Of a DNA stretch of 51,412 bases, positions 1 through 51,412 are shown in pieces. The stretch is taken from IMG/VR virus record IMGVR_UViG_3300021579_000010, positions 1-51,412 of that record; one strand, given 5' to 3'. Source of the DNA: a virus. Numbering within the stretch: position 1 is the stretch's first letter; every line of letters begins with the position of its first letter. The position numbers were made by a program, and so were the translations under genes. The notes under the pieces are model-generated. The model ran no database searches. It was not told the origin of the DNA and saw only the letters and a program-made list of their open reading frames with translations.

Positions 1-13
1 ATATATGGAAGCC
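1..13. repeat. Terminal direct repeat, left copy
   Basis: The first 13 bases (ATATATGGAAGCC) are repeated exactly as the last 13 bases at 51400-51412. This indicates a circular or circularly permuted molecule, or an assembly overlap. It could also be a short recombination core or cohesive-end sequence, but no integrase was seen that would support the former. Confidence 0.8.
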
Positions 14-74
14 CGCACAAGCACACCTGTAACCACTTTTTTCAAACATGTTGCGCCCTCCCTAAGGCACTTTT

Positions 75-89
75 GCCCTAATTTAGGGC
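75..89. repeat. Perfect short palindrome GCCCTAA-T-TTAGGGC
   Basis: Seven-base arms flank a single T, and the palindrome is followed by TTTA. It sits at the left edge of the inverted-repeat array. It could be a weak terminator or a protein-binding palindrome. Confidence 0.5.
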
Positions 90-92
90 TTT

Positions 93-400
93 ATTGCCAC
101 CGATTGCCACCGATTGCCCTAGAATTTACTTGTAGAGCAAAGGGTTAACTCATTGATAATCAGTAAATTAGCTATCAACATTGCCACCATTGCCACAAAA
201 TTAGTATAATGATAAATATAAGAATATAGGAAATATATACGAACAGGCACGTATACGTATACGCATATACGCGTATATAGAACTCTTTCCTGTGGCAATG
301 GCAATTGTGGCAAAGGTGGTATCTAACAGACTGGTTTACAACAAATTAACCCTTTGCTCTACCACAATCACTTAAGGCAATGGTGGCAATCGGTGGCAAA
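93..400. repeat. Nested inverted-repeat array, candidate origin or control region
   Basis: Three nested inverted pairs share nearly one centre: 96-111 with 382-397 (16 bp, exact), 133-148 with 346-361 (TAGAGCAAAGGGTTAA and its reverse complement, exact), and 187-197 with 291-301 (11 bp). The 9-base motif ATTGCCAC(C/A) occurs four times forward on the left (93, 103, 180, 189). Inverted versions occur on the right (291, 306, 382, 392). The centre is an alternating purine-pyrimidine tract at 247-279. The layout suggests an array for an initiator or regulator protein on either side of an easily distorted core. No gene is supported inside it. Confidence 0.7.
247..279. other. 33-nt strictly alternating purine-pyrimidine tract
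   Basis: Every base from 247 to 279 alternates purine and pyrimidine (GC/AC/GT/AT steps). Such sequences can adopt Z-DNA or unwind under negative supercoiling. It lies at the centre of the nested inverted repeats, where an origin's unwinding element would be expected. Confidence 0.65.
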
Positions 401-467
401 GGTACTTTCAGTTAAACACATCAAAACTAAGTTTAATATGTTAGGTGGAACCTTTTTAGCAACAGAT

Positions 468-498
468 TTGCTTTGTTGCAACACTTTGATTAGCTTTG
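468..498 (+). promoter_or_regulatory. Promoter of the packaging operon
   Basis: A Bacteroidota -7 box TAGCTTTG (491-498) lies 20 bases after a TTG (468-470), with the ATG of the first rightward gene 16 bases downstream. The 12-base sequence GCTTTGTTGCAA occurs twice, at 470-481 and 493-504. The second copy overlaps the -7 box, so a repressor or activator bound to the pair would control this promoter. Confidence 0.6.
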
Positions 499-514
499 TT
501 GCAAATTCGATTTT

Positions 515-871
515 ATGAGGGAATCAGGGTACTATTGGGTAAAGCTTGTGGGTGAATCAAATTGGTCTGTCGCATTTTATGACAATGGGTTTTCCACAAA
601 AGAAGGTATGCATCAGATTTGTGATGCCCGAATACTCACTCCTGATGAAGAAAATCCGCTTCTCAAAGCACAAGCCATTCTTGATTCTATGCTAAGTGCC
701 AAAGCCTTTGTTGTGAATTTCCTTGGCGAAGATTTTCCAAAACCTGTTTTCCCAGATGGTTACATTCCAGGGTTCACTGAATATGTGAAAGTTGCCTACC
801 CAACAGGTACAACGCCTATGGACATCAAAGTTAAGCACTACATAAACTTTGTCAATGGCCTTACTCACTAA
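515..871 (+). CDS. Unrecognised small protein, first gene of the packaging operon
   Basis: A 118-residue soluble protein that opens the rightward operon. The N-terminus (residues 5-22, GYYWVKL...WSVAFY) resembles a short aromatic-rich domain common in small phage proteins, where a tool-box role such as binding or inhibition is usually only guessed. No membrane segment or catalytic motif is visible. The start ATG lies 16 bases after the -7 box. The end overlaps the next gene by 17 bases, so the two are co-translated. Position suggests an accessory packaging role, but this is inference. Confidence 0.7.
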   Translation: MRESGYYWVKLVGESNWSVAFYDNGFSTKEGMHQICDARILTPDEENPLLKAQAILDSMLSAKAFVVNFLGEDFPKPVFPDGYIPGFTEYVKVAYPTGTTPMDIKVKHYINFVNGLTH

Positions 872-1541
872 AGCAGAGTTCTGCATCAAGATAGGCTGGC
901 TCAAAGAGAATGCCAAGGGCGAGATGAAACCTGAGACCAATAAACTCTCGGTAATGACCAACCCTAAACGCAGAAAAGTAATCTTGACAGAGGATGACAT
1001 GATTGATACGGAGCATCCGACTAACAAGGCATTTATGGCTAAGGTGTCAGGTGTGGTTCCTAAAAAAACCAACAATAAGGAAACTTTGAAAGCACCTAAG
1101 CCCGAAACTTCGAAAGCACCTAAGCAGGAAATACCAAAATCACCTAAAACCGAAACGCCAAAAGCAGAACAAGACGATGAACCAGAGCTAGATGAAGACG
1201 GTATTATGCCACTTCACGTAAGCGATAAGCTCTGGAACCATAGCAGGGCTTTGAAAGTACAAAGCGAGGCAATACTAGCAAAGGTAAAAGTTGAGAAAGA
1301 GAGTGGCACATTGATACCCACAGACTTGATAATCCCTCTATTCCAGACCCACAGCCAACAGATATTGGTGGCAATGAGCAATATGGTTGAAGATGCCCTG
1401 CGGGTTATGTGTAAAAAATATGACATTTCCATAGAGGATAGAGCAGAAATTAAGGGAAACTGGACACTAATAATCAACAAAACCCTTGAAAATGCAAAAG
1501 AAGGTACAAAAAAGCAGTTAAAAACATTATTAGCGTCATGA
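855..1541 (+). CDS. Putative terminase small subunit
   Basis: A 228-residue protein in the place usual for TerS, two genes before the large subunit. It has three parts: an N-terminal ~60-residue segment, a low-complexity charged linker (about 65-115) built of repeated KAPKPET-like units ending in an acidic stretch, and a helical C-terminal part (about 120-228). TerS binds the packaging start site and regulates the large subunit. No family motif is certain, so the call rests on context and size. An upstream TTG (849) is in frame, but the ATG at 855 is preferred. Confidence 0.5.
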   Translation: MALLTKAEFCIKIGWLKENAKGEMKPETNKLSVMTNPKRRKVILTEDDMIDTEHPTNKAFMAKVSGVVPKKTNNKETLKAPKPETSKAPKQEIPKSPKTETPKAEQDDEPELDEDGIMPLHVSDKLWNHSRALKVQSEAILAKVKVEKESGTLIPTDLIIPLFQTHSQQILVAMSNMVEDALRVMCKKYDISIEDRAEIKGNWTLIINKTLENAKEGTKKQLKTLLAS

Positions 1542-1750
1542 TAGACCAAAACCACCCACTCAAACTAGCCGGCTTCACGGATGAAGCAATTACCGAGCTT
1601 GACAACCTGTATGACAGTAGGCCGCCCATGCTCACACGAGAGCAGTTCTATCTAGGCACGATAGCCCAATTTTCCGGCAAAATGATGCCTACACCAGGGT
1701 ATGTACCCGATTTATCCAAGAAGGAATTTGTAGAATTTGAGGAAAAGTGA
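1538..1750 (+). CDS. Small protein between the terminase genes
   Basis: A 70-residue acidic protein, soluble by its composition. It is locked between the terminase genes: its ATG overlaps the preceding TGA (ATGA) and its TGA overlaps the GTG of the next gene (GTGA), so all three are translationally coupled. It may be a packaging accessory or a head-tail joining factor. No family is recognised. Confidence 0.65.
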   Translation: MIDQNHPLKLAGFTDEAITELDNLYDSRPPMLTREQFYLGTIAQFSGKMMPTPGYVPDLSKKEFVEFEEK

Positions 1751-3789
1751 TTGATGCCAACTACGACATAGAAAATGTAATAGCACAACTTGAAAGGATA
1801 CTCGATTCCGACAAGACTGCGCTATCTACAATTAAACCATCCGAATGGGTGGAGGCAAACCTGATTATGGAAGAGCCCTTTCCTGGGCCATATAGGTACA
1901 GCCTCACACCCTATTGCCGTGAAATCATAGACTGTTGGGCTACGGACCATCCGATGCTCTGGATAGCTATTATGAAGGGTGCGCAGATAGGCCTGTCATC
2001 AGGTGTCATAATACCTTCAATCGTGTGGTCAATAGCCAAAGACCCCTGCCGAATGCTGTTCACGGTAGGCTCGCCAGCCCTGATAGAGAAAGCCATGGAA
2101 AAGCTGGACAAGGCTATCTTTGGTGCCGGTGTAAAGTCTTTGATAGCTGACCAAAGTAATCGTAAGAAGAACCAGAAATCAGGTGATACCGATACCAAGA
2201 AAAGTTTTCCTGGTGGCTTCGTTGAAATATTCAACGCAGGTAACCCGAACCTGTTCAGGGATACCTCGCACAGGAAATTCTGGCTAGATGACTTTGAAGC
2301 AGTGCGCACCAGCAGTAAGAGCGCAGGTTCTACTAGGAAGGTGGCAGAGATGCGAGCAGCTGCATATGAGAACCGGCACAAGCTGGCATATGTCAGCACA
2401 CCGGAGTTAGCGGAGAACTCCAACATTGAAGAAGCATACTTACTTGGTGACCAGAGGAAGTATTACATCCCATGTCCGTGCTGTGGTGCGTTAATAGATT
2501 TGCACTGGTCTATTGAGAAAAATGGGATACAGGGTGGCATCGTCTGGGAGTGGAGTGATGAGGATATGAACGCACTTAAACCAGGTTCGGTGAAATACAG
2601 GTGCCAGGAGTGCGGTGATGCTTTCAACGATAAGACCAAGGATGCCCTGCTGAATGCAGGTAAGTGGATACCTACAGCACAACCAAGTAAGCCGGGGTAT
2701 TATAGTTATCACATAAGTTGCCTCTATGCACCAACAGGGTTCTATGGGTGGGAGAAGTATGTGTACGATTACCTAGAGGCCTGCCCAAGAAATCAGCCAC
2801 GTAAAGAGGCTTTGTATCAATCCTTCGTTAACACGGTATTAGGTCTTACCTACAAACCACCTACCGAGAACCTGGATGCTTCCAAGATTGCAGGTAATAT
2901 TGCAGACTATGAGCCGGGTGTAGTGCCTGACAGCCTCAGCGTAGAACACGGAAATGGCCACATAGTGATGCTCACATGTGGTGCTGACTTGAATGGTAAA
3001 ATGAAAGGCTCACAGCATAACGTGAATGATGCAAGGCTGGATTATGAGGTGGTAGCGCACTCTGAATCAGGTGCCACATACTCCATACTCCAAGGCAGCA
3101 TAGGTACATTCAAACCACTTGGCGGTAATGAAGGTGAGGACAGGGTGATTTGGTCATATGAGCAGGACGTGGAGAACTCTGTCTGGCCGGAGTTCGAGAA
3201 AATACTGAAACGTGAGTTCCCGATAGATTCAGGTGGTACAATACCAATAGCTGTTACCCTGCTTGACTGCTCGGCTTATGCCACTACAGCAGCATATCCA
3301 TTTTTGGAACGCACCAACTGCTATGTGGTAGGTGTGAAGGGCGAAAAAGAAGAAGAGTACAAGTACCTCGGAAGGAACACTAGATTTGTTAAGCCATCCA
3401 TGGAGCGACCCAAGGACTTGTGGATATTACAGGTAGGTCTGCTTAAAGACAGGAATGCAGAGTATATGGCTTTGAACCACGACAAGAAAACAAAGCAGCC
3501 TGACGGCTTTATGAATTTTCCGCATCCATCAAACAGGATGTATGAGTATGCCACATACTTCCAGCACTTCGAGGCAGAAGAGAAAAGGGTAATCAACAAA
3601 GATGGCAAAACATACTACAGGTGGGTTAAGAAAAACTCCGAGGTACAGAACCACTTCCTAGACTGCCGTGTGTACAACTTGGCAGGTAAGGAAATAATGA
3701 TGGCTATCTACGATAAGGAAACAGATGACCGCAGCAAGGTCAAAGGGGATTGGAGGGCTTTTGCTAAGATACTGGCAGAGGCAATATAA
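1747..3789 (+). CDS. Terminase large subunit, GpA-like
   Basis: The motor and nuclease that cuts concatemeric DNA and pumps it into the prohead. Its 680 residues match the GpA family size. Visible parts: an ATPase domain with a P-loop-like KGAQIGLSSG (77-86) and an acidic FWLDDFEAV (near 180), two CxxC pairs of a zinc-binding element (CPCC near 244 and CQEC near 286), and a C-terminal nuclease domain starting around VMLTCGADLNG (near 405), where the Asp would be a metal ligand. The start is GTG overlapping the previous stop. The next gene is separated by a promoter at 3783-3848, so packaging and tail genes can be expressed separately. Confidence 0.92.
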   Translation: MIDANYDIENVIAQLERILDSDKTALSTIKPSEWVEANLIMEEPFPGPYRYSLTPYCREIIDCWATDHPMLWIAIMKGAQIGLSSGVIIPSIVWSIAKDPCRMLFTVGSPALIEKAMEKLDKAIFGAGVKSLIADQSNRKKNQKSGDTDTKKSFPGGFVEIFNAGNPNLFRDTSHRKFWLDDFEAVRTSSKSAGSTRKVAEMRAAAYENRHKLAYVSTPELAENSNIEEAYLLGDQRKYYIPCPCCGALIDLHWSIEKNGIQGGIVWEWSDEDMNALKPGSVKYRCQECGDAFNDKTKDALLNAGKWIPTAQPSKPGYYSYHISCLYAPTGFYGWEKYVYDYLEACPRNQPRKEALYQSFVNTVLGLTYKPPTENLDASKIAGNIADYEPGVVPDSLSVEHGNGHIVMLTCGADLNGKMKGSQHNVNDARLDYEVVAHSESGATYSILQGSIGTFKPLGGNEGEDRVIWSYEQDVENSVWPEFEKILKREFPIDSGGTIPIAVTLLDCSAYATTAAYPFLERTNCYVVGVKGEKEEEYKYLGRNTRFVKPSMERPKDLWILQVGLLKDRNAEYMALNHDKKTKQPDGFMNFPHPSNRMYEYATYFQHFEAEEKRVINKDGKTYYRWVKKNSEVQNHFLDCRVYNLAGKEIMMAIYDKETDDRSKVKGDWRAFAKILAEAI

Positions 3790-3848
3790 CTCTATTTAAC
3801 TCTATTTAGCACTATCCAAAAAAGAATTTTTAAAACATTCATACTTTG
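3783..3848 (+). promoter_or_regulatory. Late promoter of the tail operon with conserved 33-bp element
   Basis: Positions 3783-3815 are identical over 33 bases to 18654-18686 upstream of the head operon. The element contains a tandem AACTCTATTT repeat. After 25 bases comes a near-consensus -7 box ATACTTTG (3841-3848), and the sheath ATG follows 17 bases later. The element sits where an activator would bind upstream of a weak -33 region. Confidence 0.7.
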
Positions 3849-3865
3849 CGGCAAAATACAATAAC

Positions 3866-5407
3866 ATGGGTAATAGTGCTGTACCGAGTAATTATGTAAC
3901 ATCTGTCTTAGGGTATGTGTTACAAAAGGGCTTTTTCAATCCAAGCTCACCGAACTTACCACAGAACATAAGCATCTTAGGTGAAGCGAACCATGCCAAT
4001 CAATCAGGCCTTGTACTCACAGGTACAATCATAACTTCTACTAAGCAGGCTGCTACACTTTACGGATATGGTTCACCTATCTACTCTGTTTGCCGCATCC
4101 TTTTCAACAATAATTGTACAGTTCCTGTCACTGTTTACCCACAGCTTGAAGCTGGTGGTTCTGTAGCTAAAGTGATTACGGTCACTCCTACAGGCACAGC
4201 CACGGCAAATGGCACAGTGAATTTTTGTGTATCAGGCCGTGAACAGGTTGACAGTCAATCCTACTCAATTAACGTAGTTATAGGTGATGACCCGACAGCT
4301 ATTTGCGATAAAATGCGCACTGCGTTTGCAGCCGTATTAGGTTGCCCACTTATAGGCTCAGGTACATCAACTTTTATCGGAACTGCAAAATGGCAGGGTC
4401 TTACAAGCAATGACATAAACATTGTTGTAGATATGCCAGCTACATCAATCGGTGTAACTTTCGCTGTGGTTAATACTACTGCCGGTGCTGGTACACCTTC
4501 TATTGGAAGTGGTACCGGTGCTACTACAGGCTTGGATTTCTTTGGTAACGCATGGAACACCATTGTTATCAATACTTATGGCCTTGTTGCGGGTACACTT
4601 ACGTCTTTGGAATCCTACAATGGTGTTCCTGATGAAACGAATCCTACCGGTCAGTATGCTGGTATCATAATGAGGCCATTACTGGCTTTATCAGGTACTA
4701 AGTTAGATGACCCTACTTCGATAACTGTTAACCACAGTACCCAAGTAACTGTGGTAACATGTCCAGCCCCTTTAACCTTAGGTATGCCTTATGAGGCTGC
4801 TGCTAACGTGGCAGTCCTCTGGGCTAAAACAGCACAGGATACCCCACACGGTGATATTCAAGGTCAAGCATATCCAGATATGCCAGGTCCTGATGTTGCA
4901 GTTAATCCTTCAATGTCAAGTGTGGCATTCAGGCAGTACTGTGTGACCCGTGGCTGCTCCACAGTGAATTTTCAATCAGGAAACGGCACACCTGGAACAG
5001 GTACATACACAATGGTGGATTTTGTCACTACATACAATGTATCCGGTGAGTTCCCTCCGTTCTACCAATACCCACGTACATTGAACATACACTTCAATTA
5101 CAAGTTCGGGTATTACCTGAAACAGTTGGAAACCTGCGAGGGTAAAGCACTGGTACCGGATACAAGTATTGTACGTGTAGGCAATGTAGTTAAACCTCTT
5201 ACATGGAGGGCTGTGCTAGAGCAGTACAATCTTGACTGTGAAAGCAGGGCTTTGATTGTGAATGCTGCTGCCAATAATAAATTAATTTCTGTAACAATCA
5301 ACAATTCCAACCCTAACAGGATGGACACTGAAGAGCCTATACAGATTTCAGGTTATGGCAGGATTTTCTCTACCGCAGTAAAAGGCGGGTTTTTCTTTGG
5401 CAATTAA
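3866..5407 (+). CDS. Contractile tail sheath protein
   Basis: The subunit of the contractile sheath around the tail tube, 513 residues, the usual size for a Mu gpL-type sheath. The N-terminus (PNLPQNISILGEAN, residues 32-45) matches the sheath family pattern. The middle is Gly/Thr-rich and variable. The C-terminal ~110 residues form the conserved core ending in GGFFFGN. It is the first gene after the conserved late promoter. The tube gene follows at 13 bases and the chaperone, tape measure and baseplate genes come next, as expected for a myovirus. Confidence 0.88.
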   Translation: MGNSAVPSNYVTSVLGYVLQKGFFNPSSPNLPQNISILGEANHANQSGLVLTGTIITSTKQAATLYGYGSPIYSVCRILFNNNCTVPVTVYPQLEAGGSVAKVITVTPTGTATANGTVNFCVSGREQVDSQSYSINVVIGDDPTAICDKMRTAFAAVLGCPLIGSGTSTFIGTAKWQGLTSNDINIVVDMPATSIGVTFAVVNTTAGAGTPSIGSGTGATTGLDFFGNAWNTIVINTYGLVAGTLTSLESYNGVPDETNPTGQYAGIIMRPLLALSGTKLDDPTSITVNHSTQVTVVTCPAPLTLGMPYEAAANVAVLWAKTAQDTPHGDIQGQAYPDMPGPDVAVNPSMSSVAFRQYCVTRGCSTVNFQSGNGTPGTGTYTMVDFVTTYNVSGEFPPFYQYPRTLNIHFNYKFGYYLKQLETCEGKALVPDTSIVRVGNVVKPLTWRAVLEQYNLDCESRALIVNAAANNKLISVTINNSNPNRMDTEEPIQISGYGRIFSTAVKGGFFFGN

Positions 5408-5420
5408 ATAAATAATTTAT

Positions 5421-5813
5421 ATGGCAATTTTAGCGGCTGGTGATATAAGGGAGATAACAGCAAATAACCCTGATGTAGGGATTATTTTCTTTGACCCGGT
5501 ATCCGGTGAAGATAACCAGATTGATGTCGGTGGCCTCCGTGCTGATGACACAAAAGCTGTTACCAGTTCAGGTACGCTTATCAACTCTTACAAGAGAGTG
5601 GTGGCTATGACTGAGATACTTGTGGCTGCTGACACATACCCTGATGCTGTGGCGATTGCAGGCAGTACCAAGGAAACAGTATGGACTATAGCCATGTTAA
5701 ATGGTACAGTCTACAAGGGCGCAGGTGTTATCCAGGGTGACCTTGCAGCGTCATTGTATAAAGGCACTTATAAGCTGTCAATTGTTTCAGGTTTAGGTTT
5801 TGTAATTCAGTAA
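5421..5813 (+). CDS. Tail tube protein
   Basis: A 130-residue predicted beta-rich protein directly after the sheath, matching the Mu gpM position and the size of small tube proteins. Tube subunits stack as hexameric rings and form the DNA channel pushed through the envelope on contraction. No sequence motif is diagnostic, so the call rests on order, size and composition. Confidence 0.75.
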   Translation: MAILAAGDIREITANNPDVGIIFFDPVSGEDNQIDVGGLRADDTKAVTSSGTLINSYKRVVAMTEILVAADTYPDAVAIAGSTKETVWTIAMLNGTVYKGAGVIQGDLAASLYKGTYKLSIVSGLGFVIQ

Positions 5814-5817
5814 TCAT

Positions 5818-6213
5818 ATGTTCGTAGAAAAAATCACACCAGAGTTGGCACTTAAAGAAGCCAACGACTATGCGGATAAAAAGAATTTGCTCCCAAGCCG
5901 CAGAGCAATGTTACAACCAGCAGTAAACACGCTGGCAGAGGCTATTCAATACGGTATTTGCGCCATACTTGATGACGGTTCTATATCGCACGTCTTAGTA
6001 AGTCCTGTGTTAAGCCTGACCACAATAGACTACAAGCCAAGGCTAAAACCTTTGGACGTTAAAAATGAAATAGCCAAAATAAAACAGGATAGCATCAGTG
6101 ACCGTACAGGTGTTTACCTTAAGCTGCTTACAGGGCTTACGGTAACAGAGATTAATTCATTGGAACCAACTGATAGCAGCATAGCTGAGGCGATTTCCCT
6201 TTTTTTCTGGTAA
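5818..6213 (+). CDS. Tail assembly chaperone, zero-frame product
   Basis: A 131-residue protein between tube and tape measure, the fixed place of the gpG-type chaperone that coats the tape measure before tube polymerisation. It ends at TAA 6211-6213, just after the run of seven T at 6200-6206. A second reading frame continues to the tape measure start, giving a frameshifted longer product (see the next entry). Confidence 0.8.
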   Translation: MFVEKITPELALKEANDYADKKNLLPSRRAMLQPAVNTLAEAIQYGICAILDDGSISHVLVSPVLSLTTIDYKPRLKPLDVKNEIAKIKQDSISDRTGVYLKLLTGLTVTEINSLEPTDSSIAEAISLFFW

Positions 6214-6407
6214 CTGATAAACAGGGAAGGGATTTATCTATTTGCCAAGGTGATACAGGAATCGAGGACAACATTAAAAACATAGTAAGAGTATATGTAG
6301 AGCATTTCAAGGTGGAGCCTTCCGTGATAGGGAGGCTTTTTTGGGATAGGGAGGACTGGGATGGTTTAGTATTCTGGTATGACCACATAAAAGATATTAA
6401 AAAGTAA
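5818..6407 (+). CDS. Tail assembly chaperone, -1 frameshift fusion product
   Basis: Slipping back one base at T TTT TTC (6201-6207) lets ribosomes continue in the -1 frame, reading CTG GTA ACT from 6207 onward. The extension is 66 codons and ends at TAA 6405-6407. It is rich in Asp, Lys and Trp (segments FWDREDWDGL and VFWYDHIKD) and leaves no gap before the tape measure ATG at 6407. The fusion would be about 196 residues, equivalent to lambda gpGT, whose T part recruits tube subunits. The extension has no good start of its own, which supports frameshifting. Confidence 0.85.
6201..6207 (+). promoter_or_regulatory. Programmed -1 frameshift site TTTTTTC
   Basis: A canonical X XXY YYZ heptamer in the correct phase (zero-frame codons TTT 6202-6204 and TTC 6205-6207), three bases before the zero-frame TAA. 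No long stem-loop was evident just downstream, so the heptamer and the nearby stop may be the main stimulators. Confidence 0.85.
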
Positions 6408-8287
6408 TGGCGCAACCTAATGTATTACAGACGTACTTCACAGCCGTAGACTTAATGTCAGGGCCGATGTCTCGTATGCAGCTAGGTCTGATGAAAATGA
6501 CTGCCTCAGCACATCAGTTACAGACAGCAATGGCGAGTACGAATGCCACGCTGATGTCTGTAGGCACTTCTGCGCTCATGACAGGCGCAGCCATAGCAAT
6601 ACCACTCGGATTGGCAGCTAATGAGGCTATGAAGTTTGAGAAAGCCATGGGTAATGTAGCTACCCTGGTGGACACCACGAAAGAGAGTATGCAGCAAATG
6701 GGCGATGAGGTGCTGAATATTGCCAAGCAGATGCCCGTACCAATCCACGACCTTACTACAGCTTTATATCAAATCAGAAGTGCCGGTGTTCCTGCGGAGA
6801 AAGCAATGGAAACACTTAATGCTTCAGCTATGTTGGCTACAGCAGGTTTGGGGGAAACCCGTGAGGCAGCGAACATGATAACCTCCGTTCTTGTGGATTT
6901 CAAAAATGAGGGTCTTAATGCTGCTGCTGTAGCAGATATACTTTTTAAGGCTGTTAAGAACGGTAAAACTACAGTGGCTCAAATGGCACCTGAATTTGGT
7001 AAGGTGGCACTTGCAGCAGCAGAGGTAGGGGTATCATTCAAAGAACTCATAGCTATGACTGCGGCCATCACCAACACAGGTGTGCAGACAGCAGAGGCAC
7101 AAACGGAAATAACAGGTGCGCTTATAGCCATGAATAAGCGTACTGCCGAGATGATAGATATACAGGAAAAGCTGTCAGGCACTATGGGTATATCCGGTAC
7201 AGAGTTCCTGCAATGGGCTGGCGGTGCTGTAGGTGCCATGAAAATGGTAAGCGACTACGCAGCATCCCACAGGCTTGACTTGTTCCACATCTACGGACGT
7301 AAAGAAGGTGCTTTGGCATCAGGTGCAATTATTAAAATGCAGAAGGAGAAGTTTGACGAACTTTATTCAACCATAATGCACGGTAATGCTATTCAGGATG
7401 CTTTCAACAAGCAGAACGAAACGGCAGCAGCAGCCATGCAAAAAGCTACAAGCCAACTCACGATATTAGGCATCCGCATAGGTGGCATCCTATTACCAGC
7501 ACTTGTAAAAGTAGGTGATGTCTTACTACCTGTGATAGAAGGGATTGGTAATTTTGCTAGGGAACACCGTGACCTTACAGCAATTATAGTAGGTAGTATA
7601 TCTATTTTCTCACTACTAGCCCTCACAATAGGTTCTGTAAGTCTAGCCATGAGTACCATGATTAAGGGTGCGGTTATGTGGAAAATGGTTATGGGGGGTT
7701 ACGCAATGCTCATGAATCGTGCTACATCTGCGCTTGTGGGTTTTTATATGGCTGTAGATGTAGGTTCAATCACGATATTAAGTGCTTTAGGTACTTTGGG
7801 GCTATATGTGGCTGCTATAGGTGCGTTAGCGGCAATGTTTGGCGGTAAATTGTATGACAACACAAAGCAGTATGATAAGCTGTTAGTCCAGACCAAAGAT
7901 GGCATGAAGGATTTGGTAAAACCTACGGAGCAAGCCACTATAGCACTTAATGATTACATAGATACGAAAAACAGATACCAAAAAACACAAAACTTTCAGA
8001 AGTTTTTAGACTATGAAAGATTAAAAGGTGGTGATTTTGCAGCACAAAGGGCCATACTTAAAAACGCTATTTTTTCAGAAGATAGAGATATCGTTTGGAA
8101 CCCTCAGCGTGAAGCACCTAAGCCGTCTGATTTTCCAGGTATTGATACTGTTGCCGCGGCTAAAGCAGATAGCACTATGAATGTGTACGTGAATACCAGC
8201 GTAGATAAAAATGGTAATAGTACAACCACAGTAACTAATAATGCAAACATTCCAATAAATGTAAGGCAAACAGGAGTACCACACTAA
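6407..8287 (+). CDS. Tail tape measure protein
   Basis: Sets tail length and is ejected ahead of the DNA. It has 626 residues, short for a myovirus tape measure, which predicts a short tail. The N-terminal third has Met/Ala-rich helices. Residues ~75-260 match the phage minor tail (PhageMin_Tail) pattern, with 'FEKAMGNVATLVDT' and repeated Ala-rich helices. Hydrophobic segments lie at about 355-375, 390-415 and 445-480. A short C-terminal domain is rich in Asn/Thr (about 585-626). The ATG overlaps the stop of the frameshifted chaperone product. Confidence 0.85.
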   Translation: MAQPNVLQTYFTAVDLMSGPMSRMQLGLMKMTASAHQLQTAMASTNATLMSVGTSALMTGAAIAIPLGLAANEAMKFEKAMGNVATLVDTTKESMQQMGDEVLNIAKQMPVPIHDLTTALYQIRSAGVPAEKAMETLNASAMLATAGLGETREAANMITSVLVDFKNEGLNAAAVADILFKAVKNGKTTVAQMAPEFGKVALAAAEVGVSFKELIAMTAAITNTGVQTAEAQTEITGALIAMNKRTAEMIDIQEKLSGTMGISGTEFLQWAGGAVGAMKMVSDYAASHRLDLFHIYGRKEGALASGAIIKMQKEKFDELYSTIMHGNAIQDAFNKQNETAAAAMQKATSQLTILGIRIGGILLPALVKVGDVLLPVIEGIGNFAREHRDLTAIIVGSISIFSLLALTIGSVSLAMSTMIKGAVMWKMVMGGYAMLMNRATSALVGFYMAVDVGSITILSALGTLGLYVAAIGALAAMFGGKLYDNTKQYDKLLVQTKDGMKDLVKPTEQATIALNDYIDTKNRYQKTQNFQKFLDYERLKGGDFAAQRAILKNAIFSEDRDIVWNPQREAPKPSDFPGIDTVAAAKADSTMNVYVNTSVDKNGNSTTTVTNNANIPINVRQTGVPH

Positions 8288-8685
8288 TGACGGACGTTCT
8301 AATATATGAAACAGGTAATGGTGGTGACATCATAGTCAAGCAGGGGGCAAATGATGTCACCACTGTGAATGGCTATGAGAACTCACCATATCTTGCCATG
8401 TTCGGTGGTTCAAACTGGTGGGGTAACTACATTGCTACATCTCCATACCTGTGCAAGACTGAAGCCGTACTGAAGAACCTGGTGTTAAACAGTGCAGGGC
8501 TACAGAACCTAGAGAAAGCCATAAACTCCGATTTGGATTATCTGAAGAACATACCCGGCACCACGTACAAGGTGTCCACTAAAATTGAATCACCATCTAG
8601 GCTAGCCATAAATATTGAAATCAACGGAAAAATATTTAGTTACCTTTGGAATCCTGATAGCATGTTTTTAACTTATTCAGTATGA
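8287..8685 (+). CDS. Baseplate protein, GP46-like
   Basis: A 132-residue protein matching the Mu gp46 (GP46) family: it opens with TDVLIYETGNGGDI and has a Trp-rich centre (GGSNWWGNY). Homologues form part of the baseplate wedge. It starts on the A of the tape measure TAA and overlaps the next gene by four bases. In Mu this gene follows gpN, gpP and gp45. Here it directly follows the tape measure, so the block order is permuted. Confidence 0.75.
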   Translation: MTDVLIYETGNGGDIIVKQGANDVTTVNGYENSPYLAMFGGSNWWGNYIATSPYLCKTEAVLKNLVLNSAGLQNLEKAINSDLDYLKNIPGTTYKVSTKIESPSRLAINIEINGKIFSYLWNPDSMFLTYSV

Positions 8686-9818
8686 CAACCATACCCACCA
8701 TATCGACCTTAAAGAGTAACCTGATTTCTGACTTTAACGCGGAGTTTGACATTAGTGTGAACCCTTACGGTAAGGCTTTCCTTGAAGCCCTTGCCACTGT
8801 GCTTGCTGGTATGTTGTGGATATGTTACACAGCTATAGGGTTTGTGCAGGGTAACCTATGGGTGGATACATGTGATTATGAAACACTTATCAGGTTCGGG
8901 TATATCATACTCGCCAGATACCCTAATGAGGCTATAGCCGGGCAGTACACATGCACTGTTACAGGTACTACGGGCGCAGTGATACCTAATGCCACTGTAT
9001 GGGCTGCTGATAGCACAAGCACTTCGCCAGGGCAATTGTTCACCATCCTTGGCGGGGCTTATACAATGCCCGGAACTACCGGCACAATTACGATACAGGC
9101 CTTATCAGGTGGTTTATCATCCAGGTTGTCTGTAGGTGACACACTGACCTCACAGGCACCCATACTCAATGTTAGCAACAACCTTACTGTCACGGTTGAA
9201 GTTTTAGCACCTATCAACGCTGAAACCGAAGCTCAGTACAGACAAGCCGTAATAAATAAAATCCAGCTTACTCCCGGTTCTTGGTCAGCAGTTGATTACC
9301 GTCTGGTGGGTGCCGGGGTAGCTGGTGTCTATAACACATATGCGTATGCTACATCAGGTGCATCTAATGAGGCATCGGTGTTTTTACAAGGTCCTATCCC
9401 ACTCGCATATCCGGGACCCTCAGTAAGTGGAACCGTGCTTACCAATTATGAAACAGCACTTGAACTGGTAAGACCCATGACAGTGTTCCTTGTGAACTAC
9501 TATAGCAGCCCAATCAATAACATTGATGTCACGATAGTGATGGGTGGATTTCCAGCATTCACAACAGCACAGAAAGCACTGATAAGTTCTGCACTGACAA
9601 GTTTTGTAAATAGTGTTCACCCGTTTATACTAGCGTGTGATAATATTTCAGACAGGAATGATACAATAGCCACATACAACCTGAGTAGCACAATATCTGC
9701 TGCTGTACCGGGTTATGGGTTTAGTGCAGTGACATTCACGGTAGCAGGTACACCAGCCACGCTTTGGCTCGCTGACTTAGGTAATATACCATATTTAAAC
9801 TCAATTACGTATGCTTAG
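8682..9818 (+). CDS. Baseplate wedge protein, gp47 / baseplate J-like
   Basis: A 378-residue protein with the baseplate J layout: an N-terminal helical part (YGKAFLEALATVLAGMLW, residues 28-45), a central Gly/Thr-rich beta region, and a C-terminal part beginning at INAETEAQYRQAV (about 178-190), the most conserved segment of the family. It links wedge to hub and triggers sheath contraction. It overlaps both neighbours slightly, so gp46, gp47 and gp48-like genes form one translationally linked set. Confidence 0.85.
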   Translation: MTTIPTISTLKSNLISDFNAEFDISVNPYGKAFLEALATVLAGMLWICYTAIGFVQGNLWVDTCDYETLIRFGYIILARYPNEAIAGQYTCTVTGTTGAVIPNATVWAADSTSTSPGQLFTILGGAYTMPGTTGTITIQALSGGLSSRLSVGDTLTSQAPILNVSNNLTVTVEVLAPINAETEAQYRQAVINKIQLTPGSWSAVDYRLVGAGVAGVYNTYAYATSGASNEASVFLQGPIPLAYPGPSVSGTVLTNYETALELVRPMTVFLVNYYSSPINNIDVTIVMGGFPAFTTAQKALISSALTSFVNSVHPFILACDNISDRNDTIATYNLSSTISAAVPGYGFSAVTFTVAGTPATLWLADLGNIPYLNSITYA

Positions 9819-10623
9819 TAATGACCTGCAATGGCTATCCAGGATACTCTACCCTAACGGTAGGGCCTATTCTATGCCTGTACCGCAGTTCACACCTGAC
9901 GAATACACTACGGAAGATGGTTCAGAGGTCTATACTACCGAGGATGGCCTAGAATCGTACACGGCAGAGGGCGCACTTGTTACCGGAGGGTATTTATGGA
10001 GGTTACACCGGGCTTTGAATAAGAGCTTTGAAAGGCTATGGGCTGATGCCAAGTCCATCAGCTACAGCATGTTACCGGACAACCCATTTTTCACGATGGA
10101 TGATGCTGTAGCGTGGTACAGGAGGCTAGGATTGTATAACTCAGGCTCAGTGTCACTAACAGATATGAAGGCCGCTATCAGGCAGAAACTAAGCTTTCCT
10201 GTTACACCACTTAATGCGCAACACTACACATATATTGAGGCACAGCTACAGGCGGCGGGGTTTGATGTGTATGTGTATGAAAATAGGTTTTACGTAAGTT
10301 CTACGTGGGTAACAGAAACACCATCAGAGATACTTGGAACTGATGAAGGTAATGCCTACCTGAATGAGTTTAGCCTAGGTGATACAGACTTAAATCATGA
10401 GTGGGATTTTGATAATGTCACACTTATAGCTAACTACCTTGAAGAGAGTAAAGATGCACATTTTGCTATAGCACCAAATTACAGGTCAACTTTTTTTGTG
10501 GCATCCGCAACGATAGATACTTTTGCATCTGCCCCTCTAGCCCGTAAGCAGGAGTTCCGGCAGTTATTAATGAAACTTAAACAGCAGACAGCCATTGGCT
10601 TTCTGTTCATAAACTATACATAA
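9811..10623 (+). CDS. Baseplate protein, gp48 / DUF2313 (YmfQ)-like
   Basis: 270 residues, in the position of Mu gp48. The start (LQWLSRILYPNGRAYSMP) and the block around RQKLSFPVTPLNAQHYTYIEAQLQAAGFDVYVYE (about 127-160) match the YmfQ/gp48 pattern. An inserted repeat near residues 32-50 reads YTTEDGSEVYTTEDGLESYTAEG, three similar short units. This family connects the baseplate wedge to the tail fibres. Confidence 0.72.
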   Translation: MLSNDLQWLSRILYPNGRAYSMPVPQFTPDEYTTEDGSEVYTTEDGLESYTAEGALVTGGYLWRLHRALNKSFERLWADAKSISYSMLPDNPFFTMDDAVAWYRRLGLYNSGSVSLTDMKAAIRQKLSFPVTPLNAQHYTYIEAQLQAAGFDVYVYENRFYVSSTWVTETPSEILGTDEGNAYLNEFSLGDTDLNHEWDFDNVTLIANYLEESKDAHFAIAPNYRSTFFVASATIDTFASAPLARKQEFRQLLMKLKQQTAIGFLFINYT

Positions 10624-10625
10624 AA

Positions 10626-11207
10626 ATGGCATTTCCAATATCAGCACTTGACGGAGTAGTAACAGGACCGGGCGCAGGGTATCCTTATGGGGATATAGTA
10701 GATTCTGCGGTAGGCACGGCAGGCACAAGGGTTAACAGGAAATTCACTGATGACCTGATGCAGACATCGCAGAAGCTGATGGCAGATGCAGGTATTACAC
10801 CTAATGGCAACCCGGATAATTCCATCAACGGTTATCAGATATTTAATGCAATAATCAATTGCAGGCCATTTAGTAGCACAGGTATTGTGTTCACTAACTC
10901 AGGGCAGAACGTGTGGGGCAATTCAGGTGGCGGCAGTTACAATGTCGGTTTTCGGCAAGCAGGTAATATGGTTAACTTATGCGGAGCTGCAACCAATTCA
11001 GGTATCGCAGGCTCAGCTACAGTTAATATAATGACACTACCCGTTGGTGCAAGACCCGCATCCAGTGTTACCATAGCGGTGCTTACCGACACGGGGGCTA
11101 TGCACAGTATAAGTATTTCACCCGCCGGACAGGTTACCTCATCGGATACAACGACTACTTTTGGTGGTACAGTGTATTTAGATAACGTGTCATTCCGCTT
11201 TGTATAA
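10626..11207 (+). CDS. Tail fibre or baseplate-appendage protein
   Basis: 193 residues placed after the gp48-like gene, where receptor-binding or fibre genes usually sit. The N-terminal half is likely the attachment domain. The C-terminal half (from about residue 80) is Gly/Thr/Ser-rich and predicted beta, ending VYLDNVSFRFV. It is very short for a whole fibre, so it may be a tip or collar protein. Its 3' end overlaps the reversed gene beyond it by 18 bases. Confidence 0.6.
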   Translation: MAFPISALDGVVTGPGAGYPYGDIVDSAVGTAGTRVNRKFTDDLMQTSQKLMADAGITPNGNPDNSINGYQIFNAIINCRPFSSTGIVFTNSGQNVWGNSGGGSYNVGFRQAGNMVNLCGAATNSGIAGSATVNIMTLPVGARPASSVTIAVLTDTGAMHSISISPAGQVTSSDTTTTFGGTVYLDNVSFRFV

Positions 11208-11861
11208 CAGCTTATGATTACACAGGTACAACCCAACAGGAAGTGTGCTGTAATCGTAAGTTAGGAACTGACCCATCAGGTTATAAACGGGAGAAGGTTC
11301 TAAGTTCTTTGATAAAGGGGAAACACCCAAGGCACCTGCGCCCAACACACGTACAGGGTAGTCCTGTGTCGTACCGTAGTTACCTGTGGTTTCACTACCG
11401 ACAGCACACAGCCTAGGTGATGCAGTTCCAGAGTACCGGACAATCCGCATACGGGTATCACAAGGTATCGCTGTAACAGGTACGTTAATGTGGAAGGACC
11501 TAACCTCGGTAGTACTTAGGGCAGCTAGTACAAAAGTGGTATCATAACCACCGAAAAAGGATATGTATCCACTTGCAGTATTGTAACACAAAGCAATTCT
11601 CACCCACGAAGTGCTAGGACAAGGTTCAAAAGCGATAGTTGTGTTGAAAGAGGAATCAGGGAACAGCAGTATTTCAGGTAGGTTATCAAACAGTGTGTAA
11701 TGACCAAGACCTGGCACAGAGTTGTCCAGATTGGATATTTCCACACGAGAGATACCACCTCCGCAAGTGTTGCAGTTGTTCAAGGCAGCGCAGTATGGTG
11801 CCGGATTAGTGTGCTGGCCATAAGATGCCACGCAAAGAAGTAATAAAATAAGTGTTCGCAT
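11190..11861 (-). CDS. Secreted cargo protein with T9SS-like C-terminus
   Basis: A lone leftward gene inside the rightward tail operon. The 223-residue product begins MRTLILLLLCVASYG, a Sec signal peptide that should be cut before Gln16. The mature part is Cys-rich (a CNTCGGG cluster, about six more Cys). The last ~35 residues (YNLMGQ, then LPVGLY, then KLLYK) resemble the type A sorting domain that routes proteins through the Bacteroidota type IX secretion system, but lack the upstream PNP strand. A perfect -7 box TATCTTTG lies three bases before the ATG. It is probably a moron expressed independently of the tail genes. Function unknown. Confidence 0.7.
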   Translation of the reverse strand: MRTLILLLLCVASYGQHTNPAPYCAALNNCNTCGGGISRVEISNLDNSVPGLGHYTLFDNLPEILLFPDSSFNTTIAFEPCPSTSWVRIALCYNTASGYISFFGGYDTTFVLAALSTTEVRSFHINVPVTAIPCDTRMRIVRYSGTASPRLCAVGSETTGNYGTTQDYPVRVLGAGALGVSPLSKNLEPSPVYNLMGQFLTYDYSTLPVGLYLCNHKLLYKAE

Positions 11862-11889
11862 AGTCAAAGATAAGTAATATATTTGAGGT
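11862..11889. promoter_or_regulatory. Divergent near-palindromic promoter pair
   Basis: The 28-base gap holds a leftward -7 box (CAAAGATA on the plus strand, read as TATCTTTG) and a rightward box TATATTTG (11878-11885), arranged as a near-palindrome around AGTAA. The start codons lie only 3 and 4 bases beyond the boxes, so any transcripts would be leaderless or nearly so. Clear -33 elements were not found. Confidence 0.45.
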
Positions 11890-12645
11890 GTGGCAGTTTT
11901 TAACGTAAATAGCGCAGCCCTGTCAGTCTATGTAGCGGTTCTTCAGCACATGAAGAAATCAGCTTTACCTGTGGCTATACGACAGACGTTGAATGATATG
12001 GCTTTTGACACTAAAACCAACACAATGCCAGCAGAGGCACACAAAGACTTTATCCACAGGAAGGATACATTCTTTAAAGCGAACTCTAGGGCAGAAGTGG
12101 CTAAAGGTTTTGATGTCAACACTATGAGGTCACAGGTGTATTTTAAACCAAAAGAGAAAGATAAAAGTCATTCTGTGGAGGACTTGGAGGAACAGGAAGA
12201 AGGTACACCGATTAAGTACAGCAGGGCTTTTGTCGGTCTTGCTACATCACGTAGTAGCAACAGGTGGAATAAAAATATCAGGAACAGGAACAGGCGTAAT
12301 AATATGCCTGATGCAATTGATGCTAAGAATTACGTGAGTAAGTATGCACCAACAGACAAGAGTAAATATGTGGCAGCAGCTATATGGGCTGCTAAAACAG
12401 GCGCGCTCGTCATAGGTAATAAGGTCAATGGCAGAGGTAATAAAATGGCGTGGAGGCCAGACCACTTGAATAGGTTTAATGGTGACACATTTGTAGTGGC
12501 AACACCTCTTTTTGCTGTTAAAAGGGCAAGGATAGTAAAACCACCAGCAACCCACTTTATGAGAGATGCTAGTGAAGAGAGCCTGAGAAAAGGTGATAAA
12601 TTCTTTGCTAAAAATGTAAATTTGCAAATAGCTAAAATAAAGTAA
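11890..12645 (+). CDS. Unrecognised tail-module protein, basic
   Basis: A 251-residue basic protein between the fibre region and the gpN-like gene. The N-terminal third (ALPVAIRQTLNDMAFDTK) has the look of tail-completion or virion morphogenesis proteins. The middle contains an Asn/Arg-rich stretch near residues 120-140 that could bind nucleic acid. The start is GTG four bases after a -7 box; an in-frame Met21 is an alternative. It likely takes part in tail completion, by context only. Confidence 0.6.
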   Translation: MAVFNVNSAALSVYVAVLQHMKKSALPVAIRQTLNDMAFDTKTNTMPAEAHKDFIHRKDTFFKANSRAEVAKGFDVNTMRSQVYFKPKEKDKSHSVEDLEEQEEGTPIKYSRAFVGLATSRSSNRWNKNIRNRNRRNNMPDAIDAKNYVSKYAPTDKSKYVAAAIWAAKTGALVIGNKVNGRGNKMAWRPDHLNRFNGDTFVVATPLFAVKRARIVKPPATHFMRDASEESLRKGDKFFAKNVNLQIAKIK

Positions 12646-13907
12646 TGGCAACAGATTGGCGGCAGCTTATTGGAGAGAACTTAATCATCAACACAGGTGA
12701 CACTAAGGTGTATAATCCTGACTGGATGGCTGCTACTTTTTCAAGTAAGTCCAAAGAGTTCAACATAGCCCAATTTGTATTTAAAAATATTCCAGGCACT
12801 TTAGTCGACAGGGGAGAACCTATGTCAAATGTGTATGATTTGGAGATGTATTTCCAAGGCACTGACACACTGGATATTGCAGCCGAGTTCTGGGAATCCG
12901 CAAACGACAAGAACGCTTGGACTATACAACACCCTTTTTATGGCAGTTTGTACGTCCAGCCCATAAATCTTTCACAGGATAATGCAGGTTGGAATGTGAC
13001 AAAAATTACAGGTCAAGTAATTGAAACAATCCTCAGCAATACTAATCAGGCCGCTAATGGTGGTCCGTCACAGGCAGTATCATTAGCTGAAACTGCTAAG
13101 AAGGTTATGGTGAGCAGGTTTTCCGACAGAACAGCTACAATGAGTGTAGGTGCTTTGCAGAATCAGACCAATGGTATTAATGGTATTTACCCGGCAGTGA
13201 TTGGTAATATCCGTTCATCACAGGATGAAGTGAATACATACACTAATTACTTTAACCAGGCATTAAGTGTTATTGATACGGCACTTTACAGCACAGGTGA
13301 TATAATTATAGCAGGGCAAAATCTAATTTGCGCACCATCCAACTTCCTAATATCAGTGAAGTCCAGGCTTAGTATGTATGCTAGTATGCTTGAAGTATAC
13401 GGGCTACAAATCACCAGCATACTTGCAATGTTCACTCCTACAGCGCAACTAAAGAATCTGTATGCGAGCAATGCAGGCAGCACAGTTCTAGGGCTATGCC
13501 AATCCACGATGCTGAATATCACGGATGATTATGACTACAGGCCTGACATTCTGGACGTAATTACTTCTGTAGTTAATGGTTACAACAGTTACGTTGCCAA
13601 TTTGAATCTAATACAATCGCCAAACAACAGTACACCGGATAGCTATGTTCCTGATTACGATATAGTCAGCAATGTAAAGCTGGTAGTAGTGAACGTGCTG
13701 ATACAGTTACACTTCTACTACAATGCAGCTAAGACCAGAAGGAACATGACATTGACTGAGGATACCAATGTGATACTATTGGCTAACCAGCTTTACGGTA
13801 TGCTTCCTGATGATAGCACTATTACAACTTTAATGAAAAATAACAATATCGGGTACTCTGAAATTTTAGTTCTTCGCAAAGGGAGAAATATAATATACTA
13901 TGTATAG
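12645..13907 (+). CDS. Tail hub protein, Mu gpN (DNA circularisation)-like
   Basis: 420 residues. The N-terminal ~100 residues (from MATDWRQL through DRGEPMSNVYDLEMYFQGTD) match the DNA_circ_N family of Mu gpN, a baseplate hub protein named for a minor effect on DNA circularisation. The remainder is helical and family-specific. It is followed at once (7-base overlap) by the gpP-like gene, the normal Mu pair. Confidence 0.72.
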   Translation: MATDWRQLIGENLIINTGDTKVYNPDWMAATFSSKSKEFNIAQFVFKNIPGTLVDRGEPMSNVYDLEMYFQGTDTLDIAAEFWESANDKNAWTIQHPFYGSLYVQPINLSQDNAGWNVTKITGQVIETILSNTNQAANGGPSQAVSLAETAKKVMVSRFSDRTATMSVGALQNQTNGINGIYPAVIGNIRSSQDEVNTYTNYFNQALSVIDTALYSTGDIIIAGQNLICAPSNFLISVKSRLSMYASMLEVYGLQITSILAMFTPTAQLKNLYASNAGSTVLGLCQSTMLNITDDYDYRPDILDVITSVVNGYNSYVANLNLIQSPNNSTPDSYVPDYDIVSNVKLVVVNVLIQLHFYYNAAKTRRNMTLTEDTNVILLANQLYGMLPDDSTITTLMKNNNIGYSEILVLRKGRNIIYYV

Positions 13908-15210
13908 TACTGAAGTATACATATCAGGTCATAAAGTCGACTTAGTGAATCAGATTAGCCTCAATCTGAAGTATGACAGTATTGCTGATACTTTTTCATT
14001 TACAGCATATTATGATGTAAAGAACCCGGTACACAAGAAAATATTTAGACCACTTAGTTATCAAACAGTAAAAATAGTTCATGCAGGCATTACGATGCTC
14101 ATAGGAACTGCATTACGAAATGAGTTCTACTCAGCAGGTGACCCACCTAAATCCCTTGTACGTGTAAGTGGGTATTCTATCACGGGTATATTACAGGAGT
14201 GTACTGTTGGCGGGTTCCAGCCTAATTATGTTAGCAGTACCAATAATCCCGGTGACCCATCAAAGCACGTACCCACTCAGTTTGATAATAACACACTCGC
14301 CCAGATAGCTAATAAAGTCTGTGGTATATTTCCGTTAAAAGTGATTGTGGATAAGGAGCTATTAAGTGATAAGGTATTCAACGCACCATATCAGCAGGTA
14401 GCCATAAAACAGGATGAATATCTGTCTGATTTCCTGGATAATCTGTGCGCCCAAAAGAATGCAATACTGAGCCACGATGCTTATGGTAACATCCTTATTA
14501 CCAGAGCGCACACAGACGCATTACTGACTACCACGACAACTTTAGTAGCTACACAGCCTGTAGCACGTAATCCAGCGATTCAGGGCGCACCACAAGGCAC
14601 TTTGTTGAAAACCACCACTACATCTTCTGCGAGGCACATACTGCACAGGTTTGATGGCACAGACTACATAAGTGCATCAGCTTGCTATAACGGGCAGAAC
14701 ATGCACAGTATCATCCAAGTTCTAGGGCAGAATGACAGCACTGATGAAGTGGTGCAGGAAGGTTCAGCATATAACCCGTACATACCATTACCTGAGAATT
14801 TCCGAGCAGCCATTGTAGGGGGCCACGGCTCTGACCCATCGAGTTCCAACGTGATACAGGTAGATGAGTTCGGGTATTATGGCGTAATAGGGCCACTAAG
14901 GATGCGTAGGTATATCCAGAGCGTAGGTAATGATAATGATGTAAAACTCACAGCACGTAGCTTGCTTAATGATGAATTACGCAAGGCCGTGGTAGTTACG
15001 ATAGAAATAAACGGGTGGCACCTGTCAGGGAACCTCGTTACACCAAATCAGTTAATAACTATTAAGGACGTAGATTTGTACCTAGCAGGTGAAGTCAAGC
15101 TATTTATACAGGAAATAAGCTATAGCACAGACCCTACTAAAAACGTAGCCACTTTGACCTGTGTGTTACCTGAGGCATTTAACGAGGAAAAAATAAAAAG
15201 GATATTCTAA
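13900..15210 (+). CDS. Baseplate hub protein, Mu gpP / gpD-like
   Basis: 436 residues matching the late-control gpD / T4 gp27-like hub fold: N-terminal beta domain (VYISGHKVDL...SLNLKYDSIADTFSF), a middle domain with DEYLSDFLDNLCAQKNAILSHDAYGNILITR (about 168-198), typical of the family, and a C-terminal beta domain. The hub forms the ring that holds the central spike, whose gene follows with a one-base overlap. Confidence 0.8.
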   Translation: MYSTEVYISGHKVDLVNQISLNLKYDSIADTFSFTAYYDVKNPVHKKIFRPLSYQTVKIVHAGITMLIGTALRNEFYSAGDPPKSLVRVSGYSITGILQECTVGGFQPNYVSSTNNPGDPSKHVPTQFDNNTLAQIANKVCGIFPLKVIVDKELLSDKVFNAPYQQVAIKQDEYLSDFLDNLCAQKNAILSHDAYGNILITRAHTDALLTTTTTLVATQPVARNPAIQGAPQGTLLKTTTTSSARHILHRFDGTDYISASACYNGQNMHSIIQVLGQNDSTDEVVQEGSAYNPYIPLPENFRAAIVGGHGSDPSSSNVIQVDEFGYYGVIGPLRMRRYIQSVGNDNDVKLTARSLLNDELRKAVVVTIEINGWHLSGNLVTPNQLITIKDVDLYLAGEVKLFIQEISYSTDPTKNVATLTCVLPEAFNEEKIKRIF

Positions 15211-15731
15211 TGTCAGTCATAGCAAAATTAGATACAACTAAACTTAAAGACGGTATCCGCACTTACCAGGCGAACCAAATGGGAAACTATGACCCTAGTA
15301 ACTCCACAGAAGTAGCACCTCCGGGGGTTGATTGTGCGCCACCTGACGTTAAGAACTTGAAAGTAATATACGATGACACAGCACGTAACGGTAAATCTGT
15401 TTGTTACGGTGTCATCAACACTAATCAGAAATCACTTGCTGGTGAAGTAAGGATGTACTCTCAGGACGGTGAAACCGAGAAAGCTAAAATATGGATTCAT
15501 AAAGATGGTAAAATTGAAATAGGGGGTACAAGTGATGCTGTAAATCCGAACCATCTTGTAAGATTTGAAGATTTAAACACTATATTGCAAAATCAGGTAA
15601 TAATTCCCATAAATTTGCAATTAGACTTAATAGCTGCTGCTATCAATGTGATTGCGCCCGGAAGTTATACACCTACGCACCTATCACTTGATTTGACTTT
15701 AGCTAAAACCGATGACCTTTTAATAATTTAA
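15210..15731 (+). CDS. Central spike protein, Mu gp45-like
   Basis: A 173-residue protein immediately after the hub gene, where the baseplate spike (gpV/gp45) is encoded. The middle beta-rich part (VRMYSQDGETEKAKIWIHKDGKIEIGG, about 72-98) matches the repeating OB/beta-helix part of spike proteins. The membrane-piercing tip forms from the C-terminal part. Confidence 0.7.
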   Translation: MSVIAKLDTTKLKDGIRTYQANQMGNYDPSNSTEVAPPGVDCAPPDVKNLKVIYDDTARNGKSVCYGVINTNQKSLAGEVRMYSQDGETEKAKIWIHKDGKIEIGGTSDAVNPNHLVRFEDLNTILQNQVIIPINLQLDLIAAAINVIAPGSYTPTHLSLDLTLAKTDDLLII

Positions 15732-15732
15732 C

Positions 15733-16047
15733 ATGGCAGTATTCGCATCAGAAATAGATTATATAAATGCACAGGATGCCAAAGACCAAATAGCGGCGTA
15801 TACAGCAGCTATTACAGCTTTGTCTACCACTGTCATGACTACAGTAGCTAAAGCTAACGTACAAGAGTACAGGCTATCGGATGGGCAAACAGACATCCGA
15901 AAAACATACAGAAACCCTAAAGAGGTACTAGATATGATTTTGGTACTTCGCAGGCTTAGGCAGTTGGCCATAAATGATATTACATCGCAACAGGTACGAC
16001 TTGTATCATCACCGAACTTTATAATTGATACTCCATGGGGATATTAA
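15733..16047 (+). CDS. Head-tail joining protein, gpW-like
   Basis: A 104-residue protein just before the portal. An N-terminal helical half is followed by IRKTYRNPKEVLDMILVLRRLR (about 56-77), the recognisable pattern of lambda gpW-type head-completion proteins, which plug the portal after packaging. Its end overlaps the portal start by 13 bases, linking the two. Confidence 0.65.
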   Translation: MAVFASEIDYINAQDAKDQIAAYTAAITALSTTVMTTVAKANVQEYRLSDGQTDIRKTYRNPKEVLDMILVLRRLRQLAINDITSQQVRLVSSPNFIIDTPWGY

Positions 16048-17822
16048 AAAATATTACTTCATTTTTCAGCCCTACAGTAGAGGTATCTAGTGTAGTAAAA
16101 CCTGTACCATTTACACCTAGAGAGCCTGATGCCAACAGGCAGGAGATAGTGATGGGCAGACCTATGGCTAGTAGCTTTGACTGGCAAGCGATACCTATGA
16201 GTGCGCCAATGTTACAAAAGATGTTTTCTGGTGAAAAGGATGCCTACTCAATAGGTCCTATCATAAAGTACAACATGGATAACCAAGCCCTGGGGCAAAG
16301 GTCTTGGCAGTTATACATTGAGGGTGAGACCATTCACACGGTAGTCAACCAAAAAGCTAAATGGGTAGTAGGCAAGGCACTCAGGCTACAATCAGCACCT
16401 AAGAAGTCATACTTGAAAAAGAAGGGTGTTAGCCTAGATGAAAAGGGATGGGAGAAGCTGACTAAAGATATAGAAGAGCTTTGGGATTTGGCTAGTAACA
16501 AGTCAAGCATGATGGACTATGCTGGTCGTGACCCGTTTAATAAGTTAACCAAACGCATATATCTGAATAAGTCGAATTGGGGTGATGTGCTAGTTATCCA
16601 CCGGATTGACAAGAACAACATAGTTACCACTCAGATTGTAGATGGCCAGTGGGTGGTTACCCCTGTAGGTAAAGTCGTAATAGGTGGTGAAACCAAGTTA
16701 GTAGATAACAAAGTAGGGTATGATTGGGTTTGGGAAGAAACAGGTAACAGGGTAAGAAATGGTGTCGAGATAGGCAGTAAAGGTGAACACGTAGCCTATT
16801 GGCTTAGGGATGGCATATCATTGGTTTACAAAAGGATTCCGGCTAAGAACAGGCAGGGGCTACTTATGGCCTACCTTGTGTATGGTACGGAGAACAGACT
16901 TGCTGATACTAGGGGTATTCCTGAAACCACAACCAACATGCAGTCAAGCAAACAGCTTGACGAGTTCACGGATGCCTTTGTATCATCCGCAGTTGAGGAG
17001 GCTAAACTGACGTACTTCTTCACCCACGAAAAAGGTACAGAAGAGAAAGACCCAAGGCGTGATGCTATGGCTAAGATAGTAGGTAGCAGAGGGGCTTCAC
17101 TGGATAACCCTGTCACCATCGATGGGCAGGAACTGGCTAACAGGGTTGCAGCTACTACAAAGAAAATGACATTCAACCTTGGAGAAGGTACTGATGTCGT
17201 TACACCTGAAAGCAGGAGGCTACTGAATTATGCAGAGTTCCGAAAGTCACGGTTTGAAGCTGACAGTGCTACGGTAGGCATACCACCTGAGGTAGCATCG
17301 CAACTGTATGGGTCAAGTTATTCAGCGAGCAGGGCAGCTACTAACGGATGGCAGTACATGCTGAACATTGACAGGGATGACTTTGGCAACCAGCTTCACC
17401 AGAGGGTGTATAACCTACAGCTTATGGTGTGGATAATGGCGGGTGAAATAGATGCACCCGGTTACCTTGAAGCATTCTTTGCCGGTGATGCAATGACCAT
17501 AGCAGCTTGGCAGTATGCAGAGTGGAGAGGCGCACCAGTGCCACAGATAGACGAGAAAAAAGAGGTTGAGGCTATCAGGCTTAAACTCGGATTAGGCTCA
17601 GTACATATGCCACTCACAGACTTTGAATCAGCTTGTGATGCACTTGGTACAGGTGACTACACCGACATATCAGCGCAATACTCACAGGAAATGAGAGATG
17701 CGGATGACCTTGGTATTGAGAAGGTTGCAACACGCGGTACGGATATTGAGAACTTCGATGACCCTAAGGAAGATGATAAGGGTAAACCAGGACGTAAGCT
17801 CAATGACGGAACTAAAGGATAA
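16035..17822 (+). CDS. Portal protein
   Basis: The dodecameric portal forms the head vertex for DNA entry and tail attachment. 595 residues is a normal length. Visible features: an N-terminal extension, a wing region (HTVVNQKAKWVVGKALRL), a middle segment with WGDVLVIHRIDKNN (about 180-193), and a stem/crown region (PPEVASQLYGSSYSASRAATN), the characteristic portal signature in many phages. A charged C-terminal tail ends KPGRKLNDGTKG. It closes the tail-plus-portal operon and is followed by a strong terminator. Confidence 0.85.
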   Translation: MGILKNITSFFSPTVEVSSVVKPVPFTPREPDANRQEIVMGRPMASSFDWQAIPMSAPMLQKMFSGEKDAYSIGPIIKYNMDNQALGQRSWQLYIEGETIHTVVNQKAKWVVGKALRLQSAPKKSYLKKKGVSLDEKGWEKLTKDIEELWDLASNKSSMMDYAGRDPFNKLTKRIYLNKSNWGDVLVIHRIDKNNIVTTQIVDGQWVVTPVGKVVIGGETKLVDNKVGYDWVWEETGNRVRNGVEIGSKGEHVAYWLRDGISLVYKRIPAKNRQGLLMAYLVYGTENRLADTRGIPETTTNMQSSKQLDEFTDAFVSSAVEEAKLTYFFTHEKGTEEKDPRRDAMAKIVGSRGASLDNPVTIDGQELANRVAATTKKMTFNLGEGTDVVTPESRRLLNYAEFRKSRFEADSATVGIPPEVASQLYGSSYSASRAATNGWQYMLNIDRDDFGNQLHQRVYNLQLMVWIMAGEIDAPGYLEAFFAGDAMTIAAWQYAEWRGAPVPQIDEKKEVEAIRLKLGLGSVHMPLTDFESACDALGTGDYTDISAQYSQEMRDADDLGIEKVATRGTDIENFDDPKEDDKGKPGRKLNDGTKG

Positions 17823-17829
17823 ACAGAAA

Positions 17830-17856
17830 GCCCACCTAACGGTGGGTTTCTTATTT
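17830..17856. terminator. Bidirectional terminator after the portal gene
   Basis: Stem CCCACC (17832-17837) pairs with GGTGGG (17842-17847) around TAAC, followed by TTTCTTATTT on the plus strand. It ends the rightward operon and, reading the other way, the leftward small-gene cassette at 17855-18645. Confidence 0.85.
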
Positions 17857-18016
17857 AGCACCTAATAAGGCCTAATAGTAATAGAATTATGATAAAGCTA
17901 AACAAAACTGTTTGTTCTCTTAGATATGATTTTCTGGGTGGGTGCAATACGTCAAGCAAAGATTCAATAAACTCTTTTTTAGCTTTTTCATAAGCATCAG
18001 TAGGTTCTATATTCAT
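17855..18016 (-). CDS. Small single-pass membrane protein
   Basis: 53 residues: a charged N-terminal half and one C-terminal transmembrane segment (VLFSFIIILLLLGLI, about 37-51). It is the last gene of a four-gene leftward cassette. ATG at 18016 is preferred; GTG at 18052 would add 12 residues. It overlaps the preceding gene by 20 bases. Candidate for envelope-directed effects such as superinfection exclusion, by context only. Confidence 0.5.
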   Translation of the reverse strand: MNIEPTDAYEKAKKEFIESLLDVLHPPRKSYLREQTVLFSFIIILLLLGLIRC

Positions 18017-18197
18017 GATGTTTCTCTTTTTTAAAGTAATATGTGTAAACACCAGCTACATATAGAACACAGACCAGCACCCATCCTTCTGCACAGAGGC
18101 GGTTCAACATGTCAATCTCCGTTTCCGTGTTGCTATTCCACAGGATTTGAAAACCACTTATATCCCTCGTTTCAATCTTGTATTCTATTTGTGCCAT
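17997..18197 (-). CDS. DUF4177-like small protein
   Basis: A 66-residue protein with the DUF4177 pattern: a beta strand of IEYKIETRD, then MLNRLCAEGWVLVCVLYVAGVYTYYFKKE, i.e. an 'LN-x-C-x-EGW-x-LV...YYFKR' motif. The family is widespread and of unknown function. The third gene in the leftward cassette, overlapping both neighbours. Confidence 0.65.
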   Translation of the reverse strand: MAQIEYKIETRDISGFQILWNSNTETEIDMLNRLCAEGWVLVCVLYVAGVYTYYFKKEKHHEYRTY

Positions 18198-18472
18198 TTT
18201 TCAAGAGTAAATATGTGTTCGGTAAAAATGATGTCTGCGCCTACAGGTTTTATATAGTCATCAACATCACTGCTCACCCTAGTAAAACCATCTTCGCAGG
18301 TCGTGACTGTTGCGTAACTAATATGCCCATATCTATCACAACCACCTACATGGGTTTTTACAACGCAATGTACGTAAACATCCTTCGTAAAAGAATCAAT
18401 CAATCCGTTAACACCTACGACGACCATACCCGCAGCTAGTAATGCGCATAGCGCAATAATTAAAGTTTTCAT
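18185..18472 (-). CDS. Small exported or membrane-anchored protein
   Basis: 95 residues. Residues 1-26 (MKTLIIALCALLAAGMVVVGVNG) form a signal peptide or N-terminal anchor. The remainder has five Cys and many Asp residues and is predicted soluble, probably periplasmic. Its ATG overlaps the stop of the preceding gene (ATGA). No family recognised. Confidence 0.55.
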   Translation of the reverse strand: MKTLIIALCALLAAGMVVVGVNGLIDSFTKDVYVHCVVKTHVGGCDRYGHISYATVTTCEDGFTRVSSDVDDYIKPVGADIIFTEHIFTLEKWHK

Positions 18473-18645
18473 ATTTTAGCTTTTTTACTTTCAGGAAGTT
18501 TGTCGTGTTCCTTCATTATTAAATCCTTTACAGGCTGGATGAGCATAGTACACAGTGGCATCTCATAGTGTTGCTCTATGGCTTCCTTACGGGCTTTGTC
18601 CTCGTTACCCAAGGTTATCTGTATTCTGTTTTGCTGTTTTTTCAT
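18469..18645 (-). CDS. Small charged protein, first gene of the leftward cassette
   Basis: 58 residues starting MKKQQNRIQ, Lys/Glu-rich and predicted helical. A -7 box TATATTTG (minus strand, 18659-18652) lies six bases upstream of the ATG. No family is recognised, but the short basic sequence could bind nucleic acid or a protein partner. A TTG at 18654 is a weaker alternative start. Confidence 0.5.
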   Translation of the reverse strand: MKKQQNRIQITLGNEDKARKEAIEQHYEMPLCTMLIQPVKDLIMKEHDKLPESKKAKI

Positions 18646-18651
18646 AAAACA

Positions 18652-18659
18652 CAAATATA
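18652..18659 (-). promoter_or_regulatory. Leftward -7 box of the small-gene cassette
   Basis: TATATTTG on the minus strand, a perfect TAnnTTTG match, six bases before the first cassette ATG. It overlaps the conserved 33-bp element, so factors bound there could influence both directions. Confidence 0.5.
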
Positions 18660-18720
18660 ACTCTATTTAACTCTATTTAGCACTATTCCTAGAAATATTT
18701 TTTAGTAGTACATATTTTTG
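18654..18720 (+). promoter_or_regulatory. Late promoter of the head operon with conserved 33-bp element
   Basis: Positions 18654-18686 are identical to 3783-3815. The -7 box TATTTTTG (18713-18720) lies 26 bases downstream of the element, against 25 for the tail promoter, and the ATG follows after 19 bases. The matched spacing makes a shared regulatory function likely. Confidence 0.75.
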
Positions 18721-18739
18721 GCTGTCTTAAAGTACTAAA

Positions 18740-19291
18740 ATGAAAAACTTACTTCTTATTTTACTGGTGTTCACTGGATTACTTGCCGAAGCGCAACCTA
18801 CACGTAAACACCCTAACTGGTCACCTGCACCATTTATCTACACAGGCCAGATGTACTACACAGCTAATGCCATCGCCTACACAGGTACTTATATACAGGA
18901 CACCATCGGTGCTTCTGCATCTATCAATCTTGCTGTAGCTGATTATAGGAAGGGTATTGTTGCGACTGATAGCTTTAGTTACCTGCCAATATTCGGTCAG
19001 GCTGCTCAGCAGTTTACTGTAAAATACACAAAAATATCCGGTAGTCCGGCTGTAACAGTTGTCCATGAATCATCTCCCGATGGTGTGTTGTGGGGTCCAC
19101 AGCTTACTACAAGCACGAACAGGTCACTGGATACACTAACTTTCACGGCATCAGGTACGGCTATTCTGTATGCACCTATCAGATATGGTAACTATGAGAG
19201 GTTAGCAATATACACTACATCAGCTACCCAATCAGGCTACATTAAGGCTTCTCACAACACTATTTTCCCGAACTACAACGCTACTAAGTAA
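18740..19291 (+). CDS. Exported protein, first gene of the head operon
   Basis: 183 residues with a clear Sec signal peptide (MKNLLLILLVFTGLLAEA, cut before Gln19). The mature part is Thr/Ser/Tyr-rich and predicted beta, without a catalytic motif. It leads the operon encoding the protease and capsid, yet would be secreted, so it may act at the envelope rather than in the head. Its stop overlaps the protease start (TAATG). Confidence 0.75.
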   Translation: MKNLLLILLVFTGLLAEAQPTRKHPNWSPAPFIYTGQMYYTANAIAYTGTYIQDTIGASASINLAVADYRKGIVATDSFSYLPIFGQAAQQFTVKYTKISGSPAVTVVHESSPDGVLWGPQLTTSTNRSLDTLTFTASGTAILYAPIRYGNYERLAIYTTSATQSGYIKASHNTIFPNYNATK

Positions 19292-20277
19292 TGGCTAAGG
19301 AAATCCTCATTTATAACGAACTTTATTCTTACACTGTGAGCAAATTCATTCAGGAGATGGAGGACGCACAGGGTCAGGATATTGTCGTTAGGGCTAACTG
19401 CCCTGGTGGGGATGTATTCTCTAGTTACGGTGTAGCTGCAAAGTGGAATGAACATACAGGTAACAAAACGCTGAAGATAGATGGCCGTGCTGATAGCATG
19501 ATGGCTTTCCTTCTTTGTAACGTAAACGATGCTGAGTGCTTAGATGTATCTCGTGTAATGTTCCACAGAGCAGCTTACCCATCTTACATAGAGGATAATA
19601 AAGAGCGTTTTACCGAGGCCATTAAAAAAGAACTTACAAGTGTCAATACAGACTTGCGTAAGATGATGGAACGCAAGGTGAATGCTAATATGTGGCAAGC
19701 CATTACAGGCGTGTCACTGGATGCAATGTTTAGTCTTGACACAAGAATTGACGTTGAACTTGATGCGCAGAAATGCTTAGCACTTGGTTTAGTAAAAAGG
19801 GTCAACAGCCTTACGGCAGAAAGGGCAAATGAGATTAATGCTATTGCCGCAAGATTTGGTATAGCAGCCATCCACAAGGTTGAAGCAAAAATTACAGAAA
19901 CAATTATTAAAACCCATAAGATTATGACAGTTGCGGAATTTCAAGCAGCAAACCCTACAGGGTACAAAGAAATCCTTAATGCAGGTGCAGCACAGGAGAA
20001 GGAGCGTATTGAAGCAATCATGACTTTCGCTGATGCGGATTTGAAAGCCTGTACGGACATGATTGCATCAGGTGCAACACCTGGCCCTAAATTCTTTGCA
20101 GAAATGTCAAAGAAGATGATGGCTAAGGGAACCCTGGGCGCATTGAAAGATGAGAACGTGGAGAACCTTGACCCTAACGCTAAGGCATCGGAGAAACCAG
20201 CAGAAGTTCTTACTGCTAAGCAGAAGGAAGCGGCTGAAATAGCTAAGGCATTAAAGGATGCCCGGAACATCAAATAA
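19291..20277 (+). CDS. Prohead protease, ClpP-type, with C-terminal scaffold-like domain
   Basis: 328 residues. The N-terminal ~180 form a phage ClpP/S49-like serine protease: NCPGGDVFSSYG (36-47), the nucleophile Ser69 in DGRADSMMAF, and His92 in MFHRAAYP. From about residue 205 the sequence becomes helical and Ala/Lys/Glu-rich (AAQEKERIEAI, LKACTDMIASG), which looks like a fused scaffold. Met212 (codon at 19924) follows an A-rich leader and could give a separate scaffold product, as in lambda C/Nu3. The protease clears the scaffold during head maturation. Confidence 0.82.
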   Translation: MAKEILIYNELYSYTVSKFIQEMEDAQGQDIVVRANCPGGDVFSSYGVAAKWNEHTGNKTLKIDGRADSMMAFLLCNVNDAECLDVSRVMFHRAAYPSYIEDNKERFTEAIKKELTSVNTDLRKMMERKVNANMWQAITGVSLDAMFSLDTRIDVELDAQKCLALGLVKRVNSLTAERANEINAIAARFGIAAIHKVEAKITETIIKTHKIMTVAEFQAANPTGYKEILNAGAAQEKERIEAIMTFADADLKACTDMIASGATPGPKFFAEMSKKMMAKGTLGALKDENVENLDPNAKASEKPAEVLTAKQKEAAEIAKALKDARNIK

Positions 20278-20305
20278 TTATAAACCCTTTTAAAGCATAA
20301 ATAAA

Positions 20306-20749
20306 ATGGCCGGATTCGGAGTTTTACAAAACAACTGGACAACCCAACAGTTGTTCATCGGTGGTAACCTGCTGTACAAGACAGGCACTTACACCAATTC
20401 AGGTGGCTCACCTGTGACCCTCGCGATGGGTACACTTGTTGGACAGGTGCTTGCTACAGGTAAGATTTTACCTTTAGTAGCTGCTGCGACAGATGGTAGT
20501 CAATACCCTCGTGGTGTGCTACAGCAGTCTTACACGGTTGCTGCTGGTGCGAGCGTAACAGTGTCATACTGTTTTTCTGGAATGGTGAACCAGAACATGC
20601 TTATCCTGAACGGTTCAGAAACACTTGACACCACGGTAGCGAGTGCAACCACAGGTGGTGGCAGCATAGGCGCACTTATCACCTCACTGACTACAATCAC
20701 ATTGTGGGCTTCAAACGAACTGTCTAAGTACGACAACGCAGTATCCTAA
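20306..20749 (+). CDS. Head decoration protein, lambda gpD-like
   Basis: 147 residues. The block LATGKILPLVAAATDGSQYPRGVLQQ (about 49-75) and the AAGASV strand match the HDPD family, which stabilises expanded capsids. It lies directly before the major capsid gene, as usual. The first ~40 residues, rich in Gln/Asn/Gly, may be a flexible arm. Confidence 0.75.
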   Translation: MAGFGVLQNNWTTQQLFIGGNLLYKTGTYTNSGGSPVTLAMGTLVGQVLATGKILPLVAAATDGSQYPRGVLQQSYTVAAGASVTVSYCFSGMVNQNMLILNGSETLDTTVASATTGGGSIGALITSLTTITLWASNELSKYDNAVS

Positions 20750-20776
20750 TCTATAACCTTATAAAATAATAATACT

Positions 20777-21889
20777 ATGGCCAGTTCATTCGGCAATATC
20801 AGTAGCTCCGAAATTAAACCATTATTTACCACCGAGATTGTGGACAGGTTTGATGAACTCATGGAAATCCGCACAACTGGGTTCTTGAGGTCATTCTTTG
20901 CGCCCGTAATAGCTAAGGTACTTTACCCTGCTATCGAGGTAAGGCGTGGTACTGAGAAGGTGGGAGTTGACATAACCTTGGGTTCTCAGGGCTTGCGTAC
21001 GCAAATCACAAAAGCCACGCAAAAAATCTATGACCCTTACTACTTCTTCTATTTTTCCGATGTGTCTAAATTGGAGTGTTACTACAACACGTTTGGCAGT
21101 GGTACATTCAACTTAAACTCAATGGTTGAACTGGCAGATAAGGTGTCCGTAAGCAACAAGTCCAACATGGATTTGATTGACAGGGCAATTGAACTGTGGT
21201 GCGCTGAGGTTATGGAGTTTGGTACAACGACCAGCTTACGTGACGGTACTGTGATTGACTTTGGCCGTAAAGCTGAATCTATTGTTGACCTAGGGGCAGG
21301 CCATTACTGGAACGTATCAGGGGTTGACCCTTCTGTATCTTTCCAGGCAGCAGGTGAGTTTATGCGTAAGGAAGGTAAGTATGCAAGCACTGTGTTCCAT
21401 GCCATCCTTGGCAGCGAAGCAAACCTCGCATTACAGGCTAACGATGTTATCCTGAGCCGTGCTAAGAGCATTGAAACACTGAAGCTGGAAACCATCATTG
21501 CACCTACACAGTTGAAAGCTGACGGTCAGGCATACCGTGGCACGTACACGGCTGGTAGCTATACTTTCCATTTATGGGAATACCCACAGTTCTACGAATT
21601 GGCTGACGCTTACCCTGAAACACCAAACAGCACCTACACACTGACACCATACATCAACCCAATAAAGGTATTCGTTTTACCAGCAGAAGATATTTTGCCA
21701 GGTAACATCCTTTACGGTGCCTGTCCTCAAATCGGAATGAACACAGCATCTCTGGAAGCTGGACCGTTCCACATGAAGGAAAGAATTGACACATGGAATG
21801 TATTCCACGAATTTGGTGTAGAAAGCCGCCCTATGGTAGTTCCTAAGTTGATTGACAGATTTTACACCATGCAGGTTCTACCTGCTTAA
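20777..21889 (+). CDS. Major capsid protein, GpE-like
   Basis: 370 residues, HK97-fold major head protein of the GpE group. Recognised by its size, its place after protease and decoration protein, the N-terminal part (TTGFLRSFFAPVIAKVLYPAIEVRRGTEKVGVDI, about 33-66), and the C-terminal segment ending FYTMQVLPA. Pentamers and hexamers form the icosahedral shell. No cleavage site can be assigned. Confidence 0.87.
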   Translation: MASSFGNISSSEIKPLFTTEIVDRFDELMEIRTTGFLRSFFAPVIAKVLYPAIEVRRGTEKVGVDITLGSQGLRTQITKATQKIYDPYYFFYFSDVSKLECYYNTFGSGTFNLNSMVELADKVSVSNKSNMDLIDRAIELWCAEVMEFGTTTSLRDGTVIDFGRKAESIVDLGAGHYWNVSGVDPSVSFQAAGEFMRKEGKYASTVFHAILGSEANLALQANDVILSRAKSIETLKLETIIAPTQLKADGQAYRGTYTAGSYTFHLWEYPQFYELADAYPETPNSTYTLTPYINPIKVFVLPAEDILPGNILYGACPQIGMNTASLEAGPFHMKERIDTWNVFHEFGVESRPMVVPKLIDRFYTMQVLPA

Positions 21890-21900
21890 AACCAACATAA

Positions 21901-22269
21901 ATGGCAGACAAGTATTACGTTACAGCAGGTGCCATCCCTGCGTTCAAACACGTCAAGAGGCATGTCAAAGGGAAAGACGGTAAAATGCGTATGGTCATGA
22001 TGGGTGACCTACTTGAAGAAAGTTTTTTTGAGGATGGCGAAATTGCCGACCTGATGAGGAAAAACTTCATAGTCCTATATGAACCACACACGGTTACCAA
22101 AGCGGATTTGGAACACACATCTACCGTACGTAACCCTACAACAGGTGTAGGTGAGCAGGTGAAAACCAACAGGCACGTAATTGAGGCGCATGACCTTAAA
22201 CCAGGTATGGTCATTCATAAGGGTACAAAAGGGTTCAAGCCTGCGGCAGTGACCGAGGCTAAGAAATAA
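21901..22269 (+). CDS. Small capsid-associated protein
   Basis: 122 residues, basic, with an N-terminal tract of Lys/Met/Gly and an acidic patch (LLEESFFEDGE). It follows the major capsid gene by 11 bases and ends just before a terminator. It may be a head-completion or minor capsid protein; no family recognised. Confidence 0.65.
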   Translation: MADKYYVTAGAIPAFKHVKRHVKGKDGKMRMVMMGDLLEESFFEDGEIADLMRKNFIVLYEPHTVTKADLEHTSTVRNPTTGVGEQVKTNRHVIEAHDLKPGMVIHKGTKGFKPAAVTEAKK

Positions 22270-22291
22270 TAAAGATAATTTTTAGTATAGC

Positions 22292-22322
22292 AGAAAAGCC
22301 GTCAGCAATGGCGGCTTTTTTA
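22292..22322 (+). terminator. Terminator after the capsid genes
   Basis: Stem AAAAGCCG (22294-22301) pairs with CGGCTTTT (22312-22319) around a 10-base loop, then continues into T residues. It should end most head-gene transcripts. No promoter was found after it, so downstream connector genes may depend on read-through. Confidence 0.8.
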
Positions 22323-22334
22323 AAATCAGGGAAT

Positions 22335-22496
22335 ATGTATAAGATATTAGCAGCATCGGTTACAGGGCATGGAGCCAACAGGTTTAAGGAAGGTGATGAA
22401 GTGCCTAAGTACAGGCTTATTGAAGCCAACATACCTGCGCTTATAGAGGCTGGTGCAATTGTGGAAATTAAACCTGAAGAACTAGACGGGGAATAG
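22335..22496 (+). CDS. Small protein after the capsid terminator
   Basis: A 53-residue protein starting MYKILAASV. The pattern V-x-G-H-G-x-N-R-F-K-E-G-D-E-V resembles short beta domains in phage connector clusters. The next gene starts with a GTG on its last stop base. An ATG at 22308 lies within the terminator, so 22335 is preferred. Function unknown. Confidence 0.55.
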   Translation: MYKILAASVTGHGANRFKEGDEVPKYRLIEANIPALIEAGAIVEIKPEELDGE

Positions 22497-23239
22497 TGGG
22501 GTTCACTGCCGACATAGCGCAAGATATAGCAGATATTCTGTCCGACACGGACGAGTTCGCCATACCTGTAATCTGGACGGTTACCGGTGGCAGCACTGTT
22601 GTGTCTAAGACATGCAACGCACAGGTAGTTCTCCACAACTTTTACATCAACGACACAGGTAATGCTGTGATAGGCACTACTTCACGCATTATGGTGAGTG
22701 AGGTATCTTTGAAAGCAGCAGGGTTCCCTACACGGGATAGCAACGGCAAATTCAGCTTAAAAGGAGATATTGTAACTTTTACTGAGGAAGTGAACCAAAC
22801 GCAGATAACCTTTGGTATCCGTGAAGTTTTCGGAAATTACCAGACAGGAATGATTACCTGCACACTCGGCACATATGGCACTGTTACACCTCCTGGTAGA
22901 ACGATTATAGGCTGGATTGCAGCACCTATCCTGATTAAAGTAATGACCACTCCTGGCACTCAAAAGCAGACATTGGCTAATGGTGACCAGATTAATATTG
23001 AGTATGCAGTAGATGGCCAAGGTAAGCTACCAATTCCTTACCTGGTAAGCTACACGGCACTTACTCCGTTCTTAATGGACAATGTGAATTACAGCTTAGT
23101 AGTAACACCTGCTTTTGACGCAAACGCTGTGCTGTACACAGTGGCTACAGGCACATTCAACAATGCTAATAACGGGGGCTTTGCTCCTGATATAAATGTA
23201 ATAACTGTTAACGCATCAATCCCAATTTGGAAAACATGA
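22496..23239 (+). CDS. Head-tail connector-like protein
   Basis: 247 residues with a GTG start. The first ~85 residues (GFTADIAQDIADILSDTDEFAIPVIWTV) resemble lambda gpFII / head-tail joining proteins, which sit under the portal and take the tail tube. The second part (from about 130) is beta-rich and Thr/Asn-rich, resembling an added Ig-like or appendage domain. Such a fusion is larger than single-domain gpFII proteins. Confidence 0.55.
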   Translation: MGFTADIAQDIADILSDTDEFAIPVIWTVTGGSTVVSKTCNAQVVLHNFYINDTGNAVIGTTSRIMVSEVSLKAAGFPTRDSNGKFSLKGDIVTFTEEVNQTQITFGIREVFGNYQTGMITCTLGTYGTVTPPGRTIIGWIAAPILIKVMTTPGTQKQTLANGDQINIEYAVDGQGKLPIPYLVSYTALTPFLMDNVNYSLVVTPAFDANAVLYTVATGTFNNANNGGFAPDINVITVNASIPIWKT

Positions 23240-23556
23240 GAAAACTAATGACACTGATTGCCTTACTTGTGGCATCAGTAGCTTTCGGGCAGGCCAACAC
23301 AAAACAAGTGCAGATTAAAAACATATCCAGCACATGTATTCAGATTAACGGTCAGGATTACCCTAAAAACGGGTTTCTGCTCACGCAGTACAAGTATGGC
23401 ACGACCGACAGCACACTAGGGCTGCTATACGCCAATACAAGGACTTACATGCTTGCACCCACTATTGATTCGCTGTTCTACTATGTGGACAGCAGCAAGA
23501 AAGCGTACAACATGACAGTACTCCGGACGTGGTTCAGAACTAATCTAGGCAACTAA
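23236..23556 (+). CDS. Small exported protein in the connector region
   Basis: 106 residues with a signal peptide MRKLMTLIALLVASVAFG, to be cut before Gln19. The mature ~88 residues are predicted beta, with several Thr/Tyr/Asp-rich stretches. The ATG overlaps the previous TGA (ATGA). Function unknown; it is one of five proteins with this signal peptide pattern. Confidence 0.65.
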   Translation: MRKLMTLIALLVASVAFGQANTKQVQIKNISSTCIQINGQDYPKNGFLLTQYKYGTTDSTLGLLYANTRTYMLAPTIDSLFYYVDSSKKAYNMTVLRTWFRTNLGN

Positions 23557-24164
23557 TGGGCTTAATACCAGGACTTATACCGAAGCAGAATTTCGAGGTC
23601 ATACGTGATGCATTAGGTGCTTTGCTTATGCTAGAGATGTCTGCGCAGTATGCACTGGATAACAGCTACCCAAACATACAAGCTGTTGATGTAGAGAGGT
23701 TCATCCCATACAGTGGTGATACCGAGCTACCCCGTATCAACGTGAACGTGGATAAAATAGAATGGAACCAACAGAGTAGCAGGATTGCTTATGGCGATGT
23801 CACATACAACATAGATATATACGCAACAGGTAACAGCAGTGAGGTAGCTGAAGGTGATAAAGAGGCTATGTACCTGACCAGTAAGATAGCAGGTCTGGTG
23901 AGGGCTATCATCACTAATCCTGTATATGCTAATCTTGGTGTTACCCCAGGTGCCATCAGCAGCAGGTGTATTGATAAGCTGATGATACTCAGTAAAGCCC
24001 AAGTAGCTGATGCTCTGAGTAATGTACTAGGTAGGGTACAGCTAATGGTACGCTGTGCAGAGGGTGTTGAACTGTCGCTGGCAACTAACCTTGTCACTGA
24101 AATGACTACAAAAGTAAAACTTAACAACAGTACCTATGGGTACTACTATGACATCATATTATGA
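23556..24164 (+). CDS. Tail terminator / connector protein candidate
   Basis: 202 residues. The mixed alpha-beta composition and position (following connector genes and preceding fibres) fit a tail terminator or neck protein that seals the tube. The region RINVNVDKIEWNQQSSRIAYGDVTYNIDIYATG (about 65-97) is typical of tail terminator beta sheets. It starts with TAATG and overlaps the next gene by four bases. Confidence 0.5.
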   Translation: MGLIPGLIPKQNFEVIRDALGALLMLEMSAQYALDNSYPNIQAVDVERFIPYSGDTELPRINVNVDKIEWNQQSSRIAYGDVTYNIDIYATGNSSEVAEGDKEAMYLTSKIAGLVRAIITNPVYANLGVTPGAISSRCIDKLMILSKAQVADALSNVLGRVQLMVRCAEGVELSLATNLVTEMTTKVKLNNSTYGYYYDIIL

Positions 24165-24619
24165 AACTAGGAGCGTTACCAACAGATACACTTGACCCAG
24201 CCACCGATACAGTGCTAGTGGTTCGTGATGTGGCTGGTGTCAAGTCTGACATCAGAGTACCAGCTACTGATTTTTCAGTGCCGGTTACGCCAGGTACACC
24301 AATACCTGCACTACACCCCGGAGCTGGAACAGGAGCCACGGTAACACTAATTAACTGCACTGATAAGTCAGGCACAATACAGGTTACAACAGGCACTTCA
24401 CCATCTACAAGTCAAAGAATAGTAGAAATGGCGTTTAGTACAGCTTACACAACACCTGTAAGCGTGGTATTTAGCCCATTTGACGAAAACGCTAACACCG
24501 CATCAGGGTTTGTGTACTGTAACTCAAATCACACAGCAGGTTTTTCCATTGTTGCTAATTCGCTAGGAAGTTTAAACGGACCAGGGGTTGTTTACGAATG
24601 GTCATACATTGTTTTATGA
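24161..24619 (+). CDS. Putative fibre-associated or appendage protein
   Basis: 152 residues with a Pro/Thr-rich N-terminal segment (LPTDTLDPATDTVLVVRDVAG), reminiscent of fibre-base proteins, followed by a predicted beta domain. It overlaps its neighbours by four bases each. No family recognised; the local context is appendage genes. Confidence 0.5.
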   Translation: MKLGALPTDTLDPATDTVLVVRDVAGVKSDIRVPATDFSVPVTPGTPIPALHPGAGTGATVTLINCTDKSGTIQVTTGTSPSTSQRIVEMAFSTAYTTPVSVVFSPFDENANTASGFVYCNSNHTAGFSIVANSLGSLNGPGVVYEWSYIVL

Positions 24620-26943
24620 GGTATTTAATATTCACACTACTTTTCCTCTCTGCAACCAGCTATGGGCAGGCACCTGTAAGGCAGGTTAACAGATATGGGC
24701 AGCTAGGCTACATAGATTCCAACAAGGGAACTTCTATGCAGAACCAACTCATAATACCTGACACAGGTACTTTGTTCAACCCCTTCCTTGATAGCATACG
24801 CTCCATTAGGTTCAATCCTGTTGACACTACTTTAGAGGTATACCTACCATCATTAGGTGGCTGGTTTGCTATTAAAGGAGGTACTGGTGGTGGCGGTAGT
24901 TACTCTGCCGGATACGGTCTATTACTGGCGCGACACACATTCAGGGTTGATTCAGGAGTTGTAGCATCCCTGAACTGGATTGATAGTGTCCTAGCAGCCA
25001 ACCCCTACGGGTGGATAAGTGAGGAAACAGACCCTTATAGTTTTCATTTTGACGATAGCAACACACATAACAATGCAATTACATTAGACTACTTCAATGA
25101 CAGCACTTACTATTTAAGGCAATTGCGAGATGCTAAAATTACCAGCCCTGTAGATAAGCAAGTGTTAGAATACAATTCCTCGTATTGGGTTAACCGTACG
25201 CCATATTGGGTAAAATCAGGTGATAGCAATGTAAATGGCGGTTATGCAAGTTATTACTCAATCAATCCTATACCTCACGCAGGCATGATACTAGGAAGTA
25301 ATGGCACAGGCTTTGTATGGACTTCCTTACCTACATCAGTAGGCAGGCTTGCTTGTACCGATAACAGTATCAACATACAGCCTATTAGTGGCTCGGACAG
25401 CGTTGTGTATGTATCAGTGAATGTAGCGAACGGCTATAAATTTTCAGGTGTAGATACTTTCACCCAAAACCTTTATCTACAAAACAAATTAGGTATCGGA
25501 ACAGGCGCACCAGGCGCACCGCTTGACATTCATAGTTCAGGTAGTGTACTTGCCCAAATGGAGAATACTAGCACAGGCAATAGCTTAATAACATTCAGAA
25601 ATCAGGGGTCGGCATATTGGGGAATAGGTAATAATTACAATGGAGGTTTGAATGATTTTATAATCTACAATGCCCAAACCTTTACAAACCCGATAAGTAT
25701 TGCTGAAGATAACACTATTACGGTATCAGGTAACATAATTGCCACAGGTCATAACGCAACAGCCGATACGTTTAAAGGCATACCATACAGCGCAGCAGGG
25801 GGAGCGCTAACAGGCAACTTTCCCAATCCTACAATTGCGGCAAGCGGAGTTGGCGCAGGAACATGCAACTATTGCAATCTTACCATTGGCTCGGATGGGC
25901 GAGTTTCATCTAAGAGCAATGGTACAGCCCCAATTAGCTATTCGTTTAAGCTACCACTATCAATCAACAGTACTACGGTTTCTATACCTGCCGTTTCAGC
26001 AACAGATAGTGGTTATGTTACTCCAACACAATATAACACGTGGAACGCTAAGGGGGCAGGTACGGTAACAAGCCTATCAGTCGCCACTTCAAACGGTTTT
26101 GCAGGTTCAGTCGCAACAGCCACTACAACACCTGTTATTACTATGTCATTAACCCCAACAGTAGGTAGTATTGTTAAGGTCGGTTCAGGTGGTTCAGCTA
26201 CAGCAGCAGTGGCAGGAACGGACTATTTGACAACAGCCGTTACAAGTGTTGGGCTATCAGTACCGTCTATATTTTCAGTTACACCTACACCAATCACCAC
26301 AACAGGTACATTCAGCGTTACGGCAGTTCCTGAAACAGCCAACTATGTCTGGGCAGGACCTACTACAGGCGCAGCAGCACAACCCTCGTTCAGGGCTTTA
26401 GTTGGGTCGGATATACCCACAACCACTGTTACAGCAGGCATTTATGGCAGTGGGTCGCTTATACCATCATTCACAGTAGACGCAACAGGTAGGCTCACAG
26501 GGGTTACCACATATACCTTCAGTGCCGGGGGCAGCTCTACCACCCTGACAGCAGGTCCAGGAATCGCACTTACGGCAGGTACTAACACGTATACGGTATC
26601 TGTAGCAGCCAACACCATGTATGACAATGGGAACAGCAGCACAGCGAAGACATGGGATGGGGTAAACGGTACGCTCCAAAAAATGGCAATGACAGGTAAT
26701 TGTGTAATCACGCTACAGAACTTATTAGTAGGAGTGCCTTACTATTTCTATGTCACACAGTCAGCAGGTACGCTATACGCTCTGAGCAGCACAGGCACCA
26801 GTGCGATTAAAGCACCCTTCAACGGGGTGGGCGTATGGCCGCTAACGCAGGTAGCATCAGCACTTGATGTGTACACCATAATCAATTATGGTACGGTAGC
26901 AAGCCCTTTATATAAAATGTCCTACAGCCCATACAACAACTAA
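24616..26943 (+). CDS. Large fibre-like protein with signal peptide
   Basis: 775 residues. It begins with a signal peptide (MRYLIFTLLFLSATSYG, cut before Gln18). Long Gly/Ser/Thr-rich stretches follow, with motifs such as GTVTSLSVATSNGF and PITTTGTFSVTAVPETANYVW seen in fibre proteins of Bacteroidota phages. A C-terminal ~130-residue domain includes LTAGPGIALTAGTNTYTVSV. Structural fibres are normally cytoplasmic before assembly, so a signal peptide is unexpected; it could be surface-displayed instead. The upstream in-frame TTG at 24598 is weaker than ATG at 24616. Confidence 0.65.
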   Translation: MRYLIFTLLFLSATSYGQAPVRQVNRYGQLGYIDSNKGTSMQNQLIIPDTGTLFNPFLDSIRSIRFNPVDTTLEVYLPSLGGWFAIKGGTGGGGSYSAGYGLLLARHTFRVDSGVVASLNWIDSVLAANPYGWISEETDPYSFHFDDSNTHNNAITLDYFNDSTYYLRQLRDAKITSPVDKQVLEYNSSYWVNRTPYWVKSGDSNVNGGYASYYSINPIPHAGMILGSNGTGFVWTSLPTSVGRLACTDNSINIQPISGSDSVVYVSVNVANGYKFSGVDTFTQNLYLQNKLGIGTGAPGAPLDIHSSGSVLAQMENTSTGNSLITFRNQGSAYWGIGNNYNGGLNDFIIYNAQTFTNPISIAEDNTITVSGNIIATGHNATADTFKGIPYSAAGGALTGNFPNPTIAASGVGAGTCNYCNLTIGSDGRVSSKSNGTAPISYSFKLPLSINSTTVSIPAVSATDSGYVTPTQYNTWNAKGAGTVTSLSVATSNGFAGSVATATTTPVITMSLTPTVGSIVKVGSGGSATAAVAGTDYLTTAVTSVGLSVPSIFSVTPTPITTTGTFSVTAVPETANYVWAGPTTGAAAQPSFRALVGSDIPTTTVTAGIYGSGSLIPSFTVDATGRLTGVTTYTFSAGGSSTTLTAGPGIALTAGTNTYTVSVAANTMYDNGNSSTAKTWDGVNGTLQKMAMTGNCVITLQNLLVGVPYYFYVTQSAGTLYALSSTGTSAIKAPFNGVGVWPLTQVASALDVYTIINYGTVASPLYKMSYSPYNN

Positions 26944-27803
26944 TGAGAACACTGGTATTTATATTATTAAGCACGATAGCCATGGCTCAGGACTACCCTC
27001 CGCAAGCCAGAGCAGTCCTTATCACTACCAATGCATCATCAAGCCTGACTGACGGTAGGGCTTATGCTGTGGCGTACCAAGCAGGGCTACTCAACTACTA
27101 CGCGACCTCAGCATTCGGGTTAACCACCACTGGCGTGATAGCTTCTTATTATGCGGCTAAGTACTACTTGCTCGGTAGTACCCTGGCGCAGATGAAATAT
27201 AACTTCATCAATACCAGTAGCTACACCTTAACAGACGTAAACACATGCACCTACTCAGCAGCAGGCATAGGAACAAGTGCATCTGGTAATAAATACGTAA
27301 ACACCAATTTCAACGATAGCACTAATGGCAGTGATACCATGGGTATCCAAATATACAGCAGTGCAATATCTACTACAGGTGATAATAATATGATGGGTGT
27401 AGATGGTACGATTCTTGCTACTTCCAGTTTTACATACCTGCAAATGAATGGCAGCACTATATACACAGGTATGCATGACAATGGTAACTTTAGTTTTGCG
27501 AATGGTTCAACCACGTACAACGGGATAAGCCATTTCATACAAAGGCAGGGCGCACCGAACTACACGAAAACAGTCTATTTCCAATCAGGAGCGCTAAAGA
27601 AAACCAACACTGCCACAGCCCTGTTCAGGCCAAATTATAGTATCTTTGTTGGTGGGGTGAGCGACAGGGGTACGATTAATAAGCCTATGACAGCCACAAT
27701 CGGGTGTTTTGGTATTACGTCAGGCAGGGAACTAACAACAGCACAGGTGTTGGAAAGTTGGAATATTGATAGCAAGATATTAACTACAGGAGGGAAAAAC
27801 TAA
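26943..27803 (+). CDS. Exported protein with LamG-like C-terminal domain
   Basis: 286 residues. Signal peptide MRTLVFILLSTIAMA, cut before Gln16. The C-terminal ~130 residues (...SHFIQRQGAPNYTKTVYFQSG, IFVGGVSDRG, TIGCFGITSGRELTTAQVLESWNID) resemble the concanavalin/LamG-like domain found in many phage appendage proteins and used to bind carbohydrate. It starts on the stop of the previous gene. It may be a surface-bound adhesin or a secreted decoy rather than a virion component. Confidence 0.65.
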   Translation: MRTLVFILLSTIAMAQDYPPQARAVLITTNASSSLTDGRAYAVAYQAGLLNYYATSAFGLTTTGVIASYYAAKYYLLGSTLAQMKYNFINTSSYTLTDVNTCTYSAAGIGTSASGNKYVNTNFNDSTNGSDTMGIQIYSSAISTTGDNNMMGVDGTILATSSFTYLQMNGSTIYTGMHDNGNFSFANGSTTYNGISHFIQRQGAPNYTKTVYFQSGALKKTNTATALFRPNYSIFVGGVSDRGTINKPMTATIGCFGITSGRELTTAQVLESWNIDSKILTTGGKN

Positions 27804-28009
27804 TGAAATTCATAATCCTACCCTTATGGTTCGTACACTGGATTGTCACTGTAGAAGTGAACAACCACAAGATAGCACCGTGGAAGTACCCTATTAATGG
27901 AGACAGCCAATGGATTTGCAATTATGATTCTTACCCAATATTTTACAAACAATTCGACAGTTTGTTGTATATTGAGGGCAAATTAGATACTGTAACAATA
28001 AAAGAATGA
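27803..28009 (+). CDS. Small protein, possible periplasmic
   Basis: 68 residues. A hydrophobic N-terminus (MKFIILPLWFVHWIVTVEV) could be a membrane anchor; the rest is soluble and aromatic-rich. Starts on the stop of the previous gene. Function unknown. Confidence 0.55.
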   Translation: MKFIILPLWFVHWIVTVEVNNHKIAPWKYPINGDSQWICNYDSYPIFYKQFDSLLYIEGKLDTVTIKE

Positions 28010-28013
28010 TATT

Positions 28014-28322
28014 ATGCCACAACAAGATTTAATGGTGGAAGTTAGCTTTGCAGTTGAACCAACCACTTTAGTACACAGGATAGGTGGTAGCACCTATAAC
28101 CCTGCGGTAGAAGCACAAAATGTACCTGCCGTGGATTTAATATCTTGGATTGATACCAACACTGATGGCGAGTTTCGCTTATGTACTCGTAAATTTTTTG
28201 GTGAAGTGTTGGATGGTGACTTTGAGAACTCGGTACACACGTACTCCACTAAAGCTGCTGACCACGTACTCGTATGTGGCTTAGTTGGTGGGCACCCTAC
28301 AACCGTACTGCGCCCAAGGTAA
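28014..28322 (+). CDS. Unrecognised small protein
   Basis: 102 residues, soluble, with no membrane segment. Its stop overlaps the next gene's start. No family recognised. It lies between adhesin-like and lysis genes. Confidence 0.6.
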   Translation: MPQQDLMVEVSFAVEPTTLVHRIGGSTYNPAVEAQNVPAVDLISWIDTNTDGEFRLCTRKFFGEVLDGDFENSVHTYSTKAADHVLVCGLVGGHPTTVLRPR

Positions 28323-28657
28323 TGAAAAGGGTAATTGCCATACTTGCTATAGCCTGGTTACGGGTTATCCACTTACCGGTAGTGCCGTTTGGTGCGTATC
28401 CTGATGTCAATAACTTCGTGTGGTTCTTTGCTGAATCGGTAATGTGGGTTCTGGCATCGCTGGAAATACACGACAGGTACAAAGGCAAATGGTGGAGCCG
28501 GTATCTTGTAACGCTTGCCATACTCGGTGTAGCTGACGAGATAGCAAAACCTTTCAGGACTGGTGGGTATTGGAATTATTGGATTTATGCTGTATCACTT
28601 ATTATAATTATCTATGACGTTAAGAATAGGAGAAATCCCACACGAGCAATTAGCTAA
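28322..28657 (+). CDS. Multi-pass membrane protein of the lysis region
   Basis: 111 residues with three to four hydrophobic segments (RVIAILAIAWLRVIHL, FVWFFAESVMWVLASL, SRYLVTLAILGVADEI, WNYWIYAVSLIIIIY). Start ATG on the TAA of the previous gene; 44-base overlap with the following gene. Position before a holin-like gene suggests a role in lysis or membrane remodelling. An alternative start at 28274 lies within the previous gene and is less likely. Confidence 0.6.
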   Translation: MKRVIAILAIAWLRVIHLPVVPFGAYPDVNNFVWFFAESVMWVLASLEIHDRYKGKWWSRYLVTLAILGVADEIAKPFRTGGYWNYWIYAVSLIIIIYDVKNRRNPTRAIS

Positions 28658-28892
28658 CATAGGTAATCACTTACTCACTGTTTTAGTGCTGTTCGGTGTT
28701 TCCCAAGTGTGGGTACATGACGCACACATTGCTTACAAAGTGATTGTCAGTTTGGTAGCTGGAGTTGGCTCATTTTTCTACACTTTAAACCAAGTATCAA
28801 TATACAAAAAAAATAATAAGACGAAAAACAAGCATACTACCAAAGCAGTAACTAACTTTAGGGGCAAAGACCCTAAAATTGATAACAGATAA
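28614..28892 (+). CDS. Holin candidate
   Basis: 92 residues with two transmembrane segments (about 20-38 and 42-62) and a strongly basic C-terminal tail (IYKKNNKTKNKHTTK), the usual layout of a two-helix (class II) holin that opens the inner membrane. It overlaps the preceding gene by 44 bases. Confidence 0.55.
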   Translation: MTLRIGEIPHEQLANIGNHLLTVLVLFGVSQVWVHDAHIAYKVIVSLVAGVGSFFYTLNQVSIYKKNNKTKNKHTTKAVTNFRGKDPKIDNR

Positions 28893-28971
28893 TACAGCTT
28901 TAGCAATATTGTTTTATGCCATAGCTGTAATTATAATCCTTAAAATATTCAAACGAGATGATGTACCATAA
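28879..28971 (+). CDS. Tiny single-pass membrane protein
   Basis: 30 residues starting TTG: ITDNTALAI, then a hydrophobic helix LFYAIAVIIILKIF and KRDDVP. It overlaps the ends of both neighbours and fills an otherwise empty 65-base gap. It may be a small lysis partner. Weak start codon, no homology known. Confidence 0.35.
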   Translation: MITDNTALAILFYAIAVIIILKIFKRDDVP

Positions 28972-29284
28972 TGCCCTTTTATTCGTGTTCGGTGTAGCAG
29001 GTGTAGCCCTGCATAACCTGATTAAGATAAGCCAGCAAAAGAAAGCCACTGGCAAGTTCAATGTGGCAGATTACTATATCACCGAGTGGCCATCTATAGC
29101 CATATCATTTATTATCGTGAGCTTGGCTGTTGCCCTGAAGGGGGAGATAAAGCAGCTTGAAGCGGCGGGTGACTACCTAGGATTTGGCTTTGTGGCTATA
29201 GGCTATATGGGTCAAAGCCTATTCATCACAATACTTAATAAGGCAGCTAGCGCTGCCGGAGTTGACACTAAAACAGACCAATAA
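28958..29284 (+). CDS. Small membrane protein, possible holin
   Basis: 108 residues with three hydrophobic segments: LLFVFGVAGVALHNLI, WPSIAISFIIVSLAVAL and LGFGFVAIGYMGQSLFITIL. An alternative holin candidate; two membrane proteins of this kind in one lysis cassette may act together or as holin and antiholin. Two adjacent ATG codons (28958, 28961) are possible starts. Confidence 0.5.
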   Translation: MMYHNALLFVFGVAGVALHNLIKISQQKKATGKFNVADYYITEWPSIAISFIIVSLAVALKGEIKQLEAAGDYLGFGFVAIGYMGQSLFITILNKAASAAGVDTKTDQ

Positions 29285-29559
29285 TGGATGTTCAAGAAAC
29301 ACGAGATGGGATACATGAGTATTTCAATTTGACCTATGCGAGTTACCTAGTTCTGCCTAGAACTGTACTGCAATCTATGCCTGATACGTGGCAAGCTGAT
29401 TTTGTGGAAATGCTTGAAAAAATACCACGCACGCTAGATTACACGGAGGTTGATAATTACAGGGTTATGGCAACAGATGCAAAAGGCAAATTTGTAAAAG
29501 ACGATTTAGCAAATTATCAAAGAGGTAGGAGAAAATTACCCACTAAAACTGACCAATAA
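29284..29559 (+). CDS. Unrecognised small soluble protein in the lysis region
   Basis: 91 residues, rich in Asp, Glu and aromatic residues, no membrane segment. Start overlaps the previous stop, and stop overlaps the spanin start. Function unknown. Confidence 0.55.
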   Translation: MDVQETRDGIHEYFNLTYASYLVLPRTVLQSMPDTWQADFVEMLEKIPRTLDYTEVDNYRVMATDAKGKFVKDDLANYQRGRRKLPTKTDQ

Positions 29560-30143
29560 TGAGAATCTATCTTATAGCCATCCTGCTGGCACTTGCCTCG
29601 TGTAATGGATTACGGAGGCAGACACACAGGTTTGAGGTATTTCATGACCAGCACGACAGCTTGGCAGCTATGTACTGCGCCAAGTGGTATCCCACTACCA
29701 GTGACAGCTCACGCAAGGTGAAAGTTCTACCCGGTAAGATACTCCGCATACCTGGTAAGACTGTGTACGCTAACTGTGATTCAGCATACAGGGCTGCTCT
29801 TGCCAAGGCTAAACATGATGGTTCAGATGTAGTGGTGGTACCATCTGTAAAGGTGAAATCCCAAGACAGCTACAGGCAGAGGGATACCGTGCAGATACAT
29901 GATGAAGTAGTGACGGTGGATAATAAGCAACTAATAGCTTTGGCGTACCAGAAGAACCAGGAGATTGCGGCCAAGAACGCAGAAATAGAGAGATTAAATA
30001 TTCAGGCTGTCACATTTAAGACTAAGATGATGACTTACAGGAAAACGACATTTACGCTACTAGGGTTGCTGGTGCTTGCTATTGCAGGTACAATATTAGA
30101 ATTGAAGTATAAGCTGTCAACAAAAGTAAAAAGGCTGGTGTAG
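29559..30143 (+). CDS. Unimolecular spanin candidate
   Basis: 194 residues. The N-terminus MRIYLIAILLALASC has a lipobox (LASC, Cys15) for an outer-membrane lipoprotein. A long middle part includes a predicted helical or coiled-coil stretch (YQKNQEIAAKNAEIERLNIQ, about 130-149). The C-terminus has a transmembrane segment (about 165-181) with a basic tail (KYKLSTKVKRLV). This lipobox-plus-C-terminal-anchor layout is that of u-spanins, which join outer and inner membranes in the last lysis step. The endolysin follows. The call rests on architecture, since spanins lack conserved sequence. Confidence 0.7.
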   Translation: MRIYLIAILLALASCNGLRRQTHRFEVFHDQHDSLAAMYCAKWYPTTSDSSRKVKVLPGKILRIPGKTVYANCDSAYRAALAKAKHDGSDVVVVPSVKVKSQDSYRQRDTVQIHDEVVTVDNKQLIALAYQKNQEIAAKNAEIERLNIQAVTFKTKMMTYRKTTFTLLGLLVLAIAGTILELKYKLSTKVKRLV

Positions 30144-30194
30144 ACGCACCAACCCTCAAATCCTATTCGGCTCAAAAAAAATACAATTTTTTTT

Positions 30195-30659
30195 ATGAAA
30201 CCAAAAATTATTTCTGTAGCGGAAACACAAATAGGCATCCAAGAGGATGAAGCACACACTAACCGTGGTGAAGCTATTAAATACCAAAGAGCAGCAGGTC
30301 TAGGTGATGCTGGCGGTTACCCCTGGTGCCAATCCTTCATGGTATGGTGTGGACGTGAGGCATATGGTAAGGACAGTCCTATACCTAGAGTGGGTGGCGT
30401 ACTAGAGTGCCTCAGGCTCGCAAAAGATAAGGGTATCCCTATATCTAATATCCCCGTGATAGGCTCACAATTTATCATAGATGAAGGAGGCAGTAGGGGT
30501 CACACCGGATTAGTGGTTGCTATTGACGGTGATAGGCTGACCACTATTGAGGGCAATAGTAACCCACAAGGAGGCCGTGATGGCTACGCTGTGGTCCTGC
30601 AAACGAAAAGAAGGATAAAAGATATGAAGTGCTTTATAAACTATAATTATGTAGGTTAG
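30195..30659 (+). CDS. Endolysin, CHAP/NlpC-like cysteine peptidase or amidase
   Basis: 154 residues. Cys45 lies in YPWCQSFMVW, and His103 in SRGHTGLVVAI, with Glu119 and Asn121 in IEGNSN. This Cys-His-(Asn/Glu) arrangement is that of CHAP and NlpC/P60 hydrolases, which cleave peptidoglycan peptides or amide bonds. There is no signal peptide, so a holin must release it. It sits at the end of the lysis cassette, and a terminator follows. Confidence 0.75.
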   Translation: MKPKIISVAETQIGIQEDEAHTNRGEAIKYQRAAGLGDAGGYPWCQSFMVWCGREAYGKDSPIPRVGGVLECLRLAKDKGIPISNIPVIGSQFIIDEGGSRGHTGLVVAIDGDRLTTIEGNSNPQGGRDGYAVVLQTKRRIKDMKCFINYNYVG

Positions 30660-30694
30660 TAGAACCTGTTCCCAGGCTCTTTGGTGTGAACGAG

Positions 30695-30722
30695 AACCCT
30701 GTCCTAGTGGCAGGGTTTTTTC
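30695..30722 (+). terminator. Terminator at the end of the lysis operon
   Basis: Stem AACCCTG (30695-30701) pairs with CAGGGTT (30711-30717), then a run of T to 30722. It separates the late genes from the replication operon promoter. Confidence 0.88.
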
Positions 30723-30768
30723 ATTTTCAGCAACTTACACTTTATATAAACAAATATACCAAAATAAC

Positions 30769-30800
30769 TTGTTTAATTCAAAAAGGTTACGCTACATTTG
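30769..30800 (+). promoter_or_regulatory. Promoter of the replication operon
   Basis: TTG (30769-30771), 21 bases, then a perfect -7 box TACATTTG (30793-30800), with ATG at 30825. This promoter does not carry the 33-bp late element, consistent with early or middle expression. Confidence 0.7.
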
Positions 30801-30824
30801 TGACGTACAAAACATCCGTATAAA

Positions 30825-31043
30825 ATGGACGCTGAATTAAAAGCACAAGAGTTAGGTAAACAGCTTAAAGAACTAAAAGACCAATGGCCTTATGAAGAGC
30901 GATTGAAATTTGCTCTAGAGAATGGCTATAACGAGGGTACACTCCGAAAATATTATTTCACAGGAAAGCCTGTTAACAACATTCCTACAGCAGAGAAAAT
31001 GCTGGCAACTATTAATGCATACCTAAGCCTTGTGAACGTATGA
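30825..31043 (+). CDS. Small regulator-like protein, first gene of the replication operon
   Basis: 72 residues, charged, with a predicted helical N-terminal half (LKAQELGKQLKELKDQW) and a segment resembling a small helix-turn-helix. It could autoregulate the operon. Its ATG is 24 bases after the -7 box. Unclassified. Confidence 0.55.
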   Translation: MDAELKAQELGKQLKELKDQWPYEERLKFALENGYNEGTLRKYYFTGKPVNNIPTAEKMLATINAYLSLVNV

Positions 31044-31156
31044 GCCACACTGAAAAAGTTATACTTGGGATATTCTTTGCCCTTGTATTATCCTTTGTAT
31101 CAATTTTCTTGTATCTAATAATATCAGTACATGGCAACGATAAAAGTACACACTGA
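31040..31156 (+). CDS. Small single-pass membrane protein
   Basis: 38 residues: MSHTEKV, then a transmembrane stretch ILGIFFALVLSFVSIFLYLIISV and HGNDKSTH. The ATG overlaps the preceding TGA (ATGA), typical of translational coupling in this genome, and it ends inside the next gene. Function unknown. Confidence 0.5.
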   Translation: MSHTEKVILGIFFALVLSFVSIFLYLIISVHGNDKSTH

Positions 31157-31340
31157 GGTTACCTTAAGCACTGCTGACATAGCAAACGCTATTCTATCCA
31201 TGCCTCAATACGAAATTGCCTCTATGTTCAACATCATTGGCTCTAAAATGGATGATGAAGCAAAGCAGAAATTTAAGTATTCTGCTAAATCAGGAATACT
31301 CAATTTATATGGTAAGGAGTTCCTGGAATTACTAAAATAA
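31131..31340 (+). CDS. Unrecognised small protein
   Basis: 69 residues, soluble. It overlaps the end of the membrane ORF before it. No family recognised; position suggests a replication accessory. Confidence 0.55.
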   Translation: MATIKVHTEVTLSTADIANAILSMPQYEIASMFNIIGSKMDDEAKQKFKYSAKSGILNLYGKEFLELLK

Positions 31341-31371
31341 GTTTTTTTTCTTAACCAAAAACAAATATCCA

Positions 31372-31788
31372 ATGACTTGGAAATTAGAAATCGTGGGTGA
31401 ATCACCCACCGAGTTACTGTCGCTGTTAAGCAACTATGCAGCCGCAGGTACACCAACCATCGCACTAAATTCTTCTGGCGGTGATATGGCAAAACGAAAA
31501 GCTATAGAAGCTATAGAGCCTAAGCCACAGGTGAAAGCTGACGCTCCGAAACCGGAACCAGCTAAAGCAGTAGAACTGCTTGTAGGAACTGCCAAGACAG
31601 AGGCGCCTAAGACAGCCAAAGTGATAACCTCAGAGGATTGCGTATCGCTTTACATGGCTAAAAAAGCAAGTGGTGTAACACCTGCTACTGTAAAAACTTT
31701 AGCACAGAAACACGGTAGCCCTGAGGGTATCAGCAAGATACCTGCTGCCAATCTTGCTGCGTTCTACGAAGAACTAAATTCCCTGTAA
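31372..31788 (+). CDS. Unrecognised protein with low-complexity linker
   Basis: 138 residues: an N-terminal domain (WKLEIVGESPTELLSLL), a Lys/Pro/Ala-rich linker (about 42-82), and a C-terminal helical domain (SEDCVSLYMAKKASGVTPATVKTLAQKHG). The last domain resembles small protein-binding modules in replication clusters. Function unknown. Confidence 0.55.
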   Translation: MTWKLEIVGESPTELLSLLSNYAAAGTPTIALNSSGGDMAKRKAIEAIEPKPQVKADAPKPEPAKAVELLVGTAKTEAPKTAKVITSEDCVSLYMAKKASGVTPATVKTLAQKHGSPEGISKIPAANLAAFYEELNSL

Positions 31789-31790
31789 CC

Positions 31791-32999
31791 ATGGGAGATG
31801 TAGCAGCACACTCCGTACTAAGCCCCTCGTCCTCTAAGAGGTGGCTTGCTTGTACACCAAGTGCAAGGTTTGAGCAGCAGTTCCCTAACACGGAATCAGA
31901 TGCAGCAGCCGAGGGTACACTTGCACACGCACTGGCAGAGATAAGCCTTAAACTGCTTACCAACAAGATACAGCACAGCCTGTATGAGATTAAACGTGAA
32001 ACCCTGCTTAAAGAGGATGCAGGTAAGTTCCACAGTCCTGAAATGGATGCCTATGTAGCAGGGTATGTGAATTATGTGTATGAGCAATTCAGTAGTAGCA
32101 TTGGTACTGCGGAGGTCTTAATCGAGCAGAAAATTGACATCAGTGATTTCATACCTGAATGCTCTGGTATACTTGACGCTGCTGTATTCAATAAAGTATT
32201 CTTATACATTAATGATTTGAAATATGGTAAAGGTGTTGAGGTATCCGCAATAGAGAACACTCAGCTTATGGCTTATGCAGCAGGTCTTATAAAAAGTAAG
32301 AATTTAACACCCGATGTAGTAGTGTTAAACATATACCAGCCTAGGATGAACAATATTAGTCAATGGTGTATTTCCGTAGCTGACTTAAACAAGTGGGTAA
32401 CTGAAACACTGGTGCCTAAAGCTGAGGAAGCCTTTATGGGTGATGGTGAGTTTACTCCCGGTGACCACTGCTTATTCTGTAGGGCGAGGAACGTATGCAG
32501 GGCTAATGCTGACTTTATGCTACAGGATTTGCTCAATGACTTTATGGACCCGATAGCAGAGGACGGTTTAGCAGATTTAGCAAAGCCTCACACTTTGACA
32601 CCTGATGAAATATCAGTAATACTGCTCAAAGCACCTTCTGTTATCAAATGGCTAAACAGTGTCCAGGAGTACGCACTCACACAAGCCCTTGCAGCAGGTG
32701 TGGAGTGGCCAGGGTTCAAGTTGGTTAACGGGCGTACTAAGCGGGTCATCACTGACCCCGCGTATGTAGCAGACTACCTTGAAATGGATGGCTACCCTGA
32801 AGATGCCTATTTTAACAAAGACCTTAAATCCCTGACTGACCTACAAAAGCTGGTAGGTGGTCAAAAGAAGTTCGATGAACTATTTAAAAACCAAATCAGT
32901 AAATCAGCAGGTAAGCCGACACTCGTACCTGTTGAGGATAAACGTGAAGTGTTCAACAGCGCACTGACTGATTTCAGTGATGAAATAAACTTTGAATAA
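31791..32999 (+). CDS. DUF2800 protein, Cas4-like nuclease family
   Basis: 402 residues. The start (AHSVLSPSSSKRWLACTPSAR) is the DUF2800 signature. DUF2800 proteins belong to the PD-(D/E)xK nuclease group, with a CxxC-type Cys cluster at the C-terminal end; CLFCRARNVCRANADF (about 223-238) fits this. A DUF2815 gene follows with a one-base overlap, a fixed pair in many phage replication modules, probably acting in recombination-type DNA processing. Confidence 0.85.
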   Translation: MGDVAAHSVLSPSSSKRWLACTPSARFEQQFPNTESDAAAEGTLAHALAEISLKLLTNKIQHSLYEIKRETLLKEDAGKFHSPEMDAYVAGYVNYVYEQFSSSIGTAEVLIEQKIDISDFIPECSGILDAAVFNKVFLYINDLKYGKGVEVSAIENTQLMAYAAGLIKSKNLTPDVVVLNIYQPRMNNISQWCISVADLNKWVTETLVPKAEEAFMGDGEFTPGDHCLFCRARNVCRANADFMLQDLLNDFMDPIAEDGLADLAKPHTLTPDEISVILLKAPSVIKWLNSVQEYALTQALAAGVEWPGFKLVNGRTKRVITDPAYVADYLEMDGYPEDAYFNKDLKSLTDLQKLVGGQKKFDELFKNQISKSAGKPTLVPVEDKREVFNSALTDFSDEINFE

Positions 33000-33547
33000 T
33001 GGCAAAAGTAATGACGGGCAAGATACGCCTAAGCTACTTCCACGGATTTGAGCCGCATAGCACCGAGGAAGGTAAGGAGAAAAAATACTCCACGGCAATC
33101 CTGATTCCAAAAACAGACACAAAAACAGTCGATGCCATCCGCAAAGCTGTTGAAGAAGCCAAGGAAGAAGGTAAGACAAAATGCTGGAATGGAAAGATAC
33201 CACCAGCAGCTAAGTTGAAGTTACCACTCCGTGACGGTGACGAGGAAAAACCTGATGACCCCAACTACGCAGGTATGTGGTTTATGAATTGCAGCAGCAA
33301 GGATAAACCGGGTATGATTGACCAGGGTAGGAAGCAAATCACTGACCCCAAGGAACTGAAATCAGGTGACTATGCCCGTATCACTATGAACTTGTATCCA
33401 TTCAATACCTCTGGTAATATGGGTGTAGGTGCTGGCTTGAATAACATACAGAAGTGGGCTACTGGTCCTGCTCTAGGTGGTGGAGGCGTAAGCGCAGAAG
33501 AGGACTTTGACGAGTTGATGGTTGATGACGAAGATGATGCACTTTAA
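32999..33547 (+). CDS. DUF2815 protein, putative single-stranded DNA-binding protein
   Basis: 182 residues with a DUF2815 pattern (TGKIRLSYFHGFEP, YSTAILIPKTDTKT, WFMNCSSKDKPG, ARITMNLYPFN). The family is thought to bind ssDNA and substitute for SSB. The very acidic C-terminal tail (EEDFDELMVDDEDDAL) is like the protein-binding tails of SSBs. Paired with the DUF2800 nuclease before it. Confidence 0.8.
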   Translation: MAKVMTGKIRLSYFHGFEPHSTEEGKEKKYSTAILIPKTDTKTVDAIRKAVEEAKEEGKTKCWNGKIPPAAKLKLPLRDGDEEKPDDPNYAGMWFMNCSSKDKPGMIDQGRKQITDPKELKSGDYARITMNLYPFNTSGNMGVGAGLNNIQKWATGPALGGGGVSAEEDFDELMVDDEDDAL

Positions 33548-33663
33548 TTAACTAAAGCAAGGGGATAACAGGCAGTAGTTACAAACATTTAACTTTTGAC
33601 TGTGGGTTTGAGGGAACCCGTAATTGACTGTACTGGCCCCTAGCTTTATAAAATTCACACCAA
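33548..33663 (+). promoter_or_regulatory. Gene-free gap with possible weak promoter
   Basis: 116 bases between the DUF2815 and ATPase genes. It holds a short inverted repeat GGGTT-TGAGGG-AACCC and a weak -7-like TAGCTTTA shortly before the ATG. No strong promoter or terminator found. Confidence 0.3.
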
Positions 33664-35010
33664 ATGAGCAAGATACAGCGAATTAACCTGGTCAACTGTA
33701 AGTCCATTAATGCTATGGATGTTGATTTCAGAGGACTTACTGCCATCGTAACTGGTGGCAACGGTAAGGGCAAAAGTACGTTACTCAGGGGCTTACCTGA
33801 TGCCATACGTGGCAACAAGCCGGAGATAATACTGAAGGAGAACACCAACGAAGGGAAAGGCACTATGTGGCTTACTACCGGTGAACGCTTTGAGTGGGTG
33901 TTTGATGATACTGGCACCGACAAGCTGACCTACTTCACTAAAGAAGGTGTCAAGAGTAAGGTCACCAAGGAACTAGGGGCTAAGTTCTTTCCTGAAACCT
34001 TTGATATTGATAAGTTCCTGCGTCAGTCAGCTTTGGAACAATCCAAGACCCTACAGAAGGTACTCGGTATTGACCTGACAGCCTCGGATAAGGAATTAGC
34101 TGATGCCATTGAGAACAGGAAAGTAGCCAAGCGTGACCTTACTGATGCTAAGGCAAAGCTAACAGCAATGGGTACACCTGAGAAGGTTGACTTCGTGGTA
34201 CTTACAGACCTGCAAGCTGAGAAAGAGGGCATCAGGACAAAACTGAATAACCTGTACCTCGAAAATGTAAAGGCTAATAAAGAGGCACTGTCACGATGGG
34301 AGATGGCTAAGATTGAGGTGGATGAAGAGGTGGCAGAATATAATTCGGCAGCAAAGGACTTTGAGGTAAAGAGCTTAGCACTTAAAGTATCCTTGGGTAT
34401 CCTACGTGCATTTAATTACCCTGCTTTAGATATGCTGGATAGGTTCATACAGGATAATCATAAATTCCCAGAACAAGAGTTTAAGTACCCCGAAAAGCCT
34501 ACTCCAATAGAGGAACGTCCTGATGATGCTGAACTGGTAGCTATTGATGCTAAGATTCTCAAAGCCAGCGAGATAAACACCAAGGCTCAGGCGTATATAG
34601 ATTTCAGAAAGCAGGAAGAATGTGTTGAAACACTGTGGTTAGATGTAGAGAGCTATGAACGTAAGGTGACCGAAATTCGTAACAAACGCAATGAGATACT
34701 AAAGGGTGTCACTTTACCTGAGGGCTTGGAGTTCACTGATGAAGGGCTTACCTTCAATGGCTTGTCACTTGGTAAGATGCAGCAGAGTTCAAGCGAGCTT
34801 ATGATTATCGCTTTGGAACTGGCGTACATGAACCTTGGAGCAGTGAAAACCTTATACTTCGATGCCACCCTGCTTGACCGCAATAACCTTATACGGATAC
34901 AGGAGTGGGCAGACCAACGTGACTTACAGCTACTCATAGAGCGTGTAGACTTTGACGGTGGCGAGATACAGTACGAGTTAGTTGAGAACGAGATTGATGA
35001 TGCACTATAA
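33664..35010 (+). CDS. SMC/Rad50-like ATPase
   Basis: 448 residues. A Walker A motif GGNGKGKST lies at 31-39. A long central helical region (about 150-350) looks like a coiled coil. The C-terminal ATPase half has SLGKMQQSSSELM in the place of an ABC signature and KTLYFDATLL in the place of Walker B. The usual acidic residue after the Walker B Asp is not visible (FDAT), so hydrolysis may be slow. Related Rad50-type proteins work with a nuclease in recombination; the DUF2800 nuclease two genes upstream is a possible partner. Confidence 0.75.
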   Translation: MSKIQRINLVNCKSINAMDVDFRGLTAIVTGGNGKGKSTLLRGLPDAIRGNKPEIILKENTNEGKGTMWLTTGERFEWVFDDTGTDKLTYFTKEGVKSKVTKELGAKFFPETFDIDKFLRQSALEQSKTLQKVLGIDLTASDKELADAIENRKVAKRDLTDAKAKLTAMGTPEKVDFVVLTDLQAEKEGIRTKLNNLYLENVKANKEALSRWEMAKIEVDEEVAEYNSAAKDFEVKSLALKVSLGILRAFNYPALDMLDRFIQDNHKFPEQEFKYPEKPTPIEERPDDAELVAIDAKILKASEINTKAQAYIDFRKQEECVETLWLDVESYERKVTEIRNKRNEILKGVTLPEGLEFTDEGLTFNGLSLGKMQQSSSELMIIALELAYMNLGAVKTLYFDATLLDRNNLIRIQEWADQRDLQLLIERVDFDGGEIQYELVENEIDDAL

Positions 35011-35020
35011 TTAAAGTCAG

Positions 35021-35043
35021 AACCCGCCCTAGCAAGGCGGGAT
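35021..35043 (+). terminator. Possible terminator after the ATPase gene
   Basis: Stem CCCGCC (35023-35028) and GGCGGG (35036-35041) with a 7-base loop. It lacks a good T run afterwards, so it may instead be an attenuator or processing hairpin. Confidence 0.4.
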
Positions 35044-35062
35044 TTGGCGGCAAAACGAGTTT

Positions 35063-35245
35063 ATGGCAGTTAAATTAACAGACGAATCATTGATGCCTTT
35101 TGGAGCATTCAAGGGAAAGAAATTAGCCAACGTACCTGATAAATCTTTATTGTGGTACTGGAATCAGACTTGGTTTGACAAGACATCTCCAATAGGTCTA
35201 TACATCGCTGAAAACCTTGATGCTATTAAGAAAAATTGTTCATAA
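35063..35245 (+). CDS. DUF3820-family small protein
   Basis: 60 residues. The pattern MPFGAFKGKKLANVPDKSLLWYWNQ is the DUF3820 family motif. The family is small and its role unclear; in phages it occurs next to DNA polymerase genes, as here. Its stop overlaps the polymerase ATG. Confidence 0.75.
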   Translation: MAVKLTDESLMPFGAFKGKKLANVPDKSLLWYWNQTWFDKTSPIGLYIAENLDAIKKNCS

Positions 35246-37227
35246 TGACAATTAGCATAGATATAGAAACGTACAGCAGCGTTGACCTTAAAAAGTCAGG
35301 CGTGTATAAGTACACCGAAGCCGAGGACTTCGAGATTCTGCTCATAGCCGTGGACTATGGTAAGGGTTCTGTGTGTTGGGATTTAACACCTTTTACTGAT
35401 GAAAAATTTCAAGATGACACTGATTACTTTAGTGCGAAATATGGTGGCTTGGAGGATTTCCTTGATGGCTTCATCACTGACCTGCAAGACCCCAACATCA
35501 CTAAGACAGCGCACAATGCCGCTTTCGAGCGTACTTGTTTAGCTGCTTTCTTTAAAATAGAATTACCACCTGAGCAGTGGCAATGTACTATGGTGAAGTG
35601 CAGCAACCTTGGATTACCGATGTCGTTAGGTGCTGTTGCCAAGGTGCTTGGTACTGAGCAGAAGGGTGCCGGTACTGCTCTTATCAACTACTTCTGTAAG
35701 CCCTGCAAACCTACAAAGATTAACGGTGGCAGGACACGTAACTATCCACATCATGCACCAGCTAGGTGGGCTGAGTTCGTGGAGTACTGTACACAGGACG
35801 TGGTGGCGGAGAAAGCCATAAGGGAGAAGTTAGAATGGTTCCAAATACCCGACTTTGAGCATGAACTGTGGTGTCTGGACCAGCGTATCAATGATGCGGG
35901 TATCCTTATGGATATGCAGCTTATCCACAATGCTTTAACCATCAATGCAGAGTACCGCAGCAAGCTGGTGGCAGAGGCAATAGCACTCACTGGATTAGCT
36001 AACCCGAATAGTAACGCACAACTTATGTCGTGGCTAAATGAAGAACAGGATGAGGAGGTTACAACACTCCGTAAGGGTGATGTGGTGAACCTGATAAAAG
36101 GTGCTACTGATGATACTGTGAAACGTGTGCTGACCATAAGGAAAGAGCTAAGCCGTACTTCAGTGAAGAAGTATGTAGCCATGGTCAATTGCGCTTGTAA
36201 GGACAACAGGGCCAGGGGGCTATTCCAATTTTACGGTGCAAGCCGTACTGGTAGGTGGGCTGGTAGGCTGGTGCAGATGCAGAACCTTACAAAGTGGACT
36301 TTTGGAGAGGACTTAGAAGTGATGCAGCTAGCACGTGATATGGTGCTTGACAACAACCTTGAAGATTTAGAACTGTGTTTTGGTAATGTCATAGACGTGC
36401 TTTCAGGGCTTATCAGGACAGCTTTCATAGTACCTGAAGGACAGCACTGGATAGTAGCGGATTTCAGCTCTATTGAGGCTAGGGTGATAGCTTGGCTGGC
36501 AAACGAGAAGTGGCGGCTTGACGTATTCAATACACACGGTAAGATTTATGAGGCATCAGCAGCAGCCATGTTCCACGTACCAATTGATGCAGTGACCAAG
36601 GACATGAGGCAGAGGGGGAAAGTTGCAGAACTTGCACTCGGTTACCAGGGCGGTGCTAAAGCACTTATATCTATGGGCGCACTGGAAAAGGGTATTGCTG
36701 AAAAGGATTTGCCCGGTATCGTTACAGCCTGGCGCAAGGCATCACCAAACATTGTGCAGATGTGGTATGATTTTCAGGATTGCGCTGTAAGGGCTATAGA
36801 AGAAGGTGGTGAGTTCTCTCCTTGCAAAGGTGTTAAGTTCTTTAAGAAAAGAGGTATCCTGTTTATGCAGTTGCCATCAGGCAGGTGTTTAAGCTACATG
36901 AGGGCACATACGGAAGATGGCATGTACGGCAGGGAGGTGAGATTTGAGGGTGTGCTGGAAAACACACAATGGGGTATTATTAAGACGTATGGCGGTTCAT
37001 TAGTGGAGAACGCTACACAGGCCATAGCCCGTGACTGCCTCGCCTATACAATGCTCAACGTGGCTAAGGCTGGACACAACATTGCCTTACATGTGCATGA
37101 CGAGGTAGGTGTACCGGGTACAGCATCTCTTGAAGAGCTTTGCAATATAATGACACAGCCTGCACCATGGGCTAAGGGATTGCCTCTAGGGGCAGATGGT
37201 TTCACAAGTAAATTTTATAAGAAATAA
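35245..37227 (+). CDS. DNA polymerase, family A with 3'-5' exonuclease
   Basis: 660 residues. An N-terminal exonuclease domain has DIETYS (Asp6, Glu8), THNAAFER-type motif II (KTAHNAAFERTCLAAFF) and YCTQDVV motif III. The polymerase domain shows motif A VADFSSIEARV (Asp406) and motif C LHVHDEV (Asp619). Motif B is in the segment GKVAELALGYQGG. It is the phage replicase. Start ATG at 35245 overlaps the TAA of the previous gene. Confidence 0.93.
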   Translation: MTISIDIETYSSVDLKKSGVYKYTEAEDFEILLIAVDYGKGSVCWDLTPFTDEKFQDDTDYFSAKYGGLEDFLDGFITDLQDPNITKTAHNAAFERTCLAAFFKIELPPEQWQCTMVKCSNLGLPMSLGAVAKVLGTEQKGAGTALINYFCKPCKPTKINGGRTRNYPHHAPARWAEFVEYCTQDVVAEKAIREKLEWFQIPDFEHELWCLDQRINDAGILMDMQLIHNALTINAEYRSKLVAEAIALTGLANPNSNAQLMSWLNEEQDEEVTTLRKGDVVNLIKGATDDTVKRVLTIRKELSRTSVKKYVAMVNCACKDNRARGLFQFYGASRTGRWAGRLVQMQNLTKWTFGEDLEVMQLARDMVLDNNLEDLELCFGNVIDVLSGLIRTAFIVPEGQHWIVADFSSIEARVIAWLANEKWRLDVFNTHGKIYEASAAAMFHVPIDAVTKDMRQRGKVAELALGYQGGAKALISMGALEKGIAEKDLPGIVTAWRKASPNIVQMWYDFQDCAVRAIEEGGEFSPCKGVKFFKKRGILFMQLPSGRCLSYMRAHTEDGMYGREVRFEGVLENTQWGIIKTYGGSLVENATQAIARDCLAYTMLNVAKAGHNIALHVHDEVGVPGTASLEELCNIMTQPAPWAKGLPLGADGFTSKFYKK

Positions 37228-37326
37228 CTGAAGTATACCGAGAGGTACGAAATACCGCCAGACCCAGAGGTGGAGAAGTTCTGGGAAAAACCAATTACAA
37301 ACTTAAACGAGGAATGTCCTTTTTAA
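37228..37326 (+). CDS. In-frame continuation or CTG-start mini ORF
   Basis: Right after the polymerase TAA the same frame stays open for 32 codons (CTG start; KYTERYEIPPDPEVEKFWEK..., ending NLNEECPF) and stops 2 bases before the next ATG. The composition looks coding. It may be a mini ORF or a readthrough extension of the polymerase, although the polymerase end itself is normal. Confidence 0.35.
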   Translation: MKYTERYEIPPDPEVEKFWEKPITNLNEECPF

Positions 37327-37328
37327 TT

Positions 37329-37652
37329 ATGAAACGAATTTACATTAGTGGTAAGATTACCGGGTTGCCGATAGAACAGGCAAAAGCTAACTTCAAGGAA
37401 ATGGAGGACAAGCTAAGTGTGGCGGGGTATGAAGCTGTAAACCCCTTTGTGGTTATGCCCTATAAACCCGAAGCAACTTGGGCAGATTACATGCTCGCTG
37501 ACATAGCTGCGTTGTTTAAGTGCGAAGCTATAGTGATGCTACCTGACTGGAATGAGAGCAGAGGGGCTAAGATTGAACACGATATAGCCTTGCATATGGG
37601 TTTACCTATTTACTACTCTAACATGCATCACCACTTAATAGCCGACCTATGA
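37329..37652 (+). CDS. DUF4406 protein
   Basis: 107 residues. RIYISGKITGLP (3-14), a middle helical segment with WADYMLADIAALFKCEAIVMLPDWNESRGAKIEHDIA (59-95) and the DWNESRGAKIEH pattern mark the DUF4406 family. The fold is Rossmann-like and related to nucleoside deoxyribosyltransferases, so a role in nucleotide metabolism is possible. ATG at 37329 fits better than 37314. Confidence 0.8.
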   Translation: MKRIYISGKITGLPIEQAKANFKEMEDKLSVAGYEAVNPFVVMPYKPEATWADYMLADIAALFKCEAIVMLPDWNESRGAKIEHDIALHMGLPIYYSNMHHHLIADL

Positions 37653-37807
37653 ACCAAGCAGATATAAATAACAATGCGGATTTAAAAGCAAGAGAAGCTA
37701 TGTCCGAACTTATCCGAAATATGCACAAATCAGGTGCCACAGCAGTAGTTAAGAAGATAATCATTAAGAACCTGATTAAGCGGTTACTTGATGAAGAAAT
37801 AAATTAG
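37649..37807 (+). CDS. Small basic protein
   Basis: 52 residues, Lys/Arg-rich in the second half (VVKKIIIKNLIKRLLDEE), predicted helical and possibly DNA-binding. The ATG overlaps the preceding TGA (ATGA). No family recognised. Confidence 0.6.
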   Translation: MNQADINNNADLKAREAMSELIRNMHKSGATAVVKKIIIKNLIKRLLDEEIN

Positions 37808-37839
37808 CTGACTAAGTAGTTATTATCAAAACCAAGAAG

Positions 37840-37847
37840 TACATTTG
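37840..37847 (+). promoter_or_regulatory. Candidate -7 box before the methyltransferase remnant
   Basis: TACATTTG, a perfect match to TAnnTTTG, six bases before the ATG of the truncated cytosine methyltransferase (37854). No convincing TTG upstream. Confidence 0.4.
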
Positions 37848-37853
37848 TTCCGT

Positions 37854-37982
37854 ATGAAATATGCGTCTGTTTGTTCCGGTATTGAGGCTGCAACTGTTGC
37901 ATGGCACCCTTTGGGCTTTAAGCCTGCATGGTTTAGCCAATTGACACATAACCTTTTAGAAGATTTAGAATGCATAAGATAG
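37854..37982 (+). pseudogene. Truncated C5-cytosine DNA methyltransferase
   Basis: 42 codons. The first ~28 (MKYASVCSGIEAATVAWHPL, then GFKPAWFS) match the N-terminus of phage-type Dcm enzymes, including the SAM-binding motif I CSGIEAATVAW. After WFS the match stops, and the frame continues with unrelated residues (QLTHNLLEDLECIR) into the next gene. All catalytic parts are missing, so it cannot be an enzyme. It looks like a deletion that fused the first ~85 bases to the primase-helicase start. Confidence 0.75.
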
Positions 37983-40414
37983 ATATAGCCACGGCTGCTA
38001 ACAGGGAAAGTAAAACATGGAAGAACCAGAAGGTGACTTGGGAGGCTTTCGTTAAGAAGGTATCTGTCACCCACAGGACGCATGAGAAGTATGCTGTGTA
38101 TTGTACCTCCCCAAGGAAGATACAAACCGAAATAAAGGATGTGGGTGGTTTCGTAGGTGGTTACCTCTCTGGTGGCCAGCGTAAGAAAAACACCGTTCTC
38201 CATAGGCAGTTGATTACCCTTGACGTGGATAACACGACTGTGAACATCTGGGATGATTTCACAATTAAATTCAGCTTTGCCGCTTGCTGTTACTCCACAC
38301 ATAAGCATACAAGTGCTGCACCGAGGCTTAGGCTTATCATACCTGTTGACAGGGAGTTAGGTGTAGATGAGTATGAGGCTGTAGCAAGGATGATAGCAGG
38401 TTTGATAGGTATTGAAGCCTTTGACCCTACTACTTTTGAACCCTCTAGGTTGATGTATTGGCCTAGCACCTCTGTTGATGGTGAGTGGTTCTTTGAAGAG
38501 CAGGAAGGTGATTGGCTGGTAGCTGACAACATACTTTCGCAGTATGTGGATTGGAAAGATACCTCTGCATGGCCTGTATCAGAGAAGTTCAACAGCTTGA
38601 TTAAGAACACAGCCACTAAGCAAGGTGACCCGCTAGAGAAACCAGGTGTTATCGGTGCATTCTGTAGGACTTACTCTATTGTTGAGGCCATAGAAACCTT
38701 CTTACCAGATGTCTATGAGCTAAGTGATGTCGAGGACAGGTACACGTTTAAAGGCGGTAGCACGGCAGCCGGGCTTGTGGTGTACGAGGACAAATTCGCA
38801 TACAGCCACCATGGTACTGACCCTACAAGTATGCAACTGTGTAATGCCTTTGACCTTGTAAGGATACACAAGTTTAGCCATCTGGACGAGAACTCAGATG
38901 TTACACAGAACAACAAGAAGCCTAGCTACATGGCTATGCTGGACTTTGCCGGTGCAGATGGTCCTGTGCGTAAGCTGATAGGTCAGGAGCGGCTAGCTGA
39001 GGCAGAGTATGACTTTGCTGATGACTTGGAAGAAACAGACGAGCCTGTTGATACAGATTGGCTTACAGGGCTTGCAGTGGATAAGAAGGGTAACTACCTA
39101 GGCACTGCCGATAACATGGTGAAGATACTCACCAATGACCCAAAGCTGAAAGGACGCATAAGGTTGAACACCTTTGAGCAGCGAGAGGATGTGCTTGGTG
39201 ATTTACCGTGGCGCAAGGTTACCCCACTGACGCAATACCTGAATGACCGTGACGTGAACCTGTTGCAGCATTACCTAGAGCAGGTGTATGACATCAGCAA
39301 TGCAAGCAAGCTGGAAGTGGCTTTAAGTGTGGTGCTGGAACGTAACCAATACCACCCTATTAAGGACTACCTCGGAGCGCAGAAGTGGGATGGCACCAAG
39401 CGGGTTGATACCCTGCTGCATGACTACCTAGGCTGTGAGGACAGTGAGTACACGAGTGCCATCATCAGGAAAACCCTGTGTGCTGCTATTGCACGTGTGT
39501 ACACTCCCGGATGCAAGTTCGACTATGTGTTGACATTCGTAGGTGCGCAGGGGTTAAAGAAATCAATGTTGATAGACAAGCTAGGCGGTGCGTGGTTCAG
39601 TGACAGCTTTACAACCGTACAGGGCAAGGAGGCTTATGAGCAAATACAGGGTAGCTGGTTTGTGGAGATGGCAGAGTTAAGTGGATTGGGTAAGGCAGCA
39701 GTGGAACAGACCAAGCATTATATCAGTAAGCGCAAGGATAAGTTCAGAGTGGCTTACGGCAGGAGGGTTGACGAGTTCCCAAGGCAGTGTGTGTTCCTTG
39801 CCACTACTAACATCCTGTTCTTCCTGAAGGATAAGACAGGTAATAGAAGGTGGTGGCCGGCAGTAGTGTATAAGGAACAGCCTACACTGGACGTGGCAGG
39901 GATAAACGAGTATATCCGTGGGCAGATATGGGCTGAGGCTATGTCGATGTATAAAGCCGGTGAGGACTTGTACTTGACACCCGAACTAGAGGCGGTGGCT
40001 AAACAGATACAGGAGAGCCATACTGAGGTGGATGAGCGTAGTGGCATCGTTGAGAAATACCTTGATGTGCCACTGTGTAGCGAGTGGGATGATATGGACA
40101 TCTACGCAAGGCGTGGCTGGATACAGGGCGGCTGGAAAGACTACTCAGGTGACCTGTATATGCGTACCAGAGTGTGTGCTGTGGAGATATTCTGTGAGGC
40201 ATTCAATGGCAAGCTGGAAGAGGTGAATACCCACACCACCAGGGATATACACGACATCATGGGTGGTATGCCAGAGTGGACCCGCAGCATTACTAAGTTG
40301 AGCTTTAAGAAGTATGGAGTGCTAAAGGGCTACACTAGACCTTACAAGAGCTTTGAGAATAATAATTTGTTAACTGTTTATAAAGATTTTGAGGATGACA
40401 CCATTGAAAACTGA
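37970..40414 (+). CDS. Primase-helicase, AEP-like N-terminus plus VapE helicase domain
   Basis: 814 residues. The N-terminal ~230 resemble a VirE_N/archaeo-eukaryotic primase-type domain (LITLDVDNTT near 82-92 and SRLMYWPS near 157-164). The C-terminal half is a VapE-type P-loop helicase, with Walker A GAQGLKKS (525-532), an acidic strand of FVEMAEL (near 565), and a later ATTN sensor-like segment. It primes and opens the replication fork. The ATG overlaps the stop of the methyltransferase remnant. Confidence 0.85.
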   Translation: MHKIDIATAANRESKTWKNQKVTWEAFVKKVSVTHRTHEKYAVYCTSPRKIQTEIKDVGGFVGGYLSGGQRKKNTVLHRQLITLDVDNTTVNIWDDFTIKFSFAACCYSTHKHTSAAPRLRLIIPVDRELGVDEYEAVARMIAGLIGIEAFDPTTFEPSRLMYWPSTSVDGEWFFEEQEGDWLVADNILSQYVDWKDTSAWPVSEKFNSLIKNTATKQGDPLEKPGVIGAFCRTYSIVEAIETFLPDVYELSDVEDRYTFKGGSTAAGLVVYEDKFAYSHHGTDPTSMQLCNAFDLVRIHKFSHLDENSDVTQNNKKPSYMAMLDFAGADGPVRKLIGQERLAEAEYDFADDLEETDEPVDTDWLTGLAVDKKGNYLGTADNMVKILTNDPKLKGRIRLNTFEQREDVLGDLPWRKVTPLTQYLNDRDVNLLQHYLEQVYDISNASKLEVALSVVLERNQYHPIKDYLGAQKWDGTKRVDTLLHDYLGCEDSEYTSAIIRKTLCAAIARVYTPGCKFDYVLTFVGAQGLKKSMLIDKLGGAWFSDSFTTVQGKEAYEQIQGSWFVEMAELSGLGKAAVEQTKHYISKRKDKFRVAYGRRVDEFPRQCVFLATTNILFFLKDKTGNRRWWPAVVYKEQPTLDVAGINEYIRGQIWAEAMSMYKAGEDLYLTPELEAVAKQIQESHTEVDERSGIVEKYLDVPLCSEWDDMDIYARRGWIQGGWKDYSGDLYMRTRVCAVEIFCEAFNGKLEEVNTHTTRDIHDIMGGMPEWTRSITKLSFKKYGVLKGYTRPYKSFENNNLLTVYKDFEDDTIEN

Positions 40415-41144
40415 CATGATAGCACTGGGTATGGTTCAATTAGGTGATTGCCTTGAACTCATGAAAAGTATGCCTGACGGTATGGTGGATATGGTGTTAT
40501 GCGATTTACCTTACGGCACTACGCAGTGTAAATGGGATACCATAATCCCTTTTGAACCTTTATGGGAGCAGATAAAAAGGGTGACCAAAATTAATTCAGC
40601 AATAGTATTGACCGCAGCAGAACCCTTCTGTTCTAAGCTAGTTCTGTCTAACATTGATATGTTTAAGTACGATATTATCTGGCATAAAACGCATCCAAAA
40701 GGACACTTAAATGCTAAAAAGATGCCTATGAGAGCGCATGAAAACGTGTTGGTATTTTATCAGAAGAGACCCACATATAATCCACAAATGACATCGGGTC
40801 ATAAACGTAAAGTCGCAAAAACAGCATATATAAAAGAAGCTGATGGTAATAGTGTTTATGGTGGCGAGAACAGGAACACGTCTTATGATAGCACAGAGAG
40901 ATACCCTTTAAGTGTACAGACCTTCAGTAATGCAGACCAGAGTAACCCATTACATCCTACGCAAAAGCCTGTTTCCTTATTTAAGTATCTTATAAGCACT
41001 TATACTAACGAAGGTGACTTAGTACTTGACATGTGCGCCGGTTCTGGTACGACTGGTGTAGCCTGTAGAGAGCTAAATCGAGATTACTGGTTAATGGAGA
41101 AAGACCCTGAACATTTTAAAACAATAGTAAACAGATTAGTATGA
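40395..41144 (+). CDS. DNA methyltransferase, beta-class N6-adenine/N4-cytosine
   Basis: 249 residues. Catalytic DLPYG (37-41) lies near the N-terminus, and the SAM-binding DMCAGSGTTG (about 212-221) lies near the C-terminus. This order defines the beta class. A target-recognition segment lies between. It probably modifies phage DNA against host restriction. It overlaps the primase end by 20 bases; Met8 (40416) or Met13 (40431) could be the real start. Confidence 0.85.
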   Translation: MTPLKTDMIALGMVQLGDCLELMKSMPDGMVDMVLCDLPYGTTQCKWDTIIPFEPLWEQIKRVTKINSAIVLTAAEPFCSKLVLSNIDMFKYDIIWHKTHPKGHLNAKKMPMRAHENVLVFYQKRPTYNPQMTSGHKRKVAKTAYIKEADGNSVYGGENRNTSYDSTERYPLSVQTFSNADQSNPLHPTQKPVSLFKYLISTYTNEGDLVLDMCAGSGTTGVACRELNRDYWLMEKDPEHFKTIVNRLV

Positions 41145-41926
41145 TACTATCTGACAAACAAATACTCTCTGAAATAGAGAAAGGGCTTATTAAGATTGAG
41201 CCGTTTGACCAGGCGCAGCTTGGTACGAACTCTTATGATGTGCGCCTTGGTGCGACATTAGCCATCTACGCTGATAAGGTGCTTGACTGTGCCAAGGAGA
41301 ACGTGGTGCAGTACATCCCTATACCTCCTGAGGGCTACGTGCTGGAACCGGGCATCCTGTACCTCGGTAGTACCGTGGAGTACACTGAATCCCTAGGTCA
41401 TGTGCCACTGCTAGAGGGCTGTAGCTCTACCGGACGTTATGGTTTAAGCATACATGCTACTGCCGGATTCGGTGATGTGGGGTTTAAGAACCACTGGACA
41501 TTAGAACTATCCGTGGTGCAGCCTGTAAGGGTGTATGCAGGTATGATAGTGGGTCAGTTGTATTGGGTTACTTGTGGTGACCCTGCGCTATATGCTAAAG
41601 AGGATATTGCTGATGGCTTAGTTCACATGAATAAAATATGTGGTTTCCTACAAACGTATGACCAGAAAGCAAGTGCTAAGTACAATACTCGTAACGTGCT
41701 GCCACAGCCGAGCCAGATGTGGAAGAAATTCACCGAGGCAGAATTGGAGGGTATCAGGGTGGCCAAAGGAGTTTGCCCTAACTGTGATGGTTCAGGTAAT
41801 GTGCTTGACCATTTTATGCTACCTTCTCAGAAATGTGACCTGTGCGGTGGTATGGGTGGAGTGGTTCAGAAACCGAATATATCCGAAGGATATGATTATT
41901 GGGATAGTGTATGGGAAAGCCTTTAG
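41141..41926 (+). CDS. dCTP deaminase-like protein with C-terminal zinc-finger extension
   Basis: 261 residues. The core matches dCTP deaminase/dUTPase: GTNSYDVRLG (28-37), EGCSSTGRYGLSIHATAGFGDVGF (92-115) with Ser95/Ser96 and Arg99, and catalytic Glu122 in WTLEL. An extension of ~80 residues ends with two CxxCxGxG units (CPNCDGSG at 212, CDLCGGMGG at 232), like a DnaJ-type zinc finger, probably folding as one zinc site. It would supply dUMP or dUTP and support DNA synthesis. Confidence 0.8.
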   Translation: MILSDKQILSEIEKGLIKIEPFDQAQLGTNSYDVRLGATLAIYADKVLDCAKENVVQYIPIPPEGYVLEPGILYLGSTVEYTESLGHVPLLEGCSSTGRYGLSIHATAGFGDVGFKNHWTLELSVVQPVRVYAGMIVGQLYWVTCGDPALYAKEDIADGLVHMNKICGFLQTYDQKASAKYNTRNVLPQPSQMWKKFTEAELEGIRVAKGVCPNCDGSGNVLDHFMLPSQKCDLCGGMGGVVQKPNISEGYDYWDSVWESL

Positions 41927-42201
41927 TATCCGAAAAGCTCTTGGAGAGCAAGCTGCGGAATATGGTCAAGGAAGCAGGTGGATTAGCGATTAAGATGGTT
42001 GCTGTATCCTTTGTAGGGCTTCCTGACCGTATCATCCTGCTACCGGGTGGCAGGGTGTGCTTTGCAGAGATTAAAACCACAGGCCAGAAGCTCAGGCCAA
42101 CCCAAGTAGCTGTTAAGGCTATGCTGGAGAAAATGGGCTTTGATTACAGGGTGATAGACAGTCACCTTGATTTAGAACTTTTTAAAATTGATTACTTATG
42201 A
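41911..42201 (+). CDS. VRR-NUC nuclease
   Basis: 96 residues, a stand-alone VRR-NUC domain: GLPDRIILLPGGRVCFAEIKTTGQKLRPTQ, where Asp and Glu-x-Lys (FAEIK) form the metal centre of PD-(D/E)xK nucleases. Such mini-nucleases may process branched DNA. It overlaps its neighbours by 16 and 4 bases. Confidence 0.85.
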   Translation: MGKPLVSEKLLESKLRNMVKEAGGLAIKMVAVSFVGLPDRIILLPGGRVCFAEIKTTGQKLRPTQVAVKAMLEKMGFDYRVIDSHLDLELFKIDYL

Positions 42202-42692
42202 ATAAACGAATAATTAAATTCCGAGTATGGGATGGAAACGAAATGACATACCCAAACATAATAGCATTCCAAGAGAACTTTAGTTGGAATCATTGGACAA
42301 GTGCATTACATGATTCAACCCAGTGGTGCGGAGAAAAAGGGTATGTTTATAAACCTGAATTAATGCAGTTCACGGGTTTTACCGATAAAAACGGAAAGGA
42401 GGTGTATGAAGGTGATATTGTCGTTGCTTGGTCGGCAGGCTCTAAGGCAACATTTGAAATAAAATGGCGGCAAGAAGCATCTCCGTGTTATATTCTATTC
42501 CCTGCATGGCAAAATCGTGAAATGTGGCACATATCAGCTACTAAATTCGAGAAAGGCAAACAATTTATTGATGTAGAAGGTAATATAACAACATCTGACA
42601 TTGACGGCTATATCGACGATGGCATTGAAATAATTGGAAACATTTATGAAAATCCGGAATTAATAATTCAAAAACAGACGGATGCTAAATAA
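42198..42692 (+). CDS. YopX family protein
   Basis: 164 residues with YopX patterns: IKFRVWDGNEMTYP, LMQFTGFTDKNGKEVYEGDIV (about 56-76) and the C-terminal GIEIIGNIYENPELI. Conserved in many phages, function unknown, suggested to be in DNA metabolism. Confidence 0.85.
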   Translation: MNKRIIKFRVWDGNEMTYPNIIAFQENFSWNHWTSALHDSTQWCGEKGYVYKPELMQFTGFTDKNGKEVYEGDIVVAWSAGSKATFEIKWRQEASPCYILFPAWQNREMWHISATKFEKGKQFIDVEGNITTSDIDGYIDDGIEIIGNIYENPELIIQKQTDAK

Positions 42693-44088
42693 ATCCAACC
42701 TGCACGTATACCAGGCACACGGTGTTGACCATGTCATAGCTAATCCGTTCTGTGGCTTGTTGCTAGAGATGGGCTTAGGTAAGACTGTGACCACTGGTAC
42801 AGCCATCAACGAGTTAATGTATGACCTGATGGAAGTGAACAAGGTGCTTATCATAGCGCCCCTAAGGGTGGCGCAACAGACTTGGACTGATGAGTTCAGT
42901 AAGTGGGAACACCTGATGCACTTTAGCGTCAGTAAAATCCTAGGCTCTGCTACCGAGCGCAGGCGCGGTCTTGCTGCCAAGTCTGACATCTACATCATCA
43001 ACAGGGAGAACATCGTATGGCTGGTCGCTGAGCTAGGTGGTTCGTGGCCTTTTGATATGGTGGTGATTGACGAGCTTAGCAGTTTTAAGAACCCACAGTC
43101 TGCACGGTTCAAGGCACTAAGGCAAGTACGTGATAAGATTAAGCGGGTTGTAGGGCTTACCGGAACACCGGCACCTAATGGACTTATTGACCTGTGGCCC
43201 CAGATATGGCTGCTGGACAAAGGCGCAAGGCTGGGTAAGACCATCACGGAGTACCGGAACAGGTACTTTAAGCCTGGTAGGAGTAAGGGTCATGTGGTGT
43301 ACGAGTACAACATTGACCAGCATAAGGATGATGAGGCTCTGGGAGCCGATTTAAACGTACGTCTTATCCACGAGAAGATAAGTGACATCTGCATATCAAT
43401 GAAAGCCGAGGATTGGCTAGAATTGCCACCGCGCATAGATTTAGTCCGTGACATAGTGTTGCCTCCTGACATCATGAAGCAGTACCTTGACTTCGAGAAG
43501 AAAATGATACTGGAAATCAGTGATACAGAGAACGTAAGTGCTTTAAGTGCATCAGCACTTACTAACAAGCTGTTGCAGTTCTGTAACGGTGCTGTGTATA
43601 CTGATGACAAGGGTAACTACGCTGAGGTGCATAACGAGAAGATAGCTGAACTAGAAGAGCTTATCGAGGCGGCTAATGGCAACCCTATGCTGGTAGCTTA
43701 CTCGTTCAAGAGTGATGTAGAACGTATCCAAAGGCACCTGAAACACCTACACCCTGTGAAGCTGGATACCACGGCTAAGTTCTATGACTGGAACGCTGGT
43801 AAGATACCCTTTGCTTTAGGCCATCCTGCGAGTATGGGTCATGGTTTGAACCTGCAAGATGGTGGTCACCTTGCTACATGGTTCGGGTTTAATTGGGCTT
43901 TAGAACTGGTGCAGCAGTTTAATGCAAGGCTGTTCAGGCAGGGGCAGCAAAAGAGCGTCAGGTTTAACTACTTGAAGTGTGTAGGCACCATGGATGAGGA
44001 TGTGCTAAAAAGCAATGCCTCCAAGGAACATTCCCAGGAGGCACTGATGCAAGCTGTTAAAGCAAGGATTAAGAAGTATAAGGGTTAA
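42682..44088 (+). CDS. SNF2-like DNA helicase
   Basis: 468 residues. Walker A GLGKT (31-35), Walker B IDELSSF (Asp130-Glu131), motif III LTGTPAPNG (about 158-166), motif IV-VI region including YSFKSDVERI, and QFNARLFRQGQQKS (QxxxRxxRQGQ). It is the last rightward gene; its TAA overlaps the stop of the convergent gene. Confidence 0.92.
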   Translation: MLNKSNLHVYQAHGVDHVIANPFCGLLLEMGLGKTVTTGTAINELMYDLMEVNKVLIIAPLRVAQQTWTDEFSKWEHLMHFSVSKILGSATERRRGLAAKSDIYIINRENIVWLVAELGGSWPFDMVVIDELSSFKNPQSARFKALRQVRDKIKRVVGLTGTPAPNGLIDLWPQIWLLDKGARLGKTITEYRNRYFKPGRSKGHVVYEYNIDQHKDDEALGADLNVRLIHEKISDICISMKAEDWLELPPRIDLVRDIVLPPDIMKQYLDFEKKMILEISDTENVSALSASALTNKLLQFCNGAVYTDDKGNYAEVHNEKIAELEELIEAANGNPMLVAYSFKSDVERIQRHLKHLHPVKLDTTAKFYDWNAGKIPFALGHPASMGHGLNLQDGGHLATWFGFNWALELVQQFNARLFRQGQQKSVRFNYLKCVGTMDEDVLKSNASKEHSQEALMQAVKARIKKYKG

Positions 44089-45107
44089 CCGAAAAAATGT
44101 TCCCAGGAATAAAACCTAATGTCACCTTCATCATTAACCACATTACAGCCTTCTTTGGTTTCTAAAACTACCTCATAATAAGCTAAATGTGTGAGGGTAA
44201 TCATATTTGCAACTTTACACCGAACAGTCTTACACACAACTGGTTTCTCCGAGGTGAACATATCCTTGTCGTACCACTTATTAAGCCCTCTGTCGTTGGT
44301 AATGAAGATTATGTTCTTACTGGTGTCCTCGTTGAGTATCTTGTAGCCCTTGTTTTTAGTGAGCCATAGGCCTGCTATTTCGAGACAGTAGGCGAACACA
44401 GGCTCTTCCGGTGGCACAGGGTCCGTGAAGGTGGTGAAGTAGTAGCCTTGGTTATGACCTTTGTCGTTAACCACGTGGATATACACCAAGTCATCACCTC
44501 TGTAATTACCCTGTACCACCTTATAGCTTTTGCCGTTAGTCAGGGATTTGCAGTCATCGGTTTGGCAGGTGACTATGTAACCTTTGATGTCTTTTGGTGC
44601 GCCATCTGCTGATGTGAATACTGGCTTAGGTTTGTCAAAGGGTTCGGAGAAATTTATTGCGACATAGACAACTTTCGAACCTTCATCATTTACGACCTGT
44701 ATCAGTGTTAATTCACCAGATTGGTATTTGTACCCACACACCTCGTATTCAGTACCCATAGTCAGGTACTTAGCGCGTTTCGATTGGCACCTGACCCACA
44801 TACCTAGGATGTCCTTTTCAGGTTCGAGTGTAGCCTGTTTAATGATATTTGCTGCATCTGGGAAATCCTTTTTCGCAAACTGGTTTAGGTAGTCGTACAT
44901 AGCTGGCACCGCTTCTGGGTTAATCCCTTGGCCCCAGGTGTTGTTGAGTGCCGAGGCGATGTCTTTTGCGTTTTGGGTCACATCGTGGCCATATACACCT
45001 CCTGTTGTCTTATTCCACTCGGTTGCGTGAAACATAGCTATACTTGCACCGTGGGCATCAAATATGTACCCACCATCGGCTTTCACCGGAAATAATTCTT
45101 TTTTCAT
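44085..45107 (-). CDS. Repeat protein with four internal ~50-residue repeats
   Basis: 340 residues. An N-terminal domain (about 1-98, DAHGASIAMFHATEW) precedes four similar units starting near residues 102, 174, 238 and 294. Each has a Cys near the start, LT, then Y-x-V or Y-x-I, V(N/T)ND-x-G and an aromatic F ending. They resemble small beta/SH3-like domains. It is the last gene of the leftward operon. Start at 45107 overlaps the preceding TGA; ATG at 45113 is possible. Confidence 0.65.
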   Translation of the reverse strand: MKKELFPVKADGGYIFDAHGASIAMFHATEWNKTTGGVYGHDVTQNAKDIASALNNTWGQGINPEAVPAMYDYLNQFAKKDFPDAANIIKQATLEPEKDILGMWVRCQSKRAKYLTMGTEYEVCGYKYQSGELTLIQVVNDEGSKVVYVAINFSEPFDKPKPVFTSADGAPKDIKGYIVTCQTDDCKSLTNGKSYKVVQGNYRGDDLVYIHVVNDKGHNQGYYFTTFTDPVPPEEPVFAYCLEIAGLWLTKNKGYKILNEDTSKNIIFITNDRGLNKWYDKDMFTSEKPVVCKTVRCKVANMITLTHLAYYEVVLETKEGCNVVNDEGDIRFYSWEHFFG

Positions 45108-45823
45108 AACCATAATTTGTTGTAACGAATGGCTATTTCGTTGGTTATCAGTTGTGCTTTGTCCAGGTCGCCTGCCTGGATAGCGAATTCGAGGAATACA
45201 CCTAAATCTGAGGTGCTGGCGTGGGATAGTGGTGTACGTGATTCTAAGACAAAAATCCTGTTCTTATTCTCCGCAAATGCTGGGTGCGTACCCTTTAGCA
45301 CCCTCAAAGATACCATATCACCTATAATACCTAGCACCTTGTATAGATTTGGTATCGTGCCTTGGGATGGTATAAATCCGTAGATTATACAACCTTCTTT
45401 GTAATCAGGGTATTTGGCATCAGGTACTATTTCTATATCTGATATTTTGTAAGTACGTCTTTCACCCACCCACATAAGACCTTCAGAGCTACACACCCTC
45501 TCAATCACATCTCCTGACATGGTTATTATCCTAAACTGCTGCTTATCACCACCATTTATCCGGGCTTTGATGGTATCACCTGCCTTGCATCTCACTGGTT
45601 CTGTGATTTTCACAGGTTCCGGGATTAGCTCAACAGCATCTAGCATATACTTGGATTTATACAGGCTGAACTCTGTGCCATCAGCATGTTTGATTTCCAA
45701 AATGTTACCTGCTATATCAACTTTCGTAATTAGCCACTCAAATACCTCAGGTGTGTTATCAACATCGTAGGTCTTGCCTACCAGTAGCACCCTGGCTCGG
45801 ATTTTGTCATTAACTTTGTACAT
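45104..45823 (-). CDS. Leftward-operon protein, paralogue of the next upstream gene
   Basis: 239 residues. The N-terminal ~70 (YKVNDKIRARVLLVGKTY...DIAGNILEIKHADG) and the C-terminal ~45 (RTPLSHASTSDLGVFLEF) match the 45810-46199 product. An extra middle part (about 80-190) is absent there. Predicted small beta domains plus a helical tail. No known family; likely to bind a protein or nucleic acid. Confidence 0.6.
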   Translation of the reverse strand: MYKVNDKIRARVLLVGKTYDVDNTPEVFEWLITKVDIAGNILEIKHADGTEFSLYKSKYMLDAVELIPEPVKITEPVRCKAGDTIKARINGGDKQQFRIITMSGDVIERVCSSEGLMWVGERRTYKISDIEIVPDAKYPDYKEGCIIYGFIPSQGTIPNLYKVLGIIGDMVSLRVLKGTHPAFAENKNRIFVLESRTPLSHASTSDLGVFLEFAIQAGDLDKAQLITNEIAIRYNKLWL

Positions 45824-46199
45824 AAAATTGGTTTAGATTGTTATAACGCTTGTTTAATTCACTGTCTACCTCATCATAGAGGGCCTTGTGGCCTAAGATG
45901 TAGGCCTTGTTACGGATGCTGTTCAGGTCCGTGTAGCTGAGGTGGGAGAGTGGATTTTCCCTTGTTGCTTTATTCGGTAACTTTTCAAGATGTGTAAGGT
46001 AGTATCTACCATCAGGTGATACGTTGTAACTATTGCCATCAGAGTGTTCTATTTCAACGATATTACCTTTCACATCTATTTGGGATACCTCCCAGTCGTG
46101 TAAGTCTGGCAATTTATAATCTGTGTATTCGGTGCTTTTGTATAGCACCCTTGCGGATATTCTATCACCTACTTTGTAGGTTTGTGCCGTGTTTTGCAT
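45810..46199 (-). CDS. Leftward-operon protein, short paralogue
   Basis: 129 residues. The N-terminal domain (YKVGDRISARVLYKSTEY...DVKGNIVEIEHSDG) and C-terminal helical tail (NPLSHLSYTDLNSIRNKAYILG) match the longer product at 45104-45823. It overlaps both neighbours, suggesting translational coupling. Possibly the ancestral form before insertion of the extra domain. Confidence 0.6.
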   Translation of the reverse strand: MQNTAQTYKVGDRISARVLYKSTEYTDYKLPDLHDWEVSQIDVKGNIVEIEHSDGNSYNVSPDGRYYLTHLEKLPNKATRENPLSHLSYTDLNSIRNKAYILGHKALYDEVDSELNKRYNNLNQFYVQS

Positions 46200-46360
46200 A
46201 TTTTACGTGTTTTGCAATTATCAAAATTTTGAATGATTTTAAATTTTTCAGGGTATTCGATACCTGCCATGGCCATTTTCAACCGTTCTGAGAAATCAGG
46301 TGCTGGAACGGATTTGTGTTTGTCAGGAAACCTGAATATGTAAGGGTCATTGGTTAACAC
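46169..46360 (-). CDS. Small basic protein, GTG start
   Basis: 63 residues. GTG start overlapping the previous stop by 14 bases. The C-terminal half is Lys/Arg-rich with two Cys (KICKTRHKPTK). Could bind RNA or DNA. Overlaps the next gene by 31 bases. Confidence 0.5.
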   Translation of the reverse strand: MLTNDPYIFRFPDKHKSVPAPDFSERLKMAMAGIEYPEKFKIIQNFDNCKTRKICKTRHKPTK

Positions 46361-46865
46361 TGTAGTTTTTAGATTTTAGAAATTCATAGAGTTTGTCAAA
46401 CGGTTTTTCAGCTATTGTGCCGTCAAGCACATATTTCACATGAAATGCACCTGTAATGAGTATTAACATCTCTGAGCCGTCAGGTGCTGTGAACCTGGCA
46501 CCATCTTTCACGTGAAGCCCATAGTTGCAATATTCGTTTGCCAGAGATGGGTCAAAGCCAAAGTCTTGACAGGCTTGCATGGCTATCTCGTAACGTGGGT
46601 CTGTACAATGGTTTGCAAGGGCCTTCCACAGTATGCTTTTTTCGTTGTACCCAGACATAATGTCTTTCAGTTTGTCGGCATCAGCGAGGCCCAGGATTTC
46701 AGGGTTCGGTACTTCCAGTAAATAGAACCGACTGAATTTGTCTATCCGGGTAACACCGGGTAACAGTGTTGCCATCTTATCCGGGTTTTTCGCACATGTG
46801 CGGATTGCTGACCCTACAGCTTGTGGCGAGATACCTCGCAGTTTTGAATACTCTTGTGGTGTCAT
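46347..46865 (-). CDS. Putative helix-turn-helix regulator
   Basis: 172 residues. The N-terminal MTPQEYSKLRGISPQAVGSAIRT is a probable helix-turn-helix DNA-binding element. The rest is a predicted helical and mixed domain (about 40-172). A hairpin leader precedes the start. It is the best regulator candidate in the leftward operon, and a possible factor for the late 33-bp elements (speculative). Confidence 0.6.
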   Translation of the reverse strand: MTPQEYSKLRGISPQAVGSAIRTCAKNPDKMATLLPGVTRIDKFSRFYLLEVPNPEILGLADADKLKDIMSGYNEKSILWKALANHCTDPRYEIAMQACQDFGFDPSLANEYCNYGLHVKDGARFTAPDGSEMLILITGAFHVKYVLDGTIAEKPFDKLYEFLKSKNYSVNQ

Positions 46866-46880
46866 AAAATTGAATTTTAA

Positions 46881-46929
46881 AAATTTGATTGGTTTTACCT
46901 CAAAATCCCGCCGAAGCGGGTTGAGGTGT
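46881..46929 (-). repeat. Repeated leader with hairpin, copy A
   Basis: A 49-base segment repeated at 47249-47297 with one difference. On the minus strand it folds as ACCTCAA...CCCGC-TTCG-GCGGG...TTGAGGT (46897-46927), with the start codon of 46347-46865 about 30 bases further on after AACCAATCAAA. It could be a translation-control or processing hairpin. Confidence 0.7.
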
Positions 46930-46945
46930 GTTAAGGATTTTGGTT

Positions 46946-47248
46946 TTAATCGTGATATACTTTTTTACCGTCAATAATCATGTAGTCGCGACATGGTTTC
47001 TCTATATGTGCTGTGACTGCATCAATAGTGAGGCTGTTTTTACCTAGGTTACGCTGGATTTGACGTTTGTCACCTTCGTAATAATCTACTGCTTTGTCTT
47101 TCAGATATTGTCTGGCTTCTTTGATTGTGCCAAAGGTTTCGCTACCTGAGTATGAACCGTTACCATTTTTAGTGGTGCCAATGTTAAACGCACTAAGGCT
47201 GTTTAATTGGTAAATTGTCGGAGCTGTTGCTGTGATTTTGACTGTCAT
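46946..47248 (-). CDS. Unrecognised leftward-operon protein
   Basis: 100 residues, predicted mixed alpha-beta, with the central segment GNGSYSGSETFGTIKEARQYLKDKA. Preceded by the second copy of the hairpin leader. Function unknown. Confidence 0.6.
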   Translation of the reverse strand: MTVKITATAPTIYQLNSLSAFNIGTTKNGNGSYSGSETFGTIKEARQYLKDKAVDYYEGDKRQIQRNLGKNSLTIDAVTAHIEKPCRDYMIIDGKKVYHD

Positions 47249-47297
47249 AAATTTGATTGGTTTTACCTCAAAATCCCGCCGGAGCGGGTTGAGGTGT
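47249..47297 (-). repeat. Repeated leader with hairpin, copy B
   Basis: Matches copy A at 48 of 49 positions; the hairpin spans 47265-47295 and loops on TCCG instead of TTCG. It ends directly at the start codon at 47248. Repeated leader elements suggest a shared regulatory or processing signal. Confidence 0.7.
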
Positions 47298-47315
47298 AGT
47301 GTATGATTTTGGTTT

Positions 47316-47561
47316 TTACATCGTGGTGTAAATATTTTTAACTATCTTTTTACCTTTGGCACTTGGCGGGGTTGTTCTCGATACCATCTCCTGGTAAACA
47401 GCGCAAAGTATCATTTTAGGGGTTCCCATATCTGATTTATCATACTCAGATACGTTAATAGCTCCTGACATTATAGCTTTTTCGATTAGACGCTTAATCA
47501 TTTCCTGGTGGTCCTCCATAATTTGGAGAGTATTCAATTTCAATTGGTCTGCTGGTTCCAT
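47316..47561 (-). CDS. Unrecognised small protein
   Basis: 81 residues, starting MEPADQLKLNTLQIMEDHQEM, predicted largely helical, with a basic C-terminal region (AKGKKIVKNIY). The frame opens further upstream, but ATG at 47561 is preceded by the A-rich leader typical of this operon. Function unknown. Confidence 0.55.
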   Translation of the reverse strand: MEPADQLKLNTLQIMEDHQEMIKRLIEKAIMSGAINVSEYDKSDMGTPKMILCAVYQEMVSRTTPPSAKGKKIVKNIYTTM

Positions 47562-47602
47562 AAAAATTTTGATTTTTGTAAAGTTATACAATTGTTTTGA
47601 GA

Positions 47603-48022
47603 TTACCTAATTAATTTTGATGCTTCGTGTGTGAGATGGGATAAAAGTTTTTCAGTTGCTTCAATGGCACCCGGTAACGCGGTATCAAGTACCATAACTA
47701 AATCACTCGTTTTCTGGTCCGCATTGGCTAATACCCCATCTTCACTGAGGGCTAAATCCAAGTCTTCCATTTGGGCCAATAGCTGAGCTACTTTGGCATA
47801 ATTTTGCTGTAGCTCGATTAATCTTTCACCTGGTATTAAACCACATTCTGTAAGGGTTTGAACCTTTGTAGGTGTAAAGGTTTGACCTGGTTTGAGCTTA
47901 CTTTTACCTGGAGTAAGGACCATAAATGAATAACCTTTGCAGCTACTTGATGGGCTTGCATACCCTAGGAACTTGCATGTTAGCCCGTTGGCTAATCTGT
48001 ATATTACGCCTGTTTTATACAT
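47603..48022 (-). CDS. Unrecognised leftward-operon protein
   Basis: 139 residues. The first half is predicted beta, the second half helical and acidic (about 70-130). Possible protein-binding module. Overlaps the preceding gene by 19 bases. Confidence 0.55.
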   Translation of the reverse strand: MYKTGVIYRLANGLTCKFLGYASPSSSCKGYSFMVLTPGKSKLKPGQTFTPTKVQTLTECGLIPGERLIELQQNYAKVAQLLAQMEDLDLALSEDGVLANADQKTSDLVMVLDTALPGAIEATEKLLSHLTHEASKLIR

Positions 48023-48306
48023 ACTTTTAAAGTTGGTTTGATTAAATGTGGATTTGATTTGAGATATTGTTCGCGCTCAGATTCTAATTTCTGGTGTAGT
48101 TTGATATACTTGAAATAATTTGTAGTAGCATTGGTGCCTGGTAGCTCCTTATAGTATGCTATTTTATTTTGGGCTTTTTGAATTTCAACCACATTATAGA
48201 AATACGGGTGTGCCTCATGTTCTTTGCGGACCTGTTCTAAGTGCTTCAGTAATTCACCCTGATTACTGAAGCTGCGTATTTGGCCGTTAATGTTTGTTTG
48301 TATCAT
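48004..48306 (-). CDS. Unrecognised small protein
   Basis: 100 residues, charged, with a predicted coiled-coil-like middle. Overlaps the next gene by 19 bases. Function unknown. Confidence 0.55.
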   Translation of the reverse strand: MIQTNINGQIRSFSNQGELLKHLEQVRKEHEAHPYFYNVVEIQKAQNKIAYYKELPGTNATTNYFKYIKLHQKLESEREQYLKSNPHLIKPTLKVCIKQA

Positions 48307-48316
48307 TTTGTTGGTT

Positions 48317-48772
48317 TTAAAGTAGTTCCCAATTTAGGCCCTTGTATCCCGTCTCGATTTTTGCCATATCCAATTTTATAGGATTGCCAAAGTCTATTGA
48401 GGACCATATTTCAGCTTCAGATTTCACAGGTGTTACCTGTGTGCGAAGGTTTTTGCAGGGTGCCACATAAACTGGATTACCAAATTCGTGTGTTACCATA
48501 ACATACTTTTCAGGGTGCAATTTTAGGTATTGCTTAGTTGTTAAGGGTTTTACCTTTAAATCCTTATACCCTTGGTTAACTAGCTCATTGTATAAGTCCT
48601 TATACTCATCAGGTGTGGCCCTTTGTAGGTCCTTCACATAATCAGGGTGACAGGCCGAATGTTGGCCTATGTGTACATAACAGGTTTTATTACCTTCGCT
48701 ATCTCCAATTATATCAGGAAAATAGGCTAAAATTTCACCGTCGGATTCTTTGTAGAAAATTACGTTTGTCAT
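48317..48772 (-). CDS. Unrecognised leftward-operon protein, 151 residues
   Basis: 151 residues. The start TNVIFYKESDGEILAYFPDIIGDSEGN and the following Cys/His-containing part (CYVHIGQHSACHPDYV) resemble a family seen in Bacteroidota phages. The C-terminus is predicted helical. No known function. Confidence 0.6.
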   Translation of the reverse strand: MTNVIFYKESDGEILAYFPDIIGDSEGNKTCYVHIGQHSACHPDYVKDLQRATPDEYKDLYNELVNQGYKDLKVKPLTTKQYLKLHPEKYVMVTHEFGNPVYVAPCKNLRTQVTPVKSEAEIWSSIDFGNPIKLDMAKIETGYKGLNWELL

Positions 48773-48783
48773 AAAATATATTT

Positions 48784-49017
48784 TTAACTTTTACATTCAA
48801 TTTTAATACGTTCAACTAATAATTCTTTTGTATCTGCCTCAAATACCCAACTTGGTATGGATTTAAAGGACCTTGTTTGCATATTCCGGTGGTACACATT
48901 AACCCTATGGTTAGGACCACTTTTAACATATTTGTACAAATAGTTTTCGCGTCCGATATACTGAGCATTAGTTATTTTTGGTTTAAGTACCTCGGTTATG
49001 AATTGTTCTTTTGTCAT
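48784..49017 (-). CDS. Unrecognised small protein
   Basis: 77 residues, basic, with patterns KPKITNAQYIGRENYLYKYVKSGPNHRVNVYHRN. Possibly RNA- or DNA-binding. Preceded by an A-rich leader. Confidence 0.5.
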   Translation of the reverse strand: MTKEQFITEVLKPKITNAQYIGRENYLYKYVKSGPNHRVNVYHRNMQTRSFKSIPSWVFEADTKELLVERIKIECKS

Positions 49018-49036
49018 AAGAATTTTTGATTTTAGA

Positions 49037-49312
49037 TTAACTAATTAATGGTACACATACGCCGGTTAAAACTGTATTTAACCTTTGCAAGATGGTAAGT
49101 GATAAATCTTTGCCGGCCCTTATTTCATGGCTGGATTCAATCATTTTAGCCATGTACTGTTCCTTTTGGGCATCGGTAACATGCGAGGCGTATTTATCCT
49201 CAATTCTGATACGCTTAGCCAAATTTTCCCAGTCTGTTACTACCTTATCGAGTGCAACTGTTAACCGTGTGCCGGTAACTACTTCTCCGGTATGTGTTGT
49301 AAATGATTCCAT
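49037..49312 (-). CDS. Unrecognised small helical protein
   Basis: 91 residues, predicted helical with charged heptads (ENLAKRIRIEDKYASHVTDAQKEQYMAKMIESSHE). No family recognised. Confidence 0.5.
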   Translation of the reverse strand: MESFTTHTGEVVTGTRLTVALDKVVTDWENLAKRIRIEDKYASHVTDAQKEQYMAKMIESSHEIRAGKDLSLTILQRLNTVLTGVCVPLIS

Positions 49313-49325
49313 TTTTTTTTGATTT

Positions 49326-49541
49326 TTAGGCTAAACAGTCTTCAATAAATAACCAAAGTTTTTTATTTGAATACTTCGCAGTATCCGCGCTTGAGTATGG
49401 CGGAAAATTAGCAATTATAATATCCATGTGGTCCTGTAATAACCATTTCTTAATGTACTGCATTCTATCATATCTCGAATTTCCAACGGCCGTATGCGCA
49501 ATGTGCCATAATTCGGTAACTTTAATTTTTAGCTCTTCCAT
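49326..49541 (-). CDS. Unrecognised small protein
   Basis: 71 residues, predicted helical, Trp-containing (LWHIAHTAVGNSRYDRMQYIKKWLLQDH). A perfect hairpin lies at 49564-49581, ahead of the start. No family recognised. Confidence 0.5.
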   Translation of the reverse strand: MEELKIKVTELWHIAHTAVGNSRYDRMQYIKKWLLQDHMDIIIANFPPYSSADTAKYSNKKLWLFIEDCLA

Positions 49542-49563
49542 AACGTTTTATTAAGTTGTTTAA

Positions 49564-49581
49564 TGCCTAATTGAATAGGCA
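49564..49581 (-). promoter_or_regulatory. Hairpin upstream of 49326-49541
   Basis: TGCCTA-ATTGAA-TAGGCA, a perfect 6-bp stem 22 bases before the ATG, followed by an A-rich leader on the minus strand. Same arrangement as other leaders in this operon. Confidence 0.55.
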
Positions 49582-49609
49582 CCTATCACAAGACTTTAGA
49601 CCTTTTTAA

Positions 49610-49975
49610 TCAATTTGAATAGTTAGGATGTTGGTAAAGTACTATTTTACCCTTGCTAGTGGTAATCTTTACAATTGAGCTAGTTAAAGCTCCACCACCA
49701 TAAGAACGGGAATTATAGACTAATAAAGGCACTTTAATTTCTCCGGTGGAACGTCCTATATATCCGGTGGTATCAAATGTTTCATTACAACTTTTGCCGG
49801 TGGTGATATCTCCGTAATCAAATATTAATCTGGTTCTACTTTTAAAAGCATCAGATATTATTTGCATTACCTTTTCGTTGGTCCCTTCAGTGAAATATAA
49901 TCCACCATAAAGCCAATAGATTTTATTGAATTTTGCGTCCGTTGGATGCGTGTAATTAACTATTGAATAATTCAT
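49610..49975 (-). CDS. Unrecognised leftward-operon protein, 121 residues
   Basis: 121 residues, predicted beta-rich with Tyr/Gly/Thr content, no membrane segment. The centre (KSCNETFDTTGYIGRSTGEIKVPLLVYN) is typical of a small beta barrel. Preceded by the A-rich leader. Function unknown. Confidence 0.5.
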   Translation of the reverse strand: MNYSIVNYTHPTDAKFNKIYWLYGGLYFTEGTNEKVMQIISDAFKSRTRLIFDYGDITTGKSCNETFDTTGYIGRSTGEIKVPLLVYNSRSYGGGALTSSIVKITTSKGKIVLYQHPNYSN

Positions 49976-50000
49976 AATGTTTGAATTTTAGATTGTTTGA

Positions 50001-50057
50001 TTAAGAATAATTTTTGGTTACATTACACCAGATACATTTTACCTTATCTGGTGCCAT
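50001..50057 (-). CDS. Possible mini ORF with CxxC
   Basis: 18 residues: MAPDKVKCIWCNVTKNYS. It has an A-rich leader and a CxxC pair. Too short to judge; it may also be part of an RNA hairpin (CCAGATA...TATCTGG). Very low confidence. Confidence 0.2.
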   Translation of the reverse strand: MAPDKVKCIWCNVTKNYS

Positions 50058-50094
50058 CTGTATTTTTTATTACCGACTTTGGACGGTCTAAAAA

Positions 50095-50331
50095 TTAATC
50101 TCTGTCAAACAACCTGCAAACCTCTTCAAGTGCAAACCATGCCATAACATTTGTAATAGATGATTGTTCACACTTTCCACCACCTAAATAATTATAAAGC
50201 TCTTGTTTTTCGTCTGCATCCATGCCTTTTTTGCCGAATACACCGAACCCATTAACCATTATAACAACATCTTCGCCAAAGTCGTTGGCTTGTTCTTTTA
50301 ACCATGCTATAATTGCTTTTCTGTGCCTCAT
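50095..50331 (-). CDS. Unrecognised small protein
   Basis: 78 residues, charged, with FGEDVVIMVNGFGVFGKKGMDADEKQELYNYLGGG. No family recognised. Confidence 0.5.
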   Translation of the reverse strand: MRHRKAIIAWLKEQANDFGEDVVIMVNGFGVFGKKGMDADEKQELYNYLGGGKCEQSSITNVMAWFALEEVCRLFDRD

Positions 50332-50347
50332 AGCAAATTTATGTGTA

Positions 50348-50431
50348 TCATGGTAATAGATAAAACCATTCTTTAGCCTGAATGTCTAAAGTTTTAATTG
50401 TGGTGTTCACTGCTGCTGTTTGATTGTTCAT
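50348..50431 (-). CDS. Possible 27-residue protein
   Basis: 27 residues: MNNQTAAVNTTIKTLDIQAKEWFYLLP. Its start is preceded by the operon's typical leader (AAAATTCAAATTTT before ATG), which is the main support. Confidence 0.4.
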   Translation of the reverse strand: MNNQTAAVNTTIKTLDIQAKEWFYLLP

Positions 50432-50463
50432 AAAATTTGAATTTTTATTGAGTGAAAAATATA

Positions 50464-50679
50464 TTAATCGGCTAAAATTTGATCTAGTAATACTCTTATT
50501 TTTTTACCCTTATAGCTGATAATTGCACCTCCGAAATTACCGAACATGAATTGTTCTATTAATGTACGGGTAATTTGTTTACCTGATAAGGTAGTAAATG
50601 TGTGCTTTGATTTTACACCGTTAATATAATGCACGGATCTTGACCCGCTATTGTTTAAATAATAAGTTCCGTTTCTCAT
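50464..50679 (-). CDS. Unrecognised small protein
   Basis: 71 residues, predicted beta with central region SGKQITRTLIEQFMFGNFGGAIISYKGKKIRVLLDQ. Preceded by hairpin plus AACCAATCAAA leader. No family recognised. Confidence 0.5.
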   Translation of the reverse strand: MRNGTYYLNNSGSRSVHYINGVKSKHTFTTLSGKQITRTLIEQFMFGNFGGAIISYKGKKIRVLLDQILAD

Positions 50680-50705
50680 AAAATTTGAATTTTTGATTGG
50701 TTAAT

Positions 50706-50723
50706 ATACCGGTGGGCCGGTAT
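50706..50723 (-). promoter_or_regulatory. Hairpin leader of 50464-50679
   Basis: Perfect stem ATACCGG/CCGGTAT with loop TGGG, 26 bases upstream of the ATG, followed on the minus strand by AACCAATCAAAAATTCAAATTTT. Confidence 0.65.
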
Positions 50724-50747
50724 TTCGGGTAATAATGCCGTTATCAG

Positions 50748-50921
50748 TTAAACTATTTGCGTATAAAAACCTGAGTTAATACGGCGGGTAAATGTTGACA
50801 TTTTTATTTCGTATTGTGCACCGGTATTATCTAATACCAATACAGTTTGAAAATTACCCTCTGTTAAAGTAATTGTGCGTGTTAGGCCGTTTCTCTTAAC
50901 TACTGTTATTACTGTGTTCAT
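50748..50921 (-). CDS. First gene of the leftward operon
   Basis: 57 residues, beginning MNTVITVVKRNGLTRTITLTEG and ending RRINSGFYTQIV, basic. It starts 42 bases after the leftward -7 box. Its central TRTITLTEG resembles a segment of the next gene (TRTLIEQ), a possible weak paralogue. No family recognised. Confidence 0.6.
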   Translation of the reverse strand: MNTVITVVKRNGLTRTITLTEGNFQTVLVLDNTGAQYEIKMSTFTRRINSGFYTQIV

Positions 50922-50963
50922 TTTATTGTTAGTTTAAATCTCCGCTTTATTGCTTCGACATGT

Positions 50964-50995
50964 CAAAGATACAATGATTGTTTTGAAACAAACAA
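50964..50995 (-). promoter_or_regulatory. Promoter of the leftward operon
   Basis: Minus-strand -7 box TATCTTTG (plus-strand CAAAGATA, 50964-50971). A TTG lies 17 or 21 bases upstream (CAA at 50989 or 50993 on the plus strand). The first gene's ATG at 50921 is 42 bases downstream. Confidence 0.65.
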
Positions 50996-51059
50996 ATTAT
51001 TTTCGAAAATTCTTTTTTGTAATACGTAAATCATTGATTATGTGCGTTACTGGATTATG

Positions 51060-51112
51060 TAGATAGTAGGTATTAGATGGTAGATAGTAGGTATTAGATG
51101 GTAGATAGTAGG
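51060..51112. repeat. Tandem 21-bp repeat, 2.5 copies
   Basis: TAGATAGTAGGTATTAGATGG at 51060-51080 and 51081-51101, plus a partial copy (11 bases) at 51102-51112 that runs into the next repeat array. Probably protein-binding sites or an A/T-rich spacer in the control region. Confidence 0.8.
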
Positions 51113-51290
51113 TAACACTATAGCATAGCACCCTGGCAGCAGGTAACACTATAGCATAGCACCCTGGCAGCAGCCCGGAGCAGTAACACTATAGTACGGC
51201 ACCCTGGCAGCAGGTAACACTATAGCATAGCACCCTGGGAGCAGGTAACACTATAGCATAGCACCCTGGCAGCAGGCCAACAGGTAACAC
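51111..51290. repeat. 31-bp tandem repeat (iteron-like), five copies
   Basis: Unit GGTAACACTATAGCATAGC followed by ACCCTGGCAGCA. Copies at 51111-51141, 51142-51172, 51183-51212 (variant, 30 bp), 51213-51243, 51244-51274; the start GGTAACAC recurs at 51283-51290. Copies are spaced at 31-41 bases. The layout (directly repeated, near an A/T-rich segment) is like an iteron-type replication origin or a regulator array. Confidence 0.85.
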
Positions 51291-51399
51291 ATTATATGAT
51301 GCGCATGTTTGCAACAAACAAAGCTATTGATTATCAAATAGTTATGTATTTTGCTAATAACGTATTAAGGTACTCCCACACGTATTAGGATTTGGTGCA
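51291..51399. other. A/T-rich end of the control region, no gene seen
   Basis: About 110 bases between the repeat array and the terminal repeat, containing TTGCAACAAACAAAGC (51309-51324), which resembles in inverted form the GCTTTGTTGCAA repeats at 470 and 493. Nothing else recognised. Confidence 0.4.
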
Positions 51400-51412
51400 A
51401 TATATGGAAGCC
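51400..51412. repeat. Terminal direct repeat, right copy
   Basis: Exact 13-base copy of positions 1-13. Joining the two ends makes one continuous non-coding control region of about 1 kb between the leftward operon (first gene starts at 50921) and the rightward operon (first gene starts at 515). Confidence 0.8.

Follow-up and report, generated by a model that had tools for sequence, protein, structure and literature searches.

A 33-bp element shared by two late operons of a myophage as the putative operator of a ribbon-helix-helix regulator

To our knowledge, late gene control in phages of Bacteroidota is little described. Here we ask why one 33-bp sequence, AATATAACTCTATTTAACTCTATTTAGCACTAT, stands identically before the tail operon (copy T) and before the head operon (copy H) of a single phage, and which protein might read it there. 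The window, that is, the whole stretch of DNA analysed, is an IMG/VR virus record of 51,412 bases. It belongs to a myophage, with sheath and tube genes together with VapE-like, Pol A and SNF2-type replication genes. Its terminase and sheath have their named relatives in Cellulophaga and Flavobacterium phages, and related head proteins are found on contigs assigned to Pedobacter, Christiangramia and Allomuricauda, so Bacteroidota hosts are very likely; the major head protein as sole query found no relatives. The ends of the window (1-13 and 51400-51412) have 13 nt in common (ATATATGGAAGCC), and the record may therefore be a circular complete genome.

Two copies of the element in the window

The original prediction described a 33-bp identity located 25-26 nt upstream of TAnnTTTG-like boxes before the tail and head operons (Table 1). 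The identity is exact, and at both sites 26 nt separate the element from its box, the TA of which starts 27 nt past the last base of the element. The operon assignments hold as well: the gene at 3866 encodes the tail sheath, and 19291-21889 encodes the protease, the decoration protein and the major head protein. The box motif is right for the head promoter, but the tail box reads TAnTTTG (or TAnnTTGC), with one base fewer between TA and TTTG. The element is built of tandem repeats as proposed, although three 10-bp units describe it better than two: TAACTCTATT twice, then a degenerate third unit, TAGCACTAT followed by C or T. Both copies begin with AATA, which at T is inside the terminase gene, the end of which overlaps the first 7 bases of that copy.

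Scans of the window allowing up to 3 and up to 6 mismatches found no third copy, and 100 dinucleotide-preserving shuffles gave 0 matches. As predicted, the element is missing from the promoters for packaging (just before 515) and for replication (near 30790); read by eye, these contain TTG (TTG-N20-TAGCTTTG and TTG-N21-TACATTTG, respectively). A TTG at the '-33' position is absent from the T and H promoters of the window. Transcription of the tail operon likely reads through to the portal gene (16035-17822); a minus-strand ORF within its span (11190-11867) is not part of it.

Table 1 Features of the late control region in the window
Feature	Position	Strand	Remarks
Element copy T, putative operator	3783-3815	+	Units 3787-3796 TAACTCTATT, 3797-3806 TAACTCTATT, 3807-3816 TAGCACTATC
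-7-like box TACTTTG, tail-operon promoter	3842-3848	+	Predicted start ~3854
Tail operon	3866-16047	+	Sheath (3866), tube, chaperone-like, tape measure, wedge, hub, spike
Two further leftward ORFs	18185-18472 and 17997-18197	-	Apparently in one transcript with the regulator gene
Putative late regulator, RHH-like, 58 aa (MKKQQNRIQITLGNEDKARKEAIEQHYEMPLCTMLIQPVKDLIMKEHDKLPESKKAKI)	18469-18645	-	Based on position and predicted fold
-7 box TATATTTG of the leftward regulator gene	18652-18659	-	
Element copy H	18654-18686	+	Units 18658-18667, 18668-18677, 18678-18687 (TAGCACTATT)
-7 box TATTTTTG, head-operon promoter	18713-18720	+	Predicted start ~18725
Head operon	18740-24164	+	Secreted-type protein, protease, decoration, major head protein, head closure, others
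Head maturation protease	19291-20277	+	
Decoration protein	20306-20749	+	
Major head protein	20777-21889	+	

The tail-promoter box, TACTTTGC, TATTTTGC or TACCTTGC (window 3842-3849; relatives L004, L028, L029 and G008), matches the SM5 motif, TAnnTTGY, which in F. psychrophilum has been ascribed to a possible alternative sigma factor (PMC9723704); the head promoter of the window has TAnnTTTG instead. Other repeats occur elsewhere in the window. Tandem 31-bp repeats (TAACACTATAGCATAGCACCCTGGCAGCAGG-like) follow two 21-bp repeats at 51059-51278, in the interval that separates the leftward early genes from the packaging genes; they are iteron-like and possibly mark an origin, and their unit starts with TAACaCTAT, which faintly resembles the late element. 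A 60-nt block with a strong hairpin occurs twice, 92% identical (46866-46950 and 47238-47330), just upstream of leftward early gene starts, and an imperfect 83-nt inverted repeat (72%) surrounds a 30-nt palindrome upstream of the packaging genes (113-381).

Paired elements and their spacing in related phages

The 22-mer core of the element had no match in an exact scan of IMG/VR, and the exact sequence is almost private to the window phage. Absence of the element from related genomes in which the promoters persist had been named as grounds against the original prediction. The sequence is indeed absent from them, but relatives carry another element at the same place and spacing, so the absence of the exact sequence does not refute a control system. 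The predicted phage-specific control of the two late operons is instead supported by about 30 relatives with private paired elements at equal spacing.

Local alignment revealed at the homologous place, in 21 of 22 genomes, an element specific to the genome and common to its sheath and head-operon promoters; this count admits inexact or inverted dyads, and the T/H element of G028 is shorter and weaker. In an exact-match comparison of the 250 bp upstream of the sheath gene with the 5.5 kb upstream of the major head protein gene, the longest T-H match reached at least 16 bp in 13/22 genomes, against a maximum of 15 bp among 462 cross-genome pairs. When contigs with the same order of late genes were scanned for exact repeats, G004 (35 bp), G005 (20 bp) and G008 (17 bp) each showed a private repeat right in front of both the sheath gene and the head operon. 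Within a genome, the putative operators are essentially confined to T and H.

The T and H regions of ten further contigs served as a later test set. A common T/H operator was found in 9/9 of the contigs that bear the ribbon-helix-helix (RHH) gene described below (58 bp in G037, 40 bp in G035, ~29 bp in G044 and ~60 bp in G040; dyads in G036, G038, G039 and G051; a perfectly inverted dyad core in G042), the head region having been re-anchored on the RHH start in three of the nine (G044, G051 and G040). G048, the sole test contig without an RHH gene, has no common T/H operator.

The element of most relatives is a dyad of the TTCC-N9-GGAA type, such as TTCCATTTGAAATGGAA in G005 or TTCCGTTATCAACGGAA in G033, and tandem rather than dyadic elements occur in the window and in G020. 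The window element, which forms no hairpin, is thus the least typical member of the group. L029, a near relative of the window phage, carries two 10-bp units (TAGTTCTATT / TAGTTCTAAA), both altered by the same base changes, and the last unit ends 25 nt short of TACTTTG, the same distance as in the window; a degenerate version of the tandem pattern matched 59 IMG/VR contigs, among which L174 (= L029) alone is syntenic. The H dyad is wholly or nearly the reverse complement of the T dyad in G012, G019, G025 and G042, and G008, G024 and G030 are similar, which points to a two-fold protein site and not to a passively copied block.

Such inversions bear on the idea that the T and H promoters are duplicated modules, made alike by recombination or recent copying and served by no dedicated regulator. 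Long blocks (~58 to 105 bp, mostly including the -7 box) that are identical or almost so in G016, G020, G023, G037 and G040 would suit this idea, but in most genomes the operator and the -7 box alone match while the DNA between them has diverged, the dyad of one site is inverted in several genomes, the spacing is kept, and copying predicts neither the adjacent RHH gene nor the association between its strand and the operator (below). We consider it very unlikely.

The spacing between operator and -7 box is equal at T and H in essentially every genome, with 26/26 nt in the window and 24/24, 29/29, 30/30 or 22/22 in others. When the best box was picked independently for each site, the spacing was exactly equal in 12 of 21 genomes, compared with a mean of 1.2 and a maximum of 6 in 2,000 permutations. 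Normalised to a 17-bp dyad core, the gap to the box is 27-29 nt in about ten genomes with unlike sequences. The dyad centre is ~36.5 nt upstream of the box, that is, at about -49 if the box occupies -12 to -5 (PMC9723704); the dyad core of relatives then spans about -57 to -41, and the tandem units of the window about -67 to -38.

The elements could alternatively be terminators of the upstream operon (a hairpin followed by a T-run), as short hairpins before T-runs in several relatives would suggest, for example TTCCGTTATCAACGGAACTTTTTTT in G033. We give this next to no credence: the window element lacks a hairpin, many dyads lack a T-run, neither the fixed spacing to the -7 box nor the sharing between T and H would be expected, and at H the divergent RHH gene usually faces the element with its 5' end, not its 3' end. 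The terminator and simple-duplication readings were both rejected.

The original prediction of an activator that replaces a missing -33 element is supported, with activation inferred from position and spacing. A TTG at -33 occurs in 5/42 T and H promoters against a background of 13%, which fits, although this lack counts for little because TTG is barely enriched even in crude control promoters (16% vs 13%).

A separate kind of repeat was seen in the cultured Flavobacterium phage FCV-1 (L013), which has no RHH match: promoter blocks recur at 3361, 28857 and 42717, two of them carrying the palindrome ACAAAAGTTTTGT before TAGAATGAAATATTTGTG.

A ribbon-helix-helix gene beside the head-operon element

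In the relatives, a small gene runs divergently from the head operon, its promoter overlapped by the element and its start within a few to ~30 nt of the operator in most genomes. Its product is typically ~60 aa long (range 53-120 codons) and RHH-like, for example MAKKYNEIRITNVPDDLKEQLENIAKYQGLTLSQSLKPVLREYVNTK in G030. A profile trained on 19 sequences matched 20 of 22 genomes, including G028, which is outside the training set, with one strong member per genome and always beside the H operator. The same profile matched 45 of 59 new contigs, 42 by rule and three (L234, L238 and L293) by eye.

The family has a predicted beta-alpha-alpha fold. The AF2 model of L306, made from 26 sequences (pLDDT 88), has an extended N terminus and helices at 14-27 and 31-45, and nearly all its named top Foldseek matches are CopG, Arc and RHH antitoxins; no PDB match had an E-value <0.1, as expected for so short a chain. 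Matches of the family to RHH_5, RHH_1 and FitA-like_RHH fall below the curated cut-off, the comparison with the PHROG 'Arc-like repressor' gave 2e-4, and AvtR gave a weak profile match (E = 0.011). The PHROG family, CopG and the Pfam RHH models are the nearest named families. Two fused RHH repeats are apparent in some regulators (G008, G013, G019, L227, L241, L298 and L301), and that of G026 has an HTH-like domain ahead of its RHH.

A perfect TAnnTTTG box is found in 43 of 65 RHH promoters (2.5 in shuffles), with the operator just upstream of it or overlapping it. The box most often ends exactly 4 nt before the ATG (for example, in L299, L303 and G005), so a leaderless mRNA is predicted.

The window has a gene of the same size, strand and place, which diverges from the head operon at a distance of 12 nt from the operator. 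Copy H overlaps its promoter from the -7 box upstream, and with 6 nt from box to ATG the message would be almost leaderless. A single-sequence AF2 model of the 58-aa product has an extended N terminus and helices at 14-26 and 31-49, with weak Foldseek matches to the RHH proteins ParD2 and PrpA. Its match to the RHH family profile is not significant (2.8 bits; hhalign probability 3.5%), so membership is likely, not proven, and tblastn found no relatives of it in the phage collection or IMG/VR. This gene, and not that at 46347-46865, which the original prediction had put forward for a gel-shift test, is the conserved candidate; the 46347-46865 product has no Pfam match, and no link between it and the element was found.

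The operator may be real and yet belong to another phage or host protein, the adjacent RHH protein controlling its own gene or acting otherwise. One genome speaks for this: G004 (IMGVR_UViG_3300033067_001759) carries its 35-bp T/H element at 16093 and 29037, neither the profile nor inspection of the head locus revealed an RHH gene there, and its operators must be served by another regulator. That family membership of the window protein is not provable by sequence points the same way. For the group as a whole, however, no DNA-binding gene other than the RHH gene was seen in a constant position next to the operator, the other window genes with wide homologues are structural or packaging genes, and the RHH strand varies with the operator. 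The chance that another protein is the regulator is, in our view, rather small.

RHH proteins read DNA through their N-terminal strand (Arc, MetJ and CopG). Arg at strand position 3 goes with operators of the TTCC/TCCC type: such operators are found in 14/17 genomes whose regulator has this Arg and in 1/13 others (Fisher P = 1e-4, with genomes treated as independent and shared ancestry uncorrected). The idea had been recorded before the test set was fetched, and the test set alone gave 4/4 vs 0/5. In a general correlation test the signal is marginal (Mantel r = 0.15, P = 0.04). It is possible, and we propose it tentatively, that the late switch of this whole group of Bacteroidota myophages depends on an RHH activator of ~60 residues, with recognition strand and operators varying jointly from phage to phage, so that each phage has a private code for its late genes. 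If true, such a code could, for example, keep co-infecting relatives from triggering each other's late genes.

Late control and known systems

The element is probably the operator of a phage RHH regulator that co-controls both late operons, activating them and repressing its own gene. The 58-aa regulator would be transcribed early from a -7 box of its own, in the direction opposite to the head operon, and its dimers would bind H and, 15 kb off, T. Bound at about -67 to -38 (-57 to -41 in relatives), directly upstream of the empty -33 position, they would recruit host RNA polymerase to promoters that have a -7 box alone. The operator covers or abuts the -33 side of the RHH promoter, so binding should repress the regulator and leave the late core promoters free; H-bound regulator would cover its own promoter and shut its gene down. 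The switch to making heads and tails would then be delayed and would limit itself. We infer the binding and the direction of control from position and spacing.

RHH proteins are usually repressors, and the known small ones of tailed phages, for example Arc and Mnt of P22, repress. The main rival, which we nevertheless think unlikely, is an Arc/CopG-like repressor that silences the late operons and its own gene early and is later lost or titrated by DNA replication. The nearest named families, the usual role of RHH proteins and the overlap of the operator with the regulator's own promoter all favour it. At T and H, however, the operators precede the core promoter (about -57 to -41), where a bound protein is badly placed to block polymerase; a repressor needs no exact spacing to the -7 box, yet spacing is kept within genomes and, for dyads, between genomes; and the -33 element is at background level.

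If the protein is the proposed activator, the locus provides a candidate regulator, its sites and a spacing rule, and the relatives offer a natural series of ~30 regulator-operator pairs. It opens the questions of how a tiny RHH protein could activate a sigma-A promoter without a -33 element, and how the DNA specificity of such a protein and its sites evolve together. The parts could be used as orthogonal promoters for Bacteroidota genetics.

In the open-access literature, we found no published account of paired late operators with an RHH regulator, and no papers dealing with late promoters of Flavobacterium phages or with RHH proteins as late activators. Bacteroidota sigma-A promoters have a -7 box TAnnTTTG at -12 to -5 (PMC9723704); the T, H and RHH promoters use the same box, but T and H have no -33 TTG above background. 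The closest functional parallel is late-gene activation by Ogr of P2, delta of P4 and B of 186, with four late promoters that carry TGT-N12-ACA (PMC3931495). As with Ogr, a phage protein would co-activate several structural operons through the same site upstream of each, a dyad in most relatives. Ogr, however, is a zinc-finger protein whose site is conserved among its relatives, whereas here the candidate is an RHH protein, its gene abuts one of its own two sites and the site differs from phage to phage; in place of CX2CX22CX4C the 58-aa protein has a single cysteine, and in place of TGT-N12-ACA the operator has TAACTCTATT repeats.

Arc, Mnt of P22 and CopG are likewise small beta-alpha-alpha proteins, and Arc and CopG are among the Foldseek matches of the family model. 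Their targets are early or plasmid genes, which they repress by binding within the core promoter, whereas the sites here are upstream of late promoters at fixed spacing. Among archaeal virus RHH regulators, AvtR represses its own gene and can activate its neighbour, and F55 binds tandem repeats ATAGATAGAGT (PMC5569661). AvtR offers a viral precedent for combining self-repression with activation of a neighbour, and the window element is tandem as in F55 (reverse complement AAATAGAGTT). Both differ in working with the archaeal transcription machinery and without a head-tail pair of sites, and in sequence the profile comparison gave weak matches. Phage late activators are known as a kind; their proposed implementation by an RHH protein, its placement and the genome-private operators appear to be new.

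Follow-up and report, generated by a model that had tools for sequence, protein, structure and literature searches.

A predicted exported GEVED-domain protein in an accessory slot beside a phage tail-tip gene, and its possible role at the surface of infected cells

Superinfection exclusion by a lipoprotein encoded beside a receptor-binding gene has already been published for phage T5, in which Llp is encoded beside the receptor-binding protein pb5 and blocks the receptor FhuA (PMC9586334). Phage-encoded cargo of the type IX secretion system (T9SS) has also been described. In Cryophage, type A sorting domains are borne by a PA14 protein and by two enzymes, an endoglucanase and a glycoside hydrolase, and this cargo differs between phage variants, with proposed roles as enzymes, in competition and in superinfection exclusion (Bellas et al. 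2020, PMC7468147); phage T9SS cargo is therefore not a new idea. Short T9SS signals of 43–55 residues are known from Prevotella intermedia and contain motifs B (Tyr, Gly), D (GxY, followed by I or L) and E (a basic residue close to the C-terminus) (Ye et al. 2025, PMC11969387). According to work cited in that paper, the 22 C-terminal residues of HBP35, which carry motifs D and E, are required for secretion. For lipoproteins of Capnocytophaga, the signal for surface export is C-X-K-(D/E)2 (PMC5080379). No description of short T9SS signals in phages was found in the literature searched, and none of the papers searched contained the accessory slot, the exported tail-tip copies or the combination of a GEVED domain with a short C-terminal signal (i.e. 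a short CTD) reported here.

Location and domain content of P0001

The gene for P0001 is a complete minus-strand ORF of 223 codons, with an ATG at 11861 and a stop codon at 11190–11192 (Table 1). It lies among the tail genes of a 51.4-kb IMG/VR virus record from a phage of Bacteroidota-type bacteria; all 51,412 nucleotides of this record form the window. The genes for a tape measure, baseplate J, a phrog_4920 protein and a short tail tip lie to the left, and those for a minor tail protein (phrog_4688), two baseplate hubs and the portal lie to the right. The 3' end of the P0001 gene overlaps the end of the oppositely directed tail-tip gene by 18 bases. The reversed gene that a preliminary description had placed in the tail module was thus borne out as a minus-strand ORF between plus-strand tail genes. 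The nearest described phages found were the Cellulophaga phages phiSM and phi3:1 and the Flavobacterium phages FCV-1, FCL-2 and FL-1, the compared tail proteins being roughly 26–40% identical. At the equivalent place, these phages had plus-strand tail genes and no reversed gene. No close relatives of P0001 were found in IMG/VR or among annotated phages, and a single match in a genome collection (L005) lies inside a prolyl oligopeptidase-like protein and was rejected as due to chance.

The N-terminus of P0001 is a typical Bacteroidota signal peptide, MRTLILLLLCVASYG, followed by Q. Its end reads CVASYG^QHTNP, and this placement of Q at +1, together with a positive result in an in-house signal-peptide test, bore out the Q-rule signal peptide of the preliminary description; the signal is also visible by eye. 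A lipobox Cys was absent from the signal peptide by both sequence and the in-house test. The mature part had been described as Cys-rich and is mildly so, with 8 Cys in 207 residues.

Four more Sec signal peptides ending in Q are encoded on the plus strand of the window (18740–19291, 23236–23556, 24616–26943 and 26943–27803). One of these proteins has 775 aa and tail-fibre-like repeats, a signal peptide being odd on such a fibre-like protein; this 775-aa protein has only three weak phage matches. Just before a CHAP endolysin (30195–30659), the window also encodes a lipoprotein of 194 aa (29559–30143, plus strand) that has a membrane segment at its C-terminus and is possibly a spanin-like lysis protein.

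A GEVED domain, missed in the preliminary description, was detected in P0001 with both Pfam and an extended in-house profile built from GEVED loci of bacterial genomes. Pfam PF20009 matched residues 113–170 with 25.2 bits, just over the curated cut-off of 24.4, and the extended profile matched residues 18–175 with 40.2 bits (E 1.4e-14 for a single sequence), as compared to a best score of 4.8 bits among 3000 shuffled copies of P0001. P0001 shares with the bacterial GEVED proteins of Bacteroidota (PF20009) the domain, a signal peptide and predicted export, but is far smaller than most of them and lacks their acidic loop. In the alignment, YISFFGGYD and a degenerate signature, YGTTQDY, stand where bacterial members have the loop WIDFNxDG and the signature GEVEDY, respectively, and the conserved Cys, Arg and DY are retained. 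The loop and signature are common in GEVED members but no formal requirement, and P0001 was called a divergent GEVED domain because of its profile score, despite their loss. No Pfam GEVED matches were obtained in 50 related virus records. The L297/L298 GEVED contigs were left out of the viral counts; their neighbour genes look bacterial.

Among solved structures, the GEVED-domain profile had one match, to endo-beta-N-acetylglucosaminidase HS (9x1i, residues 737–881, E 4e-5). The same stretch was the best fold match (Z 7.7) of the P0001 structure model, which was poor, with a mean pLDDT of 32 from the single sequence and 46 with four viral GEVED relatives. This agreement between sequence and fold is taken with caution because Z is below 8, and it hints that the domain is a glycan-related beta-sandwich that might itself bind glycan.

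Table 1. Positions of P0001, its parts, the borders of the slot and the tail-tip copies in other loci (window coordinates unless a locus is named)
Feature	Position	Strand	Basis
Tail-tip gene (phrog_5194-like N-terminus), left border of accessory slot	10626..11207	+	profiles
Predicted exported GEVED-domain protein P0001	11190..11861	-	ORF call, Pfam, extended profile
C-terminal 47 aa with motifs B (YNLMG), D (GLYL) and E (KLLYK) of short T9SS signals	11193..11333	-	motif test
GEVED domain, residues 18-175, without acidic DxNxDG-type loop of bacterial members	11337..11810	-	Pfam, extended profile, alignment
Sec signal peptide, residues 1-16 (MRTLILLLLCVASYGQ; predicted cut beside Q16)	11814..11861	-	sequence, in-house test
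TATCTTTG, match to -7 element TAnnTTTG directly before P0001 ATG	11865..11872	-	motif scan
TATATTTG, same TAnnTTTG element, facing minor tail gene	11878..11885	+	motif scan
Minor tail protein (phrog_4688), right border of accessory slot	11890..12645	+	profiles
Predicted exported or lipid-anchored tail-tip copy, L092	7317-7685		
Predicted exported or lipid-anchored tail-tip copy, L104	5167-5538		
Predicted exported or lipid-anchored tail-tip copy, L121	7337-7711		
Predicted exported or lipid-anchored tail-tip copy, L183	6826-7233		

The accessory slot and its other occupants

The interval between the tail-tip and minor-tail genes was surveyed in relatives of the phrog_4920 gene, obtained from IMG/VR in three scans, with both border genes located by profiles. 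Among 132 distinct loci, the interval was closed (≤84 bases) in 98 and held 267–2560 bases in 34, the window included, whilst none had an interval of 85–266 bases. This pattern, with inserts in 34 of 132 distinct relatives, had escaped the preliminary description, and the interval reads as a swappable accessory slot. An apparently exported protein was encoded in 21 of the 34 insert-bearing loci. Loci with one tail-tip gene had inserts in 27 of 74 cases, 21 of these with an apparently exported protein; for loci with two tail-tip genes the corresponding numbers were 7 of 58 and zero. The in-house signal-peptide test was positive for 19 of 45 slot ORFs as compared to 3 of the 467 remaining ORFs in these loci, with a Fisher p of 2e-19 that serves as a guide only because the sequences are related and the ORFs were called mechanically. 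Lipoprotein-type signals were present in 15 of the slot ORFs and in none of the others, and two further lipoproteins that are plain by eye (L127 and L190) are missed by the signal-peptide test.

Several slot proteins are related to the tail tip itself. Signal-peptide-bearing homologues of the tail-tip C-terminal domain were found in L121 (45% identity, E 4e-28), L092 (E 2e-13), L183 (E 6e-10) and L104 (E 1e-7). Each aligned to the tail tip of its own locus with z of 15–38 over shuffles, and when all 132 tips were ranked by alignment score the own tip came first in three cases and second in one. This homology to the own tail-tip domain ties the slot to receptor recognition, and the four proteins are possible receptor decoys. 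L127 encodes a weaker tail-tip copy (z 8), and L161 has a similar tip-like domain behind an N-terminal hydrophobic segment, which resembles the tips of other phages. P0001 was rejected as a tail-tip copy (z 0.7). The L121 slot that encodes a predicted exported tail-tip copy also contains a muramidase-like gene (8730–9263; GH108-type by eye).

Lipoproteins with an HExGH metallopeptidase motif were encoded at eight distinct loci, i.e. L098, L106, L137, L156 (same contig as L074), L174, L179, L182 and L190. The two that were tested match phrog_87 metallo-protease, and none of the small HExGH lipoproteins scanned reached a Pfam cut-off. Other slot lipoproteins were found in L068, L073, L203 and L099. 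The N-terminus of that in L073 showed a weak likeness to the Cor superinfection-exclusion family (E 0.001), possibly due to nothing more than the signal peptide. Several slot lipoproteins start with C-K-K-(D/E), close to the C-X-K-(D/E)2 of Capnocytophaga surface lipoproteins. Inserts without export signals, comprising antirepressor-like genes and others, were observed in L195 (6130–7731), L120 (8999–10004) and L288 (8340–9074).

Matches to TAnnTTTG, the consensus of the Bacteroidota -7 promoter element, lie before both P0001 and the minor tail gene (Table 1). This element was found within 70 bases for 4 of 10 minus-strand slot genes as compared to 105 of 2350 random stretches. A scan for sigma-70-type promoters found sites no commoner than in shuffles. 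The moron-like character proposed in the preliminary description is well supported by the opposite strand, the insertion at a place where the slot of most relatives is empty, and the possible own promoter. Together with the signal peptide and a domain typical of secreted Bacteroidota proteins, these features give good support to P0001 as a predicted exported, moron-like protein.

The C-terminal tail and type IX secretion

The stretches YNLMGQ, LPVGLY and KLLYK, which had been put forward as a type A T9SS sorting domain, are all present in P0001. A type A domain as such was not detected at its C-terminus, since Pfam Por_Secre_tail (PF18962) and all NCBIfam models gave no match. On an in-house profile built from 43 bacterial sorting domains, the tail scored 5.2 bits, a score equalled by 2 of 3000 shuffles and 31 of about 2030 phage C-termini, and its likeness was concentrated in the second half of the domain.

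What stands of T9SS targeting is a plausible fit to the shorter, three-motif signal. Motifs B, D and E occur in order at the C-terminus of P0001 as YNLMG, GLYL and KLLYK, within about 47 aa as compared to the 43–55 of P. intermedia. Two of 2203 distinct related-phage ORFs pass the three-motif pattern, namely the P0001 gene and the L191 gene, both in the same slot. This pattern is supporting evidence only because it was written after the sequence had been seen, is passed by 69 of 20000 shuffles of the P0001 tail and recognises only 10 of the 43 long bacterial signals; the outcome was alike with a tighter pattern applied before it. P0001 differs from the P. intermedia signals in its longer B-to-D spacing of about 9–12 aa, which lies between the short and long classes (mostly 1–6 aa in published short CTDs), and in having no clear PT/GI cut site, that consensus not being obvious and GALGVSP being a candidate. 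Among predicted Sec-exported slot proteins, a short-CTD-like end is thus carried by P0001 and L191. The tail of L195 resembles one by eye only, and was rejected as it fails the motif test (GVLI in place of GxY).

The company of the GEVED domain raises the prior for a T9SS signal in P0001, because all 16 of the sampled bacterial GEVED proteins with a readable C-terminus (a small example being L029, of about 300 aa) end, by eye, in an apparent sorting domain. Related phages do appear to carry T9SS cargo. Por_Secre_tail was found in one of 50 related virus records (contig L110/L295), in a 275-aa protein with a signal peptide (37.7 bits; cut-off 27) whose gene adjoins terminase genes. Virus contig L299 encodes, between phage-like genes, a 1006-aa protein (473–3493) with both GEVED (62.8 bits) and Por_Secre_tail (39.8 bits). 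As these contigs encode full Por_Secre_tail proteins above the Pfam cut-off, T9SS use by phages of this kind gains independent support. The likeness to Cryophage lies in phage-encoded proteins with T9SS signals that vary between variants and for which superinfection exclusion is proposed, whereas type A domains are used there and P0001, encoded in a defined slot that adjoins the tail-tip gene, combines GEVED with a tail resembling a short CTD. Routing of P0001 through the host T9SS is plausible and slightly favoured, and P0001 is probably located at the cell surface.

Proposed function and alternatives

The explanation that we prefer starts from what is read directly from the sequence, i.e. 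the gene, its signal peptide and GEVED domain, the slot, the export signals of other occupants and the tail-tip homology of some of them. P0001 would be cargo of a swappable slot adjoining the tail-tip gene, made during infection from its own strand, and exported by Sec and then by the host type IX system, probably via the short C-terminal signal, to the cell surface. Its GEVED beta-sandwich would there bind a surface glycan or receptor, and the surface of the infected cell would be masked or altered such that further phages, of its own kind or competitors, could not attach. A role in the encounter between phage and receptor is suggested because exported proteins adjoin the tail-tip gene and some are tail-tip copies. 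Taken as a whole, and with some freedom in the export route, this account of a surface-acting slot cargo that uses the T9SS in superinfection exclusion is our best explanation and a tentative one; action of P0001 by receptor masking or editing in particular is possible. In position and purpose, T5 Llp can be regarded as the nearest proven analogue of the slot proteins and not as a homologue. P0001 resembles Llp and Cor (PMC9586334) in being a small, predicted exported phage protein beside a putative receptor-binding gene, but is larger, is not a lipoprotein and is unrelated in sequence; the small-lipoprotein trait is met by many other slot occupants.

A somewhat unlikely alternative is that P0001 is exported by Sec only, acts in the periplasm or exits by a different pathway, and has a T9SS-like tail by chance or as a relic. 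This would agree with the weak in-house profile score and the missing curated sorting-domain match, with the lipoprotein rather than T9SS signals on the majority of other slot occupants, and with T5 Llp, the best-known exclusion lipoprotein, which acts from the periplasm (PMC9586334). It sits less well with the sorting domains that end the sampled bacterial GEVED proteins and with motifs ordered at the very C-terminus in a pattern so rare among phage ORFs. P0001 could also be a moron whose effect on the host is ecological (adhesion, polymer binding or competition) and not directed against phages, as might be expected from a host-type module such as GEVED, from the diverse slot contents and from the enzymatic or competitive roles proposed for Cryophage T9SS cargo (Bellas et al., PMC7468147). 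We consider this unlikely, given the position of the slot next to the tail-tip gene and the presence of tail-tip domain copies among its occupants; a lasting host benefit also fits a lytic life style less well, and no integrase could be recognised in the set of window genes examined.

The slot arrangement would also suit a role in release, with metallopeptidases, tail-tip copies and GEVED proteins keeping progeny off receptors on debris or vesicles after lysis, and the HExGH lipoproteins of the eight slot loci are putatively able to strip surface protein. Present data do not separate such an aid to release from superinfection exclusion, of which the prevention of re-adsorption is a close rival, although we rate release as improbable in its own right. 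It is very improbable that P0001 is a virion (tail accessory) protein merely encoded on the other strand. Its gene does lie inside the tail module, and the same genome encodes the 775-aa tail-fibre-like protein with a signal peptide, yet P0001 has a signal peptide, an opposite strand and no homologue in the relatives surveyed, whilst its neighbours have homologues in phi3:1 with a structural annotation.

Superinfection exclusion at the cell surface is retained as the preferred reading, and the range of slot contents suggests three ways to one end: anchored tail-tip copies would occupy the receptor, surface peptidases would remove it and the GEVED protein would coat the surface. A broader and more doubtful proposal is that this is a dedicated surface-editing slot, whose occupants would be routed to the surface by Sec, lipoprotein flipping and T9SS and would protect the infected cell from other phages, tail-tip copies by occupying the receptor, metallopeptidases by cutting it and GEVED/T9SS proteins by coating it. 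If true, Bacteroidota phages would exploit the surface-delivery systems of their hosts to alter what infected cells show to other phages, and one genome position would list many independent solutions. Short T9SS signals would then extend beyond P. intermedia. Receptor occupancy as a means of exclusion could be tested directly and simply with the predicted exported tail-tip copies, which might also point to receptors in Bacteroidota, a phylum with few known ones.
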